Part shown: one piece after another, positions 1 through 64,000 of the stretch
Position numbering within the stretch: the first letter of the stretch is position 1
Layout of the letters: each line of letters starts with the position of its first letter
DNA from: Lachnospiraceae bacterium
GTDB taxonomy: Bacteria > Bacillota > Clostridia > Lachnospirales > Lachnospiraceae
Length of the DNA: 64,000 bases
NCBI GenBank assembly: GCA_017431345.1
Contig: JAFRLH010000083.1
Coordinates: 99,453-163,452 of the forward strand
Direction: 5' to 3'
Program-made: the position numbers and the translations under genes
Notes under the pieces: generated by a model
Databases searched by the model: none
Seen by the model: the letters and a program-made list of their open reading frames with translations, nothing else
What the model was told of the DNA's origin: nothing

Positions 1-1822
1 GTCTGACCGCCGGCTGTGTCTCGCCCGTCTCCTCATCCGTGATCATGGCAGGCGTGACATTCAGATAATCCAGGAGTGACACCATGATCTTCCGCTCCAG
101 CGGAACAGCTGACTCCTTAACAGTGTATACATGCGTCTTGTCAGACTTCATCTTGGCATTGTCGACGACCACATACACCAGCAGTTCGGGGCTCTCCACG
201 GGCGTAAAGCCAATGAAGGAGAGCACATAGTTCTTGCTTCCTCTGGGGTATTTTTCGGCAGTACCGGTCTTTCCGCCGACAGAGTAGCCTCTGATCCTGG
301 CGTCCTTGCCGGTACCGGAAGTCACTACCATCTCCAGTCCCTGCTTCAGGACCTCTGCGGAAGCGCTGCTGACGGTTTCCTTTACGACGGTATTGCTGAA
401 ATCCTGCAGGATATCCCCGTCTGAATTAATGATCTGTTTTACGATATGCGGCCTGTAATAAGCGCCTCCGTTCAGGATGGAACAATAAGCCGCAGCCATC
501 TGGACCATCGTGCATGTATAGTTCTGTCCGAAGGAGTTGGTCGCCAGGTCGACCTGGCTCATATCGTCCTCCGAATACAGGATGCCGGCCGACTCTCCGG
601 GAAGGTCGACGCCTGTTGTTCTTCCGAACCCGAACAGATCCTGGTAGCTGCAGAACACGGTCTTGCCCATCTTCTTGGAAAGCTGCATCATGACATCGTT
701 GCAGGATTTACCGAGCGCCGTTACAAAATCTACTTCTCTGTGCGTGTGGGAGCAGCGGATATAACGGTCTACCACCTGCTCTCCGCCGTCACATTCATAT
801 AATGAATCGCCTTCGGCGAGGTCTTCCTCGAGGGCCGCGGCAGTGGTGATCACCTTAGCCGTCGACCCCGGTTCAAAGCTGTCGGATATGGCGAAGTTGC
901 GCCACATCCCGTTTCGCGCATCCGACTTCTCACTGTCGCTCATTGCGCTTATTTCAGCTTTTGTGTACATATGTGAAAGATCATTCGGATCGTTCAGGTC
1001 AAATACATCGTTCGATGCCAGCGCCAGGATCTCGGCATTCCGGGGATCCATGACGAGCACGGCTACATTTTCAGCCGTGTTCTCCCTCATAAAGTCCGCT
1101 ATGGCATTCTCTACGATCCGCTGGACAGAATAGTCGATCGTGGTCACGATCGTTGCGCCGTCCACAGGCTCCTTTGTCGTGCGGTCCACCGACCCGTCCG
1201 CGTTCACGTATCCGTAGCTGCGGCCGTTCGTACCGGAAAGGATGTCGTTATAATACTGTTCAAGCCCCCAGTTTCCCTTCGAACTGTCCACGCCGGAAAA
1301 GCCCATGATGGTGCAGGCCAGCGTATCATACGGATATACCCTGCGGTATTCCGGCTCGAACCACACGCCGGTGATCTTTCCGGAAGCTGTCTTATCATTG
1401 TTGTGTGATTCCTGATAAGTTTCAAATGCTTCCCGCCTGTCATCCGTCATTTCCCGCTCATAACGGACATAAGCGCTTGACGGGTTCTCGTTGATCGCGT
1501 TCTCCACGTCTTCCCTGGCGTAGCCGAAAACGGACGTCAGTGCTTCGACCGTGGCTTCTATATCATCTTCGTTTCCCTGATTGATCACAGACGGATCAAG
1601 GATCAGATTATAGACCTGCTCACTTGCCGCCAGCACCGTCTGATTTCTGTCCATAATGGTGCCGCGTTTGAACGGGATCACCGTGGAACTGTAGCCTTGC
1701 TGGGACAGCACGATCTTGCTGTAAGCCTCTCCTTTTCCCAGGACAAGATGCAGCATGACCCCTATAAGCACAAATAAAGCTAACGCCGCGATGATGTACG
1801 CGTACGCCAGCTTTTTCTTCAT
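1..1822 (-). CDS. Class B penicillin-binding protein (FtsI/SpoVD-type transpeptidase), C-terminus beyond window
   Basis: Cross-links peptidoglycan stem peptides at the septum or in the spore cortex; anchored in the membrane and acting outside. My translation from ATG 1822 opens with basic residues and one membrane span (about residues 5-25), then a dimerisation region and a transpeptidase domain. The catalytic motifs are visible: SxxK in EPGSTAK (Ser about 320), SxN in GKSCND (about 373) and KTGTA in GGKTGTAEK (about 518). A further region of about 90 residues follows before the sequence leaves the window with no stop codon. It lies 43 bp after the ftsL-like gene, last in the visible mraZ-rsmH-ftsL order, which is the usual place for ftsI or spoVD; I cannot tell which from the visible part. 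The Shine-Dalgarno is weak (AAAAGG). Confidence 0.93.
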   Translation of the reverse strand, partial: MKKKLAYAYIIAALALFVLIGVMLHLVLGKGEAYSKIVLSQQGYSSTVIPFKRGTIMDRNQTVLAASEQVYNLILDPSVINQGNEDDIEATVEALTSVFGYAREDVENAINENPSSAYVRYEREMTDDRREAFETYQESHNNDKTASGKITGVWFEPEYRRVYPYDTLACTIMGFSGVDSSKGNWGLEQYYNDILSGTNGRSYGYVNADGSVDRTTKEPVDGATIVTTIDYSVQRIVENAIADFMRENTAENVAVLVMDPRNAEILALASNDVFDLNDPNDLSHMYTKAEISAMSDSEKSDARNGMWRNFAISDSFEPGSTAKVITTAAALEEDLAEGDSLYECDGGEQVVDRYIRCSHTHREVDFVTALGKSCNDVMMQLSKKMGKTVFCSYQDLFGFGRTTGVDLPGESAGILYSEDDMSQVDLATNSFGQNYTCTMVQMAAAYCSILNGGAYYRPHIVKQIINSDGDILQDFSNTVVKETVSSASAEVLKQGLEMVVTSGTGKDARIRGYSVGGKTGTAEKYPRGSKNYVLSFIGFTPVESPELLVYVVVDNAKMKSDKTHVYTVKESAVPLERKIMVSLLDYLNVTPAMITDEETGETQPAVR

Positions 1823-1865
1823 GAAACCTTTTATCTTTTTGGTTTTTTTACTTCCCCTCTCCGGG

Positions 1866-2366
1866 TCATTCTTCCGGGATGTCTTCATATTGCCGCACGT
1901 ACTCGCTTTCTGTTCTGTTGTAACGGATAACCTGTTTCTCGGTAGGATAAACCATTCCAAGTTCCTGTGTAGCTACCCTGTATACATAGTCCAGATCCGT
2001 ATAGATACGCACACCGTCCTCGATTGCGTTGTTCGACATCCTGAGCGCATCCACCGAAGACTGGAGCGCAGCTATTTTCTTCTTTGTCTGAGCCGTATGT
2101 GAACTGACCTGAAGCATCCGGCAGCACATGACGGCCGTAACAGCCATTGCCAGGGTGAGCATCACGACATAGGGAAGGCTCATATGTCTCGCCCGCTCGC
2201 GGTTCAGCCTTACCTGATAGCTGACGCCCTGTTTTTTCTGTTCCTGCTCCTCAGGTCTTTCTTCGGGGACTACTTCTGTCCTGCGAACGGTATTGCCGTC
2301 GATATACAGAACAGTCCCGGATCTTATTTCTTCCTCCTCCGGAAATTGTCTCCTCGCTGCTGCCAT
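1866..2366 (-). CDS. ftsL: FtsL-like cell division protein
   Basis: Small bitopic protein of the divisome that, with FtsB/DivIC, bridges early and late division proteins. The 166 residues consist of a charged cytoplasmic N-terminus of about 60 residues, one hydrophobic segment (about 62-88), then an extracytoplasmic segment with spaced hydrophobics that looks like a short coiled coil (QTKKKIAALQSSVDALRMS). Sequence conservation in this family is low, so the call rests on topology, length and position between rsmH and the PBP gene. The cytoplasmic part is longer than in many FtsL proteins and very acidic (EEEE, PEERPEEQEQ). It starts 25 bp after rsmH and is probably co-transcribed with it. Confidence 0.8.
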   Translation of the reverse strand: MAAARRQFPEEEEIRSGTVLYIDGNTVRRTEVVPEERPEEQEQKKQGVSYQVRLNRERARHMSLPYVVMLTLAMAVTAVMCCRMLQVSSHTAQTKKKIAALQSSVDALRMSNNAIEDGVRIYTDLDYVYRVATQELGMVYPTEKQVIRYNRTESEYVRQYEDIPEE

Positions 2367-2391
2367 TTTTCTCCCACCTTCGCACCGGGCT

Positions 2392-3342
2392 TCAGCCCGT
2401 TCCTCGTTCGAACACTCTGAGCTTTGCGCTCCCCGCTCTCGGGTTGTTCTCTCTTTCGTTCTCCTCCGGCAGTATGGGCTTTCTGGTGATCATCCTGCCC
2501 ATGCTGACCTTTCCGCACACGCATACCGGAAAGTTCTTCGGGCAGGTGCACGGATCCTCTGCCCGTTTCATCTCTGTTTTTACGATCCGGTCTTCCAGAC
2601 TGTGGAAGGTGATCACGGACAGCCGTCCTCCCGGCGCCAGGCTCCCGATCATCCGGCCGAGAACGTCCTTCAGGACATTCAGCTCATCATTCACCTCGAT
2701 CCTTACAGCCTGGAACGTCTTCTTTGCCGGATGGCCTTCTGTTCTCAGGATCTTCATCGGAAGGGAGGCTCTGATCACTTCCACCAGTTCCCCGGTCGTT
2801 GCGACCGGTCTTTCTTCTCTTCTTTTTAAAATGTTCGCCGCGATCTGCGGAGCGAACTTTTCTTCTCCGTAATCTCTCAGCACCCTGATCAGTTCGCTTT
2901 TTGAATAGGTGTTGATCACATCTGCTGCAGTGATCCCGCCGGATCTGTCCATCCGCATATCCAGCGGCGCATCGAACCGGTAAGAGAATCCCCTTTCAGC
3001 AGTGTCCAGCTGATAGGAGGAAACGCCCAGATCCAGCAGTATGCCGGAGAGCTTCCCGACCCCGTATTCTTTCAGTACGCGGTCAAAGTCTCCGTAATTC
3101 GACTTTACAAAAGTCACTTTGTCAGCGAAAGGCTCCAGTCTTTCTGCCGCTGCGGCCAGTGCTTCCTCATCTCTGTCAAAACAGAAGAGCCTGCCTGTCC
3201 TAAGCCTTTCTGCAATTTTGTACGAATGGCCTCCGCCGCCGGTCGTTCCATCCATATAGATCCCTGCCGGATCTATCTTCAGGCTTTCGATCGTCTGTTC
3301 AAGCATGACCGGAACATGTGAAAAGTCTCCCATCAGTCCCAC
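2392..3342 (-). CDS. rsmH: 16S rRNA (cytosine-1402-N4)-methyltransferase
   Basis: Methylates N4 of C1402 in the decoding centre of 16S rRNA using S-adenosylmethionine. The protein has 316 residues, the usual length for RsmH/MraW. The N-terminus HVPVMLEQTIESL and the SAM-binding loop DGTTGGGGHS (about residues 32-41) are diagnostic. LDLGVSSYQLD and the C-terminal ITFHSLEDRIVK motif are also typical. The start overlaps the end of mraZ by 10 bases, which suggests translational coupling. A second ATG three codons downstream (MGDFSHVPV) is an equally possible start. Confidence 0.97.
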   Translation of the reverse strand: MGLMGDFSHVPVMLEQTIESLKIDPAGIYMDGTTGGGGHSYKIAERLRTGRLFCFDRDEEALAAAAERLEPFADKVTFVKSNYGDFDRVLKEYGVGKLSGILLDLGVSSYQLDTAERGFSYRFDAPLDMRMDRSGGITAADVINTYSKSELIRVLRDYGEEKFAPQIAANILKRREERPVATTGELVEVIRASLPMKILRTEGHPAKKTFQAVRIEVNDELNVLKDVLGRMIGSLAPGGRLSVITFHSLEDRIVKTEMKRAEDPCTCPKNFPVCVCGKVSMGRMITRKPILPEENERENNPRAGSAKLRVFERGTG

Positions 3343-3758
3343 AGTCCTTCCAGGATCTCGGCGATCTCGTTTGCATCGTCATATCCGCCGTCGTTCTCCC
3401 ACGTTTCGGTATTCCAGAGTTCGATCCGGTTTCCAACACCGAGGAGGGATACGTCTTTGGTAAGGCCGGCCAGATCCCTGAGTTTCCCGGGGATCAGGAT
3501 CCTTCCCTGTTTATCGGCTTCCACCTGTACCGCGCCCGCCATGAAATAACGCTGCAGCTTTCTGCTCTTTTCGGACCCGAATGAAGTATTCTTCAGCTTT
3601 TCGGCAAAGGCAGCCCAATCTTCATTTGTGTATATAAACAAACAGCCGTCCAATCCTTTTGTAAGGACGAACGTGTCACCGAGCTGTTCTCTGAACTTCG
3701 CAGGAATGATCACTCTTCCCTTGTTATCGATACTGTGCTCGTACTCACCCATGAACAT
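3333..3758 (-). CDS. mraZ: Transcriptional regulator MraZ
   Basis: DNA-binding repressor of its own division-and-cell-wall operon, built from two AbrB-like swapped-hairpin domains. I place the start at MFMGEYEHSIDNKGRV because GGGAGGTGG lies 5 bases upstream and the family begins there; an upstream ATG would add ten atypical residues. The 141-residue protein carries the two expected repeats, NKGRVIIPAKFR near the start and DKQGRILIPGKLR in the second half. It is the first gene of the cluster, and the tandem GTGG boxes about 95-120 bases upstream of the start are very likely its own operator. Confidence 0.97.
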   Translation of the reverse strand: MFMGEYEHSIDNKGRVIIPAKFREQLGDTFVLTKGLDGCLFIYTNEDWAAFAEKLKNTSFGSEKSRKLQRYFMAGAVQVEADKQGRILIPGKLRDLAGLTKDVSLLGVGNRIELWNTETWENDGGYDDANEIAEILEGLWD

Positions 3759-3829
3759 CGGAACCACCTCCCTTCCGGCCGTATTCATGAAAAGGATCGT
3801 ACGGGGCAGCGGATCTCAGAGGACAAAAA

Positions 3830-3844
3830 AGACCTTATCGGTCT
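3830..3844 (-). terminator. Small leader hairpin followed by a T-run, possible attenuator
   Basis: On the minus strand AGACC-GATAA-GGTCT is followed by six T, between the MraZ boxes and the mraZ start. The stem is only 5 bp, so a role as a leader attenuator is speculative. Confidence 0.3.
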
Positions 3845-3850
3845 GAAAAT

Positions 3851-3880
3851 CGCCACATTCTACCACTATCCACCACTTTC
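3851..3880 (-). promoter_or_regulatory. Triple MraZ box
   Basis: On the minus strand three consecutive 10-base units read AAAGTGGTGG, ATAGTGGTAG and AATGTGGCGA, so GTGG recurs exactly every 10 bases. Tandem AAAGTG[G/T]-type boxes with about one helical turn between them upstream of mraZ are the known binding sites of MraZ. A TAGAAT that could serve as the -10 lies inside the array (3856-3861), consistent with repression by promoter occlusion. No good -35 at 17 bases is visible. Confidence 0.82.
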
Positions 3881-4071
3881 CCCCCTGTGACAACTATTTT
3901 AAGGCATAGTCTTCTAAATAGCAAGCATAAATTCAACAACTTTTGGAGTTTTTTTTCGCATCCGGACAACGACCAAACAAACGTTCTGTTCATCGAACAT
4001 TTGTTCTTTATTCTGATAATTCGACAGCTTTCTGCATACCGAAAAAAAACGAACTTTATGCAAAAAAACAT

Positions 4072-4100
4072 TTGACAAATCCTTATACATGCGGTAATAT
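4072..4100 (+). promoter_or_regulatory. Sigma-70/SigA promoter of the tRNA-Gly gene
   Basis: TTGACA (4072-4077), a 17-base spacer and TAATAT (4095-4100), ending 16 bases before the tRNA. The -35 is perfect consensus. Confidence 0.9.
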
Positions 4101-4116
4101 ATGTTTTGTTCGTCAA

Positions 4117-4188
4117 GCGCGAGTGGCTCAGTGGTGGAGTATCGCCTTGCCAAGGCGAGGGTCGCGGGTTCGAATCCCGTCTCGCGCT
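4117..4188 (+). tRNA. tRNA-Gly (anticodon GCC)
   Basis: A complete cloverleaf can be drawn. The acceptor stem GCGCGAG pairs with CTCGCGC, with discriminator T. The anticodon loop CTTGCCAAG presents GCC, and the T-arm is GCGGG-TTCGAAT-CCCGT. CCA is not encoded. The gene is flanked by its own promoter and an intrinsic terminator, so it is a single-gene transcription unit. Confidence 0.97.
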
Positions 4189-4193
4189 CTGAT

Positions 4194-4221
4194 CCCGGTA
4201 CCGTATGGTACCGGGTTTTTT
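4194..4221 (+). terminator. Intrinsic terminator of tRNA-Gly
   Basis: CCCGGTACC, loop GTAT, GGTACCGGG, then six T. The 9 bp stem is perfect. Confidence 0.95.
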
Positions 4222-4253
4222 GTTTTTGCGGCAGGGCAGAGCGGAATTCCCGC

Positions 4254-4283
4254 GTGACAGGCAGGCTCCGCCGCATGTATAAT
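4254..4283 (+). promoter_or_regulatory. Promoter of the S66 peptidase gene
   Basis: GTGACA (4254-4259), 18-base spacer, TATAAT (4278-4283), about 33 bases before the ATG. Confidence 0.7.
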
Positions 4284-4315
4284 AGGAATACACCGGATCA
4301 CAAGGAGGCAGATTC

Positions 4316-5329
4316 ATGCGCATTCCATCTTCTGTAAAAGCAAACGATACGATCGGGCTCATCGCTCCGTCGTTCGGCTGCACGTTCGAACCGTACCTTT
4401 CATCCTTCAAAAATGCGCTGCGCTTTCTGGAGGGCTGCGGTTACAGGACCGTCACCGGCCCGAACTGTTTTGCCGGCTGCGGAACGGGGATCAGCAATAC
4501 GCCCGAAGCCTGTGCCGACGAATTCATGAACTTCTATACCGACAGGAACACCAGCGCCCTCCTGTCCTGCGGCGGCGGCGAGCTTATGTGTGAGATCCTC
4601 CCGCATATCAACTGGGAAAAGATCAAAGCGGCTCCGCCCAAATGGTTCATGGGCTATTCCGACAATACCAATCTCGGTTTTCTGCTTGCCACGATCTGTG
4701 ATACCGTCTCCCTTTACGGTCCGAACGCGCCGGCATTCGGCATGGAACCGGTACACGGGTCGCTGCAGGACGCACTGGCATTTCTGACAGGAAAGAAGAG
4801 TTCTTTCCGCGGATACGGTCTCTATGAAAAGGAATCTCTGAAGACGCCGGAGAATCCTCTGGCGCCCTATCACCTTACAGAGAGATCCGTAAAACGCGGA
4901 TACCCTTCCTCTGATGTCACTGCAGGCGGCATGCTGCTGGGCGGCTGCCTGGACTGCCTGTCGACTCTTGCAGGCACAAAATATGATCATGTCAGGGATT
5001 TTCTTTACAGGCACAGGGATACGGGAATCCTCTGGTTCCTGGAAGCCTGTGATCTGAATGTCTTCGGGATCCGCAGAGCGCTCTGGCAGCTGCGGGAAGC
5101 AGGCTGGTTCGATACCGCTTCCGGTTTTATCATCGGCAGGCCGCTCCTGCCTGATGAGATGTTCGGTCTGGACAGGTTCCGCGCCGTCACCGATATTCTG
5201 GGTGTACTGGACGTTCCCATCATCATGGATGCCGATCTGGGACATGTTCCTCCCGTGCTTCCGTTTGCGAACGGAATGCTCGCCGATGTCACACTGTCCG
5301 GAGACGTTTTTACACTTTCGTATCATTGA
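4316..5329 (+). CDS. S66-family peptidase (LD-carboxypeptidase / MccF-like)
   Basis: Serine peptidase of the family that holds cytoplasmic LD-carboxypeptidases (murein tetrapeptide recycling) and MccF-type enzymes that cleave microcin C-like compounds. The protein has 337 residues. The opening KANDTIGLIAPS, the segment SALLSCGGGE and the nucleophile motif FMGYSDNTN are typical of S66; the C-terminal half supplies FLEACD and the histidine in DADLGHVPP, the probable Glu and His of the Ser-Glu-His triad. There is no signal peptide, so it acts in the cytoplasm. AAGGAGG lies 8 bases before the ATG. The sequence does not separate recycling from self-immunity; there is no microcin cluster nearby, so I favour a general role. 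Confidence 0.9.
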   Translation: MRIPSSVKANDTIGLIAPSFGCTFEPYLSSFKNALRFLEGCGYRTVTGPNCFAGCGTGISNTPEACADEFMNFYTDRNTSALLSCGGGELMCEILPHINWEKIKAAPPKWFMGYSDNTNLGFLLATICDTVSLYGPNAPAFGMEPVHGSLQDALAFLTGKKSSFRGYGLYEKESLKTPENPLAPYHLTERSVKRGYPSSDVTAGGMLLGGCLDCLSTLAGTKYDHVRDFLYRHRDTGILWFLEACDLNVFGIRRALWQLREAGWFDTASGFIIGRPLLPDEMFGLDRFRAVTDILGVLDVPIIMDADLGHVPPVLPFANGMLADVTLSGDVFTLSYH

Positions 5330-5368
5330 ATCAGCCGCATGACTTTTGACGTGCTGTTTCCTTTACAC

Positions 5369-5397
5369 TTTACAATCTCCGTGCAATCTGTTATATT
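5369..5397 (+). promoter_or_regulatory. Promoter of asnA
   Basis: TTTACA (5369-5374), 17-base spacer, TATATT (5392-5397), 33 bases before the start codon. Confidence 0.8.
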
Positions 5398-5430
5398 TTG
5401 TAATCAGTTTAGAGAAAAGAGGATACAGAT

Positions 5431-6441
5431 ATGGAGCACCTTATCATCCCCGAGGGATATAAGCCCGCGCTGAATATCCACGATACGCAGGTGGCGATCA
5501 AGACAGTAAAAGACGTGTTTCAGAAGACCCTGGCGAGCCAGCTCAATCTGCGCCGCGTTTCCGCACCGCTTTTCGTGACACCGGAATCCGGTCTGAATGA
5601 CAATCTGAACGGCGTAGAGCGCCCCGTCTCCTTCGGGATCCGGGAACAGAATGAGAGAACGGCCGAAGTCGTACACTCGCTTGCCAAATGGAAAAGATTT
5701 GCGCTTTATGAATACGGTTTTGATATCGGAGAAGGCCTCTTTACCGATATGAACGCCATCCGCAGGGACGAAGAGACCGACAACATCCATTCGATCTATG
5801 TCGACCAGTGGGACTGGGAAAAGATCATAGAGAAGAACGAGCGCACCTATGAGAAGCTCCAGGATACTGTAAGGGCGGTTTACCGCGCGCTCAAGAAGAC
5901 CGAAAAATACATGGCGATCGAATACGATTATATAGAAGAGATCCTGCCCAAGCAGATCACTTTTATTACCTCCCAGGAGCTGCTTGACCGCTGGCCGGAT
6001 CTGACGCCGAAGGAAAGAGAATACAACGCCGCCCGGAAATACGGCGCGGTATTCATTTCTCAGATCGGAGGCCCTCTCTCAGACGGCAAGCCGCACGACG
6101 GACGCGCGCCGGATTACGACGACTGGAAACTCAACGGCGATATCATCGTTTATTACCCCGTTCTTGACATCGCGCTTGAGCTCTCTTCCATGGGCATCCG
6201 CGTAGACGCCCTGGCCCTGGCGCATCAGCTTGCCGCCTCCGGCTGTACGGAAAGAGTCGATCTGCCGTTCCAGCAGGCGATCATGAACGAGACGCTGCCA
6301 TACACGATCGGCGGCGGCATCGGGCAGTCCAGAATCTGCATGTTCTTCCTTCGGAAAGCGCACATCGGCGAAGTACAGGTTTCGATCTGGCCGAAAGATG
6401 TCGTAAAGACAGCCCGCGCGAACGGTGTATATATCCTGTGA
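5431..6441 (+). CDS. asnA: Aspartate--ammonia ligase
   Basis: Makes asparagine from aspartate, ammonia and ATP; a class II aminoacyl-tRNA-synthetase-like enzyme that uses ammonia rather than glutamine. At 336 residues it has the normal length. Recognisable blocks are RRVSAPLFV with GLNDNLNG near the N-terminus, SFGIREQNERTAEVVHSLAKWKR, MNAIRRDE, DQWDWEK, and the C-terminal GGGIGQSRICMFFL, which is class II motif 3. It is monocistronic, with its own promoter and a strong bidirectional terminator 40 bases downstream. Confidence 0.98.
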   Translation: MEHLIIPEGYKPALNIHDTQVAIKTVKDVFQKTLASQLNLRRVSAPLFVTPESGLNDNLNGVERPVSFGIREQNERTAEVVHSLAKWKRFALYEYGFDIGEGLFTDMNAIRRDEETDNIHSIYVDQWDWEKIIEKNERTYEKLQDTVRAVYRALKKTEKYMAIEYDYIEEILPKQITFITSQELLDRWPDLTPKEREYNAARKYGAVFISQIGGPLSDGKPHDGRAPDYDDWKLNGDIIVYYPVLDIALELSSMGIRVDALALAHQLAASGCTERVDLPFQQAIMNETLPYTIGGGIGQSRICMFFLRKAHIGEVQVSIWPKDVVKTARANGVYIL

Positions 6442-6475
6442 CCGCAGAGGATTCCTGCTGTCCTCTCAATAACGC

Positions 6476-6506
6476 AAAAAAATGCCGCCATCCGGCGGCA
6501 TTTTTT
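6476..6506. terminator. Bidirectional terminator between asnA and the lysozyme gene
   Basis: A-run (6476-6482), AATGCCGCC, loop ATCC, GGCGGCATT, T-run (to 6506). The convergent genes share it, and the stop codon of the minus-strand gene touches the T-run. Confidence 0.95.
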
Positions 6507-8371
6507 CATTTTACGATCGTTTTCATCGTCCTGCTCCAGGCTCCGGCAAGTTTTTTGCCGTTTACCATTTTATAAGCACGGATCCGGAAATAATACGTTT
6601 TCTTTCTCTTCAGCTTCTTTATGGTCGTAGAGGCCTTTTCTTTTTTCTTAGTAGTGTATGTCTTTGTGTATGACTTTTTAAAAGACCTGGAAGAGGAGAC
6701 CTGCAGATCATATCCATTGGACAGCGGATCCGCTTTCCATCTCACCTGTACCTTTTTCTTATGATGGGATTTTACCGAAACAAGTTCCGCTTCCCGCGGA
6801 TATGCCTTGTACGCAACGCTGACCGTCTTGTCTTCATACCCGGCCTTTTTTGCAGTAATCGTGATAACAGTATTTCCATATCCGACAGCGCGGACAGTCC
6901 CTTCTTCGTCAATCTCTGCGACATCCGGTACACTGCAGGAAAAGGACAGTTCGCCGTTGCTTTCGATCTTCAGGCTGACACTGTCGCCGTAAGTCACGGC
7001 AAGGTCAGTCTTCGGCACCTCCAGATAAAGAGAAGGGTCAGCTTTTACCTTCGGTTTCTTAAGGGGCGAATCATTCTTCGCCTCAAAAAGCCGGAAGAAC
7101 TGCAGTTCATTCTGCACAGTATCCGAAACCGAGACGCCTGCCTTGTTCTTCAGCGTCTCTCTGACCGTCAGACATCTGTCCGTATGGGATTTCGGAATCA
7201 GGCAGTTCAGTTTCCCGCTGCCGTTCAGGAACTGCCAGTACTGTCCGTCAGATCCCTCCCATTTGGCAAGATGCACCCTTCCATCCGTCTCCAGCGTCAG
7301 ATACCTGTTCGCGGACAGCGATCTTACGGAGTAGTATCCGTTCGGAAATTTCACGAACTGGAAATGGGTATTGTCCTTCTTTGCCTTATCCGTCATGACC
7401 AGCGTTCTGCTCCCGGAAGGAGCCGGTGCAAGAAGCAGCTTTTTATTCATCGACGGAGCGATCTCATAATTACCCGAAGCAAGCTCTCCTGTCCTCGCCA
7501 GCACGGTCACATTGCTGCTCGCAACGAGCGCACTTCCCGCTGCATTCTGCACCGTCAGTCTGAAGAGATACACACCCGGATCAAGCTGATCCGAACTGAT
7601 CATTTTCGAAAGATCGGACAGGTCGCAGCTGCTGCCGGAAAGATCGACACTCTTCACAAGGACTGCATTTTCATCGATATGGTAAAACCCGGCCGTCACT
7701 TTACGGATCTCGCTCGGCGAAGAGACGGTGCCTTCAAAAGCCACCCGTGTCCCGGCTGCAGTCACGGCAGGGATCGACAGACTGTTCACATGGGCGGGCG
7801 TTACCGTATCTTCTTCGATATCATCATAACTGACGGTACCCTGTCCGTACTTTTTCCAGTACCGTGTCTGTGCAAGTTCTCCCCTTGTCACCGAGCTGGT
7901 CAGGTATTTCGCCGGCCGCTCAAAATGATAACACCAATAGTAGCCTGCCTGATAGGCGCCGTATGGATCATTGGAAACGTTCTTCAGGAATTTCAGCACG
8001 CCCGGATAACTGTGTTTCAGTTCATATTTGAGATATTTCAGCTGTCCCTTCACGGATCTGTAATCCGTCTTATGCTTTCTGCAGTATTTCTTAAGCGCGG
8101 TAAATCTGGATTTATGCCATTGACAGATCCCGTAGCTCGTGCCTCCGTCCCCTGTCGATCTCGGGTTAAAGTTCGATTCCTTCTCTATATTGGCCAAAAC
8201 GCCGCATGCTGCCGCCGGAGGCAGTTTCATTGTCTCCGTCAGATATTTGAATATGATCTTCTGATTTGTTTTGCTGGCCGCCTCCGCTGTCAGCGACGGG
8301 GCGGGGGAAAGAAGCCCTGCCGCCAGGCTGACGATCAGAAGGAAGCCCAGAAACTTTTTCCTGACAGTCAT
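6506..8371 (-). CDS. Secreted modular lysozyme: phage-tail-lysozyme domain, ricin-type lectin, Ig-like and Fn3 domains
   Basis: Probable extracellular peptidoglycan hydrolase. The 621 residues begin with a signal peptide (charged start, hydrophobic core, cleavage near AEAAS, about residue 33). Residues 35-175 resemble the phage tail lysozyme family: GVLANIEKESNFNPRS, GTSYGICQWH and KSRFTALKKYC, with the catalytic Glu expected in EKES. After an Ig-like linker, residues about 300-450 look like a ricin-type trefoil (NGYYSVRSLSANRYLTLE, YWQFLN). A BIG2-like domain (about 465-535) and a lysine-rich Fn3 domain complete it. There is no membrane anchor or LPXTG; the basic C-terminus may bind wall polymers. 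A good RBS (GGAG) precedes the ATG. Despite the phage name, no other phage gene is near. Confidence 0.85.
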   Translation of the reverse strand: MTVRKKFLGFLLIVSLAAGLLSPAPSLTAEAASKTNQKIIFKYLTETMKLPPAAACGVLANIEKESNFNPRSTGDGGTSYGICQWHKSRFTALKKYCRKHKTDYRSVKGQLKYLKYELKHSYPGVLKFLKNVSNDPYGAYQAGYYWCYHFERPAKYLTSSVTRGELAQTRYWKKYGQGTVSYDDIEEDTVTPAHVNSLSIPAVTAAGTRVAFEGTVSSPSEIRKVTAGFYHIDENAVLVKSVDLSGSSCDLSDLSKMISSDQLDPGVYLFRLTVQNAAGSALVASSNVTVLARTGELASGNYEIAPSMNKKLLLAPAPSGSRTLVMTDKAKKDNTHFQFVKFPNGYYSVRSLSANRYLTLETDGRVHLAKWEGSDGQYWQFLNGSGKLNCLIPKSHTDRCLTVRETLKNKAGVSVSDTVQNELQFFRLFEAKNDSPLKKPKVKADPSLYLEVPKTDLAVTYGDSVSLKIESNGELSFSCSVPDVAEIDEEGTVRAVGYGNTVITITAKKAGYEDKTVSVAYKAYPREAELVSVKSHHKKKVQVRWKADPLSNGYDLQVSSSRSFKKSYTKTYTTKKKEKASTTIKKLKRKKTYYFRIRAYKMVNGKKLAGAWSRTMKTIVK

Positions 8372-8413
8372 ACAGGATATCTCCGTTCAGGTGTTCATTG
8401 ATATTGAATTTTT

Positions 8414-8442
8414 ATTATACACCTTTTTCTGTGTTCTGTACA
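8414..8442 (-). promoter_or_regulatory. Promoter of the lysozyme gene
   Basis: On the minus strand TGTACA, 17 bases, TATAAT (-10 at 8414-8419), about 42 bases upstream of the start. It begins only 3 bases beyond the end of the yitT-like gene. Confidence 0.75.
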
Positions 8443-8444
8443 GA

Positions 8445-9347
8445 TTATAAGTATTTATGGAAACGGCCGAGATAAGCCACACCGTTGCTCTTTACCGCGA
8501 ACACATGCTCATCGTAGTTCTTGAGGAACGCATCCAGCTTATGGGCATCATATTTTGATACGACCGTATAAATGATGTATTCTTTGTCATGCGAATAGGC
8601 GCTGATGGCATTCCAGTAATTCGCCGAATGATGCAGATCATCCGTAATGAAGTTCAGGATCCTTTCGGGATCCTTCTTGGTGAAGATCGTCATTTCCGTA
8701 CAGATATTCTGTTCATGGATGCGGTCGATCACTGCATTGTAGAAGACCGAGTAAATGATCGAATAGATCGCAACGGTCACATTCATTGTGACAGCGCAGA
8801 CCGTGTAGATGCAGGCGTTGATGATCAGGGACAGTTTCCCTACAGAAAGATTCTGATGCCTTTTTGTGATATACATTCCGATGATATCTGTGCCGCCCGC
8901 CGACGACCGCGACCGGAAAATGAGGCCTGCGCCATAACCGGCGATCAGTCCGCCGATGATCGCTGACGTGATCTCCGACTCGACCAGAAGATCTCTCGGC
9001 GTAGGGATCAGCGCCAGGGCGATCGTTTCCACCGTGACGCACATGACATTCCGCAGGAAGAAGTTCCTGGAGAACCCTTTGTATGCAAGAACGAAAAGCG
9101 GCAGGTTCAGCAGATAGTACACAATACTGGTAACATTAAATCCTGTATTCATATATGTCATTCTGTGCAGGAAAGTATTGATCAGCTGGCTGATACCGAG
9201 GACTCCGCCGTTATAGATGCCTGAAGGAACAACGAACCAGTTGATTCCGGCAGCCATGATGATTGCGCCGACGGCGGACAGGATGATCTCCTTCGTGGTG
9301 ATATTTACCTTGATCTTATGCTGCCAAGCGTCTTTTGATATACCCAT
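8445..9347 (-). CDS. YitT family membrane protein
   Basis: Integral membrane protein of the DUF161/YitT group with a C-terminal DUF2179 domain; the substrate is not established. The 300 residues hold about five or six hydrophobic segments in the first 200 (for example LSAVGAIIMAAGINWFVVPS). The family hallmark is GIYNGGVLGISQL near residue 45 and RSRSSAGGTDIIGMYI near 150. The soluble C-terminal domain of about 80 residues (EMTIFTKKDPERILNFI onwards) is a ferredoxin-like DUF2179. GGAGAT lies upstream of the ATG. It appears to be transcribed alone. Confidence 0.93.
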   Translation of the reverse strand: MGISKDAWQHKIKVNITTKEIILSAVGAIIMAAGINWFVVPSGIYNGGVLGISQLINTFLHRMTYMNTGFNVTSIVYYLLNLPLFVLAYKGFSRNFFLRNVMCVTVETIALALIPTPRDLLVESEITSAIIGGLIAGYGAGLIFRSRSSAGGTDIIGMYITKRHQNLSVGKLSLIINACIYTVCAVTMNVTVAIYSIIYSVFYNAVIDRIHEQNICTEMTIFTKKDPERILNFITDDLHHSANYWNAISAYSHDKEYIIYTVVSKYDAHKLDAFLKNYDEHVFAVKSNGVAYLGRFHKYL

Positions 9348-9438
9348 TCTTATCTCCGTTCTGATGTTGTGAAGCCTGCGCGGCGTTCCCGTTCAGGCAA
9401 CAGACAGGATGCAGTGTATCATAATATCACATCTGAAC

Positions 9439-9473
9439 GAAAAAGGCACCTTATTTTTACAGAAAAGGTGCCT
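9439..9473 (-). terminator. Terminator of the MMPL/heptad-repeat operon
   Basis: On the minus strand AGGCACCTT, an 11-12-base loop, AAGGTGCC, then TTTTT. It lies about 40 bases after the heptad-repeat gene. Confidence 0.88.
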
Positions 9474-9513
9474 CTTTATCTAAGATATTAATTTTTCACG
9501 CTTCGGTTCTTCC

Positions 9514-12500
9514 CTATTCACCGATTCCGGCTGTTTCAAGGATAAATCTGACTGACCCCTTCATCGTATCGGCCTTGCCCGTAAATGTATCGTAGGCACC
9601 GTCCGCTTCCTTCACGGCTCTGAATCTGTCCACCGCATTTTTGAAGTCGTCTCCGAAAGTATCCGTGATCTTCTGAATGCCTTCTTCATCAAACTTCTTC
9701 ATACCGTCTTTCAGTTCTTCAGATCCGTCCGCCAGTTTTTCCACGCCTTCCTTCAGGTCTCCTGTTCCATCGGACAGCTTTTTTGCACCGTCTGCCAGCT
9801 TCTCACTTCCGTCATAGAGATCGCCGGCGCCCTGATCCAGCTTCTTTGCACCGTCATACAGATCTCCGGTCCCTTTGCTCAGATCCTTAGTCCCTTTGTA
9901 CAGCGTTCCGGTTCCTTTGCTCAGTTTCCCGGCGCCTTTATCCAGATCTTTTGCGCCGGTCTTCAGATCCTTCGCACCGGATTTCAGCGACTTTGTGCCC
10001 TTCTTCAGTTCCCCGGCTCCGCTCTCCGCCTCTGCCAGGCCTTCCTTCAGATCCTTCGCGCCGGATTTGAGCGTCTTCGTACCGTCTGCCAGCGTGCCGG
10101 CGCCGTCTGCCAGCGCTTCTGCGCCGGCCTGCAGATCCGATGCACCGTCCGAAAGCGCTGAAGCGCCTCCGGAAAGCTGTTCCGCGCCGCTGTTCAGCGA
10201 ACTGTTATTTTTTACCAGTTCATCGCTCCCGGCCTTCACTTTTTTACCGCCTTCAATGACGGCGTCTGCACCGGAAACAAGCCTGTCAGTGACAGACGCA
10301 GAGGAGACCTGTTCTGCTCCTGACTGCAGTGCGGACAGCCCTGCTTTGAGTTCGCTGATATCGCTGTCACTGATCTTTTCAGCGATGCCATCGATATAGC
10401 CTTCTGCATATCCTGCATTTGTGGCTGCGGATTTCATGTCTCCCTGTGCAAGCGAACCGAGATCCTGCGCCTGCGCGCCGACTTTTTTCGCATACTCGCC
10501 GAAGGTTTTTACGCCGGAAGCAGCTGATTTTATATCGGAATATGCATCGTTCAGTTTCGAACCAGCCGATGACAGGGTGTCCGAAACGTCTCCTACAGCC
10601 GAAGCAGCTTTGCCGATCGCTTCAAGCGCTGCATCCTCTCCGCTGATCTTGGCCTTCACACCGTCCGTATCGAATTCGACATCTTCCACCTCTGCGTCCA
10701 GACAGCCAAGCGCGCTCTCGATCACATCGCTGTCTACCTTGGCATCTTCAAGAATCTTTCTTGCCTTCTCTATACCGGTCACATTTGCTTTCGCAGAGGT
10801 AACTTTTATGGAGTCAAGTCCTGTTACCTTCGCAGTAATATCCGCGTCTTCCAGCACTGACTTTGCCTTCCCGAGTTTATTTGCCGCAGATTCCGCATCC
10901 CCGGCGGCTGACGACAGTTTCTTTCCTGCGCTCTCTGCGGATGCAGCAGCGTCGGAGACCCCTCCGGCTGCGCCGCCCATCTCTTTTGCTATGTCACCGA
11001 GTTCCCCGGCGATCGATCCGGCCTTTTTCGCCGCAGCAGCGCCTTCTTCTTTGGCGTCTCCGGCATATTTGCCCGCAGTACCGAGCGCATCCTTTGTATC
11101 GGAAAGCTGTCCGGGAAGATTCTTATCGCAGATCTGTTCCACGCCCGCTGCCAGCTGCTTTACGCCTCCGACATACTCTTTGATACCGGAAGCCAGTGTT
11201 TCTGCACCTGCTGTATATTCGGAAATCCCCTGGTTCAGGGAATCGGCGCCGTCTGTATACGCCTTAATGCCTTTCCTGAGATTTCCGGCACCGTCTGCAA
11301 GGTCTTTTGCGCCGCCGGAAAGCGTTCCCGCACCGTCTTTGAGATCGTCGGCTCCCTTGGACAGCGAACCTGCGCCTGCATCGACATCAGATACGCCTTT
11401 ATACAGGGAATCGCCGCCTGCATTCAGCTTCTTCGTGCCTTCTGCAAGATCCCCGGCACCTGCATCCAGTTTCTTTGCTCCGGATGCCAGATCGGATGTT
11501 CCTTTATATAAAGCGCCCGTGCCTTTATCCAGTTTTTTCGCGCCTTTATCCAGTTTTTTCGCACCGCTTTTCAGATCTCCTGCACCCTGATCCAGTTTTT
11601 TGGCGCCTTCTTTCAGATCCCCGGTGCCGCCGGCAAGAGTCTTTGCACCGCCGGAGAGTGTTTTCGTCCCCTCATACAGGTCCCCGGCGCCGTCATCCAG
11701 TTTACCTGCGCCGTCAAGGAGCTCCTTAACACCGTCGTAGAGATCTCCTGTCCCGTTCACCAGTTTCTCTGAAGCATCCTGCAGTTCATCCAGGTCGGCC
11801 TGCAGATCGTCAATACTGTCGAGTTTATCCAGGTCCAGTTCACTGATCATCCCTGTCGAAACAGCGCTGATCGTCAGCGGGAGCGAGAAATCCGTCGTGT
11901 CAGCTGTGATCGTCACATGATCCGGGATCTGTCCCTGCTGGTAATCCAGATCCTTGACTGTGTCCAGTTTCAGGCTGTCTTCCAGTCCCGGGAAGGCCAG
12001 TCCGACGACCGTGCATCTGCTGCCGTCTTCAATCGCCCTGCCGTTCTCGACCTCCACATTACTGAAGGTTTCATTGGAGAGGATCGTGCCGGAAACGACC
12101 GCGAAGGGGGTGTACACCGTCTCTTCCTTCTCTCCGATCTTCACCGTATTGCTCTCATGGTTCTCATAATCGATCCGGATCTCTACCCTGCCGCTCTTTC
12201 CGGCAAGTTCATCCGGAGATATGCTGCTCCCGTCAAGCTTATAGCTCAGCTTTACGGAGACGGGAAGGCTTTTTGCAGTCTTTCCCTGATAGTAGATATC
12301 ATTTCCTCCGGCATTCCAGGTAAGGGAATTGCCGGCACCCGCCGAAAATGTTTCATCACCTTTTACATTCTCGATCTCCGAAAGTTCGGTGACATCCTCG
12401 ATGGAGCTGCTTCCGGAAGCATTCTTCAGCCAGTTGCTGACCGTGATGTCTTCCACATTGCCGGAGGCATCTGCATTCACATAAACAGTCTCCGTCTTTT

Positions 12501-12624
12501 CCGGCGCTGCTGCGAACACAGGGGAAGCGGCAAGGATGATGCTTAAGCCTACTGCCATGACAGCAGCTGCAGCCTCTTTTTTTCTTTCTTTAAAGATATA
12601 CAATACATTTCCTGAAGGTTTCAT
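9514..12624 (-). CDS. Secreted heptad-repeat protein partnered with an MMPL transporter
   Basis: Large envelope protein of 1036 residues of the 'X-X-X-Leu-X-X-Gly heptad repeat' type, as found in YhgE/Pip-like proteins. The N-terminus has a signal sequence (VMAVGLSIILAASPVFA) and a beta-rich domain up to about residue 270. Two long runs of heptads follow (about 285-490 and 820-1000), with units such as DGAGDLY, GAKKLDQ and KGTGALY. Between them is an Ala-rich helical segment. No C-terminal membrane segment or wall anchor is visible. The start codon overlaps the MMPL stop (ATGA), so the two are co-translated. I infer that it forms a long periplasm-like or wall-spanning helical assembly serving the transporter. 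At DNA level the repeats give obvious 21-base periodicity. Confidence 0.85.
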   Translation of the reverse strand: MKPSGNVLYIFKERKKEAAAAVMAVGLSIILAASPVFAAAPEKTETVYVNADASGNVEDITVSNWLKNASGSSSIEDVTELSEIENVKGDETFSAGAGNSLTWNAGGNDIYYQGKTAKSLPVSVKLSYKLDGSSISPDELAGKSGRVEIRIDYENHESNTVKIGEKEETVYTPFAVVSGTILSNETFSNVEVENGRAIEDGSRCTVVGLAFPGLEDSLKLDTVKDLDYQQGQIPDHVTITADTTDFSLPLTISAVSTGMISELDLDKLDSIDDLQADLDELQDASEKLVNGTGDLYDGVKELLDGAGKLDDGAGDLYEGTKTLSGGAKTLAGGTGDLKEGAKKLDQGAGDLKSGAKKLDKGAKKLDKGTGALYKGTSDLASGAKKLDAGAGDLAEGTKKLNAGGDSLYKGVSDVDAGAGSLSKGADDLKDGAGTLSGGAKDLADGAGNLRKGIKAYTDGADSLNQGISEYTAGAETLASGIKEYVGGVKQLAAGVEQICDKNLPGQLSDTKDALGTAGKYAGDAKEEGAAAAKKAGSIAGELGDIAKEMGGAAGGVSDAAASAESAGKKLSSAAGDAESAANKLGKAKSVLEDADITAKVTGLDSIKVTSAKANVTGIEKARKILEDAKVDSDVIESALGCLDAEVEDVEFDTDGVKAKISGEDAALEAIGKAASAVGDVSDTLSSAGSKLNDAYSDIKSAASGVKTFGEYAKKVGAQAQDLGSLAQGDMKSAATNAGYAEGYIDGIAEKISDSDISELKAGLSALQSGAEQVSSASVTDRLVSGADAVIEGGKKVKAGSDELVKNNSSLNSGAEQLSGGASALSDGASDLQAGAEALADGAGTLADGTKTLKSGAKDLKEGLAEAESGAGELKKGTKSLKSGAKDLKTGAKDLDKGAGKLSKGTGTLYKGTKDLSKGTGDLYDGAKKLDQGAGDLYDGSEKLADGAKKLSDGTGDLKEGVEKLADGSEELKDGMKKFDEEGIQKITDTFGDDFKNAVDRFRAVKEADGAYDTFTGKADTMKGSVRFILETAGIGE

Positions 12625-14720
12625 TTTACTGCCTCCGCTTTATCTCTGCCGGAAATCCCTGCCCGGCGCATTCTGAGACTTGTTCTTATAATGAGACCGT
12701 CGAACAGTGACAGTACCGACGGCAGGATGAGCAGAACGACTGCCATACTGATCAGCGCACCTCTGGCCATCAGGATGCACAGTTCGCTTACAATATCTAT
12801 TCCCGAATACAGGCCGACACCGATTGTTGCGCTGAAGAAAGAAAGGGCGCTTACGATGATCGACCGGAAACTGGTCCTGTGTGCGATCCAGAGAGCCTCT
12901 TCCCTGCTCTTTCCGCTGATCCTCTCCGTTTCATATCTGCCTGTCATCAGGATCGCATAGTCAACCGTTGCGCCAAGCTGGATCGTTCCTATTACGATAC
13001 TGGCAACGAAGGAAATGACCGTTCCCGTCAGGAACGGGATCCCAAGGTTGACGAAAATGGCGAATTCGATGACAAAGATCAGCAGGACCGGCAGGCTGAT
13101 CGAACCGAACACGAAGAAAATGATCAGGAATACCAGCAGGATGGACACGGCATTGACTACCGTAAAATCTCTGTTTGTAATATTGATCAGATCTCTCGTG
13201 CACGGCGCTTCGCCGACCAGAAGACTTTCCGGATCATAGCTGTGGATAATTTCCTCGATCCTGTCGCACTGGGCGTTCACCTCATCCGTTGCGACTTCAT
13301 ACTCATTCGTGATGATCATCATCTCCTGTGTATCGGAGGTGAAGATATCCTTCAGCTTTTCCGGTACGAAGCTGTCCGGGATCATCGGTCCCACCAGGCT
13401 CTCCATGCCCAGGACCGCCTTAACGCCATCCACTTTTTCAAGTTCTTCTATCATCCGGTCCGCATCTTTATCCGGAATTGTCTTATCGATCAGGATCATG
13501 TGCATGGCGCCCATGTCGAAATATTCCTTCAGCTTGGCATTTGCCGTAACGCTGGGAAGATATTCCGGAAGCGATGCGTCGATCTTATAATAAACATCCG
13601 TATGAAATTCGCACCAGGCTGCCGGCAGTACCCCGACTGCCAGGATCAGAACAAAGATACGGGAATGCTTCAGGATGAAATCCGTTGCCTTCGGAAATTC
13701 TTTTATGAACTGCCGGTGGGTAGTCTTAAGGATCAGCGGTTCAAATACCAGGATCAGCGACGGCAGGATCGTTACGCAGCAGAGGACGCCGAAAAGCACC
13801 CCTTTCGCCATAACGACACCCAGATCAAGACCCAGGGTAAATGTCATGAAACACAGGGCTATGAACCCCGCGACCGTTGTGACCGAGCTGCCGATCACAG
13901 ACCGCAGCGTCGCAGCGATCGCCTGTGCCATTGCCTTTTTGGAATCCGGTTCGCTCTCCTTTATTTCCCTGAAACTGTGCCACAGGAAAATCGAGTAATC
14001 CATCGTTACGCCCAGCTGCAGAACAGCCGCAAGCGCTTTGGTAATGTAGGAGATCTCTCCAAAGACCAGGTTCGTTCCCATATTATAGATGATCGCCATC
14101 CCGATACTTAAGAGGAACAGGAACGGGAGCAGGAAGCTGTCCATGGTCAGCGAAAGCACAATGATGGACAGCACTACCGCGATCACGACATAGATAACGA
14201 CTTCCTTATCCGCCAGATCCTTGGTGTCCGTAACGATGGAAGACATCCCTCCCAGATAGCATCCTTCTCCGGCGATCTTCCGGATCTCATGGATCGCCTC
14301 CATCGTTTCATCCTCGGAAGTGCCGGTATCAAAGATCACGAACATCATCGTGGCGTCTTCATTATTGAAAACATCATAGATCTTATCCGGGAGAACGCTC
14401 ATTGGCACGGACAGATCCGCAATGGAATCATACCATAAGATCTTTTCAACATGATCGACTTTTTCTATCTGTTTTCTGAGTGCGGATACTTCTTTTTCCT
14501 CCAGGCCTTCACAGACATACATGGCGTAAGCGCCTGTTCCGAAATCTTCTTTCAGGATATCCTGCCCGCGCATCGTATCGATCTCTTTCGGCAGATACGC
14601 CAGGATATCGTAATTGGTGCCTGTCTTAAAATACGCGATCGCCGACGGCATCAGGAGAAGAAAAGAAAGGATGAGGATCGGGATCCGAAGCCTGACTACT
14701 GCTCTTCCGAATCTTTGCAT
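12621..14720 (-). CDS. MMPL/RND-family transporter
   Basis: Proton-driven exporter of lipids, drugs or other hydrophobic compounds. The 699 residues show the duplicated RND plan: one membrane segment, an external domain, then five or so segments, repeated once. The Gly/Asp-rich motifs of transmembrane helices 4 and 10 are present as QLGVTMDYSIFLWHSF (about residue 240) and QLGATVDYAILMTGRY (about 580). The length fits the shorter Firmicutes MMPL proteins. It is the first gene after a divergent TetR regulator with two operator palindromes, so it is probably induced by a substrate that releases TetR. AAGGA precedes the ATG. Confidence 0.94.
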   Translation of the reverse strand: MQRFGRAVVRLRIPILILSFLLLMPSAIAYFKTGTNYDILAYLPKEIDTMRGQDILKEDFGTGAYAMYVCEGLEEKEVSALRKQIEKVDHVEKILWYDSIADLSVPMSVLPDKIYDVFNNEDATMMFVIFDTGTSEDETMEAIHEIRKIAGEGCYLGGMSSIVTDTKDLADKEVVIYVVIAVVLSIIVLSLTMDSFLLPFLFLLSIGMAIIYNMGTNLVFGEISYITKALAAVLQLGVTMDYSIFLWHSFREIKESEPDSKKAMAQAIAATLRSVIGSSVTTVAGFIALCFMTFTLGLDLGVVMAKGVLFGVLCCVTILPSLILVFEPLILKTTHRQFIKEFPKATDFILKHSRIFVLILAVGVLPAAWCEFHTDVYYKIDASLPEYLPSVTANAKLKEYFDMGAMHMILIDKTIPDKDADRMIEELEKVDGVKAVLGMESLVGPMIPDSFVPEKLKDIFTSDTQEMMIITNEYEVATDEVNAQCDRIEEIIHSYDPESLLVGEAPCTRDLINITNRDFTVVNAVSILLVFLIIFFVFGSISLPVLLIFVIEFAIFVNLGIPFLTGTVISFVASIVIGTIQLGATVDYAILMTGRYETERISGKSREEALWIAHRTSFRSIIVSALSFFSATIGVGLYSGIDIVSELCILMARGALISMAVVLLILPSVLSLFDGLIIRTSLRMRRAGISGRDKAEAVK

Positions 14721-14758
14721 GACCGGTTCCTTCTTTCGGTTTCATTCTTGCAGTTCTG

Positions 14759-14787
14759 GTTATAGTCCGAAAATGACCAGAAGTCAA
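14759..14787 (-). promoter_or_regulatory. Promoter of the MMPL operon
   Basis: On the minus strand TTGACT (14787-14782), exactly 17 bases, TATAAC (14764-14759). The -35 lies within operator palindrome 1. Confidence 0.85.
14774..14786. promoter_or_regulatory. TetR operator 1
   Basis: TGACcagaaGTCA, a 4+5+4 palindrome covering the -35 of the MMPL promoter. It matches operator 2 in form and forms with it an 18-base inverted repeat AAAATGACC..AAGTCAA. Confidence 0.82.
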
Positions 14788-14805
14788 TATTTCGGTTCCT
14801 GTTTT

Positions 14806-14818
14806 TGACTTTCGGTCA
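14806..14818. promoter_or_regulatory. TetR operator 2
   Basis: TGACtttcgGTCA, centred 32 bases (three helical turns) from operator 1. It overlaps the likely tetR promoter (TTGACT at 14805-14810, TATAAA at 14825-14830, a short 14-base spacer), which implies autorepression. Confidence 0.8.
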
Positions 14819-14937
14819 TTTTTGTATAAATCCGACGCGGCAGACGATTGACAAGGCCGAAAAAAAAGGGTAAGAAATTGTTAACGGAAAATGCAGACTG
14901 CAGGAAGGACAGCGCGGGTCCGCGAGCGGAGGAAAAA

Positions 14938-15549
14938 ATGCAAAAGACGGTCGGAAAGGCTGAACTGAATAAGCAGAAGAAGAAATCATCCCTGCTGGAT
15001 TCGGCTTACAGCCTCTTTACATTAAAAGGATTCAATGACACTTCCATTTCTGACATCGCCCGTCAGGCGGGCGTTGCAAAGGGTACCTTCTACCTGTATT
15101 TCAACGACAAATTCGATCTGCGGAACAAACTGATCGCCTCCCAGGGAGAACGCATTTTCATGACAGCTATGGAAAAACTCTCCGGAAAGGAAACAATGCC
15201 TTTTGAAGAACAGGTGGTCTTTCTTGTGGATACGATCCTGGATGAACTGGCCGCGGAGCCGATGCTGGTAGGCTTTATGGCAAAGCACCTCAGCTGGGGC
15301 GTTTTCCGGAACAGCATGATCGACGGATCGTCTTCCCCCGCCTCGGTCCGGGAAGCTTATGAGGCGTTCCTGTCTCGATCCCCGGTAAAGTACAAAGATC
15401 CCGACATCCTCCTCTATATGATCCTGGAATTTATCAGCGGGACCAGCTACAATTCGATCTTATACGGGCAGCCCTGTCCGCTGGCAGAGCTGAAACCGCA
15501 CATGTACAACGGTATACGGGCCCTGTTAAAAAGTGCGGAGGTAGAATGA
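14938..15549 (+). CDS. TetR family transcriptional regulator
   Basis: Ligand-released repressor, 203 residues. I choose ATG 14938 because GGAGG lies 5 bases upstream and the protein then begins 20-odd residues before the helix-turn-helix; an upstream TTG would add 30 unlikely residues. The DNA-binding domain contains AYSLFTLKGFNDTSISDIARQ and VAKGTFYLYFNDKFDL, which are textbook TetR. The C-terminal ligand domain is not assignable. It is divergent from the MMPL operon, with two TGAC-N5-GTCA palindromes in the shared region, so it very likely represses both units. Its stop overlaps the next start. Confidence 0.93.
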   Translation: MQKTVGKAELNKQKKKSSLLDSAYSLFTLKGFNDTSISDIARQAGVAKGTFYLYFNDKFDLRNKLIASQGERIFMTAMEKLSGKETMPFEEQVVFLVDTILDELAAEPMLVGFMAKHLSWGVFRNSMIDGSSSPASVREAYEAFLSRSPVKYKDPDILLYMILEFISGTSYNSILYGQPCPLAELKPHMYNGIRALLKSAEVE

Positions 15550-16127
15550 TGCGCATACTTCTGATCAGACACGCAGAGCAGGCTTCCAAAGTGTGCAACG
15601 CCGATGTGAGCCTGTCCGAAACAGGAAGGAAGCAGGCGGAAGCGCTTGCAGAACGGCTGCTTTCGTATGGCATTGACGCGGTCTATTCCAGTCCTCTCCG
15701 GCGGGCGGCGGAAACTGCCGGTGCTGCCGCGGAGAAAACCGGTCTTCCTGTCTTCATCAGGACAGAACTGTCCGAAATGGACTTCGGAGAACTGACCGGA
15801 CTGCCGCATGCGGAACGCATAGAAAGGGAGAGGCAGTATTCCGAAGAACGAAACGGCGCTCTCACAGACAGGCCGTACCCCGGAGGAGAATCTTACGGTG
15901 AAGTCTATGAGCGTATCCGGCCGGTGCTTGCAGAGATCACCGCTTCCGGCGCGGAATGCGCAGCTGTCTTCTCCCATCTGGAAGCCCTGCGGGCCATGGT
16001 ATCGGGGATGATCGGCCTGCCGTTCGGTCACGCGAAACTGATCCTGAAAGGCCTTCGCCATACAGCGGTGACGGAAATGCTTTACGATGCAGAGACCGGC
16101 AGATATTATCTGAAATCGATTGGCTGA
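15546..16127 (+). CDS. Histidine phosphatase family protein (phosphoglycerate mutase-like)
   Basis: Branch-1 histidine phosphatase of 193 residues; the substrate cannot be told from sequence. The phosphate-accepting histidine is in LLIRHAEQ at the N-terminus, and the supporting residues are in YSSPLRRAAETA, a Glu in SEMDFGELTG, and a late His in FSHLEALRAM. ATG 15546 overlaps the tetR stop codon (ATGATG), so it is translationally coupled and co-transcribed with the regulator. A link to the export system is possible but not shown. Confidence 0.9.
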   Translation: MMRILLIRHAEQASKVCNADVSLSETGRKQAEALAERLLSYGIDAVYSSPLRRAAETAGAAAEKTGLPVFIRTELSEMDFGELTGLPHAERIERERQYSEERNGALTDRPYPGGESYGEVYERIRPVLAEITASGAECAAVFSHLEALRAMVSGMIGLPFGHAKLILKGLRHTAVTEMLYDAETGRYYLKSIG

Positions 16128-16166
16128 AAAAAGAAGAAACCCGGCAATGCCGGGCTTCTTCTTTTT
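16128..16166. terminator. Bidirectional terminator between the phosphatase and LCP genes
   Basis: A-run, then GAAGAAACCCGGC, loop AAT, GCCGGGCTTCTTC and TTTTT. The GC core of the stem is perfect and it serves both convergent genes. Confidence 0.93.
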
Positions 16167-16175
16167 ATTGCAGTA

Positions 16176-17903
16176 TTATCTGAGTGTATTTGTCTGGTTG
16201 CCTTCCTGGGAATCAGCGTCCGTAAGGATCTCCCCGTCAAATACCTTCTGAATGCGTTCCTTTGCACCCTGGATGGATGCTTCATCCTGCAGAGCTACAT
16301 ACAGGCTGCGGCTTCCCATGGAATAGGTGGAGCGTCTTGCGCCCTGTCCGGATACGCCGTAGGACTTGATGTTCCAGTCTGTGCTGGAGTCAAGTTCCAT
16401 CTTTACCAGATCCGTAAGGTCTGTGCTGGCAAGGTCGGTATTGAAGGATTCCTGCAGGCTTGCCATCAGATCGGAATAACGGAGCAGCATCTCCGGAGAG
16501 TGCATCTTATTGATGATCGCCCTGATCATTTCCATCTGATGTCTCTGTCTCTCGAAATCACCGTTCGCGAAGGAATGGCGCTCACGGACAAAGCTCAGGG
16601 CTCCCATGCCGTCGACATGGTTGATGCCTTCGTCGAAATGGACGCCGTAGACTTCACCGGTAAAGGCCTGGTCGCTGTTGACATCCACGCCGCCGAGTGC
16701 ATCGACGATATCCATGAATCCGGTAAAGTTCACACGCAGGTAGTAGTCTATATTAATATCATAAAGCTGTTCCAGCGTCTCGATGGAAGCATCGATTCCA
16801 TAGATTCCGGCGTGTGTCAGCTTGTCATAGGCATTGCCCGCAACAGGAAGCTGTACATAGTAATCACGGGGCGTGGTGACCAGCATGATCTGACGGGTCG
16901 TCGGATTGATCACTGCAAGGATATTAACGTCGCTGCGGCTTCTTGCAGCCACGGAACCGAAGGTATCGATACCGCTGAGATAAACAATGAAGGGTTCAGC
17001 CGTAACATTTTTATCGACCTTCTCTCTCTTGCTCATATCGATCTCGAAATCGAATTTCATCGTTTCGATAACAGCAGTCTCGATATCAAAATCTTCGTGC
17101 TCATCCTTTACGAGTTCACGATAACTCTCGCTCAGAAGGATCGCGTCCACTTCCTTGTCATAAAGCGCCTGAACAAGGTCGAGCATACCGGCATAGTCAA
17201 CGGTCTCGCAGTCCCCGCCGATTTCCGATTTGAGCTGCTCGACTGCCTTCTCAGTGACTTCCGGCAGCATGACTGTCTGGATACCGATCTTCTTCCCGGA
17301 AAGTTCCTTCACGGAAGTAATGACATCGATCGCCGGGGCTGTTTCCGCCGCTGCTGTGGTCTCTTCCTCGTCTTCCTCGCCTTCTTCGCTTTCCGCAGTC
17401 TCTCTCTCCAGATCTTCTCTGGTCTTTCCGGAGAGGACGACAACGGATACTTCTTCAGTCTGGAGCATTACTTTTTTCGCGGTTTCTGCCGCATCCTCCG
17501 CCTCGTTCTCTTCGGATGCCTCTCCGGTCTCTCCGGAATTCTCCGCGGCCTGTGTCTCCTGCGCTTCGTTCGTGATCACTGCAAGCGTCTTCATCGTAGA
17601 ATTAATGTAATAAACGCCTGCGCATGAAGCAGCAAGAATCGCCAGGGAGAGCAGACTTCCGACCAGTCTCGCAGGCAGCGGTCTCAGGCAGACAAAGATC
17701 CAGGCCAGAAGGAGCATCAGTACAAGTGCGCCGAGAACGACTGCCATATATTTGACCGGCAGGATGTTCACTCTGAAAACAAAGAACACCAGCACGGCGG
17801 CTGCAAGTGTCGCAAGGACCGCAAGGATCTTTCCGAGCACGCCTCCGCTCTTTTCCTGTGAATATTTTCCGTATTTCTTGTGGGAACGATATTCATCTTC
17901 CAT
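16176..17903 (-). CDS. LCP (LytR-CpsA-Psr) family protein
   Basis: Membrane enzyme that transfers undecaprenyl-linked anionic polymers or polysaccharides to peptidoglycan. I place the start at MEDEYRSHKKYGKY, preceded by GGGAGGT; 575 residues. Three hydrophobic segments lie within about residues 23-100, followed by an acidic Glu/Ala-rich linker. A long insert with no clear relative, possibly periplasmic-binding-like (KELSGKKIGIQTVMLP), comes next. The LCP domain occupies about 320-530: SDVNILAVINP, VTTPRDYYVQLP, GGVDV and RERHSFANGDFERQRHQ, with the conserved Arg and Asp residues. The extra domain before LCP is common in Clostridia. Confidence 0.93.
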   Translation of the reverse strand: MEDEYRSHKKYGKYSQEKSGGVLGKILAVLATLAAAVLVFFVFRVNILPVKYMAVVLGALVLMLLLAWIFVCLRPLPARLVGSLLSLAILAASCAGVYYINSTMKTLAVITNEAQETQAAENSGETGEASEENEAEDAAETAKKVMLQTEEVSVVVLSGKTREDLERETAESEEGEEDEEETTAAAETAPAIDVITSVKELSGKKIGIQTVMLPEVTEKAVEQLKSEIGGDCETVDYAGMLDLVQALYDKEVDAILLSESYRELVKDEHEDFDIETAVIETMKFDFEIDMSKREKVDKNVTAEPFIVYLSGIDTFGSVAARSRSDVNILAVINPTTRQIMLVTTPRDYYVQLPVAGNAYDKLTHAGIYGIDASIETLEQLYDINIDYYLRVNFTGFMDIVDALGGVDVNSDQAFTGEVYGVHFDEGINHVDGMGALSFVRERHSFANGDFERQRHQMEMIRAIINKMHSPEMLLRYSDLMASLQESFNTDLASTDLTDLVKMELDSSTDWNIKSYGVSGQGARRSTYSMGSRSLYVALQDEASIQGAKERIQKVFDGEILTDADSQEGNQTNTLR

Positions 17904-17921
17904 AAGGTTACCTCCCTTATA

Positions 17922-17951
17922 AATATATTGTCTTTCATAATCCTGTGTAAA
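17922..17951 (-). promoter_or_regulatory. Promoter of the LCP gene
   Basis: On the minus strand TTTACA (17951-17946), 18 bases, TATATT (17927-17922), about 20 bases before the start codon. Confidence 0.65.
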
Positions 17952-17986
17952 TAATAACCACAGCACAATCTCCGACATTTTAACAT

Positions 17987-18033
17987 AAAAGAATCCCTTT
18001 GGCTAGTCTTTTTCAGGCTAAACCAAAGGGATT
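17987..18033 (-). terminator. Terminator of the adhesin gene
   Basis: AATCCCTTTGG and CCAAAGGGATT form an 11 bp stem with a 20-base loop that itself contains GGCTA-type pairing. TTCTTTT follows on the minus strand. Confidence 0.8.
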
Positions 18034-18098
18034 TTTAACAATTTCTTATCGGCATCTGCCGTATCGCCTGCCGAAACCGTTTCCGGCAAAGAAAGCGG

Positions 18099-21000
18099 TC
18101 ATCGCAGTCCTTTCGCTCTCCTTCTCTGCAGCATTGCAAGCCCGGCTCCTGCGGTCACTGTCAGCAGGAACCCGAAGAGGCTGATCAGCGCAGTACCGTG
18201 GCCGCCGGTGGACGGAAGTTCGACGCCCGGATTGTTCCAGACCCGGATCTGCCAGACGGCGTCAGCCTGTCCTTCCTGCCAATGTCCATCGCCTTTCTGT
18301 GTCACTTCAGCCGGCTGCATTCCCTGCATAGCAGTCACGCCGCTGCTTCCCACAAAGACTTTGATTGCGGAACTTGCAGACATGTATCCGGCAGGAGACT
18401 GTTCCTCCACAAGCCGGTATTCTCCGTCCGGCAGACTGCCGAGCGGCAGGATCCCATCCTCACCAACGGGAGTACCGGGAAGGACCGGCACAGCGTTTTC
18501 AGTCGGGCGTTCTTCACTGTCATCATAGTCTGCCACCCTGTAAAGAGAGAAACTTGCTCCCGTCAGGGCATTATAATTCATATCTGTCTTCCAGACAGAA
18601 ACCATGTGGGTATTGCCATTAATGACAGTAATGGTGTAATCCATTTCCCCGTCTGCTGTTTCTTTCTCTTCCGTTCTCAGCCAGCTTACATAAGCCGCTG
18701 TACGGATCGTTACACCGCCGTCCAGACCGATGGAGAAGCACAGATCTTCCTCCAGTTCTTCGCAGCCGGACGGTGCCTTTGTCTCACAAAGGTAATACGA
18801 TCCCGGAGAGAGGTACTCATTGATCCCCTGTATGACACCGTCATCGCCCGAAACCAGTTGTTCATAACCGGAAATCGGATAATAATCTTTTCGCACGCCG
18901 TTGGATGTTGTGATCTGTTTGTACAGGGCAAATTCCGCACCGCTTAAGGGATGGCCGGACGCGTCCTGTTTGACAGCTTTCAGCACGAACGGCCGGTTCT
19001 TTACAGTCAGGACACCGCTTTCCTGATCAAAGACATAGTCCCTTTCGCTGCTTTCCGGTATCGAATAAGTACCGTTTTCAACGGTGATCGTGATATCAGC
19101 GAACAGGCCATGATGCCGCACAGGTGCTTTTGTTTCCGAGAGCGTATAGGTTCCGTCATCCAGATAGAAGGTCGTCACTAAGCCTTCCGCATCGGACGTA
19201 TACCGTCCAACCAGGGAAGTCCCCTGTTTCAGTTCGAACACAGCGTCCGCCAGGCCGGTCCCGGTCCAATCCGTTTTGACGACCCGCAGGCCGCCCAGAC
19301 GGGTGTTCGTGACTGTATCGGCACGGGTCTTGCCTCCCTGATCAGGAGTCCCCTGACCATAAGAAACTTCGTATGTCAAATCTGACAGTACATTTCCATC
19401 ACTGTCTGTCCCGCCCAGCTGAATAGTATCGCCGGTATCCATTTTCTCGAGTCTCGTGTAAGTTACCGTCCCGTCCGCAGCGACCACCGGGTCTGTCAGT
19501 TTTACTTCATACACCCTGTAATCCGAAAATTCTGCATCCGCTTCAAGGGACGGGAAATAATACGTCGTGTAATTATAAGCATCGACCCTGCGGACAGTGT
19601 CCGGAAGCAGCTCTCCTTTCACATAGACCGCTATATAAGCATAATCGTGCGACCGCATGAAATCCTGATCAGACCATACTTTATTCGCCCGGATTCCCCA
19701 GCCGCGCTGATTGTGTACCTCGATCTGCGGATTGCTGTTGTCACGGATCACCCCGGCGTTCTCGGTGTCGCCCTCATCAACAAGGTAAGACCCCGCCACA
19801 CGCTTATAACCTGTGTAGGTATGCGACACATCGCCTTCTGTTTCCGTCCAGATGCGTTTTCCATATCCGACAGGATTATCATAATCCTCTTCTGTTACCT
19901 TAAACTTCGTACCGACCAGAAGATCCCGGACCTCGATGCTGTAGCCCGCCGGCAGTTTGGAAGCTGCACCGCTGGGTGATGTCCGGAAGGTCACTTTATT
20001 CAGCTGTTCCGGGGTCAGATCTGCAAGGTCCTGTGATCCGATCGATGCAAAGGTCTTCAAAGAGGAATCAAAGTAACAATAGTCTCCAGAAGGATCTTTT
20101 ATGAAATAATCTCCCTGGTTGTAATACGCCAGATCCTCCCCAAGGGACAGACGCATGGTGAACCCTGCGGGGTCATCCTGACCGGACAGCTCCGTTGTTC
20201 CGTCTTCCGCGAACAAACGCTTTTTGATCGTCAGCGTTCTGAGCTGGCCAGGATCCACCTGATTGCCGAAAGTGACTGATTTCCTGTCACTGACAGCTGC
20301 CTTACCGGTTTCATAGCATTTTGTATGCACTGCGCCTTCCGGCTGAACGCCCGCTGCGATCTCATCATTGATCCGCACTTCATTGTAAATGGACGTATCC
20401 ACGCCGCACTCTTTGATATAGTAGGAAAGTGTGTTGTCGGGCGTCATGATCGACGCAGTCTGTCCGGGCTTTAAATAGAAAACGTTATCGTATGTTACGT
20501 TATCGATCTCTGCCGTCTCGGCAAAATCGACTCTGGTCGATGTATTCTGATAATTGACGCGCCATTTGGAGTTCGTTCCGACCTCCTGTCTGAGCAGCTG
20601 ATACTCACCCCCAGGCTCTGTCTGGCAGTAGATCTGGAAAGGGAACCGGACACTGGTGAAGTCCTGCTTGTCTGTACCGATTATTTCCTTTTTGAGCAGT
20701 ACTTCGCCGGGCTCGACCGTTGTCAGGTTAAAGCGCATACGCAGATTCGACGCACCGGCACCTCTTTCCATATAGAAAATACGTACTGTATGGTCCGTAT
20801 AATCCCTGAAAACATAGCATTCATTTCCATCGACCATCTTCTTTTGGAAAATACTGTCCACATAAGCCTGCGCTTCTACATCGGTATGATTGTCTCTGTT
20901 TTTATAGTTATTATAGAACAGGTCTTTCAGCGTCGTAGACTGGCCGTTCACGTTTACTTCGCCTGTGGAATAGTTCACCGATCCCGGAACCGCGCTGTGG

Positions 21001-24000
21001 ATACCGCCCAGGTCGATGACCAGTTCTCCGTCGACATACAGCCAGAAATCGTCGTCGCCCACGAACTCAAAGATAATGTCATGGCCCCAGGCGTCATGAC
21101 CGTTCGGCGGCTGCATGAAATGACCGGTGAGCTCCATGGCAAAGTGATGATCGTCCTTCTCCGTAAAATCATACAGCGGCTCATACTTACGGGGATCGTT
21201 CTCCGAACGCGGATTCCCATAGATATCGGTCAGGTTCTCAGGGTGCTGAGGATGCACCTTATTCGGATCCAGCATGTTATAGGGCATAAACTGTCCGTGC
21301 TGACGGGTATTCGAGCCCCCGTCTACCGTACCAAGTTCCTGATAAACATCAAAATTGTTTCCACTCAGATGCGCGAAGTTTTCCGAACTGTCAAACTGGA
21401 AATAACCGCTGCCGTCATAAATGCTCTGGATAAACAGATGGTTGACTTGCGCTGCGCCTGCATATAGTGTACCGAGCGAGGTCCCCGGTCTTTCCGTTAT
21501 GTCAGGATAGCCTGCCGCATCTCCGGAAATAGCTGAAGAAAGAATTCCCTGCTGCAGCGCTGTACCGGTGCCGCCGTTATTATTGCCTAGAATACCGCTC
21601 ATATACGCCTGGTCAGAACAATCGATCATCTTCATGGTCAGGCCAAGCGCTTCGTGATCTACTGTCTCTACCGGCGTCAGCGTACCTTCCGCCTTCTTCA
21701 TAACGGCAAAATAGAATGTATCGGCCTCTGCCATCGGACAGGATACGATCTTTCCGTTCTCCACTTTGTAGCCGGCATAGTCATAATGAGGATCGTCCCA
21801 TGCCAGGATCGGGGTATAGTAATCCCCATACCTCCTGCCGTTCAGGTTGACCCGGAAGAATTCATCGGAGAGGATCTGCCCTCCATTGATCTGCGGCGCA
21901 ATATATTGTCCTGTATAAGCGTTCTGCAGGGTATAGTAACCGTTTGGCGTTGTCGTGCCCGGGTTGTAATATTCCGTGAAATTCCAGAGCATCTGCTGAT
22001 TATTCTGCGTCCCGATCCAGACAATGGAATCACCGGATTCATAGCAGGGAACCAGATTGCTGTTCTGGTCGACCGCATAAAACTCGTATTTCTTATCGTT
22101 CGGATTCCAGACACGGGTATAAATAAGCACCTGTTTGTCATTGGCCACATTGACACGGTCGGATACACTGACCTTGTATGCGGCATATTCCACGAAATCC
22201 GAGTCTTCGAGGACCGATTTTTCCATCAGGTTATGCCAGCTATTGCCGCTGGAACTCTCAGCATTCGCATTGAAAACTTTGTTGTCACCGGGCAGATATA
22301 CAGCTTTGTTGGCCTGCTCCCCCAGGAGACGCACTTTCCCCGCATTGGCTCCGGTCCCGGGGATTACCCGGATCCGGCAATGCTCATCCGGTGTATCAGC
22401 CAGTGCAAGTTTGTTTCCCGTAATCCGAAGATACTTCCCCTCAGATTGCAGATAGTAAATATCCTTCTCCACCTTCTCGAACGTCCACATGGCAATATCG
22501 CTGTCCTTGGCCACATAGAGGAGGTGGTTCGGATCCATGGGATCTGTGCGGATCAATGCCTGTTTGACATCCAGACCGTTTCCTTTTTCTTCCGCCAGCA
22601 TGCCATAAGCAGCCGTATCGCTTTTCCGGTTCATGATCCCATAGGTCATACCGTCCAGACCATAGGGATTCGCAGGGGCAATCTCTGAAAATGTAAACGT
22701 GAACTTACAGTTGCCGGCATTCGAGTTTTGCGAATATAACCTTATGCCTGATCCGCTTCCCGAGTGCTGTATCCAGTTATCCTGTCCATCCAGCCGAATA
22801 TAAAACTTCCCACTGCTCTGCGTGACCTGAAAAACATCCCCGGTATCGGACAACTTCATTTTTCTGTTCTGCGCATCAGAGGGATCCCGGGCAAGATACT
22901 GCCTGGAGGAACTGCTTCCCGTATAAATGCGGAACCTGTCCGTTGTCCCTTCGACCGGTTCAAAGAACCAGACAGCCGCCTGGCTGCGATCAGTCGTTTC
23001 AGCAAATGCTCCATTTCCGTTCAGAACAGACTGCATATAATAATTATCGGTCGCTGATCCCTGCGTTACAGACAGCCAGAACCCGCCTTCTCCGCGGGCA
23101 CTTGTCAGATCATACAGGGAGGAAGCCGTATCCTCAAAGTTGACCGGCTCCTCTGCATCCACTACTGCGTACACACTGAAAGAAGCGGCGGAGAAGGAGG
23201 CGGAGAACCCGTCCTTTTCAGCCTGCACTGTATTTTCAATTACTTCGCCGCTTACTGTTCCATCCGCGAAATGGACCACCTGTGTATTTGCCGGCACTTC
23301 CTCCCGGGCCGCCTGATCAGACAGTTCGATCTTCACATCCACCGCTGTCCCATCTTTGGGCTGATACTTTACGTCCGGGTCATCTTTATCCACGATCTTA
23401 ATATCGAACAGCCGGATATACCCGGCGCTTCCCTTTTCCGCACCAAGCGCATTTACCGCAGCTGCCGCATAGGCATCATAAGCAGAGGAGCTTTCCGTGA
23501 TCTCCTCCACATACAGTTCCGCATTCTCCGGGATCCCGGTCTCCGGTCCGCAGGATACGGATATTTTGTAATTCTGTCCATCGCTGGCCAGGACAGTCTT
23601 TTCGATCGTTGTGGCGATGATTCCGTATACGGAAAACCCTTCCGCTTCAAAGTTGACTTCATCCCCTGCCATTTCCGCATCGATCCTTTCCGGATCGCCG
23701 CTGAAATGGACCACCTGCGCCGCCTCTTCCGCGTCTGCGCCGATGCGGTCCTGCAGATCGTCGAGAACGATCCGGACATCCACAGCCTCCTCCGGCTGGA
23801 TCTCCCGTCCGGACGCATCCGTAATAGTAATATCAAAAAATCTGGCATAAGAGACCGTGCCTTCTTCCGGTTCCAGCTGCTTTTCGGTATCGGAAATATA
23901 TTCCTTATAATCTGCCGAGCCCTGTCTGATCTCCCGTACTTCCAGTTCTGCGTCTTCCGGAATGCCTGCTTCACTGCCGCAGATTACCGTGATCTGATAT

Positions 24001-24752
24001 CCGTTTCCTTCCGCTCTGAGCGCTCTTTCAGCAGCCGTCTGAGAATCCTCTGTGGAATCTGCAGTATCCTGTACGGGAATGCTTTCTTCCGCAGTTTCCC
24101 CGGCAGCAGTTTCCCCGGCAGCAGTTTCCCCGGCAGCGGCTTTTTTCTCAACGGTCTCGTTTTCAACAGTTCCGGGAGTTTCCTTTTCCGTACTGTCCCC
24201 GGGAAGGAGTCCTTCTTCGGCGGCGGGCAGGGTCCCGGCCGCAGTCTCTTCTTTTCCTTCCGTTTCGGCAGCCTCTGTCTCTGACTGCACTTCTTTTTCC
24301 GTTTCCGGTTCCGCGAAACATTCCGAAGAATGGATATGTTCTTCCTTTCCGCAGGTCAGTTCGGTTTCCGTTTCGAAGCAGGATTCATCATGGGTATGTC
24401 CTTCGGTCTCCTGTTTCCCGCAGATCAGGATCCGCTCTGTCTCATAACATTCGTCTGTATGAACATGTCCGTCCTCTTCCTTCTGTTCACACACCAGGAC
24501 CTTCTCTTCTTTATAGCAGGCATCCGAATGCGCATGGCCTTCGGTCTCATCCAGTCCGCAGACACATACTGTAGTTGTTGTATAACAATCGTCCGTATGC
24601 TCGTGCTCTTCGATTCCGCATACGGTCTTCTTCTCCATCGTGATTGCCGGGAGGATCAGGGAATAAGTCGTGATGAACACGACAACAACGGCTGTCGTGA
24701 AGAACAACCGTCTGACCTGAAGTATTCTGTTCAGTACATGAAACAATCTCAT
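18099..24752 (-). CDS. Giant LPXTG surface protein with Cys/His repeats, fibro-slime and SpaA-type domains
   Basis: Probable wall-anchored adhesin or pilin-like protein, 2217 residues. A hydrophobic export signal (about 16-37) is followed by five units of the form C-x(4-8)-H-x-H-x3-C at residues 45-145. An acidic linker contains AGETA repeats. Two tandem related modules of about 130 residues follow (each with CGxExGIPExAEL and a closing FSVYxI/V motif). The middle carries ricin-like segments (QYLARDPSDAQNRKMKL) and a fibro-slime/PA14-like domain (VGDDDFWLYVDGELVIDLGG). The last third has at least three SpaA/Cna-B-type domains with isopeptide-type motifs (LTGASFSLYRV). It ends with LPSTG, a hydrophobic span and RRRAKGLR, a sortase signal. 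No sortase gene is in the window. Confidence 0.9.
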   Translation of the reverse strand: MRLFHVLNRILQVRRLFFTTAVVVVFITTYSLILPAITMEKKTVCGIEEHEHTDDCYTTTTVCVCGLDETEGHAHSDACYKEEKVLVCEQKEEDGHVHTDECYETERILICGKQETEGHTHDESCFETETELTCGKEEHIHSSECFAEPETEKEVQSETEAAETEGKEETAAGTLPAAEEGLLPGDSTEKETPGTVENETVEKKAAAGETAAGETAAGETAEESIPVQDTADSTEDSQTAAERALRAEGNGYQITVICGSEAGIPEDAELEVREIRQGSADYKEYISDTEKQLEPEEGTVSYARFFDITITDASGREIQPEEAVDVRIVLDDLQDRIGADAEEAAQVVHFSGDPERIDAEMAGDEVNFEAEGFSVYGIIATTIEKTVLASDGQNYKISVSCGPETGIPENAELYVEEITESSSAYDAYAAAAVNALGAEKGSAGYIRLFDIKIVDKDDPDVKYQPKDGTAVDVKIELSDQAAREEVPANTQVVHFADGTVSGEVIENTVQAEKDGFSASFSAASFSVYAVVDAEEPVNFEDTASSLYDLTSARGEGGFWLSVTQGSATDNYYMQSVLNGNGAFAETTDRSQAAVWFFEPVEGTTDRFRIYTGSSSSRQYLARDPSDAQNRKMKLSDTGDVFQVTQSSGKFYIRLDGQDNWIQHSGSGSGIRLYSQNSNAGNCKFTFTFSEIAPANPYGLDGMTYGIMNRKSDTAAYGMLAEEKGNGLDVKQALIRTDPMDPNHLLYVAKDSDIAMWTFEKVEKDIYYLQSEGKYLRITGNKLALADTPDEHCRIRVIPGTGANAGKVRLLGEQANKAVYLPGDNKVFNANAESSSGNSWHNLMEKSVLEDSDFVEYAAYKVSVSDRVNVANDKQVLIYTRVWNPNDKKYEFYAVDQNSNLVPCYESGDSIVWIGTQNNQQMLWNFTEYYNPGTTTPNGYYTLQNAYTGQYIAPQINGGQILSDEFFRVNLNGRRYGDYYTPILAWDDPHYDYAGYKVENGKIVSCPMAEADTFYFAVMKKAEGTLTPVETVDHEALGLTMKMIDCSDQAYMSGILGNNNGGTGTALQQGILSSAISGDAAGYPDITERPGTSLGTLYAGAAQVNHLFIQSIYDGSGYFQFDSSENFAHLSGNNFDVYQELGTVDGGSNTRQHGQFMPYNMLDPNKVHPQHPENLTDIYGNPRSENDPRKYEPLYDFTEKDDHHFAMELTGHFMQPPNGHDAWGHDIIFEFVGDDDFWLYVDGELVIDLGGIHSAVPGSVNYSTGEVNVNGQSTTLKDLFYNNYKNRDNHTDVEAQAYVDSIFQKKMVDGNECYVFRDYTDHTVRIFYMERGAGASNLRMRFNLTTVEPGEVLLKKEIIGTDKQDFTSVRFPFQIYCQTEPGGEYQLLRQEVGTNSKWRVNYQNTSTRVDFAETAEIDNVTYDNVFYLKPGQTASIMTPDNTLSYYIKECGVDTSIYNEVRINDEIAAGVQPEGAVHTKCYETGKAAVSDRKSVTFGNQVDPGQLRTLTIKKRLFAEDGTTELSGQDDPAGFTMRLSLGEDLAYYNQGDYFIKDPSGDYCYFDSSLKTFASIGSQDLADLTPEQLNKVTFRTSPSGAASKLPAGYSIEVRDLLVGTKFKVTEEDYDNPVGYGKRIWTETEGDVSHTYTGYKRVAGSYLVDEGDTENAGVIRDNSNPQIEVHNQRGWGIRANKVWSDQDFMRSHDYAYIAVYVKGELLPDTVRRVDAYNYTTYYFPSLEADAEFSDYRVYEVKLTDPVVAADGTVTYTRLEKMDTGDTIQLGGTDSDGNVLSDLTYEVSYGQGTPDQGGKTRADTVTNTRLGGLRVVKTDWTGTGLADAVFELKQGTSLVGRYTSDAEGLVTTFYLDDGTYTLSETKAPVRHHGLFADITITVENGTYSIPESSERDYVFDQESGVLTVKNRPFVLKAVKQDASGHPLSGAEFALYKQITTSNGVRKDYYPISGYEQLVSGDDGVIQGINEYLSPGSYYLCETKAPSGCEELEEDLCFSIGLDGGVTIRTAAYVSWLRTEEKETADGEMDYTITVINGNTHMVSVWKTDMNYNALTGASFSLYRVADYDDSEERPTENAVPVLPGTPVGEDGILPLGSLPDGEYRLVEEQSPAGYMSASSAIKVFVGSSGVTAMQGMQPAEVTQKGDGHWQEGQADAVWQIRVWNNPGVELPSTGGHGTALISLFGFLLTVTAGAGLAMLQRRRAKGLR
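24091..24135 (-). repeat. Three 15-base tandem repeats in the adhesin linker
   Basis: GCAGTTTCCCCGGCA occurs at 24091, 24106 and 24121 without mismatch and encodes three in-frame AGETA units. Length variation by slippage would change only the linker. Confidence 0.95.
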
Positions 24753-24850
24753 GAGAACCGGCCTTTCGTGCTGATCGGAAAAGATCTGCTGCCCGGCGGA
24801 TCTTCCGCATTCGAAGTTCCGTCTTTATTAATAGTCTAATCCATCATTTT

Positions 24851-24879
24851 AATATATTATACAAAATTATTATTTTCAA
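24851..24879 (-). promoter_or_regulatory. Promoter of the adhesin gene
   Basis: On the minus strand TTGAAA (24879-24874), 17 bases, TATATT (24856-24851). An overlapping TATAAT at 12 bases is too close. The leader would be about 90 bases. Confidence 0.6.
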
Positions 24880-24911
24880 CTTTTAGAATAATGATTTCTT
24901 CACAGTATAAG

Positions 24912-24959
24912 AAAAAAGCCTTCCTCATGATGGGTTCATCCCGTCATGAGAAAGGCTTT
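24912..24959 (-). terminator. Terminator of the moaC-moaA-mogA operon
   Basis: On the minus strand AAAGCCTTTCTCATGACGGG, a short loop, its near-perfect complement ending in GGCTTT, then TTTTTT. Confidence 0.93.
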
Positions 24960-24974
24960 CTGTATTTTCGTCTG

Positions 24975-25481
24975 TTACCGCGCACAGTTCGATGTCATGG
25001 AAAGAAGGATCTCCAGCCCATGTCCGAGCGCCGGCAGGATGTATTCGAGGCTTTCCTTTACCGCCTTCGGGCTTCCGGGCATATTGATGATCAGGGTCCT
25101 TCTGCGGATCCCTGACTCCGCCCTGGAGAGCATCGCCCGGTTCGTGATCGTCATGCTGTAAGCGCGCATGGCTTCGGGTATGCCGGGAACCATTCTGTCA
25201 CAGATTTCCTTCGTCACTTCCGGCATGATATCCTTGGGGGAAAAGCCTGTGCCTCCGGTAGTCAGGATGAGATCTGCCGTTCCTTCGTCGCAGATCTTCA
25301 TCATGGATGCCCTCAGCATTGCGAAATCATCCGGCAGAATGATTTTCTGAACGACTTCGTATCCTCCGTCTTCAAGCAGGATCTCCTCTATGGCCGGTCC
25401 GCTCACATCTTCCCTTTCGCCTTTGTATCCGCTGTCGCTGGAGGTAATGACCGCCACTCTGAATTTTCTTTTTTCTTCCAT
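24975..25481 (-). CDS. mogA: MogA/MoaB-type molybdopterin adenylyltransferase
   Basis: Adenylates molybdopterin ahead of metal insertion in molybdenum cofactor synthesis. I use the start MEEKRKFRVAVITSSD (168 residues), since GGAG lies 9 bases upstream and the upstream GTG adds residues outside the family. Typical motifs are AVITSSDSGYKGEREDVSGP, the MPT-binding LTTGGTGFSPKD and the late NMPGSPKAV. It is last in the operon MocA-ModE fusion, moaC, moaA, mogA, and a strong terminator follows. MogA and MoaB are hard to separate by sequence. Confidence 0.92.
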   Translation of the reverse strand: MEEKRKFRVAVITSSDSGYKGEREDVSGPAIEEILLEDGGYEVVQKIILPDDFAMLRASMMKICDEGTADLILTTGGTGFSPKDIMPEVTKEICDRMVPGIPEAMRAYSMTITNRAMLSRAESGIRRRTLIINMPGSPKAVKESLEYILPALGHGLEILLSMTSNCAR

Positions 25482-25523
25482 CTTCTGTATCTCCGCTCTA
25501 TTTATTGTTCTGTCCACTGATTT

Positions 25524-26498
25524 TTAACCGCCGATCTGTGACATGATGCGGTGCTCTGCACCGGCAGCATCCACATTGTCAAAATGATGTCCTTCCGGTT
25601 TTTTTAGGATCGCTTTTTTGATCGCCTCCGCAAGATCTTCATCCGATCCCGCAGCGAGCACCGGCCTGAGATCCTCTCCGGTCTCGAACTGCAGACAGCT
25701 CTTCAGGAACCCGTCTGCCGTCAGTCTTACGCGGTTGCAGCCGCTGCAGAATTTATGGCTGACCGCGGAAATGAAGCCGATCCTGCCGGCATAACCCTCC
25801 GCCCTGTAATAATGCGCCGGACCGTTCCCCAGCTGCTCGTCTACAGGCACAAGCTTTCCCGTAAACGGTTCCAGCCGCGAGATAAGCTGCTCCTCTGAGA
25901 GGAAACCGCAGTCTTTCCCGAGACCGATCGGCATCATTTCAATAAACCGGACATGAACGGGATGGTCTTTTGCATAGGCTGCGACAGCCGCAAGATCCTC
26001 CGGATCCTGATCCTCCATCGGAACACAGTTGATCTTCAGCGGCAGCCTGCCGTCTTCGATGACCGCCTGTATCGATTTTTTTACATTCTCCAATTCATCG
26101 CGCCGTGTGAGCATTCTGAACCGTTCCCGGTCAAGCGTATCCAGGCTGACCGTGACTGCATCCAGGCCGGCGTCGATCAGCGCCGGAAGCTTGTCCGCAA
26201 GCAGAACGCCGTTCGTTGTCATAGTGATCTGTTCGATCTCCGGGATCGCTTTCAGCGAACGGATCAGCAGTTCCACCCTGCGCCGCACAAGCGGTTCCCC
26301 GCCCGTGATCTTGATCTTCCGGATCCCCAGAAGGGCCGCCTGTCGGCAGATCCGCTCTATATCCGCAAAACGGAGGATCTCCTCATGGCATTTCGGCGGA
26401 ATGCCTTCTTCCGGCATGCAGTATACGCACCGGAGATCGCATCTGTCCGTAACGGAAACGCGCAGATAATCTATAGTACGCCCGATCCTGTCCTTCAT
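25524..26498 (-). CDS. moaA: GTP 3',8-cyclase
   Basis: Radical-SAM enzyme for the first step of molybdopterin synthesis, converting GTP to 3',8-cH2GTP with MoaC acting next. The 324 residues have the N-terminal cluster motif [15 protein letters not shown] (Cys 20, 24, 27) and the SAM motif [10 protein letters not shown]. The C-terminal cluster is in [14 protein letters not shown] and CLQFETG. The C-terminal GG needed for activity is present (SQIGG). The start overlaps the end of moaC by 4 bases. Confidence 0.97.
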
Positions 26499-26974
26499 CT
26501 CATGAAATCCCCGCTTTTTCCGCCGTGTTTTTCATCAAGATGAACGGCATTGATCTCCATCCGTTTATCCACCGCCTTCAGCATATCATAGACGGTAAGC
26601 AGGGCTACGGAAACGCCTGTAAGCGCTTCCATTTCCACCCCGGTCTTATCTTCCGTCTTTACCGTACAGACCGCAGAGACCGTTCTGCTCTCCGGATGCA
26701 GCGCAAAATCGATCCCGATCTTCCGGATGGGAAGGGGATGGCAGAGCGGGATCAGTTCCGAAGTCTTCTTGACCGCCATGATCCCTGCTACCCGGGCGAC
26801 GCCCAGAACGTCGCCTTTTTTGGCGGTACCTTTTACAACCGCTTCAAAAGCTGCTTCATTCATGCTGATGCTGCCGGATGCTGCCGCAATCCGTTCCGTA
26901 ATGTTCTTTCCGGAAACATCCACCATGACGGCATTGCCGGAATCATCAAAATGGGTCAGTTCGTTATAAGCCAT
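26495..26974 (-). CDS. moaC: Cyclic pyranopterin monophosphate synthase
   Basis: Converts the MoaA product to cyclic pyranopterin monophosphate. The length of 159 residues is normal. It begins [18 protein letters not shown], has [11 protein letters not shown] in the middle and the conserved [12 protein letters not shown], followed by YDMLKAVDK. The end reads [13 protein letters not shown], as usual in the family. It lies 14 bases after the MocA-ModE fusion and overlaps moaA, so the unit is tightly coupled. Confidence 0.97.
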
Positions 26975-26988
26975 TGCTGCAGGACCTC

Positions 26989-27927
26989 TTAATATCTGTC
27001 AGCGAAATGTATATGGTAAAATGCATCCGCTGTACGTTTTATATCTTCTTCAAAAGCAAGATATTTTTCCAGGAAATCTCTTCCTTCTTCCGTCAGAATA
27101 CTGTTGCCGCCGTCCGCGCCGCCCGTCTTTCTCTGCAGGAACGGGAACCCCAGCGAATCCTCCACCGCTTTGACCATCTTCCAGCCTTTGCTGTAAGACA
27201 TGTTCATTGTTTTGCACGCGGAGAGCAGCGATCCCTCTTCGTCCACATGTTTCAGGAGCTCTGCGGCTCCCGGACCGAAGAACACATCGTCCTTTGAAAG
27301 CGTGATCCTGATATCATAGGAAAGATCAGAAGCGGCGATCGATTCCTGTTCATAGGCCAGCGCCTGTCCGTACCCGCTGTGATCATCCACTTCAAGCAGT
27401 ACGCCCGGGTCCTGCACTTCCACGGCAGTGACCGTAATACCGGGTTCCTCCATGATCCCCCGGAGGCCATTGTCTCCTTCATAATCCAGTATCCGCGGGA
27501 TCACGGAACCTGCGATCCGGATGGGGTGTCCCTGCCGTCCGTCGTGGACCGGGACCGTAAAATCGCCTTTTCCCTGCATAACTGCAGACAGTGTTGCCGC
27601 TGAGAACATCGGCGCGTCGACCGGCAGGAAGAGGATCTGGCTGCATTTTCCGGCAAGCCACGAAAGCCCCAGCTTTACCGAATCGAACATCTGGGAGGAT
27701 TCATAAGCTTCATTTCTGATGCAGACCACACCGCGGTGCGAAAGATGCCGCTCCAGCTGTTCTCCTTCGTAACCGGTCACGACAACAATAGGGGACGTAC
27801 CCGCCTTTCTGAGCGTGTCGATCTCCTTCTGGATCAGCGTATTCCCGGTCAATTTCAGCATCGGGCGGAACTCATCCATCCCGTCCGTTTTTCCTGCTGC
27901 CGCTATAAGCGCTCCCGTAGTGTTCAT
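26989..27927 (-). CDS. MocA/MobA-like nucleotidyltransferase fused to a ModE-type winged helix
   Basis: Two-domain protein of 312 residues. The first 190 residues are a MobA/MocA-like nucleotidyltransferase: [20 protein letters not shown] in place of the usual LAAGxSxRMG-K loop, [12 protein letters not shown], and the metal-binding [11 protein letters not shown]; such enzymes attach CMP or GMP to molybdopterin. Residues about 205-312 match the N-terminal DNA-binding domain of ModE ([33 protein letters not shown] and [14 protein letters not shown]). No molybdate-binding MOP domains follow. The nucleotide-binding loop departs from consensus (no clear SxRM), so activity is uncertain. As first gene of the moa operon it could both modify the cofactor and sense molybdenum supply. 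Confidence 0.88.
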
Positions 27928-27948
27928 ATTCTTCCCTCCCGGGAAAAT

Positions 27949-27976
27949 ATTGTATCATTCCCTGATAAGATGTCAA
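27949..27976 (-). promoter_or_regulatory. Promoter of the MocA-ModE/moaC/moaA/mogA operon
   Basis: On the minus strand TTGACA (27976-27971), 16 bases, TACAAT (27954-27949). GGGAGGG then precedes the ATG. Confidence 0.87.
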
Positions 27977-28027
27977 TCTGTGTCTTCAGCCCGCCCCTGT
28001 CTGTAATACAGCCTTCCGCAAGCCGTC

Positions 28028-29095
28028 TCAGTCCGTCAGAGGCATCACCGACGAGGGGTCTGTGCGGAAGAATTCCGGTGCTGTCTCATGGTATTTCTTC
28101 CGCCATTGTCCCGACTCCGTCTTCCACCAGATCAGCCTGCTGTCATCCTCCGGATCGTTTCCCTCCGCCGTCATCCGGACGCTTACTTCAAAAGGACCTT
28201 CGGAGATGTCATAAACGGTCAGATGAAAACCGTTTTCCTCCGGAAGTTTCTCTTCCGGTATAAATTCATGCGCTCTGATCCCTACCATTTTTACATTGTC
28301 CGGCACAGGGGAAGTGCTTCTCAGAATTACATTCCAGTCCGATGCAAACAAATGATGGTCTCCTCTTTTCTCCGCCCTGGAGAAATTCTTGCATCCGGAC
28401 AGCTTTGCTGTTGTAATCGTTTCAGGGTGTTTGAACAATTCCCTCATGTTCCCCTGCTCGACCATACGGCCTTTTTCCATTATGACAACGGAATCACAGA
28501 ACCTGTATACTTCGTCACGGCTGTGCGTGACCATCAGGACGTCTCCCGTATACACCTTCAGCATTTTCTGCACTTCAAAGTGCATCTGCTCTTTCAGGAA
28601 GGTATCCAGTGCCGAAAACGGTTCGTCAAGCATCAGCACTTCCGGCTCATACGCCAGGATCCTGGCAAGTGCAGCTCTCTGCTGCTGACCGCCGGACAGC
28701 TGGCCGGGATAACGCTTTGCAAGCTCTTTCAGGTCGAAAGACTCCAGCATTTCCGATACTTTCCGTTTTTTTGCATCAGACTGCAGACTGCGTATTCCGA
28801 TTCCGATGTTCTGTTCGACCGTCATACCAGGGAACAGCGCGTAATTCTGGAACAGATACCCGACTCTGCGCTGCTGCGGCGTCAGATCGATCCGCTTTTC
28901 CGAGTCATAGAGCACCCTGTCGTTCAGGACGATCCTGCCGGAATCCGGTCTCACGATCCCTGCAATGCACTTCAGCGTCATGCTCTTTCCGCAGCCGGAC
29001 GCGCCAAGGATCCCTTTTACTTCCTGTTCTGTTTCAAAGGTGACATCCAGAGAGAATTCACCAAGCTTTTTGTGTATATCTGCATACAGGCTCAT
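28028..29095 (-). CDS. modC: Molybdate ABC transporter ATP-binding protein
   Basis: ATPase of the molybdate/tungstate importer, 355 residues. I take ATG 29095 (MSLYADIHKKLGEF) because it forms an ATGA overlap with the modB stop and GGGAGG lies upstream. Walker A is LGASGCGKSMTL, the signature LSGGQQQRAALARIL, Walker B EVLMLDEPFSALD, and the switch His is in VTHSRDE. The C-terminal 120 residues form a regulatory region, only weakly like the MOP domain of ModC. The substrate is inferred from the modA/modB neighbours and the adjacent moa genes. Confidence 0.92.
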   Translation of the reverse strand: MSLYADIHKKLGEFSLDVTFETEQEVKGILGASGCGKSMTLKCIAGIVRPDSGRIVLNDRVLYDSEKRIDLTPQQRRVGYLFQNYALFPGMTVEQNIGIGIRSLQSDAKKRKVSEMLESFDLKELAKRYPGQLSGGQQQRAALARILAYEPEVLMLDEPFSALDTFLKEQMHFEVQKMLKVYTGDVLMVTHSRDEVYRFCDSVVIMEKGRMVEQGNMRELFKHPETITTAKLSGCKNFSRAEKRGDHHLFASDWNVILRSTSPVPDNVKMVGIRAHEFIPEEKLPEENGFHLTVYDISEGPFEVSVRMTAEGNDPEDDSRLIWWKTESGQWRKKYHETAPEFFRTDPSSVMPLTD

Positions 29096-29766
29096 CCGTG
29101 TTTCCTCCCTTTCCTTCTTCCGTTCGCGAACACATTCATCAGGACCACGATCACGAACGAGAATACTACAAGGATGGCAACATACCCGTACGCTTCCTCC
29201 ATATTTCCGCCTGCCACGGCGGAATAGATCGCTAACGGCAGCGTCCTGGTCTTGCCGGCAATGTTTCCGGCGATCATGGCGGTGGCGCCGAATTCCCCGA
29301 GCCCTCTTGCGAATGCGAGGATCCCGCCGGAAAGGACGCCCGGCAGCGCTTCCGGCATGATGACCCGCCAGAATATCTCCCATTCGCTCATCCCGAGCGT
29401 ACGGCCGGCATAGATCAGATTTTCATCGACCTGTTCGAACGCACCTCTTGCAGAGCGGTACATTAACGGAAATGCAATGACGACAGCGGCGATCACGGTC
29501 GCCGTCCAGTTGAAAACGATTTTTATCCCGATCGAATGCAGGAAGATCCCCACAGGTCTCTTCTGCCCGAAGATGAACAGGAGGAAAAAACCGGCTACAG
29601 TAGGAGGGAGCACCATCGGCAGCGTCAGTACGCCGTCCAGGATCATCTTGATCTTCTCGGATTTCAGTCTTACGGTAACCAGCGCGACCAGGAGCCCCAG
29701 AAAGAATGTAAAGAAGATCGCCGTGCAGGCTGTCTTCATGGATATGATAATCGGTGACAGATCCAT
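29092..29766 (-). CDS. modB: Molybdate ABC transporter permease
   Basis: Inner-membrane subunit, 224 residues, with about five or six membrane segments. The start MDLSPIIISMKTACTAI has AGGAG upstream; the earlier ATG would add 20 hydrophilic residues. The EAA loop that contacts ModC is visible as GMSEWEIFWRVIMPEALPGVLSGG, followed by ARGLGEFGATAMIAGN, characteristic of ModB. It overlaps modC by 4 bases and lies 127 bases after modA. Confidence 0.95.
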   Translation of the reverse strand: MDLSPIIISMKTACTAIFFTFFLGLLVALVTVRLKSEKIKMILDGVLTLPMVLPPTVAGFFLLFIFGQKRPVGIFLHSIGIKIVFNWTATVIAAVVIAFPLMYRSARGAFEQVDENLIYAGRTLGMSEWEIFWRVIMPEALPGVLSGGILAFARGLGEFGATAMIAGNIAGKTRTLPLAIYSAVAGGNMEEAYGYVAILVVFSFVIVVLMNVFANGRRKGRKHG

Positions 29767-29822
29767 TTTATCTGCTCCTTGTTCAGTCGTTATTTTCGCA
29801 AAAATATATTCATCAATATAAC

Positions 29823-29854
29823 ACAAAAGGAGCTCCGTGTAAATGAAGCTCCTT
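29823..29854 (-). terminator. Intercistronic hairpin between modA and modB
   Basis: On the minus strand AAGGAGCT, a 12-base loop, AGCTCCTT and TTTTG. As an incomplete terminator it would give more binding protein than permease, which is common in ABC operons. Confidence 0.6.
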
Positions 29855-29893
29855 CTTTTTTACATTTATAATATTCTGTCACAGCCAGCCGGA

Positions 29894-30763
29894 TCATTCG
29901 GGAAGCGTAAATCCGTAATCGGTGAACTGCTGCAGCGCTTCGTCCGTTCCAAGGAAGTCGATGAAAGCCTGTGCAGCTTCCTGCTTCGCGGAGCTTCCGA
30001 TCACGCCGATCGGATAGGTCGCGGGCGCAAGTCCTTCGATGATCTCAACATTATCAGCTTCCTGAATGGCGTCTGTTCTGTAGGTGAATCCGCAGTCAGC
30101 GCTTCCTGCTGCTACCCAGCTGAGCACTTCCGTTACGTTCGTTCCCAGAGAGATCTCCTTCTCCTGGATCGCATCCCACAGACCAAGCTCTTCGAGCGTC
30201 TTCTGGGTATACTGGCCGACCGGTACGTCAGCAGGATCGCCGATCGCGATGGTATCCGCATTCAGGATATCCTGTACGCTTGCGATTCCCTTGTCAGAAT
30301 CCTTCGGTACGATGAGCACGAGTTCGTTGGTAACCTGGACTTTTACGGTATCATCATTCATCAGCCCGGCTTCCTGGAGCGCTGTCATCTGCTTCATGCC
30401 TGCGGAGAAGAATACATCCCAGTCTGCTCCCTCTTCGATCTGGGTCTGGAGCTTTCCTGAACTGTCATAGGTCGCTTCAACCTTGATATTCGGATTTGCT
30501 TCCCGGAACATGGGGATCAGCTTGTCATCAAAGACATACTTCAGGCTCGCAGCGGCTGCAAGAACGATGGTGGTCTCTTCGCCCGCAGCGGCTTCGGTCT
30601 CTGCAGCGGCTTCGGTCTCTGCAGCGGCTTCGGTCTCAACAGCTTCCGTCTCGGCAGCTTCCGTCTCTGCGGCAGCAGTGGTCTCTGCAGGGGCGCCGCC
30701 GGAGCAGGCCGCAAGCGAAAAGACCATCAGGGAAGCCAGCAGAAGGCTTACGATCTTTTTCAT
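29894..30763 (-). CDS. modA: Molybdate-binding lipoprotein
   Basis: Extracellular lipid-anchored receptor of the molybdate importer, 289 residues. The start MKKIVSLLLASLMVFSLAACSGG has AGGAGG upstream and gives a lipoprotein signal with lipobox LAAC. An Ala/Glu/Thr linker of repeated AAAETE units follows. The mature domain has VLAAASLKYVFDDKLIPMF, ATYDSSGKLQTQIEEGADWDVFFSAG and ADCGFTYRTDA, all characteristic of ModA. It is the first gene of modABC, with a ModE-like palindrome just upstream of its promoter. Confidence 0.95.
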   Translation of the reverse strand: MKKIVSLLLASLMVFSLAACSGGAPAETTAAAETEAAETEAVETEAAAETEAAAETEAAAGEETTIVLAAAASLKYVFDDKLIPMFREANPNIKVEATYDSSGKLQTQIEEGADWDVFFSAGMKQMTALQEAGLMNDDTVKVQVTNELVLIVPKDSDKGIASVQDILNADTIAIGDPADVPVGQYTQKTLEELGLWDAIQEKEISLGTNVTEVLSWVAAGSADCGFTYRTDAIQEADNVEIIEGLAPATYPIGVIGSSAKQEAAQAFIDFLGTDEALQQFTDYGFTLPE

Positions 30764-30811
30764 TATTGTTTCCTCCTTATATCCGGTTTCGTATAGCGAA
30801 TCCATGACGTG

Positions 30812-30841
30812 ATTATAACTCTTGTTTTCTCCAAAAGTCAA
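30812..30841 (-). promoter_or_regulatory. Promoter of modABC
   Basis: On the minus strand TTGACT (30841-30836), 18 bases, TATAAT (30817-30812). Confidence 0.87.
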
Positions 30842-30865
30842 CGTTATTTTATTTTAAAAATAACG
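30842..30865. promoter_or_regulatory. ModE-like operator
   Basis: CGTTATTTT, 6-base spacer ATTTTA, AAAATAACG: a perfect 9+6+9 palindrome directly against the -35 of modA. It resembles the known ModE box (CGTTATATT spacer AATATAACG). The nearby MocA-ModE fusion is the obvious binder. Confidence 0.8.
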
Positions 30866-30965
30866 CATAATCATTTTTTTATGCTTCTGTTTCAACGCAT
30901 AAGCGTCTGTTATAGACAGCTGCCCGATCGAATCCCGGCGTCACCCCCGTACAAAGAGGGGTACA

Positions 30966-30986
30966 AGAAACTCTTTCGGAAACTCC
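30966..30986 (+). promoter_or_regulatory. Direct repeats upstream of the LytTR regulator gene
   Basis: AGAAACTCT and GGAAACTCC are spaced 12 bases start to start, ending 11 bases before a TATACT (30998-31003). LytTR domains typically bind such spaced direct repeats, so autoregulation is possible. Confidence 0.45.
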
Positions 30987-31062
30987 CTCCTGTGTGCTAT
31001 ACTGACAGCAGCCGCACGGAATCCGCGAAGCGGTGATATTCTGACCGGGGAGGAATGTAAAA

Positions 31063-31773
31063 ATGCTCAGACTTGCCATCGTGGAGGACGAGCAGGCTTA
31101 TATCGACCAGCTGAATGATTATATCCGAAAATACAGGCATGAGCACGGGACTGATCTGTCCGTTTCCGTCTTTCGTGACGGTGATGAGATCGTCGAAAAG
31201 TATTCCGGCAGTTTTGATATCATCCTGATGGATATCCAGATGCAGTTCATGGACGGCATGACCGCTGCCGAGGAGATCCGCAAGGTCGACCAGAATGTCA
31301 TTATTATCTTCATCACCAATATGGAGCAGTACGCCGTCAGGGGCTATCAGGTGGACGCGCTGGACTATATTGTCAAACCGGTGGAATACTTTTCGTTCTC
31401 CCGCAAGCTTGACCGGGCCATCAGCCGGATCAGACGGCACGATTCCTCCTTCCTTACGATCCATGCCGGCGGCGGCATCTACAAGATCCCTGCTTCTCGG
31501 ATCCTTTATATCGAAAGCGAAGGGCACAATCTGCATTTTTACACGACCGGCGGGGAATACACTTCCCGCATGAACATCAGTGACGCGGAGAAAGAGCTGG
31601 CGCCCTGCGGCTTCTACCGCTGCGGCAAAGGATATATTGTGAATCTGGAAAAAGTGGACGCCTATGTGGACGGGATGTGCCGGATCGGCAGCCACACGAT
31701 TCCCGTAAGCCGTGCAAAGAAAAAAGAATTTCTGTCCGTTATGACCGAGTATATGAGCAGCCGTCTGCTCTAG
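31063..31773 (+). CDS. LytTR-family response regulator
   Basis: Two-component regulator of the AgrA/VirR/LytR type, 236 residues. The receiver domain occupies about 1-120, with acidic residues in VEDEQAY, phosphorylation site Asp57 in ILMDIQM, and the conserved Lys in IVKPVEY. The LytTR DNA-binding domain follows (about 135-232: IPASRILYIESEGHNLHFYT, FYRCGKGYIVNLEKVDAY, IPVSRAKKKEF). GGGGAGG precedes the ATG. It is followed 14 bases later by its cognate kinase. Confidence 0.95.
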   Translation: MLRLAIVEDEQAYIDQLNDYIRKYRHEHGTDLSVSVFRDGDEIVEKYSGSFDIILMDIQMQFMDGMTAAEEIRKVDQNVIIIFITNMEQYAVRGYQVDALDYIVKPVEYFSFSRKLDRAISRIRRHDSSFLTIHAGGGIYKIPASRILYIESEGHNLHFYTTGGEYTSRMNISDAEKELAPCGFYRCGKGYIVNLEKVDAYVDGMCRIGSHTIPVSRAKKKEFLSVMTEYMSSRLL

Positions 31774-31787
31774 GAGGGAACATTTTT

Positions 31788-33098
31788 ATGGACCGTTTCA
31801 TTCCCGATATTCCCAGATTATATACCGGTATTGCCGAATGGCTGGGATGCATGATGATCCTGCTGACCGTCCCCAGAAAGACCGGCAGGGCTGTCTTTGC
31901 CCTGATCAGCGCTTTCGTCCTGTGCATTCTGTGTTCTTTTCTGATCGTCACCGTCGATGCGCCAGCCGGTCCCGCATGGATCGCATGTATGGCAGCAGCG
32001 GTCCTTATCATGTTCGGGTTTATTGCCGGCTGTGCGGATATTTCTGTCATCGCTTCCATATACATTACTTCCGGTGCTTTCCTTGGTGCAGAATTTGCGG
32101 CGGCGCTGGAATGGCAGCTTCACACATGGTTCTCCTTTGTGACAGATCTCGGCCGGGCGGGATCCGTGCTCCTTCTTATCCTCATCTATACCATTGTTTT
32201 TTTCTTATTATTCCGCATAATCCGGTCGCAGCTGACCGCAGAATACCTGAAACACCTGACCTGGAAAGATGCCGCAGCGTTTCTGATTATCGCCTTAATC
32301 ACGTTTATCTTCAGCAATGTAAGCTTCTTTTTATCCAACACACCGTTTTCCGGCCAGCTCATGGTGGATATCTTCACCATCCGTACCCTTGTGGACCTGG
32401 GAGGGCTCGCCATCCTTTTCAACTACCAGTCCAGACTGTCGGAACTCATCACCCGGGAGGAGATTGCCTCCCTGCGCCATGTTCTCTCCAGCCAGTACGA
32501 ACAGTACCGCAATTATCAGGAAAGCGAAGAAATGCTCCATATGATGCAGCACGACCTGAAGCATCAGATCGAAGGTCTCCGTGCGATGACTGATGAATCA
32601 CAGCGCGAAAAATGGATCGATCAGATGTCCGATACGCTCGATGACTGGTGGCTGCCGCACAGGACCGGCAACGCTGTCTTTGACACGATCCTTTCCGCAA
32701 AACTCAGGAAAGCAAGGACCCTCGGGATCCGCATCACCTGTGTCGCCGACGGCTCCCTGCTGGACAAACTGCATGTAACAGATATCTGCACCATTTTCGG
32801 AAACGCGATCGATAATGCGATGGAGAGCGTTGTTCAGATCGCTGACGAAGAAAAACGGCTCATCCATATTTCCGTCACTTCAAGGAACGGATTCCTCTTC
32901 ATCGGTATAGAGAACATTCTCGGGACCGAGATCAGGGAGGAGTCCGGTGCTCTTCTGACGACGAAAGCTGACAAATCTTCCCACGGCTACGGTATGAAGG
33001 GCATTCAGTATGCGGTAAGCAAATATAGCGGAAATGTTTCCCATCAGATCAAAAACGGCTGGTTCGTACTGAATATCCTGATCCCGCTTTCACAATAA
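31788..33098 (+). CDS. GHKL-type sensor histidine kinase
   Basis: Membrane sensor partner of the LytTR regulator, 436 residues from ATG 31788 (AGGAGG 8 bases upstream). About six or seven hydrophobic segments fill residues 10-215, as in AgrC-like sensors. A short coiled-coil region follows, then the H-box MMQHDLKHQIEGL (phospho-accepting His about 255) and a GHKL ATPase with N-box GNAIDNAMES and the glycine box SHGYGMKGIQY. No AgrB/AgrD-like peptide genes are adjacent, so the signal is unknown. Position suggests a link with the downstream glycosidases. Confidence 0.94.
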   Translation: MDRFIPDIPRLYTGIAEWLGCMMILLTVPRKTGRAVFALISAFVLCILCSFLIVTVDAPAGPAWIACMAAAVLIMFGFIAGCADISVIASIYITSGAFLGAEFAAALEWQLHTWFSFVTDLGRAGSVLLLILIYTIVFFLLFRIIRSQLTAEYLKHLTWKDAAAFLIIALITFIFSNVSFFLSNTPFSGQLMVDIFTIRTLVDLGGLAILFNYQSRLSELITREEIASLRHVLSSQYEQYRNYQESEEMLHMMQHDLKHQIEGLRAMTDESQREKWIDQMSDTLDDWWLPHRTGNAVFDTILSAKLRKARTLGIRITCVADGSLLDKLHVTDICTIFGNAIDNAMESVVQIADEEKRLIHISVTSRNGFLFIGIENILGTEIREESGALLTTKADKSSHGYGMKGIQYAVSKYSGNVSHQIKNGWFVLNILIPLSQ

Positions 33099-33124
33099 CG
33101 GAAGAATCTCTCTTCAACGCGTTT

Positions 33125-33152
33125 GAGGCGCCATTTCCGGTGTCTCTTTTTT
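33125..33152 (+). terminator. Terminator of the two-component operon
   Basis: GAGGCGCC, loop ATTTCC, GGTGTCTC (two G-T pairs), then six T. Confidence 0.85.
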
Positions 33153-33180
33153 ATGCATTTCATGCCTGAAAAAGAACAGC

Positions 33181-33209
33181 TTGCGACATTCTTTCCCTAT
33201 ATATATAGA
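33181..33209 (+). promoter_or_regulatory. Candidate promoter of the first GH3 gene
   Basis: TTGCGA (33181-33186), 17 bases, TATAGA (33204-33209). The -10 lies in the palindrome CTATATATATAG. Confidence 0.55.
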
Positions 33210-33253
33210 AAAATGATAAAATTCTGCCTATAAAACAATCAAGGAGGTAATGT

Positions 33254-36247
33254 ATGCAGTCACTCATCACCAATCTGCTGGGCCCGGTCTTTTATGGAAT
33301 GGGCGTCAGCGAAGCGGACTTTGCGTCTTATCTTTCTTCCTGCATGAGCTATGTCTATGCAGCGATCATCGCGCTCATCGCACTGATCGTCCTGCTGATC
33401 GTCGCCGGCAAGGCAAAGAAAGAGAACCGCGGATTCATCCGTCTTACATCCCTCGTGGCATTTCTTGCCGCCATCGCACTGATCGCGAACCTCGTTGTGA
33501 CCGGTCCTCTGAAAGCCAACATCGAGACCTTCCTGAAAGGCTCCGGCGTGAACCTTCAGGAATCCACTGTTGCCGACAGTAAGGACGTCATCAAGCGCGT
33601 CGGCGAAGAAGGGCTTGTCCTCGTCAAGAACGAAGGACTGCTTCCCCTGGAAGCCGGCAACATCAATGTATTCGGCTGGGCTTCTACCAATCCCATCCTC
33701 GGCGGAACCGGTTCCGGATCCTCCGACGGTTCCACTGCGGTCGGCATCCTCGGATCTCTTGCTGACGCAGGCTTCACTACAAACGCAGATCTGTCAAAGA
33801 TCTATACTGACTACCGTGCAGACCGTCCTGTCGTTGCCATGCAGAATCAGGACTGGACACTGCCGGAGCCCACAGTGGACACTTATACGGATTCCGTAAT
33901 GAGCCAGGCAAAGGATTTCTCGGATACTGCTGTGATCGTCATCGGCCGTTCGGGCGGTGAAGGCGCGGACCTTCCCGTAGACATGTACGGCGTCATCCAC
34001 GGCACCTACGATATCTCCTCCCAGGTCTCCGTCGTACCGGAACAGATGGGCTATTACAGAGCAACTTATACGAACAACGGCAGCTATGATGATTTTGAAC
34101 AGGGCGAGCATTATCTCGAACTTTCCGTCACAGAAGAGCAGATGGTCGAGAAGGTCTGCTCCGAATTTGAAAAGGTCGTCGTGATCATCAACGCCAACAA
34201 TGCCATGGAACTCGGCTGGGTCGATGAATATCCCCAGATCGGCGCTGTCATCCTCGCACCCGGCGCAGGAAACACCGGTCTTTCCGCCCTCGGCGAGATC
34301 ATGGCCGGCACAGTCAATCCTTCCGGAAAGACCGCCGACACTTTCGTAAAGGATCTCACTGCCACCCCTACCTGGAACAACTTCGGAAACTTCTCCTACA
34401 GCAATGTGGACGATCTGAAGAACACCATCAAGGAAAACGATGCTGCTTACGAAGGAAACCTTGCATTCGTAAACTATGTAGAAGGCATCTATGTCGGCTA
34501 CAAGTTCTACGAGACTGCCGCTGAAGAAGGACTGATCACCTATGAAGATATGGTCCAGTATCCTTTCGGCTATGGCCTCTCCTACACCACCTTCGAGCAG
34601 AAGATCGAGAACTTCAACTATGACGGAACCAACGTCACCTTCGACGTGAATGTGACTAATACAGGCAGCACTGCCGGCAAGGATGTCGTGGAAGTTTACT
34701 TCAATCCTCCTTACACCAACGGCGGTATTGAGAAGGCATCCGTAAATCTTGTCGACTTCGGCAAGACCCAGACGCTGGATCCCGGCGCTTCCGAGACGAT
34801 TTCCTTCTCCATCCCTGCAGAAGACTTTGCTTCCTATGATTCCACCGGCATCAAGGCAGCAGGCGGCGCTTATGTTCTGGAGGCAGGCGATTACATTCTC
34901 TCCGTGCGTTCCGATTCCCATACTGTCCTTGCAGAAGAGACCTTCACGGTAGACGCAGACGTGATCTATTCCGACGGACGTCCTTCCGACAAGGTCGCTG
35001 TAACGAATCAGTTCCAGGACTACTCCAGAGGCGATTTCGAACAGCTCTCCCGTGCAGACAAATTTGCGAACTATGCGGCAGCTACCGCTGCTCCCGCGAA
35101 CTTCGAGATGAGCGCAGAGGTACGCGCAGCGGTCGAACCGAATGTCTTCGGCATCTATGATCCCACTGCGTATGACAATGATGCAGATGCAATGCCTACG
35201 CTCGGCGCACAGAACGGACTCACCCTCTATGGCCTGCGCGGCGCAGCTTATGACGATGAAGCCTGGGAGCCGCTGCTTGACCAGCTTTCCTTTGAAGACA
35301 TGTCCCTGATGATCAACCTCGGCGGTTGGCAGACAGCGGAAGTCGCTTCCGTAGGCAAGGTCGGAACCTCTGACTGCGACGGCCCTGCCGGCCTGTCCAA
35401 CTTCATTACCGGTGCTTACGGCACTGCTTATCCCGCAGAGGTACTGATGGCACAGACATGGAACACCGAACTCATTAATGAGATGGGTGAAAAGATGGGC
35501 CAGGAATATGCCGACGCCAACAACTTCGGATGGTACGGACCCGCCATGAACACCCACAGAAACGCTTTCGCAGGACGTAACTTCGAGTACTATTCAGAAG
35601 ACGGCGTGCTCGGCGGAAAGCTCTGCGCTGCGGAGATCAACGGCGCTGCGACAAAGGGCGTATATCCTTACATCAAGCACTTTGCCCTGAACGACCAGGA
35701 AGGCAACCGATGCTCGTTCCTGCTTACCTGGGCAGACGAGCAGGCGATCCGTGAGATCTATCTGAAGCCTTTTGAGATCGCTGTAAAGAAATACGAAGGC
35801 ACTCCGATCGCGGCAATGTCCTCCTTCAACTTCATCGGAACCATTCCTTCCTGCTCGAACCCGAACCTGCTGAATACCGTACTTCGCGATGAGTGGGGAT
35901 TTGTCGGAATGGTCGAGACAGACTACAACGGTTCTTACGGCTATCAGATCGCCGATCACTGCGTAAGGAACGGCAACGACCTGATGCTCGGATTCGCATC
36001 CGCTCCTTCGAACCAGTTCACAGACAACAGCGCGACCGCAACACTTGCGATGCGCCAGGCCTGCAAGAACATCATGTACACGATTGTCAATTCCGGATTC
36101 TATGCCGGAGACGTCGATCCCGCTACTGCAGGATCCAATGCCCTGAAAGAGCTGCAGACCAAGATCAACGTACCGATCTGCATCTGCCTGATCGCTCTCG
36201 AAGCACTCTTCTTCGCAATGTGGAGGAAGAAAAAGAAAGCTGCCTGA
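33254..36247 (+). CDS. Membrane-tethered, circularly permuted GH3 beta-glycosidase
   Basis: Extracellular glycoside hydrolase of family 3, 997 residues. Two membrane segments near the N-terminus (about 33-52 and 63-83), separated by a basic loop, and one at the extreme C-terminus (ICICLIALEALFFAMW, then KKKKAA) would place the enzyme outside with both ends anchored. The order is permuted: the GH3 C-domain comes first (EEGLVLVKNEGLLPL near 120), then an Fn3-like domain (YPFGYGLSYTTFE near 435), and the TIM-barrel domain last (CDGPAGLSN, GRNFEYYSEDG, IKHFALNDQE). The likely nucleophile is Asp about 890 in VETDYNG, where most GH3 enzymes have SDW. Similar permutation is known in Ruminococcus and Butyrivibrio enzymes. 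Confidence 0.92.
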   Translation: MQSLITNLLGPVFYGMGVSEADFASYLSSCMSYVYAAIIALIALIVLLIVAGKAKKENRGFIRLTSLVAFLAAIALIANLVVTGPLKANIETFLKGSGVNLQESTVADSKDVIKRVGEEGLVLVKNEGLLPLEAGNINVFGWASTNPILGGTGSGSSDGSTAVGILGSLADAGFTTNADLSKIYTDYRADRPVVAMQNQDWTLPEPTVDTYTDSVMSQAKDFSDTAVIVIGRSGGEGADLPVDMYGVIHGTYDISSQVSVVPEQMGYYRATYTNNGSYDDFEQGEHYLELSVTEEQMVEKVCSEFEKVVVIINANNAMELGWVDEYPQIGAVILAPGAGNTGLSALGEIMAGTVNPSGKTADTFVKDLTATPTWNNFGNFSYSNVDDLKNTIKENDAAYEGNLAFVNYVEGIYVGYKFYETAAEEGLITYEDMVQYPFGYGLSYTTFEQKIENFNYDGTNVTFDVNVTNTGSTAGKDVVEVYFNPPYTNGGIEKASVNLVDFGKTQTLDPGASETISFSIPAEDFASYDSTGIKAAGGAYVLEAGDYILSVRSDSHTVLAEETFTVDADVIYSDGRPSDKVAVTNQFQDYSRGDFEQLSRADKFANYAAATAAPANFEMSAEVRAAVEPNVFGIYDPTAYDNDADAMPTLGAQNGLTLYGLRGAAYDDEAWEPLLDQLSFEDMSLMINLGGWQTAEVASVGKVGTSDCDGPAGLSNFITGAYGTAYPAEVLMAQTWNTELINEMGEKMGQEYADANNFGWYGPAMNTHRNAFAGRNFEYYSEDGVLGGKLCAAEINGAATKGVYPYIKHFALNDQEGNRCSFLLTWADEQAIREIYLKPFEIAVKKYEGTPIAAMSSFNFIGTIPSCSNPNLLNTVLRDEWGFVGMVETDYNGSYGYQIADHCVRNGNDLMLGFASAPSNQFTDNSATATLAMRQACKNIMYTIVNSGFYAGDVDPATAGSNALKELQTKINVPICICLIALEALFFAMWRKKKKAA

Positions 36248-36284
36248 TAATACCGACTGCTCCATGAAATAAAGTATTAAACAC

Positions 36285-36322
36285 CGCCGCCGTGCTCTCC
36301 CTGACGGAGCGGCACGGCGGCG
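36285..36322. repeat. GC-rich hairpin after the first GH3 gene
   Basis: CGCCGCCGTGC and GCACGGCGGCG form a perfect 11 bp stem with a 16-base loop. No T-run follows, so it may stabilise the 3' end rather than terminate. Confidence 0.7.
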
Positions 36323-36328
36323 TGGGGC

Positions 36329-36418
36329 TGTCATCCTGAGGCGTATAACACTGAAAGACCGGCAATCCATAACTGCTCCTCTTATTTGTCATCCTGAGGC
36401 GCAAAGCGCCGAAGGATC
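36329..36418. repeat. Two copies of a palindromic intergenic repeat
   Basis: TGTCATCCTGAGGCG occurs at 36329 and 36387. The second copy is intact and forms the hairpin ATCCT-GA-GGCGC-AAA-GCGCC-GA-AGGAT (36391-36417); the first is decayed after the shared 15 bases. It resembles REP-like palindromes scattered between genes in gut Clostridia. The rest of this 314 bp gap shows no gene. Confidence 0.75.
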
Positions 36419-36561
36419 CACCGCGCAAATACTGCAGGATGCCTTCAACTGAAGTTCATGAATCCGAAGACTCCACGGCCCGTTCCGTGATCCATATACA
36501 GCAATTATTAAAACAGGAATCCCATTAAAAATTCATTATATACATAGAACAAGGAGGAAAA

Positions 36562-38988
36562 ATGAAGCATCAGGACATCATCAAAAAACTCTCTCTGGAC
36601 GAGAAATGCTACCTGCTCTCCGGCCGTGATTTCTGGTCCACCTACAGTGTAGAGAAGAAAGGCGTTCCCAGCATCAGCCTCTCTGACGGCCCGCATGGAA
36701 TCCGCAAGCAGGAAGGCGCAGGTGACCAGCTCGGTCTCGGCGGATCCCTTCCGGCCACATGCTTTCCCACCGCAGCAACGATCGCGAATTCCTGGGATCC
36801 GGAACTCGGCGAAGAGATCGGAAGGAACCTGGGGGAGGAAGCTGCCTGTCAGGACGTTGCCGTTCTGCTTGGCCCCGGCCTCAACATCAAGAGAAGCCCT
36901 CTCTGCGGAAGGAACTTTGAGTATTTCTCGGAAGATCCTTATCTTGCCGGCAAGATGGCTGCCGGTTATATCCGCGGCATGCAGGAAAACGGCATTTCCG
37001 CCTGCCCGAAGCATTTTGCAGCAAATAATTCCGAGCTGAGACGCCAGGCTTCCAACTCTGTTGTTGATGAAAGAACGCTCCGCGAGATCTACCTGACCGG
37101 CTTCGAGATCGCCGTTACGGAAGCGCATCCGAAGAGCATCATGTCCTCCTACAATGAAATAAACAGCGTTTATGCAAATGAAAACGAGCATCTCCTGCAG
37201 GAGATCTTAAGGGACCAGTGGGGATTCGACGGTTTTGTCGTATCTGACTGGGGCGCCGGCAACAACTTTGTGGAAGGCGTAAAAGCCGGCTCGCATCTTG
37301 AAATGCCCACGACAGGCGGTGATTCTGCCGAACAGCTGATCCGGGCTGTGAAAGAAGGAAAGATCGACAAAGCGATGGTCGACCGCCGTGTGGATGAACT
37401 GCTGGATGTTGTCCTGGCAGTTGATGCAGCCGTACAGCCTTACAAAGGAAAATCTTTCGATATTGAAGCCCATCACGCAGCGGCCAGGAAAGCCAGCGAG
37501 CAGAGCGTCGTTCTGCTGAAAAACGAAGATAACATTCTTCCGCTCGCTGCCGGCGCCAAAGTTGCCGTGATCGGCGATTTTGCCGAAACACCCCGTTATC
37601 AGGGTGCGGGTTCCTCTGTCGTCAACCCGACAAAGCTTGATTCTGCCATGGATGTGATAAAGAATTTCCCGCTGGAAGTCGTCGGCTTTGAAAAGGGATA
37701 TCCGCGCGTCGGCGCAAAGGATCCTGCCATGGAAGCGGCTGCCGCAGAGCTGGCTGCGAAAGCAGACGTCGTACTGCTCTATCTGGGCCTTGACGAGATC
37801 TCCGAATCCGAAGGCCTGGACCGTCAGCACATGAAACTGCCGAAGAGCCAGATTTCCCTGCTGAAAGCAGTTCATGCCGTAAACAAAAATATCGTGATCG
37901 TCATGTCTGCCGGTTCTGCAGTCGAAATGCCCTGGATCAAAGCCTGCAAGGCCATGGTGCATGGCTATCTGTGCGGGCAGGCCGGTGCGGCTGCTGTCCT
38001 CCGGGTCATCATGGGCGACGTGAACCCTTCCGGCAAACTTTCCGAGAGCTATCCCCTCTCCTATGACGATGTATCTTCAAAGCCCTACTTCCCCGCGAAG
38101 GAAAGAAGCGTGGAATACCGGGAAGGCCTGTACGTGGGATACCGCTATTATGAAACAGTGAATAAGCCGGTACTGTTCCCGTTCGGTTACGGCCTCTCAT
38201 ACACGACTTTCGAATACAGCGATATCGCTGCGACAGATCAGGAAGTTTCCTTCACCCTGACGAATACCGGAGCCAGGGACGGCGCTGAAATTGCACAGCT
38301 GTACGTTTCTGCTGCCGCCCCGAGGATCTACCGCCCGAAGAAGGAGCTCAAAGGATTTAAGAAAGTCTTCCTGAAAGCCGGCGAAAGCCAGAGAGTCACC
38401 ATCCCGATTGATGATAAGGCATTCCGTTATTTCAACACCAGAACTGACAAATACGAGATCGACGGCGGGGAATATGAGCTGTTAGTCGGCGCAAGCGTCG
38501 CTGATATTAAGCTTTCCGCAAAGATCGAAGTAAAAGGGACGGAAGCCCCTCTGCCGGTCGGCATCTCCGAACTCCCGAGCTATGCATCCGGTGATATCAC
38601 AGCGGTATCGGATGAAGAATTCACGAAACTTCTCGGACATCCGATCCCGGACGGCAGGTGGACCGGAAATCTCCGCATGAACGACGCCATTGCCCAGCTG
38701 TATTATGCAAAGAGCCTGAAAGCAAGATTTGTCGGAAAAATCATGCAGGGCATGCTTGATAAGAGCATGGCGAAGGGCAAACCCGACCTGAACATCATCT
38801 TTGTCACCAACATGCCGTTCAGGGCGATCGGAAAAATGGCCGGCGGCATGATCAGCCAGGAAATGTGCGAATCGATCGTCACGATCATCAACGGGCATGC
38901 GATCGCGTTCTTTAAGGGACTCGGCGGCCTGATCGGCGGTTTCTTCAGACAGAAAAAGGTACAGAAAAAAGCGAAGAGCATAAAATAA
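36562..38988 (+). CDS. GH3 family beta-glycosidase, canonical order
   Basis: Probable beta-glucosidase or related enzyme, 808 residues, with no signal peptide. The TIM-barrel domain comes first: LSDGPHGIRKQ, GRNFEYFSEDPYLAG, CPKHFAANNSE and the nucleophile Asp about 229 in VVSDWGAGN. The C-domain follows (EQSVVLLKNEDNILPL, YLGLDEISESEG with a possible acid/base Glu), then an Fn3-like domain (FPFGYGLSYTTFEYS). After the normal end, about 130 further residues include two hydrophobic stretches (MPFRAIGKMAGGMI and AFFKGLGGLIGGFF) and a basic tail, so the enzyme may sit on the membrane. AAGGAGG precedes the ATG. Confidence 0.95.
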   Translation: MKHQDIIKKLSLDEKCYLLSGRDFWSTYSVEKKGVPSISLSDGPHGIRKQEGAGDQLGLGGSLPATCFPTAATIANSWDPELGEEIGRNLGEEAACQDVAVLLGPGLNIKRSPLCGRNFEYFSEDPYLAGKMAAGYIRGMQENGISACPKHFAANNSELRRQASNSVVDERTLREIYLTGFEIAVTEAHPKSIMSSYNEINSVYANENEHLLQEILRDQWGFDGFVVSDWGAGNNFVEGVKAGSHLEMPTTGGDSAEQLIRAVKEGKIDKAMVDRRVDELLDVVLAVDAAVQPYKGKSFDIEAHHAAARKASEQSVVLLKNEDNILPLAAGAKVAVIGDFAETPRYQGAGSSVVNPTKLDSAMDVIKNFPLEVVGFEKGYPRVGAKDPAMEAAAAELAAKADVVLLYLGLDEISESEGLDRQHMKLPKSQISLLKAVHAVNKNIVIVMSAGSAVEMPWIKACKAMVHGYLCGQAGAAAVLRVIMGDVNPSGKLSESYPLSYDDVSSKPYFPAKERSVEYREGLYVGYRYYETVNKPVLFPFGYGLSYTTFEYSDIAATDQEVSFTLTNTGARDGAEIAQLYVSAAAPRIYRPKKELKGFKKVFLKAGESQRVTIPIDDKAFRYFNTRTDKYEIDGGEYELLVGASVADIKLSAKIEVKGTEAPLPVGISELPSYASGDITAVSDEEFTKLLGHPIPDGRWTGNLRMNDAIAQLYYAKSLKARFVGKIMQGMLDKSMAKGKPDLNIIFVTNMPFRAIGKMAGGMISQEMCESIVTIINGHAIAFFKGLGGLIGGFFRQKKVQKKAKSIK

Positions 38989-38998
38989 GGGGGGGAAT

Positions 38999-39577
38999 AT
39001 GAGCAGTTTTGCAGAAAAACATCCGAAAGCAGCCCAGTGGATCCGTGAAGGCGGCCTGTTCCTGATCTTCAGCTATGTTGTCACCTTCCTGAAATGGGGA
39101 CTTCTTACCTTCCTGCCTGCACTGTTCCACGGCATGGTCGGTGATGTTGCCTGGGCATGGCCGGGTATAAACGTACAGGTGATGGGCGTGCCGCTGACGC
39201 TGGCCGTCATCGGCAACAGCCTGGCAGACGGCGGACTGGCCTTTACACTTGCCAATTTCACATCGATCATTATTGGCGAATGCATCAACTTCCCGCTGCA
39301 GAGAAACGTCACCTTCCGCAGCAAGGGACCGGTGGTTCCCCAGATCCTCTGCCACTTTGCCGGTGCCCTGGGCGTATTCTTCATCATGAATCTGTTCACA
39401 TGCATCTGGAACCCGGTCACGGCAGCATTCCATGTGCCGGACGGCATCCGCAACATCGTGACGACAGTCGTCACCGGCGGTGTCTCCATGATCATCATCT
39501 TTGCGATCGACAAGACCATCTTCTCGCCGGGATTCATGAACAAGGATTATAAGCCTGCAGCAGAAGAGCAGAAATAA
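38999..39577 (+). CDS. GtrA-like small membrane protein
   Basis: Membrane protein of 192 residues starting 10 bases after the GH3 gene, hence the same operon. Four hydrophobic segments are visible (about 20-45, 65-95, 115-140 and 150-175). The motif NFPLQRNVTF between segments 2 and 3 is like the F-x(3)-R-x(2)-VF signature of the GtrA family, which takes part in lipid-linked sugar transfer. The match is partial and I treat it as GtrA-like, function unknown. A strong terminator follows. Confidence 0.65.
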   Translation: MSSFAEKHPKAAQWIREGGLFLIFSYVVTFLKWGLLTFLPALFHGMVGDVAWAWPGINVQVMGVPLTLAVIGNSLADGGLAFTLANFTSIIIGECINFPLQRNVTFRSKGPVVPQILCHFAGALGVFFIMNLFTCIWNPVTAAFHVPDGIRNIVTTVVTGGVSMIIIFAIDKTIFSPGFMNKDYKPAAEEQK

Positions 39578-39596
39578 TACACAATATACAGACGAA

Positions 39597-39622
39597 GCCG
39601 CCGGCACTGCCGGCGGCTTTTT
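39597..39622 (+). terminator. Terminator of the GH3/GtrA-like operon
   Basis: GCCGCCGGCA, one base, TGCCGGCGGC, then TTTTT; a perfect 10 bp GC-rich stem. Confidence 0.95.
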
Positions 39623-39637
39623 CCTAATCACCTTTGT

Positions 39638-39730
39638 TTGTGCACAGAATCAGCCTTCCAACAGCTTCAAAACATCCCTCAGCAGTTCACTCCAGACCAT
39701 AAACAGAGGAATTCATATTATTTGTGCACA
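39638..39730. repeat. Copy of a dispersed TGTGCAC / CAGACCATAAACA element
   Basis: TTGTGCACAGA at 39638, CAGACCATAAACA at 39693 and TTGTGCACA at 39722. The same words recur at 42.1-42.4 kb. No gene is seen between 39623 and 39779. Confidence 0.6.
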
Positions 39731-39779
39731 CTCGACATGTAATTATCCGGAACTGGCTGCCCCTGTATCTTCACTGCAA

Positions 39780-40583
39780 TCATAATATCTGATTTTCGAT
39801 CACGTCAATGATCTGCTGAATATCCATCGGATGATCTTTGGATTCAAATGTCATGATCAGATCCTTTCCCGGCGTATACCCGTTCTCGATATAAGTTTTG
39901 ATCTTTCGGGCTGCACTCTGTCTGTATTCCTCCACATCCATCATTCCAAAATGTTCCCAGATCAGAATAACAAGGTGTTCCGGCTGAAGGACCGTGTAAT
40001 CCGGATAATGAATCATCCCGTTCAATTCCAATGCGCATTCATAACGAAATGGAATATTTCTGCGTTTCAGTTCATGTGCTATGAATGCTTCCGATTTTGA
40101 ACGGACCATTAATCCTCCTGTGGCCGGCACGATCAGGTTTTCCGGAAATCCGGGATTGGTTTCATATTCTTCATCTTCCCATGCACGTATGATATCACTC
40201 TTCCATTCTGTTTCAGGACGCAGCACATCATAAAGCGGTGCGCAGTTCAGGATTCTTTGGTATTTTTTATCTTCCTCTGTTTTATAAACTTTCAAATAAG
40301 CATCCAAAGCCCGCAATTCACAGATAAGTTCACGCCGCTGTCTTCTCCATACGGCTTTCCTCGCCAGTGCCTGAATCTTAGCTATGTCTTTTTTCGGCAA
40401 ATAAACGTATTCCGTTTTCTCACCTCTGCTTCTGTCAGATATTTCCTGATAATATTTGTACCGTGAACCGCTTTTATTGCATTTCAGACTTCCCTCCGGT
40501 GACAAAGCAATTCTGGCATCCAGTTCTCTGATCTGCGCGGTCACAGCATCTTTTCGTGCCAGGATTCTTTCAAATAATGTCAT
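39780..40583 (-). CDS. PD-(D/E)XK-like nuclease-fold protein
   Basis: Uncharacterised protein of 267 residues. The N-terminal 110 residues are charged and mostly helical (possible coiled coil). The C-terminal half has the PD-(D/E)XK pattern: Glu165 in RSKSEAFIAHEL, Asp195 in HYPDYTVL, and Glu210-His211 in ILIWEHFGMMD, spaced as in restriction-endonuclease-like folds, with a His where Lys is usual. AAGGAGG and ATG at 40583 define the start. It stands alone in a repeat-rich stretch with its own promoter, which suggests acquisition. A nucleic-acid target is inference only. Confidence 0.65.
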   Translation of the reverse strand: MTLFERILARKDAVTAQIRELDARIALSPEGSLKCNKSGSRYKYYQEISDRSRGEKTEYVYLPKKDIAKIQALARKAVWRRQRRELICELRALDAYLKVYKTEEDKKYQRILNCAPLYDVLRPETEWKSDIIRAWEDEEYETNPGFPENLIVPATGGLMVRSKSEAFIAHELKRRNIPFRYECALELNGMIHYPDYTVLQPEHLVILIWEHFGMMDVEEYRQSAARKIKTYIENGYTPGKDLIMTFESKDHPMDIQQIIDVIENQIL

Positions 40584-40691
40584 AAAAAACCTCCTTATCC
40601 GTCCTTCAATACAGGAAATTTCGTCTTGTTGTATCTGATATTTTTTCTTTTTTTCTTTTTATTTCAAACTATTATTTATATTTTCAGTCTT

Positions 40692-40719
40692 ATTATAATA
40701 TAATCATGCGGTAAGTCAA
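40692..40719 (-). promoter_or_regulatory. Promoter of the PD-(D/E)XK gene
   Basis: On the minus strand TTGACT (40719-40714), 16 bases, TATAAT (40697-40692), with a long AT-rich leader of about 100 bases. Confidence 0.8.
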
Positions 40720-40806
40720 TAGTAATGCTGGCATTCAGCTGCTGCCTTCCTGCATCCTCATGACTCCGACTGCGTGCTGTATGACTCATTTGCAGCCTTC
40801 AACGTC

Positions 40807-40871
40807 CCTGAGACGAGCATATCCCTTTACACTGTTTTAGACTGAAGCGCCTCCACCTGCAGGGGAATGCC
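40807..40871. repeat. Left copy of a degenerate direct repeat flanking the ZIP gene
   Basis: Begins CCTGAGACGAGCAT and ends GGGGAATGCC. The right copy at 41999-42062 has the same ends and a similar interior (TTTA.GACT or GTCT). Confidence 0.6.
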
Positions 40872-40975
40872 CTAATCCTCCGGCGGTATCTGTATTTGAA
40901 AAAGTATGCCCTCTCCGAAGGGATTGCCCCGATCCTCCGGCAGCATCAATATTCGAAGCACTATGCGCCCCCGAT
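40862..40975. repeat. Two imperfect 57-base tandem repeats
   Basis: ATCCTCCGGC recurs at 40875 and 40932, with related sequence around it. On the minus strand the repeat is a whole number of codons (19) and reads as GxxxSNxDxAGGxG twice in a 62-codon frame. I do not think that frame is a real gene. The remaining sequence of this intergenic stretch (40584-41106) shows only the promoters listed. Confidence 0.7.
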
Positions 40976-41012
40976 GGAAAAATTCTTCCCGGATTAATCA
41001 ACAGCAAGCATC

Positions 41013-41041
41013 TTGACAGGTGCATAATTGATCCATATAAT
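41013..41041 (+). promoter_or_regulatory. Promoter of the ZIP transporter gene
   Basis: TTGACA (41013-41018), exactly 17 bases, TATAAT (41036-41041): full consensus in both hexamers. Confidence 0.93.
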
Positions 41042-41048
41042 ATTTATG

Positions 41049-41064
41049 GTTAGTTATATCTAAC
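41049..41064. promoter_or_regulatory. Inverted repeat at the ZIP gene start site, possible DtxR-family operator
   Basis: GTTAG-TTATAT-CTAAC, placed 8-23 bases after the -10, over the expected start of transcription. DtxR/IdeR-type metal regulators bind TTAG..CTAA palindromes, and a strong promoter with a metal-responsive block fits a metal importer. Confidence 0.6.
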
Positions 41065-41106
41065 TATCTTATCGAAAACAACTTTCTTATTCAGTAAGGA
41101 TGTATT

Positions 41107-41895
41107 ATGAATCATACGATACAAATACTATACGGCCTTCTGATCCCGCTTTTCGGAACTTCTGCCGGTGCAGCATGCGTCTTTTTTCTCAAAAGAGAAT
41201 TGAAACCGGCGATTCAGCGATCGTTTACCGGATTTGCTGCCGGTGTGATGACAGCCGCTTCTGTCTGGAGCCTGCTTATTCCTGCCATAGCGCAGTCAGC
41301 TGGTCTCGGCAGGCTTTCTTTTATGCCGGCTTTTATCGGCTTCTGGACCGGCATCCTGTTCCTGCTGTTTCTTGACAGCGTGATCCCGCACATTCATATG
41401 CACGCTGACAAACCGGAAGGAATAAAGGCAGGTTTCAGCAGAACGACCATGCTGCTTCTTGCCGTCACCCTTCACAACATCCCGGAAGGGATAGCTGTCG
41501 GGGTCATCTATGCCGGCCTGCTCTCCGAATCTTCCCTGATCACAGCAGGCGGCGCCGCTGCGCTGTCACTGGGGATCGCCATACAGAATTTCCCGGAAGG
41601 CGCAATTATTTCCATGCCCCTGCATGCAGCAGGAAAAAGCAAACCGCAGGCTTTTGCTGACGGAGTACTTTCCGGCGCTGTAGAACCGGTATTTGGCCTG
41701 CTTACCATCCTGGCAGCTTCCTGGATCATTCCTGCCATGCCGTATATGCTTTCTTTTGCGGCCGGTGCCATGATCTATGTCGTTGTGGAGGAACTAATCC
41801 CTGAAATGTCTGCCGGGGAGCACTCCAATATCGGTGTGCTCGCTTTTTCCGCCGGCTTTACGCTGATGATGATTCTGGATGTCGCGCTGGGTTAA
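41107..41895 (+). CDS. ZIP family metal transporter (ZupT-like)
   Basis: Imports zinc, iron or manganese, 262 residues with about eight membrane segments. The metal-binding helices carry the family motifs HNIPEG (residues 123-128) and QNFPEG (160-165), and the loop before them has HIHMHAD, typical of the ZIP histidine loop. VVVEELIPEM in the next helix is also conserved. Metal specificity cannot be read from sequence; a TTAG/CTAA palindrome at the promoter hints at iron or manganese control. GTAAGGA lies before the ATG. Confidence 0.95.
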   Translation: MNHTIQILYGLLIPLFGTSAGAACVFFLKRELKPAIQRSFTGFAAGVMTAASVWSLLIPAIAQSAGLGRLSFMPAFIGFWTGILFLLFLDSVIPHIHMHADKPEGIKAGFSRTTMLLLAVTLHNIPEGIAVGVIYAGLLSESSLITAGGAAALSLGIAIQNFPEGAIISMPLHAAGKSKPQAFADGVLSGAVEPVFGLLTILAASWIIPAMPYMLSFAAGAMIYVVVEELIPEMSAGEHSNIGVLAFSAGFTLMMILDVALG

Positions 41896-41959
41896 ACTGT
41901 CATTCGCATCCGTAAAGCGGACGTTCGCATCCCGCTCTACTACATACGCATGAACCTCA

Positions 41960-41974
41960 GCCGCCTTCGGCGGC
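41960..41974 (+). terminator. Weak terminator after the ZIP gene
   Basis: GCCGCC-TTC-GGCGGC followed by TTCTC. The T-run is poor. Confidence 0.4.
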
Positions 41975-41998
41975 TTCTCAAGTGCCGCTTTCACTGCA

Positions 41999-42062
41999 CC
42001 TGAGACAAGCATCCCCCTGTACCTCACTTTATGAGTCTGCCTCATTGAAGGCGGGGAATGCC
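41999..42062. repeat. Right copy of the direct repeat flanking the ZIP gene
   Basis: CCTGAGACAAGCAT to GGGGAATGCC; see the left copy at 40807-40871. Confidence 0.6.
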
Positions 42063-42131
42063 TGCACTCGGTTCAAAGGAAAGAATCTGTTATTATTGGA
42101 ACGAATCCCGGATATACGACTCTCAAAATTT

Positions 42132-42385
42132 AATCTGTGCACATATTCGCTCTTTCAGATTGTTTATGGTCTTTGGTTGTGCATGAGAATCCTTGATAAC
42201 AATTATTATGGTCCCGCAGTCCTCTCATTTAAGGAACCTAAAAATCCTGCCAACTACCATCTGTGCACGAATCCGGCAATTTTCAGGAAAACAAAGAAAG
42301 GTACGAGACCATAATTCGTCCTGCCCTCACAATCTGTGCACCGACTCAGACCATAAACATCAAGAATATGATTTTTCATGCACAG
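42132..42385. repeat. Cluster of dispersed TGTGCAC / GACCATAA elements
   Basis: AATCTGTGCAC occurs at 42132 and 42331, CTGTGCAC at 42261, CAGACCATAAACA at 42347, its reverse complement GTTTATGGTCT at 42162, and TGCACAG near 42379. The 990 bp between the ZIP and modA-like genes (41896-42885) holds these, the 40-base tandem array and a terminator, but no credible gene. Confidence 0.6.
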
Positions 42386-42490
42386 CAGCAGAATCGGATT
42401 GACACAATTTGTCTAAGTTGTATGCATCAGTACCAGATGAAATCTTAATAAGACAGCCAGCTATTCCTTCAGATTCTGTTTCAGCTGAAA

Positions 42491-42630
42491 AACGACAGCC
42501 GGACTTTCCTCTGCTTCTTTTTAACTGCAGCATGACAGCCGGACCTTCCTCTGCTTCTTTTTAACTGCAGCATGACAGCCGGGCCTTCCTCTGCTTCTTT
42601 TTAACTGCAGCATGATTGCCGGGCTTTCTC
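42491..42630. repeat. Tandem array, 40-base unit, 3.5 copies
   Basis: Units start at 42491, 42531 and 42571 and share GACAGCCGG..TTCCTCTGCTTC and TTTTTAACTGCAG; a decayed half unit begins at 42611. Copies differ at one to a few positions. There are no intervening spacers, so it is not a CRISPR. Confidence 0.92.
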
Positions 42631-42703
42631 CCATCTTCCTTTTGATTCCAGATGCAGTATTCAGGTCTGCCTTCAGAACAGTGCTTTTCTCCAACATGCA
42701 AAT

Positions 42704-42733
42704 AAAAAACCGGGCAGTCTGATGGTTGCCCGG
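42704..42733 (-). terminator. Terminator downstream of the modA-like gene
   Basis: On the minus strand CCGGGCA, a 10-base loop, TGCCCGG, then six T; 150 bases after the stop codon. Confidence 0.85.
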
Positions 42734-42885
42734 AAGCTTCTTCTCTAAAAATATGCAGTTCATTTCACTCTTCATACAGGAAACGAAAGGCCATCGATCA
42801 GCCAGGAGCGCACCGCAGCATCTTCCTGAAGACCTTCCAACGGAAAGGGAATGCAATCATATTTCCCCTCAACAAAATGCCTTCG

Positions 42886-44001
42886 TTAAGACTCCGGCAG
42901 CGTAAATCCGTTTGCCACGAGCTGCGCCAGTACCTCGTCGCTGCTCATGAAATCGATGAACTCTGTTGCGGTCTCCTGTCTGCCTGTGCTCGTCAGGATA
43001 CCCAGACGGTAAGTGGTAGGCGCGAAGCCTTCCACGATATGGATCTTCTCTGCTTCCAGCACGGCGTCATTCTGATATACGAATCCGCAATCGGCTGTGC
43101 CGTCGATCAGCATGCCCAACAGCTCTTCTACAGACGCTGCCAGATAAACTTCCTTCTCTTTCACGCCTTCCCAGAGTTCCTGTTCTTTCAGCGTATCGAT
43201 CGTATACTCTCCCACCGGAAGATAGATCGGATCCCCGATCGCAACGGAACGCGCTTTCTCAAGATCAGCGACGGTAATGATTCCCAGCCTGGAATCCCTG
43301 GGAACAACGAAGGCCAGCTCGTTCGTCATCAGTGCATGCACAGAGCCTTCGATGACCATTCCCTCTTCCTGCAATGCCGACATATATTTCTTCCCGCCGA
43401 TGAAAATCAGGTCAAATGCAGCGCCGGATTCGATCTGATTCTGAAGATTTTCGGAACTGTCATAGACCATCTCGACCACTATATTGGGATATTTCTCATT
43501 GAACTGGGGAATGAACTGCTCGTCCATGATGGTCCTCAGCGTCGAAGAAGCTGCTACGACCAGCTTTCCGTCACTGGCCTGCGATTCCGCACCTTCTTCA
43601 CCTTCTTCCCCTTCTTCTCCGGATTCCGCCGTCTCCCCCTCTTCCTGATCGGGTTCTTCTCCCGTCTGCGATTCGACCGCTTCTACGGTCTCGCCGGCTT
43701 CTTCCGCACTTTCAGCAGATGTCTGGCTTTCGCCTTCTGCTGCTTCGCCTTCGACAGCCTCACCTTCAGCAGCTTCACCGTCTGCTTCTCCTTCAGCAGC
43801 TTCGCCCTCTTCTGCCTGCTCTCCTTCCGCCACTGCGGAAGCTTCTTCCGATCCGGGCATCAGGGATTCTCCCATCTGACTCTCGCCAGCCTCTGCAGAT
43901 ATTTCCGTACCAGCAGCCTCTGTCTCCTCTGAAGAACTTCCGCAGCCGGCAATGGAAAAGACCATCACCGCCGCAAGAATATATACCAGCACCTTTTTCA
44001 T
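42886..44001 (-). CDS. Second ModA-type substrate-binding lipoprotein (orphan)
   Basis: Extracellular binding protein of 371 residues, paralogous to the modA product. Lipobox SIAGC follows a signal peptide; an unusually long acidic linker (about 24-140) is rich in EGEAAEGEAD-type repeats. The binding domain begins LVVAASSTLRTIMDEQFIPQF and has MVYDSSENLQNQIESGAAFDLIFIGG, VAIGDPIYLPVGEYT and ADCGFVYQNDA, all parallel to modA. Both proteins end FTLPE(S). No permease or ATPase is adjacent, so it may use the ModBC pair or have another oxyanion ligand. It is last in a minus-strand operon with an NTP transferase and a NifX-like protein. Confidence 0.88.
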   Translation of the reverse strand: MKKVLVYILAAVMVFSIAGCGSSSEETEAAGTEISAEAGESQMGESLMPGSEEASAVAEGEQAEEGEAAEGEADGEAAEGEAVEGEAAEGESQTSAESAEEAGETVEAVESQTGEEPDQEEGETAESGEEGEEGEEGAESQASDGKLVVAASSTLRTIMDEQFIPQFNEKYPNIVVEMVYDSSENLQNQIESGAAFDLIFIGGKKYMSALQEEGMVIEGSVHALMTNELAFVVPRDSRLGIITVADLEKARSVAIGDPIYLPVGEYTIDTLKEQELWEGVKEKEVYLAASVEELLGMLIDGTADCGFVYQNDAVLEAEKIHIVEGFAPTTYRLGILTSTGRQETATEFIDFMSSDEVLAQLVANGFTLPES

Positions 44002-44026
44002 AACAGTTGCTCTCCTATCATGATCT

Positions 44027-44051
44027 GACCGTCAAAGCGACCGTGACGGTC
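44027..44051. repeat. Inverted repeat upstream of the orphan modA-like gene
   Basis: GACCGTCA, 9-base loop, TGACGGTC. There is no T-run, so it is more likely an intercistronic hairpin or a binding site than a terminator. Confidence 0.5.
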
Positions 44052-44094
44052 TGTTTCCTATCCACAAAAACAAAGCGTTCGTGTGTATGCCGGT

Positions 44095-44715
44095 TCACTC
44101 ACCGGCATTCCCGTAAGCTTCTTCCTCGCTGATCGTCTCCATCTCGTCAAACCGTTTCTCGACCTGTGCCCGGATATATTTCTCGATTTCCTCACGGGAA
44201 AGGCCGTCCGGGATCTCGAACTCGTCCGGAAGAAGTTCGGCATCTTCATCCGAAAGCACGAACAGCGTGTCTTCCCTGTCCTCTTCCGTCTTTCCGCCTA
44301 CTTTTTCGATCGCAGCAGCAAGCGCTTCATCTTCCTCATGTTCATGGCAGGAAAAATCATGGCTGTGCCCTGCAGGTCCCGGTCCACCGATATAGTCACG
44401 GATCAGCGGCAGCTGGTTCCTGCGGAAACGGATATACGCCCGCTGCGCTTTTCTTCCGCTGCCGTCAAACCTGCTCACGCCGGCATTTGCGAGGACCTCG
44501 AACGGCTCCTTTTCGATCGGCCCGCAGATGACGGCTTCACAGTTCTCATCCATGATCTTTGCCGCAAACAGCAGATTCTCATCATCCTGTTTTCTTACCA
44601 CATCATAGATGTGTTCCTTCTCGGTATCCACAAGAAGGAGCCAGGCAGCCTTCTTAAAGTCCGCAGCCACCAGGCCGTCCGCATTGTCCGTTTCACAGCA
44701 TATTGCGATTTTCAT
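44095..44715 (-). CDS. NifX/NafY-like (dinitrogenase iron-molybdenum cofactor-like) protein
   Basis: Protein of 206 residues. The N-terminal 110 residues look like the small RNase H-like domain of the NifX/NifB family: MKIAICCETDNADGLVAADFKKAAWLLLVD, then a segment with CEAVICGPIEKEPFEVLANAGVSRFDG. Such domains bind metal clusters or their precursors. The middle has GPAGHSHDFSCHEHEED, a possible His/Cys metal site, and the C-terminus is acidic and helical. No nitrogenase genes are present. The neighbours (NTP transferase-HD, ModA-like) suggest a role in a molybdenum enzyme's accessory machinery. Confidence 0.65.
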   Translation of the reverse strand: MKIAICCETDNADGLVAADFKKAAWLLLVDTEKEHIYDVVRKQDDENLLFAAKIMDENCEAVICGPIEKEPFEVLANAGVSRFDGSGRKAQRAYIRFRRNQLPLIRDYIGGPGPAGHSHDFSCHEHEEDEALAAAIEKVGGKTEEDREDTLFVLSDEDAELLPDEFEIPDGLSREEIEKYIRAQVEKRFDEMETISEEEAYGNAGE

Positions 44716-44769
44716 ATTGATTCACCCTGTTGTTTATTTGCTTCCAAAGGAGTTTTCTATATTCTATCA

Positions 44770-45945
44770 TCACTCTGCGGAATGTTCAATGAACATTTGC
44801 TCGCAGCGTTTTGCAAGCGCATACCGGCGTTCAAAGGATCTCATTGCCTCCGGGTCATTCTTAAATTTCTCCCGCTTTGGTGCGAACCTTTCATCAATCG
44901 TCACCCGCGTACACCCCCGGATCATCTTGTCCGCCAGGAAAACGATCAGGTTCTCATTCAGCGTCTTTGCATATTCCTCCGGCAGTTCCGTATGTGTGCG
45001 CACAAGGCTGGAGACGCGTTCATACCCCAGATCCAGCAGGCAGTCCGCGCCGGCTTCCGCATGCTGTTTCAGTCCTTTTGCCACATCATGCAGCATCCCG
45101 CCGGCATAACACAGATCTGCATCCAACCCGGTCCTCTCTGCCATTTCCGCCGCCAGCACCGCTACAGCGGCAGAATGCGCCAGCAGGGTTTGATCCACGA
45201 CAAAGAACCGCAGGATTTCTTCACAGCGATCCCTGTCCGGGCATCTGCGCTGCGCAGACTCTTCGATCAGCCTCCGGTACGCCTCCTGCGTATCAGAATC
45301 CATGATCGAGCCGTGATCCGGCGTCCGCAGGCAGACGGTCTTCATCTGTTCTGAAAGGTACGCGCCCCGCAGTCCGCCGCGGCCTTCAAATGCCAGGAAC
45401 TTATCCAGTGCCGCAGCATTGATAAAAATCGGATGTCCGGGTTCGTCACAGCATTCCGGGAAGATCGCATCCGGTCCGGCAGAACAGGCTGCCGTCAGGA
45501 TCTTCTTTATGGTAAACGACGATACCATCGGAACATCCACCGGCAGTGTCAGAACGCCCGAAACATCTTCCGGTGCACATCCCTGCCGCAGGGCACGTGC
45601 ATGCGCACCGTCTGCACCTTCCGCGGCTGCCGCCGCAGCATACTCGTCCTTCACATACTGGAGTCCGATCTTCAGGGAATCGTACATATGCGTTGAAGCG
45701 AAGTCCGGATTATGCAGGAAGACCACCTGCCGCTCTCCGTCTTCCGGATACTGTTTCCGGACAGCAGCAATAATATCCTCCGCTCTGTATCCCGTGATCA
45801 CCAGCGCTTTATCGATCCCGATTTCAAAGAATGTATCCAGCTCCCTGATGATATTTTCCGTGCCGTCCACCTTCATCAACGGCTTGAAATCGCCCATTCT
45901 GGAGGATAGTCCTGCAGCGGATATAATGAGTGTAAATTGGTTCAT
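44770..45945 (-). CDS. MobA-like NTP transferase fused to an HD-domain hydrolase
   Basis: Two-domain protein of 391 residues from ATG 45945 (AGGAGA upstream). The first 230 residues are a MobA/MocA-type nucleotidyltransferase: LIISAAGLSSRMGDFKPLM, the nucleotide-binding loop in good consensus, and LTLPVDVPMVS. The C-terminal 150 residues form an HD domain (LLAHSAAVAVLAAEMAERT, GGMLHDVAKGLKQHAE, with the His-Asp pair). This architecture resembles the DVU_1551-type transferases associated with molybdenum hydroxylases. I infer a role in making a dinucleotide form of the cofactor; the HD domain's substrate is unknown. Confidence 0.85.
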   Translation of the reverse strand: MNQFTLIISAAGLSSRMGDFKPLMKVDGTENIIRELDTFFEIGIDKALVITGYRAEDIIAAVRKQYPEDGERQVVFLHNPDFASTHMYDSLKIGLQYVKDEYAAAAAAEGADGAHARALRQGCAPEDVSGVLTLPVDVPMVSSFTIKKILTAACSAGPDAIFPECCDEPGHPIFINAAALDKFLAFEGRGGLRGAYLSEQMKTVCLRTPDHGSIMDSDTQEAYRRLIEESAQRRCPDRDRCEEILRFFVVDQTLLAHSAAVAVLAAEMAERTGLDADLCYAGGMLHDVAKGLKQHAEAGADCLLDLGYERVSSLVRTHTELPEEYAKTLNENLIVFLADKMIRGCTRVTIDERFAPKREKFKNDPEAMRSFERRYALAKRCEQMFIEHSAE

Positions 45946-45964
45946 CTTGGTCTTTCTCCTGTTT

Positions 45965-46390
45965 TCAGCCTTTGAGCAGGAATAGGCCGGCTGCGCATAC
46001 AAGCACGCCCGCGAGCTGTCTGATGGAAATGCGTTCCTTATACAGCAGGAATCCAATGAACAGCAGTGCGATAGCCAGACAGATATTGCATGTCAGCGCC
46101 CCGTTGCTCACTTTCCATCCAGCCCTGTAAAGAAATACATACCCCGCTTCCAGCCCGATGATCGCCAGGCCCAGCACAAAAGACGTCCAGTTGATCTTTG
46201 CCATTTCAGCCATGACATTTGCAGGCTTTACATATATAACAAATGCTGCAAACGAGATGACTGCACTGATCAGATAGGTAACAGTCAAACCGGCGAATAC
46301 ATTCAGCTCTCCCGGCATCGACTTCTGACAGATATTATAGAAGCAATTTGAACCTACGATCAGCAGCAGTGGCAACAACATATCCCACAT
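45965..46390 (-). CDS. Small EamA/DMT-like transporter
   Basis: Membrane protein of 141 residues, four predicted segments, corresponding to half of a normal ten-segment EamA protein. The start MWDMLLPLLLIVGSNC has GGAGGA upstream. The C-terminal LLYKERISIRQLAGVLVCAAGLFLL is the EamA signature. Small four-segment members work as dimers. It is the first gene of the operon, 19 bases before the NTP transferase. Confidence 0.82.
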   Translation of the reverse strand: MWDMLLPLLLIVGSNCFYNICQKSMPGELNVFAGLTVTYLISAVISFAAFVIYVKPANVMAEMAKINWTSFVLGLAIIGLEAGYVFLYRAGWKVSNGALTCNICLAIALLFIGFLLYKERISIRQLAGVLVCAAGLFLLKG

Positions 46391-46450
46391 GATCTTCCTC
46401 CGTTGTAAATGCAAATTTGCCGCCGTCCGCAGGGATGGTGGCAATCTCAA

Positions 46451-46914
46451 ACAATGCTATTCTGTCCTCTCATTCTGCCAGAAAATGAATCATAGCATAC
46501 AATCTCCAAACCGTCAATTTCCCGCACACCTGTTTTCTTCTACAGCGGGTTTCCGGGAGTTCACTGCTAGCTACCCTAAAACTCTCTATTCTTATTTGTC
46601 TCATCCCCTAGAAAAGACTGTTTCATCACCATTCACTCCGCACTTGTTGACTTGCCATCCCACAGACACGAATACTACGATCACCTTAAATGGAGGCGTT
46701 TTTTATGCATTGCTTGGTAATAATCCCAAGCATCATTGCGAACAATCGCCAAAGAAGATTCCTACTCACACCTCTTGACCTACATCTTATCTCCCATTGA
46801 TTGATGCGATAGTCAAATATACACACTCAGTGGCATGGTGTTCTGCAAAATAGCTTGCATTTCCGAGAGTTTGTTCACCGTTTGCTTACTCCATGAGCTT
46901 ATTAACAATCTCTT
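46451..46914. other. Stretch without a recognisable gene
   Basis: No frame here has family-like sequence or a plausible RBS. The texture suggests decayed DNA at the junction between the 1-46 kb part and the A+T-richer catabolic locus. Confidence 0.5.
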
Positions 46915-47106
46915 TCATGTGAGCGAGTATGGCAATAGAAATTTCAATCCCGAAAAGATGGGTAAGGAACTACCGTTCAAATGACCAAATATAGTTCTTA
47001 GGTAGCCAGCCTCGACTGTTTTCATATCAGCTGTAACATTACCCTCTGCTCGGGACAAAAATCTCTTTTCTATCTCTGTATAGTTGCCGTCATCTGAGCA
47101 ATCCAC
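46845..47106 (-). pseudogene. Possible frameshifted gene remnant
   Basis: From GTG 47106 the minus strand reads about 48 residues of protein-like sequence (VTADMKTVEAGYLRTIFGHL), then loses sense. In another frame it continues HLFGIEISIAILAHMKEIVN up to a stop near 46888. One frameshift near 46960 would join both parts. I do not recognise the family. Confidence 0.3.
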
Positions 47107-47193
47107 ATTTATTCTTCATCCATAACGTTTTTTAAGGAATCTGATGCCTTTGATCAAGAATCATTTTCTTGCCTCTCCCGTACCTTACTATTC

Positions 47194-48132
47194 TTACATC
47201 TCATTATAAAAAGGCATTGCAGGAATAGCTCCATGTCTTGTAACTGTCATGGCTGCTGTCCTGTTCGCAAACTCCATCGCTTTTCCCGGTTCGATGCCCA
47301 TACATACCGAAAAGCAGAACGCACCTATAAAGGAATCGCCTGCCCCTGTTGGGTCTACAACTTTGACGCCCTTGACAGCAGGGCTGTACAGATACTCATT
47401 CTTATATAGTATTGCTGCTCCGGCAGAGCCGAGTGTAACAATCACATTTTCAGCTCCCTTTTTATGCAAAAAAACAACTGCCTTCCTTAAAGACTCCTCA
47501 TCAAGTCTATCACCCTCTCTTACTCTAACACCTGTGAGATCGTATAATTCATGTTCATTCGGGGCAATATACTGAAGTGTTTTCAATAATTTTTCCGATA
47601 TATGAGAGGACGGAGCCGGATTCAGCATTACGGGAACACCTTCCGCCTTTGCAGCCATTGCGATCTCCTCATTTACAGCTGCCGGTATTTCATTCTGCAG
47701 AACAACCATCTTGAAATCGGCTATATCTTTCTTTACTCCCGCTATATCATTACTGCACAGCGTCATATTTGCTCCTGGTGTTACGATAATCCTGTTCTCT
47801 GCAGATCCCTGATCATTTTTTTCGAGAAGAATTGCTGCACAACCAGTGGAAACCATTTCATCAAAAACTATTCTCCCGGTATCTACTCCCTCTGAACTGA
47901 TAATATCAAGAAGTTCCTTCCCCATATTGTCCCGTCCGAGCTTGCCCAGCATCACAACAGCAGCACCTAGTCTTGCCATCTGAACTGCCTGATTAGCTCC
48001 TTTTCCACCTGCAGCTTTTCTAAACAGACTTCCCATAACCGTTTGTCCTTGCTGTGGCATTACTTTTGTTTCAAATATCATATCCATATTCAGACTGCCC
48101 GCTACTAAGATTTTGGGTTTCAGCATGATCAT
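47194..48132 (-). CDS. Ribokinase-like PfkB family sugar kinase
   Basis: Phosphorylates ribose or a related sugar or nucleoside with ATP; cytoplasmic. The 312 residues show the PfkB plan: VAGSLNMDMIFETKVMPQQG near the start, the sugar-binding KAAGGKGANQAVQMARLGA, and the second signature VVDPTGAGDSFIGAF with the catalytic Asp and anion hole. Overall it is closest to RbsK. Start at the first or third codon (MIML); GGAG fits the third better. A terminator-like hairpin separates it from the upstream gene pair, so expression may be reduced. Confidence 0.88.
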   Translation of the reverse strand: MIMLKPKILVAGSLNMDMIFETKVMPQQGQTVMGSLFRKAAGGKGANQAVQMARLGAAVVMLGKLGRDNMGKELLDIISSEGVDTGRIVFDEMVSTGCAAILLEKNDQGSAENRIIVTPGANMTLCSNDIAGVKKDIADFKMVVLQNEIPAAVNEEIAMAAKAEGVPVMLNPAPSSHISEKLLKTLQYIAPNEHELYDLTGVRVREGDRLDEESLRKAVVFLHKKGAENVIVTLGSAGAAILYKNEYLYSPAVKGVKVVDPTGAGDSFIGAFCFSVCMGIEPGKAMEFANRTAAMTVTRHGAIPAMPFYNEM

Positions 48133-48147
48133 TCTCCATTTTATATC

Positions 48148-48177
48148 AAAAGCCCCGGGATTTAAATCTCCCGGGGC
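48148..48177 (-). terminator. Strong hairpin between the gene pair and the ribokinase
   Basis: On the minus strand GCCCCGGGA, loop GATTTAAA, TCCCGGGGC, then TTTTG. The short T-run would allow partial read-through. Confidence 0.75.
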
Positions 48178-48200
48178 AACATGAATCTACCTTACATCGA

Positions 48201-48776
48201 TTATTCCTTGACGATGCCGCATTCTTTTGCAAGCAACATCATATCCTCGGGAATAGCATCTCCGTTGATTGCAGGGAAAACTTTTCCATAATAGTCCCAA
48301 GGGAATACCGTGTACATCCAGAATCCAATACGATTAATATACTTATAGTAGCTCCAAAGAAGATTATACATATCTTCTTTGGTCTGGATGCTGTCATATG
48401 CATCTACGATCATGAAAAAGAAGTCGCAGATTTTAGGCAAATTAAGCCAAGCAGCAGGGCATTTGCTGTCTTTTCCCAAATTTCCTCCAAGCACAATGAC
48501 CTCATCATGATACATATTATAGAACAGACGTTTGAAGCACCCTAACGTCATCTCTTCGTCAAACAGTGTCTCATAGAAAGGATATTCAATAAGCAGCCAG
48601 CCGATTCCCTCGACATCACTCAGCATAAAGAAAAGATTTCCAAATGCCTGTCCGTCTGTACCAGCACCACTCGGGAAAATACCCTTTTTGCCCAATGTGA
48701 TTTCCGCGGGCTCATCAAACCAGATCTTATCTATTTCGGCTTCAATAACTTCTTTGACATCGCGCCAGTCTCTCAT
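48201..48776 (-). CDS. Uncharacterised Trp-rich protein, copy A (partner of DUF3830)
   Basis: Soluble protein of 191 residues from ATG 48776 (GAGGAGG upstream). I do not recognise a named family. It is clearly paralogous to copy B at 55885-56436: shared KIWFDEP, GIFPSGAGTDGQ, CPAAWLNLP, YDSI..KED and a late Trp/Tyr-rich YINRIGFWMYTVFPWDY. The length and the pairing with an upstream DUF3830 gene are the same in both copies, which suggests an obligate partner or second subunit. No signal peptide or membrane segment. Confidence 0.7.
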   Translation of the reverse strand: MRDWRDVKEVIEAEIDKIWFDEPAEITLGKKGIFPSGAGTDGQAFGNLFFMLSDVEGIGWLLIEYPFYETLFDEEMTLGCFKRLFYNMYHDEVIVLGGNLGKDSKCPAAWLNLPKICDFFFMIVDAYDSIQTKEDMYNLLWSYYKYINRIGFWMYTVFPWDYYGKVFPAINGDAIPEDMMLLAKECGIVKE

Positions 48777-48780
48777 CTGA

Positions 48781-49227
48781 TTAAGCCTCCTCTCTCTCAA
48801 ATACAAGATATGCCATCTTGTGATATGTATAGTTATGAAGCCAGATATCATAACAGGCTTCGCAGTATTGATCCATATCTTCCGGGATGACTTTTGCTGT
48901 CAGGGGACCGCTAGGGCTCAGCGGCTCTGTGGGATCTCCATAGATCATAAAGAAATTCCAGCCGTTTCTGAAATAGATTTCACCAGCGTGTGTGTCCGTA
49001 AGCATAAATCCTTCTTTTGCCGGAGCTTTTTCGATTTCCATTGGATTTTTAGGGGGACGCGGAACTGCAAGATACCCTCTCCCTGTGGATACGGTATGCT
49101 GGCAGACAGCTTTTGTGGGTTTTTCAAGGTATTTCCACATCAGCTCGGAACCGTAAGGCTCTTCCGCGTCATTTACCACAGCATGCGCGACAAAGCCATT
49201 CGGAAATGTTACTTTGATCCTTCTCAT
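48781..49227 (-). CDS. DUF3830 family cyclophilin-like protein, copy A
   Basis: Protein of 148 residues from ATG 49227 (GGAGGT upstream). It opens MRRIKVTFPNGFVAHAVVND, as DUF3830 proteins do, and ends CYDIWLHNYTYHKMAYLVFE. Solved members of this family have a cyclophilin-like barrel; the reaction is unknown, and relatives are often encoded beside hydantoin, pyrimidine or amide catabolism genes. It is paralogous to copy B (56461-56898). The stop codon lies 4 bases from the start of the Trp-rich partner. Confidence 0.8.
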   Translation of the reverse strand: MRRIKVTFPNGFVAHAVVNDAEEPYGSELMWKYLEKPTKAVCQHTVSTGRGYLAVPRPPKNPMEIEKAPAKEGFMLTDTHAGEIYFRNGWNFFMIYGDPTEPLSPSGPLTAKVIPEDMDQYCEACYDIWLHNYTYHKMAYLVFEREEA

Positions 49228-49361
49228 GAATACTACCTCCTTCAACAGCAGTGTTTATATCTTTCACGGAAACGTTGCCCCGTGCAGACGCTCTTAATGA
49301 TATAACAATCATACCCTTTTAACTTTACTTTAGGTCAATATCGTTTTCCTGTTGAAAAGCG

Positions 49362-49394
49362 AAAAATGGTAAAGCATACTATATTTTTTACCAT
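49362..49394 (-). terminator. Terminator of the MATE gene
   Basis: On the minus strand ATGGTAAA, a 13-base loop, TTTACCAT, then TTTTTC. The MATE stop codon is inside the stem. Confidence 0.7.
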
Positions 49395-50743
49395 GCTCTT
49401 TTCTGTTTGATTACTGACTGTACATTTATATCCTTCTTAAAGCACCTCGTCATATATATAATTGTTGCGGTCGTCCAGCCTGCCACCTCACTTATGGGAA
49501 CTGCAGTAAAACCAATAATTCTATAGAGAGAATAGATTGTCACGACCCTGATCACGAGTGCTGCTGTATTACCGATTACAGGAATACTTACTTTTTCATA
49601 CCCTTGCAGCAGTCCAAGTGCAGCACATTCAAGTGAAAACACCGGATAGAAAATACAGAAAGTAAGAAGCAGTCTTGCTGCATACCATGCAGTCTCTTCG
49701 GTAACACTGAACCAACCGATCATCTGCCTGTTATACAGAAAAAGCATAATGCTTACGAATACCGAAAATATTACAGATATTCCTGCACCGCACCAGAATC
49801 CTGACACTGCGCGTATCTTTTTTCCTGCGCTTCTGTTCTGTGCTGCAAATGTTGTTATTGCTGTTCCAACATTGGTCACAGAAAGCATGATCATGGTATC
49901 GATCTGATAGGCAGTTGTTATACCTGCAACAGCTGCGGTACCAAAGGAATATATGGCATACTTTGACAACAAACTTCCCAGCGGAAGAATCATCCGCTGC
50001 AGTCCAATCGGCAGTCCAAGCTTCAGCCCCGGCAGAAGAGCATCTCTCCCAGGCATCATATCCTTTATTGAAAACTTCAGCAGATCATGTGCAGCCATTA
50101 TTCTGATAAACAAATAAAGACACGCAGTTGCCTGTGCCGCCACTGATGCGGTTGCCAGTCCTCCTACTCCCATTCCGGCAAAGCTTATAAGCATGATATC
50201 AAGCACGATATTTGTCACTGCTGATGCAATAACTCCAATCATTGCATCACGACTGTTACCAATACCGCGAAGGAACGCCGCAAAAAGGCTGTACATCGCC
50301 TGAAAAGGAATTCCGGCGAACACTATGCGGCTATACAACAACGCGTCCGCCATTATGTCATCCGGCACGTTCATAAAATGAAGGATTTGTCTCATAAAGA
50401 CTATTCCGGCAAGGGAAATGATCAAAGAGACCAGACACATAAAAGACGAGAAACCTCCGGTCAGAGAATGAATCTCAGACAGATGTTCGTCTCCTTCTCC
50501 ATAGATCTTGGCTATCAGAATATTTGCACCTGCTGCAATACCATTTACTCCATTCAGCAAAAGTATAACCGTACCTGCATTAGCTCCTGCCGCAGCAATG
50601 GCACGGTCTCCAAGGAAATATCCGGCAATGATCAGGTCTGCCATATAATAGAACTGCTGAAGCATCGCGCCCAATATCATAGGCACTGCAAATACCAGCA
50701 ATACCTTCAGGATATTTCCACTTGTCATTCTTGCAGTCTTCAA
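49388..50743 (-). CDS. MATE family efflux transporter
   Basis: Na+- or H+-coupled multidrug or metabolite exporter, 451 residues with about twelve membrane segments in two repeats. Typical pieces are LLVFAVPMILGAMLQQFYYMAD at the start (MATE proteins begin IPMILGNLLQQLYNLVD-like) and ILGQ-like helices later. The start is TTG 50743, with GGCGG nearby, or ATG 50728. It follows dhaL on the same strand, 118 bases away. Its place in the locus could mean export of a by-product. Confidence 0.9.
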   Translation of the reverse strand: MKTARMTSGNILKVLLVFAVPMILGAMLQQFYYMADLIIAGYFLGDRAIAAAGANAGTVILLLNGVNGIAAGANILIAKIYGEGDEHLSEIHSLTGGFSSFMCLVSLIISLAGIVFMRQILHFMNVPDDIMADALLYSRIVFAGIPFQAMYSLFAAFLRGIGNSRDAMIGVIASAVTNIVLDIMLISFAGMGVGGLATASVAAQATACLYLFIRIMAAHDLLKFSIKDMMPGRDALLPGLKLGLPIGLQRMILPLGSLLSKYAIYSFGTAAVAGITTAYQIDTMIMLSVTNVGTAITTFAAQNRSAGKKIRAVSGFWCGAGISVIFSVFVSIMLFLYNRQMIGWFSVTEETAWYAARLLLTFCIFYPVFSLECAALGLLQGYEKVSIPVIGNTAALVIRVVTIYSLYRIIGFTAVPISEVAGWTTATIIYMTRCFKKDINVQSVIKQKRAW

Positions 50744-50861
50744 TTACCGCCGTCCTTTTTGAACAAATAATCACATTCGAAATCTGTAATGCACCTTGAA
50801 CAGCCGATACAGGCCGGCTCTGTCAGAAAAACCGTCCTGTACCTGTGTTTTTGTGCCTTTA

Positions 50862-51500
50862 CTATTTTACAGCTTCACACTCTGCAATAGTTTTTATGAT
50901 CAGCGCAGCTGCTACAGATCCGGGGTCCAGAAGGCTTCTTGAATCTTCACCTCTTCTTGCTGCTCTGCCCCATACTGCAAGCATGCCTACCGTAGAGTCA
51001 GATCCTTTTTTCGCTGCTTCAGCAGCCCTTAGGAGCATTTCTTTCGAATCTTCTTCTTTTTCAATCTGTTTCATTACCTGAACTGCCGGATCAAATCCAT
51101 CCAGGAATGTTTTCTCCCCGACTTTAGACTTTCCGATTTTTATAATTCCCTGTTCGAAAGCGTCCAGGAAAATCGCGATATCCATGCCGGACATTTCCGT
51201 TTTCCCCTTAAACACCTTTCCTGCCTGCATGAATCCAGACGAAATAAGTGTCCCAAGACTCGATGAAGCATGGGCATTCATGGTCTTTCCTGCATTGTAG
51301 AACAGCTTTCCAAGATCAGTCTCTTCGGGGTTTGTTTTCACATAATTATTAACAGCCCCGAATCCATCTGTCATGGTTATTCCCAGATCCCCGTCTCCCA
51401 CGACTCCATCAAGCTTTATAAGATATTCCCTGTTCTCTTTCATAACCTTTTCCAGGTCGTCAAAAATAACCGCAAATTCTGCTGCTGTCAGTTTCATCAT
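50862..51500 (-). CDS. DhaL-type ADP/ATP-binding subunit of a dihydroxyacetone-like kinase
   Basis: Nucleotide-binding subunit that phosphorylates the ketose bound on DhaK. The 212 residues include GVVGDGDLGITMTDGF, the Asp-rich Mg/nucleotide motif, and HASSSLGTLISSGFM plus GSDSTVGMLAVWGRAA, all typical of DhaL. No DhaM (PTS phosphodonor) is present nearby, so an ATP-dependent reaction, as in erythrulose-type kinases, is likely. It lies 10 bases after dhaK. Confidence 0.92.
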   Translation of the reverse strand: MMKLTAAEFAVIFDDLEKVMKENREYLIKLDGVVGDGDLGITMTDGFGAVNNYVKTNPEETDLGKLFYNAGKTMNAHASSSLGTLISSGFMQAGKVFKGKTEMSGMDIAIFLDAFEQGIIKIGKSKVGEKTFLDGFDPAVQVMKQIEKEEDSKEMLLRAAEAAKKGSDSTVGMLAVWGRAARRGEDSRSLLDPGSVAAALIIKTIAECEAVK

Positions 51501-51510
51501 GCCCCCTATT

Positions 51511-52509
51511 CTACAGCTGCAGCTGTGTAAAGAATGGTGTGTTCGCAGGACGGCACAAATACTTCTTCAGTTCTGCATCAAGCTTAAAGAGCGATATAGA
51601 CATTCCTGCCATTTCCATTGAAGTCGCGTACTCCCCTGTGTAAACTTTAAAAATCTTTATCCCTTTTTCAGAAAGAACTTCGTGTACCCTGTTATAGCTT
51701 ACATACTGTTCCTCAAGCGGAGTGGCTCCAAGCCCATTCATCAATACAGCAACCTCGTCGCCTTCCTGAAGATCCATGTCAGCAAGCACAGGTTCAAGCA
51801 TCTCGTCAACGATCCTGTCTGCCGTATCCAGCTTTCCCCGTCTTATTCCAGCTTCACCGTGAATTCCCATCCCGATTTCCATTTCATCTTCAGCAAGTTC
51901 AAAGCTGGGGTGCCCTACTCTCGGAATGGTGCACGGTGAAAGAGCAACGCCCATTGTCGCGACATTATCAGCAGCTTTCTGCGCCAGCCTCGTGACTTCT
52001 TCAAGAGAGAGCATTTCGGCTGCTGCAGCACCAGCGACTTTATACACAAAGAAAATTCCAGCGACACCACGGCGATTCTCTTTATGATTGGAAGAGACGT
52101 CATCTCTTCCGATGACCGTGTTTACTTTAATATCATCTTCAAAATCAGCCATCTCGGCGGCCATGTCAAAATTCATGCGGTCCCCACCGTAATTCCCATA
52201 GATATAAAGCACTCCTGCTCCTGTATCAATGGCTTTCGTGACCTCATGCATTTGCTCCGCACTTGAAGACTGAAACACTTCTCCAATGCTACAGCCATCC
52301 AGCATTCCGTCCCCAACATACCCCAGAAAAAGAGGGAGATGTCCACTGCCGCCACCGGTCGCCAAACCTACCTTGCCGGGAGTAATATTCTTTTTAACGA
52401 GGGAGTGGATGTCGTCATTTACATATGTATAAACATCCGAATGTGCCTTGTAGAGACCAGTGAGCATATCCTTGATAAATGTATCCGGTGAATTGAGAAT
52501 CTTTTTCAT
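51511..52509 (-). CDS. DhaK-type substrate-binding subunit of a dihydroxyacetone-like kinase
   Basis: Binds a small ketose through a covalent hemiaminal to histidine. The 332 residues start with KKILNSPDTFIKDMLTGLYKAH, contain ATGGGSGHLPLFLGYVG, NYGGDRMNF, and the substrate His in EIGMGIHGEAGIRR. The length is normal. The true substrate may be dihydroxyacetone, erythrulose or another C3-C4 ketose released by the locus. Co-transcribed with dhaL and placed 27 bases after the permease gene. Confidence 0.92.
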   Translation of the reverse strand: MKKILNSPDTFIKDMLTGLYKAHSDVYTYVNDDIHSLVKKNITPGKVGLATGGGSGHLPLFLGYVGDGMLDGCSIGEVFQSSSAEQMHEVTKAIDTGAGVLYIYGNYGGDRMNFDMAAEMADFEDDIKVNTVIGRDDVSSNHKENRRGVAGIFFVYKVAGAAAAEMLSLEEVTRLAQKAADNVATMGVALSPCTIPRVGHPSFELAEDEMEIGMGIHGEAGIRRGKLDTADRIVDEMLEPVLADMDLQEGDEVAVLMNGLGATPLEEQYVSYNRVHEVLSEKGIKIFKVYTGEYATSMEMAGMSISLFKLDAELKKYLCRPANTPFFTQLQL

Positions 52510-52536
52510 TGTCGTAACCTTTCTTTCTAGAGAATA

Positions 52537-53364
52537 TCAGCCCTTAACAGCACCTGCGGTAACCCCTTGAATGATATATTTCTGAAATATAAGATATATG
52601 ATCAGAACGGGTATCATGGATAACAGAAATACGGCAAATGCCTGATTCAGCTCATTTGCTCGTTCTCCGAGCAGATAGAACTGCACAAGCGGGATCGTTC
52701 TTTTGTCGATCTTCTGCAACAACACTACTGATACCTGGAAATCATTCCATACATTCAGGATATTTAACACAAGCGAAGTAAAGAGTATCGGTTTCATCAG
52801 CGGCAGTACCACCGCAAAGAATGTTTTGTATCTTCCGGCTCCGTCTACAAACGCAGCCTCTTCCAGTTCTCTCGGAATTCCATTTACAAATCCGGTAATA
52901 ATCAATACTGTAAAAGCTATCTGAACTCCTGACTTGACTATTACAAATCCACCCAATGTATTCACCAGTCCGTAATTCACCAGCATCTTATAAAGCGGCG
53001 TCATGATAGACTGGAAAGGAATAATCATTGCTCCCACAAAGAGATAATATACGAAGTTGTACAGCAGAGATCTCTTTCTGGCAATGATATAGGCAGCCAT
53101 TGTACAGACTATCGTTATCAGAATAATAGAAAGGCTGGTTACGATCAGGCTGTTTCCCATCACATGCCAGAATTTTGTATAGGCAATACCCTCGGTAAAA
53201 TTCTCCCAGTGAAATGTTTTAGGAAACGAAAGCCTGTCAGTTATCATTTCTGATTTTGACTTGACAGAATAAAGCATTACAAGAAAAAACGGAATCAGAA
53301 AGGTGAACATAAAAGCAATGACTACAATCTTGGCGAGAATATCCCGTATCCTGATCTTTTTCAT
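52537..53364 (-). CDS. ABC sugar-type transporter permease 2 (MalG/MsmG-like)
   Basis: Inner-membrane component of a CUT1-family importer, 275 residues, six membrane segments. The EAA loop is EEAAFVDGAGRYKTFFAVVLPLMKP (in two parts: ELEEAAFVDGAGR and FAVVLPLMKP). The N-terminus is basic with a first helix at about 10-35. Its ATG shares one base with the preceding stop (TAATG). Confidence 0.95.
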   Translation of the reverse strand: MKKIRIRDILAKIVVIAFMFTFLIPFFLVMLYSVKSKSEMITDRLSFPKTFHWENFTEGIAYTKFWHVMGNSLIVTSLSIILITIVCTMAAYIIARKRSLLYNFVYYLFVGAMIIPFQSIMTPLYKMLVNYGLVNTLGGFVIVKSGVQIAFTVLIITGFVNGIPRELEEAAFVDGAGRYKTFFAVVLPLMKPILFTSLVLNILNVWNDFQVSVVLLQKIDKRTIPLVQFYLLGERANELNQAFAVFLLSMIPVLIIYLIFQKYIIQGVTAGAVKG

Positions 53365-54263
53365 TACATCTCCACCTCCTTTGACCTGAAGAACCAGGCT
53401 GTCAGCCCGCTTATGATAAACACTGCCACTGTAAATACAACAGCCATTGCCTGTCCATATCCGGCTTTGTAATACTTAAACAGGTTGTTGTAAATCAGCA
53501 TTGCCACTGTCTCGGCAGACCGTCCCGGACCGCCTCCTGTTGCTGCCATGGGATAGTCAAACACTTTCATATTCCAACCAATCAGCAGCGTAAAATTCGT
53601 TGTGATTGATGGCACGATCAGCGGCAGTGTTACATGTTTGAATGTCTGCCACGGACTTGCGCCTTCGATCTGAGCAACCTCATAATAATCAGCCGGAATA
53701 CCCTGCAGACCCGCAATATAGATAACCATGCAGTATCCGGTAGTCGCCCAAACACAGATGAATGAAATTCCAACCATAACCCATGTCGACGAGCTGAGTG
53801 GATTAGACACACCGAATATGCCATAGAAAACATCACTGTAAATATATCTCCAGGTGAAAGATACCAGCACCAGGCTCAAACAATACGGCATAAACGCAAT
53901 CGTACGGCAGAAATTATTAAATCTTGTACTTCTTTGAAGCAGCAGTGCAAGGATCAGTCCCAATATATTCGGAAAAATTGTGGCGATGACCGTAAACACA
54001 ACCGTATTAACTGTTGCGTTTGAAAATGTTTTATCTGTAAACAATCGTATATAATTCTGAAAGCCCACATAACTGTAGGTCGGCCTGATTCCATTCCAGT
54101 TTGTAAAGGACAGCCTTACGCCCTCAAAAAAGGGGATGATAATTATCATGATGAACAGGGCCAGTGCCGGAACCAGGAAAGAAAAATCCGCTAGCTTTCT
54201 GCGAAAAATACTTACTCTTTTCCTTTGTACTCCTGTCTGCGCAGATCCCTTGTTATTATTCAT
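53364..54263 (-). CDS. ABC sugar-type transporter permease 1 (MalF/MsmF-like)
   Basis: Second membrane subunit, 299 residues with six segments. It begins with a polar tail and LADFSFLVPALALFIMIIII, then the MalF-type external loop FEGVRLSFTNW. The EAA loop is YEVAQIEGASPWQTFKHVTLP. It is separated from the binding-protein gene by 140 bases with a stable hairpin. Confidence 0.95.
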   Translation of the reverse strand: MNNNKGSAQTGVQRKRVSIFRRKLADFSFLVPALALFIMIIIIPFFEGVRLSFTNWNGIRPTYSYVGFQNYIRLFTDKTFSNATVNTVVFTVIATIFPNILGLILALLLQRSTRFNNFCRTIAFMPYCLSLVLVSFTWRYIYSDVFYGIFGVSNPLSSSTWVMVGISFICVWATTGYCMVIYIAGLQGIPADYYEVAQIEGASPWQTFKHVTLPLIVPSITTNFTLLIGWNMKVFDYPMAATGGGPGRSAETVAMLIYNNLFKYYKAGYGQAMAVVFTVAVFIISGLTAWFFRSKEVEM

Positions 54264-54351
54264 AGTTGTCTCCCATTTTTTTGTTCCAGAGGATATATTC
54301 TATGACTAGTATTAAAATCTTTACTGTTTATCACCATACCGCTCTTTATCC

Positions 54352-54379
54352 GGGAATCCCGGTATTAGCCGGGATTCCC
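54352..54379. repeat. Intercistronic stem-loop between binding protein and permease genes
   Basis: GGGAATCCCGG, loop TATTAG, CCGGGATTCCC: a perfect 11 bp stem without a minus-strand T-run. It probably protects the upstream message and raises binding-protein output. Confidence 0.75.
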
Positions 54380-54403
54380 ATGTTTTTCAAGGAGTTTCTG
54401 TCA

Positions 54404-55786
54404 TTACTGAGTGATATAAGACAGCTCTTCATCCAAATCAGAAAGCGTCTGATCAATATCAGCCTCGGTCTTTCCTTCCGAAATGAAGGTATGAATCGCA
54501 GTCTTCAGCGTCGTCAGGGCTTCACCGTCATAATCCGGTACATCCGCCTTGGAGACAACCTTGCCTGCTGACACATAAGCATCAATATCTGCAAGATGCT
54601 TGTATGCCGATGTATCAACTGCAGCATCTGCTGCTGCAGAATAGCACTTGGCAGCTGCCGTCCAAATTGCCTGGCCTTCGCCGGAAGACAGGAATTTTAC
54701 ATACTCTCTGGTCATCTCGGGGTTCGGGCAGTCTGCACCAATGATGAAAACATCATCACATCCGAACCACAGCAGGTTCTCTTCAGGGTTATTGGACCAA
54801 GGGAACGGGAAAAATCCATATTCATCTGTAGATCCCGCATCTGCAGCTGCAGCCAGGATATCACCAACACTCCATCCGCCGCAGATCATCATTGGTCTTT
54901 CACCAACACCGAATCCGGCAACAGCATCACCCTGTGTACGATTTCCGTCATCAGGCGCTTTATAGGTCGTAAGTTTTGCAAGGATCTTAAACCATTCCTT
55001 TGCAAGTTCGGAATCTGCCAACTTGATCTCTCCTGATTCTGACTGTGTAAAAATGCTGTCCTCTCCCCTTACATGAGCACTTACAGTTGCGTACGAATCA
55101 AAGAAATGGAAAACCGTATTTGCACCGTTCAGCGGAACCATAAACGGATACGTTCCCTTGTCCATAAATGCATCACACACAGCAACGAATTCATCCCACG
55201 TTGTAGGAACTGATACTCCGGCTTCCTCAAACATCCTGACATTATAGAAAACGCCTTTTACCTGCCCGTCGAAAGGAACTCCATAGTATTTTCCGCCCAC
55301 CTCGGTTTCAGCAAGAAGATCAGGATTGATACCGCCAATCAAATCGTCATACTCGCTAAGATCCATCACGTAACCGGCTTCGATATACTGCTTGATGGTT
55401 CTTGGCTTAGCCTGACAGATATTGGGGGCATCCCCTGCCACGACCCGGTTCTGAAATACCGTAAGCATATCATTGGAATCCATTGCGATATACTCGAAAG
55501 AGACATTTGGATGCAGTTCCGTAAACTTCGCCTGGATCTCCTCCATGGCAGCACCAAGAGTACCCTCCGTGTTGTAGTCAAGGATACTGATCAAAACCGG
55601 CTCATCCGATGCTTCAGCAGCTTCCGTTTCCGGAGCCTCTGTTGCAGCCGCAGGTTCTGCTGCTTCTGTTTCAACTGCAGGTGCAGCAGTCGTTTCCGGT
55701 GCAGAGCTTCCTCCGCAGGCAACAAGTGACAGGATCATAGCAGTTGCCATGACCAGTGCGACGATCTTTCCCATTTTCTTTTCCAT
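54404..55786 (-). CDS. ABC transporter substrate-binding lipoprotein (family 1)
   Basis: Extracellular receptor of the CUT1 importer, 460 residues. The signal peptide ends in lipobox SLVAC, followed by an ETTAAPAVETEAAEP-like linker to about residue 60. The mature part shows the family 1 plan: TLGAAMEEIQAKFTELHPNVSFEY, GKYYGVPFDGQVKGVFYN, WDEFVAVCDAFMDKG, and SSGEGQAIWTAAAKCYSAA near the end. Aromatic residues around the expected pocket agree with a sugar or polyol moiety, but the ligand is not known. The locus context suggests a heterocycle or a glycosylated heterocycle. Confidence 0.93.
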   Translation of the reverse strand: MEKKMGKIVALVMATAMILSLVACGGSSAPETTAAPAVETEAAEPAAATEAPETEAAEASDEPVLISILDYNTEGTLGAAMEEIQAKFTELHPNVSFEYIAMDSNDMLTVFQNRVVAGDAPNICQAKPRTIKQYIEAGYVMDLSEYDDLIGGINPDLLAETEVGGKYYGVPFDGQVKGVFYNVRMFEEAGVSVPTTWDEFVAVCDAFMDKGTYPFMVPLNGANTVFHFFDSYATVSAHVRGEDSIFTQSESGEIKLADSELAKEWFKILAKLTTYKAPDDGNRTQGDAVAGFGVGERPMMICGGWSVGDILAAAADAGSTDEYGFFPFPWSNNPEENLLWFGCDDVFIIGADCPNPEMTREYVKFLSSGEGQAIWTAAAKCYSAAADAAVDTSAYKHLADIDAYVSAGKVVSKADVPDYDGEALTTLKTAIHTFISEGKTEADIDQTLSDLDEELSYITQ

Positions 55787-55824
55787 GTCTTCCTCCTTAT
55801 TGTTTTTAGGCTTAATCTGCCTTT

Positions 55825-55853
55825 TATTTACTTAGGAGCATCGGTTTTTTCAA
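55825..55853 (-). promoter_or_regulatory. Candidate promoter of the binding-protein gene
   Basis: On the minus strand TTGAAA (55853-55848), 17 bases, TAAATA (55830-55825), about 40 bases upstream of the start. Confidence 0.5.
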
Positions 55854-55884
55854 AATACCTACTGCATGTTTTACCGACACATCC

Positions 55885-56436
55885 TTAAAGTTCCGGTTCT
55901 GAAAGCTCACACAGTTTTTCAATATATTCTTTTGTCATCTTCGGTCTGGAAAGACCAAGTTCCCAGGGAAACACATTCCAATACCACCAGTGATATCTGT
56001 TCACATAGCATTCCCAAATCCAGATCAAATCCCGGAAATCTTCCTTGTTCGTGATGCTGTCATAAGAATCTACGATATCCAGATAAAAATTCCACATCTC
56101 TTTCATATTGAACCAGGGGGCAGGGCAGTGAGGCGGGTTGTACTTTCCATAGAGCTGGCATGTCCCCTCTGTAAGAATCCTGAACATATCCTTGCACTGA
56201 TCCAGCGAATAGAGATCGCTTTTTATCATGTCATACATTGCAGGCTCGATCACTGCCCAGCCCATAGCCTGCGTATCAGAAATCAGAAACAGCTGGTTCG
56301 TAAGAACCTGTCCGCCTGTGCCAGCCCCTCCCGGAAATACTCCCATTTTGCTCATCGTGACAGCTTTTGGCTCGTCAAACCATATCTTTTTCAGTGCCTC
56401 GTAAATGGCATCCTGTACATCTTTCCAATTTTTCAT
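55885..56436 (-). CDS. Uncharacterised Trp-rich protein, copy B (partner of DUF3830)
   Basis: Protein of 183 residues from ATG 56436 (GAGGTG upstream; a GTG three codons earlier is possible). It shares with copy A the motifs KIWFDEP, GVFPGGAGTGGQ, CPAPWFNM, YDSITNKEDF and the aromatic stretch YVNRYHWWYWNVFPWEL. The Gly-rich GGAGTGGQ and conserved Cys-Pro suggest an active or ligand site, but I know no characterised relative. It sits directly between DUF3830 copy B and the binding-protein gene. Confidence 0.7.
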   Translation of the reverse strand: MKNWKDVQDAIYEALKKIWFDEPKAVTMSKMGVFPGGAGTGGQVLTNQLFLISDTQAMGWAVIEPAMYDMIKSDLYSLDQCKDMFRILTEGTCQLYGKYNPPHCPAPWFNMKEMWNFYLDIVDSYDSITNKEDFRDLIWIWECYVNRYHWWYWNVFPWELGLSRPKMTKEYIEKLCELSEPEL

Positions 56437-56460
56437 CTGTATCACCTCTTCCTTCTCTTA

Positions 56461-56898
56461 TCACGCTTCTTCAAAGCGTTCTGCTGATATGACCGCCAGC
56501 TTGTGATAGAGATAGCAGTGATACCAGACATCTTTACACGCTTCCATATACTCTGCCAGCTGCTCTTCTCTGACATGAGCGATCTCTCCCGCACCCGAGA
56601 TAAGCGGCTCTGTAAGCTCTTCGTGCATAAGGAGCAGATCAAATCCGTTCCATCCGATCATTCCGGCCAAATCACCGCAAAGAAGAAGTGGCTCTTTTGG
56701 TGCGACCATCATAAACTTCTTGTCCGGAAACGGATATGAATTGATCAGTCCACCTGTGGACCCGGTATGATGGCAAACAAAATCCTTCCTTCCATCTTTG
56801 AGAAAATTCCACAGATTCTCTTCAAGTTCTGTCTCCTTCCCGGCGAAGTCCGCCACGACCCTGCAGCCGTTTGGAAATGTTATGGCAATACTTTTCAT
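56461..56898 (-). CDS. DUF3830 family cyclophilin-like protein, copy B
   Basis: Protein of 145 residues from ATG 56898 (GGAGGA upstream). It opens MKSIAITFPNGCRVVADFAG and ends CKDVWYHCYLYHKLAVISAE, parallel to copy A. Also shared are the VCHHTGSTGG / CQHTVSTGRG block and the EEL/EDMxxYxEAC region. The pair DUF3830-partner lies inside the importer gene set, between the ATPase and binding-protein genes, which ties its function to the imported compound. Confidence 0.8.
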   Translation of the reverse strand: MKSIAITFPNGCRVVADFAGKETELEENLWNFLKDGRKDFVCHHTGSTGGLINSYPFPDKKFMMVAPKEPLLLCGDLAGMIGWNGFDLLLMHEELTEPLISGAGEIAHVREEQLAEYMEACKDVWYHCYLYHKLAVISAERFEEA

Positions 56899-56925
56899 GA
56901 TTCCTCCTGTATATCTCAACTGTTA

Positions 56926-58032
56926 TCAGTTGGTGATTACTTCTCCGGTAACTCTGTCAAACACATGAATCTTCTCTTTATCGAATGTGAACGCCGCCTG
57001 ATCTCCAGGTCTCAGTTCAGTTGCAGATTCAGTCCTTATCGTGATCTGTCTGTCTCCAAGGACAACATACAGGAATACTTCCGCTCCCAGCATCTCGTAG
57101 ACGTTTACCCTGCATTCGAACACTTCATCCCTCGGTTCATATTTACTCAATATGCAAATATCTTCCGGCCGAATTCCAAGATCTACAGCCTTTCCAACAT
57201 AGTTTCTTTTCCGAATTGCCCTGGCTTTTTCATCCGGGAGCACAATTCTTTTCCCCTCAGTCACAAGCGCGATTTTCCCATCATGCTCTTCAACCTGAAC
57301 CTCCAGAAAATTCATCTGCGGCGATCCCATAAATCCGGCAACAAACCGATTCTCAGGCTTGTCATATAGATTCCTAGGACTGTCCACCTGTTGTATCACT
57401 CCATCCTTCATGACAACAATGCGTGTGCCTAACGTCATCGCTTCGGTCTGATCATGGGTCACATAGATTATGGTAGCATTCAAGCGCTGATGCAGTTTTG
57501 CTATTTCTGTTCTCATCTGAACACGAAGTTTTGCATCAAGATTTGAAAGCGGTTCATCCATCAGAAACACCTTGGGATTCCTTACGATTGCCCTTCCCAT
57601 TGCTACCCGCTGCCGCTGACCGCCTGAGAGCATCTTGGGCTTCCTGTCAAGTAAAGAAGTAAGCTCCAGGATTTCAGCCGCTTTCTTTACTCTCTTCTCG
57701 ATCTCCTTCTTTGGAGTTCCTCTCAGCTTCAGGCCGAAAGCCATGTTCTGATAGACCGTCATATGAGGATACAAAGCATAATTCTGAAATATCATGGCGA
57801 TATCTCTGTCCTTCGGCTCCGCATCATTCATCACCTTTCCATCGATCAGCAGCTCGCCGGAAGAAATATCCTCCAATCCGGCTATCATTCTTAAAGTAGT
57901 AGATTTTCCACAGCCGGAAGGTCCCACGAAAATAATAAATTCCTTATCCTTTATATCCAATGTAAAGTCTTTAACAGCTTCAAATCCGTTCGGATACTTC
58001 TTAAAAATGTTTTTCAAGGATATCTCTGCCAT
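56926..58032 (-). CDS. ABC sugar-type transporter ATP-binding protein (MsmK/UgpC-like)
   Basis: ATPase that powers the CUT1 importer, 368 residues from ATG 58032 (GGGGAG upstream). Walker A FVGPSGCGKSTTLRMIAG, signature MLSGGQRQRVAMGRAI, Walker B KVFLMDEPLSNLDAKL and switch His in YVTHDQTEAMTLG are all intact. The C-terminal third is the regulatory TOBE/OB region (VAGFMGSPQMNF, LGIRPEDI). Having the ATPase in the same locus is notable, since many Clostridia use one shared MsmK for several importers. Confidence 0.96.
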   Translation of the reverse strand: MAEISLKNIFKKYPNGFEAVKDFTLDIKDKEFIIFVGPSGCGKSTTLRMIAGLEDISSGELLIDGKVMNDAEPKDRDIAMIFQNYALYPHMTVYQNMAFGLKLRGTPKKEIEKRVKKAAEILELTSLLDRKPKMLSGGQRQRVAMGRAIVRNPKVFLMDEPLSNLDAKLRVQMRTEIAKLHQRLNATIIYVTHDQTEAMTLGTRIVVMKDGVIQQVDSPRNLYDKPENRFVAGFMGSPQMNFLEVQVEEHDGKIALVTEGKRIVLPDEKARAIRKRNYVGKAVDLGIRPEDICILSKYEPRDEVFECRVNVYEMLGAEVFLYVVLGDRQITIRTESATELRPGDQAAFTFDKEKIHVFDRVTGEVITN

Positions 58033-58122
58033 AGTACTCCCCTTCTGCAACAGTATTTAATGCTGATTTCCAGTTGACCTTTGCACAGATTTAATTCTGC
58101 TGTTAGAATTATATTGTATTCT

Positions 58123-58181
58123 GTCTACTTAATATCAATATGTAAATTTTTTTTAATTCGGGTTTTTTATTAAGTCTACTT
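58123..58181. promoter_or_regulatory. Direct repeats GTCTACTT in the gap before the importer genes
   Basis: GTCTACTT occurs at 58123-58130 and 58174-58181, 51 bases apart (about five helical turns), both in T/A-rich context (TTAAGTAGAC / AAAGTAGAC on the minus strand). They flank the likely promoter (TTGATA, 19 bases, TATAAT). A repressor or activator of the locus could bind here. Confidence 0.4.
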
Positions 58182-58221
58182 TACATCTCTAAGTATGGCG
58201 TCTTAACAATAAAGCTTACTC

Positions 58222-59586
58222 TTACATCAGCCTTCCGTATCCGGCTTCAGCCTTTACCTCACCATTCTCATAGATGATTTCTCCACGCAGGATTACTGTC
58301 TCTGGTTTCCCGGTCACCTTCACGCCATCCAGGAAATGGCAGATGTCCTTCGCCTTTGTATGCATCTCATCAGCTTTCAGTTCATATTCCTTATAAGGAT
58401 CCAGGATAACAAGATCTGCATCGTAACCGACTTCGATCTTTCCTTTTCCTACCAGTCCGAAAATACGAGCCGGATTCTCGCTGAGAAGTTCAACTGCTCT
58501 CTCCAGGCTGATTCTTCCGTCCTTTACAGCTTTGAAGATAAAAGCTCCTCTTGTTTCAAGCCCAGGGAATCCAGACGGTGCAACAAAAATATCCTCTTTT
58601 TTGCGTTCCTTCTCCGCAACGGTATACGGAGCATGATCACTGCCAATGGTATCTATTGATCCGTCTTCTACATATTTCCAAAGCTGTTCTACCATTTCAG
58701 GAGATCTGAGTGCCGGATTGCATTTTACGTATGTACCATATTTGTCAAGCCATGTCTCATCCATATAGAGATACTGCGGACAAGTTTCAATATAAACCTC
58801 CTGTCCCTTTGCTCTGGCTTCAAGTGCCGCCTCAACGGCTTCTGGGCTTGAGATATGTACCAAGTAGGTTCTTGCCTCTGTTGCTCTGGCTAATGTGAGA
58901 AGTTTTTTTACTGCAAGTACTTCCGTAACAGGAAGTCTGGACAGACAATGTGCTCTCGGGAATGTCATTCCTTTGCTACGCAGTTCTCTGATTCCGTTGG
59001 ATACCATATCGTTATCTTCAGTATGTGCTGCGGCAAGAAGACCAGTCGATGAGATCTCTTTCAATGCACAATACAGTTCGTATGTATTGCTGCAGCACAG
59101 ACCTTCAAATTCTTTTTCCCTGCCTTCTGGAGGCTCATGCAGGAATGTCTTAAATCCAACGATTCCAGCATCTGCCACTCGTCCGATCTGATCAAGATGG
59201 TCTCCGCCTGCAGCGCCGAGAAATGCGCCATCCACTACTGCCTGCTCCAGAAACGCATCCCTGCGGGCTTTCAGTATTTCAGGAGAATACTGCGGCGGTG
59301 TAGATATTGGATGTTCTATAATGCTCGTTGTTCCTCCTGCCGCCGCCGCACAGGTTCCTGTAAAAAAATCCTCCCTGTGTGCGCCTCCCGGATACCTGAT
59401 ATGTACATGCGGATCTACACCACCCGGCAATACATATTTTCCTGCCGCATCGATCACTCTTTCTGCATCCAGTTCATAATTGTCCGCATTAAGTCCTGTT
59501 ATCTTTCCATTTTTAACAGCAATGCTGCAGCAGACCTGAGCTCCTTTCAGTACTACCGTTGCATTTTTGACAATCAAATCCAGCAT
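58222..59586 (-). CDS. Hydantoinase / dihydropyrimidinase-family cyclic amidohydrolase
   Basis: Opens a cyclic ureide such as a hydantoin, dihydropyrimidine or allantoin. I use MLDLIVKNATVVL (ATG 59586, AAGGAGG upstream), 454 residues. The binuclear zinc site is complete: His60 and His62 in DPHVHIRYPG, carboxylated Lys146 in GFKTFLHE, His188 in AAHTEDND, His244 in LVHISSPEA and Asp317 in IGSDHAPY. The closest known groups are allantoinase, hydantoinase and dihydropyrimidinase. Next to a carbamoyl-amino-acid hydrolase it most likely makes an N-carbamoyl amino acid, perhaps N-carbamoylglutamate from hydantoin-5-propionate. Confidence 0.9.
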   Translation of the reverse strand: MLDLIVKNATVVLKGAQVCCSIAVKNGKITGLNADNYELDAERVIDAAGKYVLPGGVDPHVHIRYPGGAHREDFFTGTCAAAAGGTTSIIEHPISTPPQYSPEILKARRDAFLEQAVVDGAFLGAAGGDHLDQIGRVADAGIVGFKTFLHEPPEGREKEFEGLCCSNTYELYCALKEISSTGLLAAAHTEDNDMVSNGIRELRSKGMTFPRAHCLSRLPVTEVLAVKKLLTLARATEARTYLVHISSPEAVEAALEARAKGQEVYIETCPQYLYMDETWLDKYGTYVKCNPALRSPEMVEQLWKYVEDGSIDTIGSDHAPYTVAEKERKKEDIFVAPSGFPGLETRGAFIFKAVKDGRISLERAVELLSENPARIFGLVGKGKIEVGYDADLVILDPYKEYELKADEMHTKAKDICHFLDGVKVTGKPETVILRGEIIYENGEVKAEAGYGRLM

Positions 59587-59599
59587 TTTCCCCTCCTTA

Positions 59600-61066
59600 T
59601 TACAGACGTGTACTATTGCAACGCTTATAGCATTTGGCAAATATTTCCTTAACACCTTCACTTTCTTTCCAGGCGAGGTCATGTTCTTTACGGATCTCTT
59701 TGCGGATTTCTTTCAAGTGTTCCAAAACAGATTTCTCATCTATCGTGACCAGTCTGCCGTCCTGAAGCACTATCTTTCCGTCTACGATCACTGTATCGAC
59801 ACTGGAACCATTCTCGGAATATGTCATCACCATATCGGGATCGTCCGACATGACATACTGCTCATTTTCCGCATTCAGTATGGTGATATCAGCCTTCATT
59901 CCTTCAGCGATGATTCCTGTTTCCTGTTCCTTTTTCAGGCACCTGCTCCCATTGAATGTTGCCATCCGAAACATGTCTTTCGCTGTCAGCCATCTGGTAT
60001 AATCCGGCGTTCGAAGTTTACTGATCAGACATCCGATCTTCATGGCGTCAAAAATGTTTGCGGAATCATTTGCGCTCATATTGTCCGTGCCAAGACCAAC
60101 CGGAATTTTTTCAAGCATTTCACGAATCGGTGCAACACCGCTTCCCATCCTCAGATTGCAGGCGGGATTATGTACTGCGGTACAGCCTGAATTCTCCATA
60201 AGTTTGAGATCTTTCTCTGTTATCCAGTTGCAGTGGATCAGGACCATATTTTCGTTAAGAAGTCCAAGATCATACATATATCTGACCAGTGTTTTTCCGA
60301 AAAACATCGGTCCGGTACATTTCTGTACATATGTTTCAAGCATATGACAGGAAACAGGAACATTGTACTTCAGAGAAAGATCCCTAAACCCTTCCATCAT
60401 CTTCTGTGTACTGCGCATCGGTGCCGAAATGGAGAGACCAACTGTCGCCAATGCGTCCGTCCTGTTATATCGGTTCATGGAATCCTCCATAAATCCGATA
60501 ATATCTTCTTCCGGCGGAAAGCTTACACAGATGGCTTCCTTCATCCTGTCTGTAAACAGTTCATCTGCATAAGGGATAGTCTTTTCCATGGTAATGTTCT
60601 TTGTATGCGGACACACTACCGCACGCATGCCGATATCTTCATACGCACGCACGATCGCATCCAGACATTCCTCGTCGGTAATTCCGTTTAGCAGTACGTC
60701 ATCCATAACAGATGTGGTGCCAGAATGAAGCATCTCCATAGCCCCCAGAATCGTCCGGTAATAAACCTGATCGGGAGTATGCCTGACTCCTGAAAAAAAC
60801 GGGCGCACCACTGGCATCCATATCTCAAGCGGCATATTTTCAAGCCACGCCTTGTTAAAATTGTCATGCGAATGAAGATGCGCATTTACCAGCCCCGGTA
60901 TCACAATCTTATCGGATGCATCAATGACAACCGCATCTTTTTCATCGATATCCGCTGCTATTTTTGTTATCGTGTTTCCTGATATAAGAATATCAGTTTT
61001 TACATAACGGCTTTCACACCCCGGATAAGACGTGAGTTTTGTCAGTCCTGCTTTTATCAGATACAT
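59600..61066 (-). CDS. ATZ/TRZ-type metal-dependent amidohydrolase
   Basis: Member of the family of cytosine, guanine, SAH and chlorotriazine deaminases and hydrolases, which replace an exocyclic amino, thio or halo group on a heterocycle. The 488 residues carry His63/His65 in NAHLHSHDN, His241 in SCHMLE, His278 in LIHCNW and Asp328 in GLGTDNMS: the mononuclear site is intact. It overlaps the N-carbamoyl hydrolase gene by 10 bases and lies 13 bases before the hydantoinase gene. In ergothioneine breakdown a step is needed that turns thiohydantoin-propionate into hydantoin-propionate; this enzyme is a good candidate. Confidence 0.88.
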   Translation of the reverse strand: MYLIKAGLTKLTSYPGCESRYVKTDILISGNTITKIAADIDEKDAVVIDASDKIVIPGLVNAHLHSHDNFNKAWLENMPLEIWMPVVRPFFSGVRHTPDQVYYRTILGAMEMLHSGTTSVMDDVLLNGITDEECLDAIVRAYEDIGMRAVVCPHTKNITMEKTIPYADELFTDRMKEAICVSFPPEEDIIGFMEDSMNRYNRTDALATVGLSISAPMRSTQKMMEGFRDLSLKYNVPVSCHMLETYVQKCTGPMFFGKTLVRYMYDLGLLNENMVLIHCNWITEKDLKLMENSGCTAVHNPACNLRMGSGVAPIREMLEKIPVGLGTDNMSANDSANIFDAMKIGCLISKLRTPDYTRWLTAKDMFRMATFNGSRCLKKEQETGIIAEGMKADITILNAENEQYVMSDDPDMVMTYSENGSSVDTVIVDGKIVLQDGRLVTIDEKSVLEHLKEIRKEIRKEHDLAWKESEGVKEIFAKCYKRCNSTRL

Positions 61067-62298
61067 TTATCCGCCTCCAGCATATTTAAAACCAAAAAGT
61101 CCACAGCCTTAGCAATCTGTGAAGAATCCGAATACTCCTCCGGGCAATGGCTGTATCCATCTTTCGACGGAATAAAAATCATCATAGCCGGATTTGTCTT
61201 TGAAATGATTTTTGCGTCATGTCCTGCCCAGCTGAAAAGATGCATCATATCATCTCTTCCCGCAGCCAGTCTGTCTGCAGCTCCAATCAGATCTCTGTCA
61301 AAGCTGATTGGAGGCACATATGCATGTTCTCCGATGCTTACAGTATTTCCGTATTTTTCTGCAATACGGCCAGCTTCCTTTCGAAGCACATCCATTGCCT
61401 TTCTGATTTCTTCCTCACTGTCCGAACGCATTTCCATGACAGACCATGCTTCTCCCGGGATTACATTATGCTGATTTGGAAGAACACCAATCTTTCCGTT
61501 TGTAACAACGATTTTTCCATTGTTAACCAGCCCGTATGAATATGCTGTACAGATAAATTCCGAGAGCGCTGCAACTGCATCCTGCCTGCGGCTCATTTCC
61601 GTAGTTCCTGCATGATTTGCCTGTCCGGTAAAAGCAATTCTGGTACGCATAATTCCCACCACACCATCCACGATTGCAAAGGCTTTTCCTTTCTCAAAGA
61701 GGATAATGCCCTGTTCAGCATGCATTTCAAAAAAAGCATGATAGCGATTCTTTGCCCAACCGAAATCCTCACCGTAAACCGGTTTATCATATCTGACTGC
61801 TGCAGCGGCTTCACCCGGCGTTCTCCCTGAAGAGTCCCTGTACTGCTCAAGCCGAAGCAAAGATGTGCTGCCTGCCATATATTCACTGCCCAGACAGCCC
61901 TTTCCAAACACTCCGCCTTCCTCTTCCGCAAAAGCAATTACTTCAACCGGTCTTTCGGGAACAATGCCCGATTCTTTCAGGATTCTTACAGCCTCTATTC
62001 CTGCAATCAAACCTGTTGCTCCATCATAGGCTCCGCCGTTTATCACCGTATCAAGATGTGATCCGGTTCCCACCGGCTTTGCAGAAGAACCTGCAGGATT
62101 AAAGATCCCTGTCAGATTTCCGAATCCGTCCATTTTGACGGTCATGTCCAGCTCCTTCATCAAACATTCCACATATGTTACGGCTTCCGCCCACGCGTCA
62201 GAAAATGTCTGACGCGTGAGCCTTCCAGATTCTGAAGAAAAACGGGAAAGTTCCCGCAAATGCCGTTCTATAAGATTTTCATCTGCCTTTACGGGCAT
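61057..62298 (-). CDS. N-carbamoyl-L-amino acid hydrolase / allantoate amidohydrolase family (M20)
   Basis: Hydrolyses N-carbamoyl amino acids to the amino acid, CO2 and ammonia. I take MPVKADENLIERHL (ATG 62298, 16 bases past the preceding stop), 413 residues; an upstream ATG would overlap the previous gene. The binuclear metal site of the HyuC/AllC group is visible: His81 in TGSHLDTV, Asp92 in GGAYDGATG, Glu126-127 in AFAEEEGG, His193 in EMHAEQG and a late His in SWAGHDAK. LPNQHNVIPGE is also typical. It is one of four consecutive enzyme genes in a unit that begins with the urocanase-like gene. Confidence 0.92.
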   Translation of the reverse strand: MPVKADENLIERHLRELSRFSSESGRLTRQTFSDAWAEAVTYVECLMKELDMTVKMDGFGNLTGIFNPAGSSAKPVGTGSHLDTVINGGAYDGATGLIAGIEAVRILKESGIVPERPVEVIAFAEEEGGVFGKGCLGSEYMAGSTSLLRLEQYRDSSGRTPGEAAAAVRYDKPVYGEDFGWAKNRYHAFFEMHAEQGIILFEKGKAFAIVDGVVGIMRTRIAFTGQANHAGTTEMSRRQDAVAALSEFICTAYSYGLVNNGKIVVTNGKIGVLPNQHNVIPGEAWSVMEMRSDSEEEIRKAMDVLRKEAGRIAEKYGNTVSIGEHAYVPPISFDRDLIGAADRLAAGRDDMMHLFSWAGHDAKIISKTNPAMMIFIPSKDGYSHCPEEYSDSSQIAKAVDFLVLNMLEADKCI

Positions 62299-62314
62299 AT
62301 AAACACCATGCTTT

Positions 62315-64000
62315 CTACAGCAATTCACTGTTGTCTTCCAATACTTCCGCGCCTTCACTCTCCGGTCCTCTGGTACATTCCCTGGTCCAGAGAAGCGGTA
62401 TCTTGATTGATTCTTTTGTCAGTTTTCCTTTTCCCTCTGCAACCTCCAGTGCAGTTTTGTAACCCGCCTGTGCATGCCGGACAATTCCAATTCCGCTATC
62501 TGTAGTCATACAGACCTTCAGTCTGAATGCAGTCTCGTCCGTACCATCCGCAACCATTGTCACGCCGGTGTGATAACAATACCCCATCGAACCATTAGCC
62601 TGTATAGAGATCAGATCTGCCATGCCGGCCGCATTAAGCAAAGCATTCAGATAGACCCAGTCACTCATGTAATCACTTCCATCCTTCATCTGTTCGGTTT
62701 CAACCAAAGGATTTACGATGGAACCTGTATCAAGATTATCTCTTGTAAAAGAGACCGGACCAATCTCTCCGTTTTTCACCATCTCATTCACTCTCAATGC
62801 GAATTCTTTTCGCTGACCAAATGCCATGAAGCATATGCGTGCCGGAAGCGCTTCCACAGGAAGTTCTACACGGGCTCTGGAGATCCAATTTGTAAGGACA
62901 TCATCATTCGGGAACATTTCAAGTACCAGATCGTCCAGTCTATCCAGATCTTTCTTTTCACCGGAGAGACAGATCCATCGGAACGGCCCCCTGCCTTCAC
63001 AGAACTGAGGCCGCATGTATTTGACCATAAATCCTTCGATCTGCATTGCCTCTTCATAAGACATCCCGGCAGTCATGCATTCCTTTCTGATACTGGTACC
63101 GTATTCGAAACACTCTACGCCCATTGCATTATATTTATTCATGGCACGCAGCTGTCGAAGCATGGTTGCATATGCTTTCTCTAAATACTGTTTCAGATCG
63201 GTTTTTCTGAGTTCTTCAGCCTGTACGCCATCATATCCGCTGGGGATATAGATAGACGGATCATGGCAGGGGCACATCTCCATCAGGAGATCAGGCAGGA
63301 AATTCTTGTCGAGAGCTTCTTCAAAAATATCTGCTGCATTTCCGATCACAGCTACAGAAAGAGGCTCTCCCTTCGCAGCAGCATTTTCCGCCATTGCCCT
63401 GGCTTCGTCAAAGGAATAGACTTTTTTCTGAATGAATCCCTTTGCCATTCTTCGGTCTACAACTCTTTCGTCGGCGTCTGCAAGAATAATCACTCCGCCA
63501 GCCATCGTCGCGGCTTTTCCCTGATTGCCGCCCATTCCACCGCAGCCTGCGCTGAGAATAATATGACCTTTCATACTGGCTGTTCCAAACAGTTTCCTGG
63601 CAATGATGCAAATGATCTCATAAGTTCCCTGCAGAACACCTTGTGTTCCAATATATTCCCAGGGACCAGCAGTATACTGTCCATGACAAATCAGATTATT
63701 CTCACGCAGTTCATAGTATCTATCCCAGTTTGCCTGCACAAAGTTGGTATTTGCCATAACAACCTTAGGTGCAAACTCTGTTGTCTTAAATACTGCCACA
63801 GGCATACCGGACTGCATAACAAGAGTCTCATCATTTTCCAGTTCAGTAAGAGCCTTGTAAATGGCATGGAAGCATTCCCAGTTTCTGGCGCTCTGACCGT
63901 TTCCTCCGTAAATGATCAGATGGGAAGGGTCCTCTCCATTCTCAAGATTGTTCTCAAGCATGCGCAGCAGCGCTTCCTGCCGCCATCCTTTACATCTTAA
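62315..64000 (-). CDS. Urocanate hydratase-like enzyme with altered active-site motifs, N-terminus beyond window
   Basis: NAD-dependent hydratase of the urocanase (HutU) family; the reading frame is open to the right edge, so about 120 N-terminal residues are missing. Family blocks are clear: YGGNGQSARNWECF, ETLVMQSGMPVAVFKT, GPWEYIGTQGV, SAGCGGMGGNQGKAA (NAD loop) and FCEGRGPFRW with the catalytic Cys. Two conserved spots differ from what I remember of true HutU: the SIHHGGGVGMG loop is here SIQANGSMGYC, and RDHLD is RDNLD. This indicates a related substrate such as thiourocanate. It is first in the visible enzyme operon. Confidence 0.85.
   Translation of the reverse strand, partial: LRCKGWRQEALLRMLENNLENGEDPSHLIIYGGNGQSARNWECFHAIYKALTELENDETLVMQSGMPVAVFKTTEFAPKVVMANTNFVQANWDRYYELRENNLICHGQYTAGPWEYIGTQGVLQGTYEIICIIARKLFGTASMKGHIILSAGCGGMGGNQGKAATMAGGVIILADADERVVDRRMAKGFIQKKVYSFDEARAMAENAAAKGEPLSVAVIGNAADIFEEALDKNFLPDLLMEMCPCHDPSIYIPSGYDGVQAEELRKTDLKQYLEKAYATMLRQLRAMNKYNAMGVECFEYGTSIRKECMTAGMSYEEAMQIEGFMVKYMRPQFCEGRGPFRWICLSGEKKDLDRLDDLVLEMFPNDDVLTNWISRARVELPVEALPARICFMAFGQRKEFALRVNEMVKNGEIGPVSFTRDNLDTGSIVNPLVETEQMKDGSDYMSDWVYLNALLNAAGMADLISIQANGSMGYCYHTGVTMVADGTDETAFRLKVCMTTDSGIGIVRHAQAGYKTALEVAEGKGKLTKESIKIPLLWTRECTRGPESEGAEVLEDNSELL

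Follow-up and report, generated by a model that had tools for sequence, protein, structure and literature searches.

A Lachnospiraceae gene block that looks able to convert a modified histidine to glutamate

Genes at the contig end and the surrounding island

The window analysed here is a stretch of 64,000 nucleotides from a Lachnospiraceae genome with a listed completeness of 96.9% and contamination of 5.14%. At its right end lie four minus-strand genes, all of them open and of the families and order given in the initial annotation. From right to left they encode a urocanase-family hydratase of a non-HutU subfamily (62315..64000, running past the window end, with the motifs EMCPCHDP, RDNLD and IQANGSMG), an M20 hydantoinase/carbamoylase-family amidase (61057..62358; TIGR01879 score 289, cut-off 204), an ATZ/TRZ-type amidohydrolase (59600..61066) and a hydantoinase/allantoinase-type cyclic amidohydrolase (58222..59682). 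Pfam and NCBIfam families are concordant for all four, and the last three are predicted to act as an N-carbamoylglutamate amidohydrolase, as the enzyme removing a C2 substituent, and as a hydantoin-5-propionate hydrolase, respectively. The listed reading frames overlap by 83, 10 and 44 bases (from left to right), and because models match the hydantoinase only from residue 32-35, its true start is probably near 59586.

The right edge of the window is also the end of its contig, where exactly 141 bases are shared with contig C60 of this genome. The hydratase frame joined across the two contigs (on the basis of this single contig-end overlap and the single continuous frame) is 576 aa long and starts at position 186 of C60, so that the start listed at 63961 is internal. 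A lyase gene is encoded on C60 directly upstream, 18 bases before the hydratase start.

The operon sits in a 22-kb low-GC stretch that also encodes, always on the minus strand, kinases, a sugar-type ABC importer and two pairs of proteins that may be split Pictet-Spenglerases. Next to the hydantoinase gene are an ABC ATPase of the UgpC/MalK type by Pfam and NCBIfam (56926..58050), a 152-aa protein without Pfam or NCBIfam match that is a putative Pictet-Spenglerase-like barrel half (copy A, 56461..56919), a Cucumopine_C helical-bundle protein (copy A, 55885..56445; PF18631 over cut-off) and a solute-binding protein whose nearest solved structures are sugar-binding (54404..55786). Family searches identified two ABC permeases (53364..54263 and 52537..53364) and a MATE transporter (49388..50743), and between these are encoded kinase subunits of the DhaK type (Dak1, 51511..52509; dhaK1 score 377, cut-off 406) and the DhaL type (Dak2, 50862..51500; 121, cut-off 138). 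The second pair consists of a 154-aa putative barrel half (copy B, 48781..49245; 41% identity with copy A) and a second Cucumopine_C protein 38% identical to its copy A (copy B, 48201..48851; PF18631 over cut-off). A ribokinase-like PfkB kinase follows (47194..48132; 296, cut-off 299.65). Just upstream of its gene is a hairpin resembling a terminator, but such sites are no commoner than in shuffled sequence (12 vs 12.1).

The helical-bundle profile matches 3x27 at 5.9e-7. The profile built from both barrel halves has family members as its top matches (9uwb at E 0.43, the next at 0.48), with unrelated chains from 0.73; copy A searched alone gave no match to the Pictet-Spenglerase family. The window proteins thus have the PF18631 domain in common with cucumopine synthase and McbB-type Pictet-Spenglerases, but here the bundle has its own gene, is present in two copies and lies beside catabolic genes, and the barrel half is uncertain. 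Cucumopine_C was over cut-off in the window genome only, both among 200 genomes of the family and among 391 of the class (one sub-threshold match in each set), and a contig search for the pair with two narrow peptide patterns returned no relatives.

Hydratase, lyase and related loci

The window set was compared with 78 related loci. Eleven of these (L126-L136, hereafter Type II) have at least two of the ATZ, hydantoinase and carbamoylase genes; they occur in Pseudomonas, Mesorhizobium, Burkholderia and a gammaproteobacterial MAG. All five families are labelled in nine loci (L128-L136; seven from Pseudomonas and two from Mesorhizobium), L126 being without a labelled lyase and L127 without a labelled hydantoinase. 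Since Pseudomonas accounts for 7 of the 11 loci, independent Type II lineages are few. The nearest hydratases belong to hut-like loci (Type I), where they sit with relatives of HutI, FchA and FtcD.

As first described, the window hydratase does not have the HutU motifs, with RDNLD in place of RDHLD and IQANGSMG in place of HHGGGVG. It still exceeds the cut-off of the broad hutU model TIGR01228 (576, cut-off 375); against the thiourocanate hydratase model NF058530 and the S-methyl thiourocanate hydratase model, 548 of its 576 residues scored 555 (cut-off 930) and 560 (cut-off 880), respectively. A tree of 36 rows drawn from a 92-row set, the kind of check proposed in the initial annotation, placed the window hydratase outside HutU, and its subfamily apart from both the HutU and the ErtB rows, with support of 100/100. 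The same tree places it with Type I on a long branch (97/99), a grouping with Type II is not rejected (p-AU 0.162), and the 92-row tree does not settle its place between the two. It is 56-64% identical to Type I hydratases and 53-56% to those of Type II. The loop residue is Gly in the window and in all Type II loci (11/11), and Tyr in every readable hydratase (59/59) of 59 hut-like loci. The subfamily was not found in 10 other genomes of the genus, most of them incomplete, nor in 396 other genomes of the family; one member was found among 390 other genomes of the class (G353). The locus there, taken as L074, has a HutI gene and no ATZ, hydantoinase or carbamoylase label, and a Cucumopine_C scan of this genome, which returned no match anywhere, gave none there either. 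The operon block was apparently acquired by this anaerobic bacterium.

A lyase just to the right of the window had been predicted as ergothionase-like; the gene is indeed there, but its type is different. It keeps the MIO triad ASG and exceeds the hutH cut-off (629, cut-off 539). It is thus an intact MIO-type ammonia-lyase and not an ergothionase, an enzyme described as lacking MIO (PMC13405746). An intact lyase of the MIO type implies that the substrate should carry a free amino group. Standard models alone would call the lyase HutH and the hydratase HutU, since both exceed those cut-offs.

At the lyase site that we take, by its number, to be equivalent to HAL His-83, the window lyase has His, as do all nine readable Type II lyases (one further locus has a gap and one no lyase), whereas 39 hut-like lyases have Asp (25) or Cys (14). 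His is the canonical state here and recurs in three further lyases of the genome (a lower bound, from 410419 bases searched, with some overlap, of 3.27 Mb). The window lyase is 50-57% identical to many Type I lyases, 39-45% to other Type I lyases and 40-44% to those of Type II. Because both hydratase and lyase are nearer Type I by sequence, the Gly and the ATZ partner in common with Type II may be convergent.

The window ATZ enzyme is closest to the ATZ enzymes of Type II clusters, most of which have the HSHD and PLEIWM stretches in common with it. Across 11 genomes it scored 232-292 bits with six of seven cluster enzymes, just 134 bits with the remaining one (G600), and at most 150 bits with matches outside the clusters. 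The late enzymes differ more. The window hydantoinase misses both ErtD models (326 of 650, 255 of 600) and the M20 carbamoylase misses the ErtE model (320, cut-off 520), while in the one Type II cluster checked, that of P. salomonii, the hydantoinase passes ErtD (688, cut-off 600) and the carbamoylase passes ErtE (616, cut-off 520). The two window enzymes are only ~30% identical to their Type II counterparts. In sum, the window set agrees with Type II in the five families together, the RDNLD hydratase with Gly, the MIO lyase with His and the related ATZ enzyme, but as its late enzymes miss the ErtD/ErtE cut-offs it is Type II-like and not a strict member. The P. salomonii cluster also adjoins an amino-acid-type binding protein, in contrast to the sugar-type importer at the window operon. 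In the open-licence PMC literature we found no name for Type II clusters and nothing on the present gene set, which may be published elsewhere.

Candidate substrate and route

A urocanate analogue, as first suggested, is a likely substrate of the operon; a separate hut set lies elsewhere in the genome. We lean towards an operon that degrades to glutamate a histidine-type amino acid whose alpha-amino group is free and whose imidazole C2 carries a heteroatom group X. The upstream lyase would release ammonia to give a 2-X-urocanate, which the hydratase would convert to a 2-X-imidazolone-propionate. The ATZ/TRZ amidohydrolase would then swap X (most likely amino or substituted amino, possibly thiol) for oxygen, yielding hydantoin-5-propionate; the hydantoinase would open this to N-carbamoylglutamate, and the M20 enzyme would produce glutamate, CO2 and ammonia. 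We infer all of these reactions and the identity of X from the enzyme families, gene order, motifs, the MIO triad, the five-family loci in another phylum and the separate hut genes, and given the ~30% identity noted above, the last two steps rest on context. We know of no abundant natural substrate that fits this description.

The predicted route resembles ergothioneine breakdown yet differs from it, with an ATZ/TRZ amidohydrolase in the place of the desulfurase. The known Ert clusters (L188-L190) likewise combine an aromatic amino acid lyase family member, a urocanase-family hydratase and hydantoinase and carbamoylase types, and the window enzymes do match the ErtD and ErtE models, though under cut-off. 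However, the Ert lyases are without ASG, their hydratases score above 930 bits, their late enzymes are of the ErtD/ErtE type, and they have S-Me-THD, which was found in 3/3 ergothioneine-cluster genomes and gave no match in the window genome at its listed completeness. The earlier reading of ergothioneine itself as the substrate is thus very improbable, with a MIO lyase and a hydratase far under both thiourocanate models standing against it. S-Me-THD also gave no match in 9/10 Type II genomes; it is present in the other (G601) and in C. symbiosum. The gut ergothioneine pathway (Feng et al.; PMC12771579, PMC13405746) similarly involves an anaerobe and a urocanate analogue, but there the C-S bond is reported to be broken by a homologue of xanthine oxidase (PMC12771579). 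On contig C48 of the present genome, ~3 kb from the hut genes, a MIO-less lyase is followed by xanthine-dehydrogenase-like subunits, and by gene content this locus, an alternative candidate for ergothioneine, fits the gut route better than the window operon does. A T. denticola-type ergothionase is not supported for the C48 lyase, whose scores are 182 bits to 6s7j and 316 and 287 bits to HALs.

In a second route of the hut type, acting on histidine or an N-methylhistidine, the hydantoinase would open the imidazolone, the ATZ enzyme would take formiminoglutamate as HutF does, and formylglutamate would be split by the M20 enzyme. The relation of the ATZ enzyme to HutF (hutF model 2.4e-19), the company kept by the closest hydratases and the lyase His, which being canonical and common to the other lyases would also suit plain histidine, all favour such a route; even so we consider it unlikely, since the hut set elsewhere in the genome already satisfies the HutU (451, cut-off 375), HutI (490, cut-off 298) and FtcD (432, cut-off 221) models. 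No operon gene passes the hutI or FtcD model (the ATZ enzyme reaches 62 of 298 bits against hutI), the P. salomonii late enzymes pass ErtD and ErtE, and 23 of 24 genomes checked, for urocanase only, have another urocanase-family gene that is not of this subfamily. Decidedly improbable is the breakdown of 2-oxohistidine, in which hydantoin-5-propionate would already be reached after lyase and hydratase, leaving the ATZ enzyme to act on another substrate. Its chemistry needs no leaving group and agrees with the hydantoinase and carbamoylase types in the operon, but the ATZ gene is kept in 11/11 Type II loci and is probably needed.

As for the surroundings of the operon, the whole 22-kb island could be one acquired locus for importing and cleaving a conjugate in which a sugar or another carbonyl compound is joined to an imidazole amino acid, the Pictet-Spenglerase-like pairs working in reverse, the kinases taking the sugar and the five enzymes taking the amino acid to glutamate. 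We regard this extension as doubtful.

Implications for imidazole amino acid catabolism

If the 22-kb conjugate locus were real, the cucumopine-synthase family would have a role in catabolism. For the C2-substituted histidine that we favour as the operon's substrate, two context-dependent active-site positions and the ATZ/TRZ enzyme in place of the desulfurase make the question testable with purified enzymes. Besides histidine and ergothioneine, bacteria may degrade another class of imidazole amino acids.

Gene order at the contig end

The initial annotation placed four consecutive genes on the minus strand (window 58222-64000), encoding a urocanase-family hydratase, an M20 carbamoylase, an ATZ/TRZ amidohydrolase (ATZ) and a hydantoinase, and the ORF listing and family models agree with these positions and families; the listed ORFs overlap by 83, 10 and 44 bases. 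The end of the window is also the end of contig C94, and another contig of the same genome, C60, begins with the final 141 bases of the window. The hydratase frame runs on into C60 to a length of 576 aa, and 18 bases directly upstream of it C60 encodes a 524-aa member of the aromatic amino acid lyase family, with a divergent MerR-type regulator beyond. At locus L020 (1971-3236), a MerR-type regulator has a long C-terminal part that appears methyltransferase-like by eye.

A lyase had been predicted at this place and is present, but it is not the ergothionase-like enzyme expected: its MIO triad ASG is intact, its hutH score of 629 bits exceeds the cut-off of 539, and against solved histidine ammonia-lyases it reaches 384 bits, versus 230 bits for ergothionase (6s7j). 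Since an MIO lyase requires a free alpha-amino group, the betaine ergothioneine is an unlikely substrate. Ergothionase is described as lacking MIO in PMC13405746.

Relationship to hut-like and hydantoin-type loci

A 103-aa hydratase segment served as the query for relatives, and the best 80 of 83 matches, to which all locus counts and site counts below refer, define 78 loci. Using BLAST labels of neighboring genes, we classified as Type I those with at least one of the HutI, FchA and FtcD relatives and nothing of the hydantoin set (59 loci), and as Type II those with two or more of the ATZ, hydantoinase and carbamoylase labels (11 loci); eight belong to neither class. Lyase, hydratase, ATZ, hydantoinase and carbamoylase labels occur together at nine loci (L128-L136), seven from Pseudomonas (six species) and two from Mesorhizobium, while L127 (Burkholderia) is without a labelled hydantoinase and L126 without a labelled lyase.

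The hydratase, scanned without its first 28 residues, exceeds the cut-off of the broad hutU model (576 bits, cut-off 375) and falls far under those of the thiourocanate and S-methyl thiourocanate hydratase models. The HutU motifs are indeed absent, with EMCPCHDP, RDNLD and IQANGSMG in their stead, and the proposed tree (36 rows selected from a 92-row set) bears out a subfamily separate from HutU and ErtB, the ergothioneine-cluster hydratase, with support of 100/100. Within the subfamily the window sequence sits on a long branch and joins Type I with support of 97/99, but rejection extends neither to a group of it with Type II (p-AU 0.162) nor to one of both types without it (p-AU 0.262), and the 92-row tree groups it firmly with neither. 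Rows were typed there by locus number, L124, whose context fits neither type, being counted as Type II. At the loop site the window has Gly, as do 11 of 11 Type II hydratases, versus Tyr in the 59 readable Type I hydratases (one gap, one locus without); loci of neither type have five Tyr and one Gly.

The imidazole site of the lyase is His in the window and in all nine readable Type II lyases (one gap, one locus without a lyase). The 39 Type I lyases have Asp (25) or Cys (14) there, and one of those with Cys is MIO-less. Because His is also the canonical state, this residue separates the window from Type I, whereas histidine lyases share it. The 59 Type I loci, within L059-L123, have an extra urocanase along with their Asp or Cys lyases, and perhaps, as a guess, serve N-methylhistidine breakdown. 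MIO-less lyases that are 81% identical to each other lie near Type I hydratases at L066 (4825-6372) and L073 (3506-5053).

The window ATZ matches six of the seven cluster ATZs at 232-292 bits and the seventh at 134 bits, versus at most 150 bits for non-cluster matches in the same 11 genomes. In Pseudomonas salomonii (L130), the sole Type II locus scanned, the hydantoinase and carbamoylase exceed the ErtD (688, cut-off 600) and ErtE (616, cut-off 520) cut-offs, which their window counterparts did not reach in the model scan; the latter were probably recruited separately. In the alignment, the residues that we take to be their metal-ligand motifs appear intact.

A low-GC island

Between ~46 and 68 kb of the joined sequence, GC content stays at 0.40-0.475 in 22 successive 1-kb windows, bordered by 0.56 and 0.53. 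Among 549 other 1-kb windows of this genome, 10% are under 0.47 and runs below 0.495 reach nine at most, although these windows were sampled from 40 stretches, none longer than 20 kb, in which a longer run could not appear in full. GC3 of the 17 island genes is 0.37-0.53, whereas 324 ORFs picked mechanically have a median of 0.61 and a 10th percentile of 0.54. Composition and strand are common to sugar-type ABC genes, DhaK, DhaL, a ribokinase-like kinase, a MATE transporter and two pairs of a small protein with a Cucumopine_C protein (window 48201-49245 and 55885-56919), which suggests one acquired unit. A 171-base gap lies upstream of the ABC ATPase gene; promoter- and terminator-like sites in the island scan were no commoner than in shuffles.

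Among 391 class genomes searched, Cucumopine_C exceeds its domain cut-off in this genome only. Its profile matches 3x27 (E 5.9e-7), an entry for cucumopine synthase that we take to be McbB. The top two hits of the small-protein pair profile are Pictet-Spenglerase-like chains (E 0.43 and 0.48; unrelated chains from 0.73), which copy A used alone missed. As a lead from sequence comparison, each pair may form a putative split Pictet-Spenglerase-like enzyme.

Elsewhere, the window encodes a surface-type protein of 2217 aa that carries SpaA domains and has an LPSTG-like end (18099-24752), and a molybdenum cofactor synthesis protein (Mob_synth_C) with molybdate-type uptake and MobA-like genes, the latter two by eye (25524-26498, 28028-30841 and 42886-46056).

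Ergothioneine and the candidate substrate

A hydratase above the thiourocanate cut-off was found in three of 120 Burkholderiaceae genomes. In one of these ergothioneine clusters, L190, the lyase lacks ASG, and the cluster also has a transporter that by eye looks MFS-like, the hydratase, a protein of the S-Me-THD desulfurase family and a hydantoinase sharing 72% identity with the P. salomonii enzyme; the L188 and L189 carbamoylases share ~68% identity with their P. salomonii counterpart. S-Me-THD was found in all three ergothioneine-cluster genomes, one of ten Type II genomes and C. symbiosum, with no match in the window's source genome or in P. indolicus. The MIO lyase, the hydratase scores and this missing match speak against the initial reading of an ergothioneine-type operon.

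A further contig, C48, encodes HutU (451, cut-off 375), HutI (490, cut-off 298), FtcD (432, cut-off 221) and an FTCD_C-family protein under the FchA cut-off (180 versus 275). About 3 kb from these hut genes, an MIO-less lyase, whose nearest solved structure is not ergothionase 6s7j, precedes genes for large, FeS and FAD subunits that resemble xanthine dehydrogenase (C48:30718-35962; L228 10718-15962), of which one scores 552 against the XdhA model (cut-off 780). Two histidine-ammonia-lyase-like genes lie in tandem at C48:58446-61604 (L229); they share 77% identity, and the MIO motif of the second is incomplete. All three C48 lyases have His at the lyase site. Since PMC12771579 reports that a xanthine oxidase homologue in the gut cleaves the C-S bond when ergothioneine is broken down, C48 is the more plausible site for ergothioneine use, and its MIO-less lyase and xanthine-dehydrogenase-like genes form a candidate gut ergothioneine locus. 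The window set resembles the ergothioneine route but does not belong to it; our verdict is a five-family catabolic set with a modified histidine as its candidate substrate.
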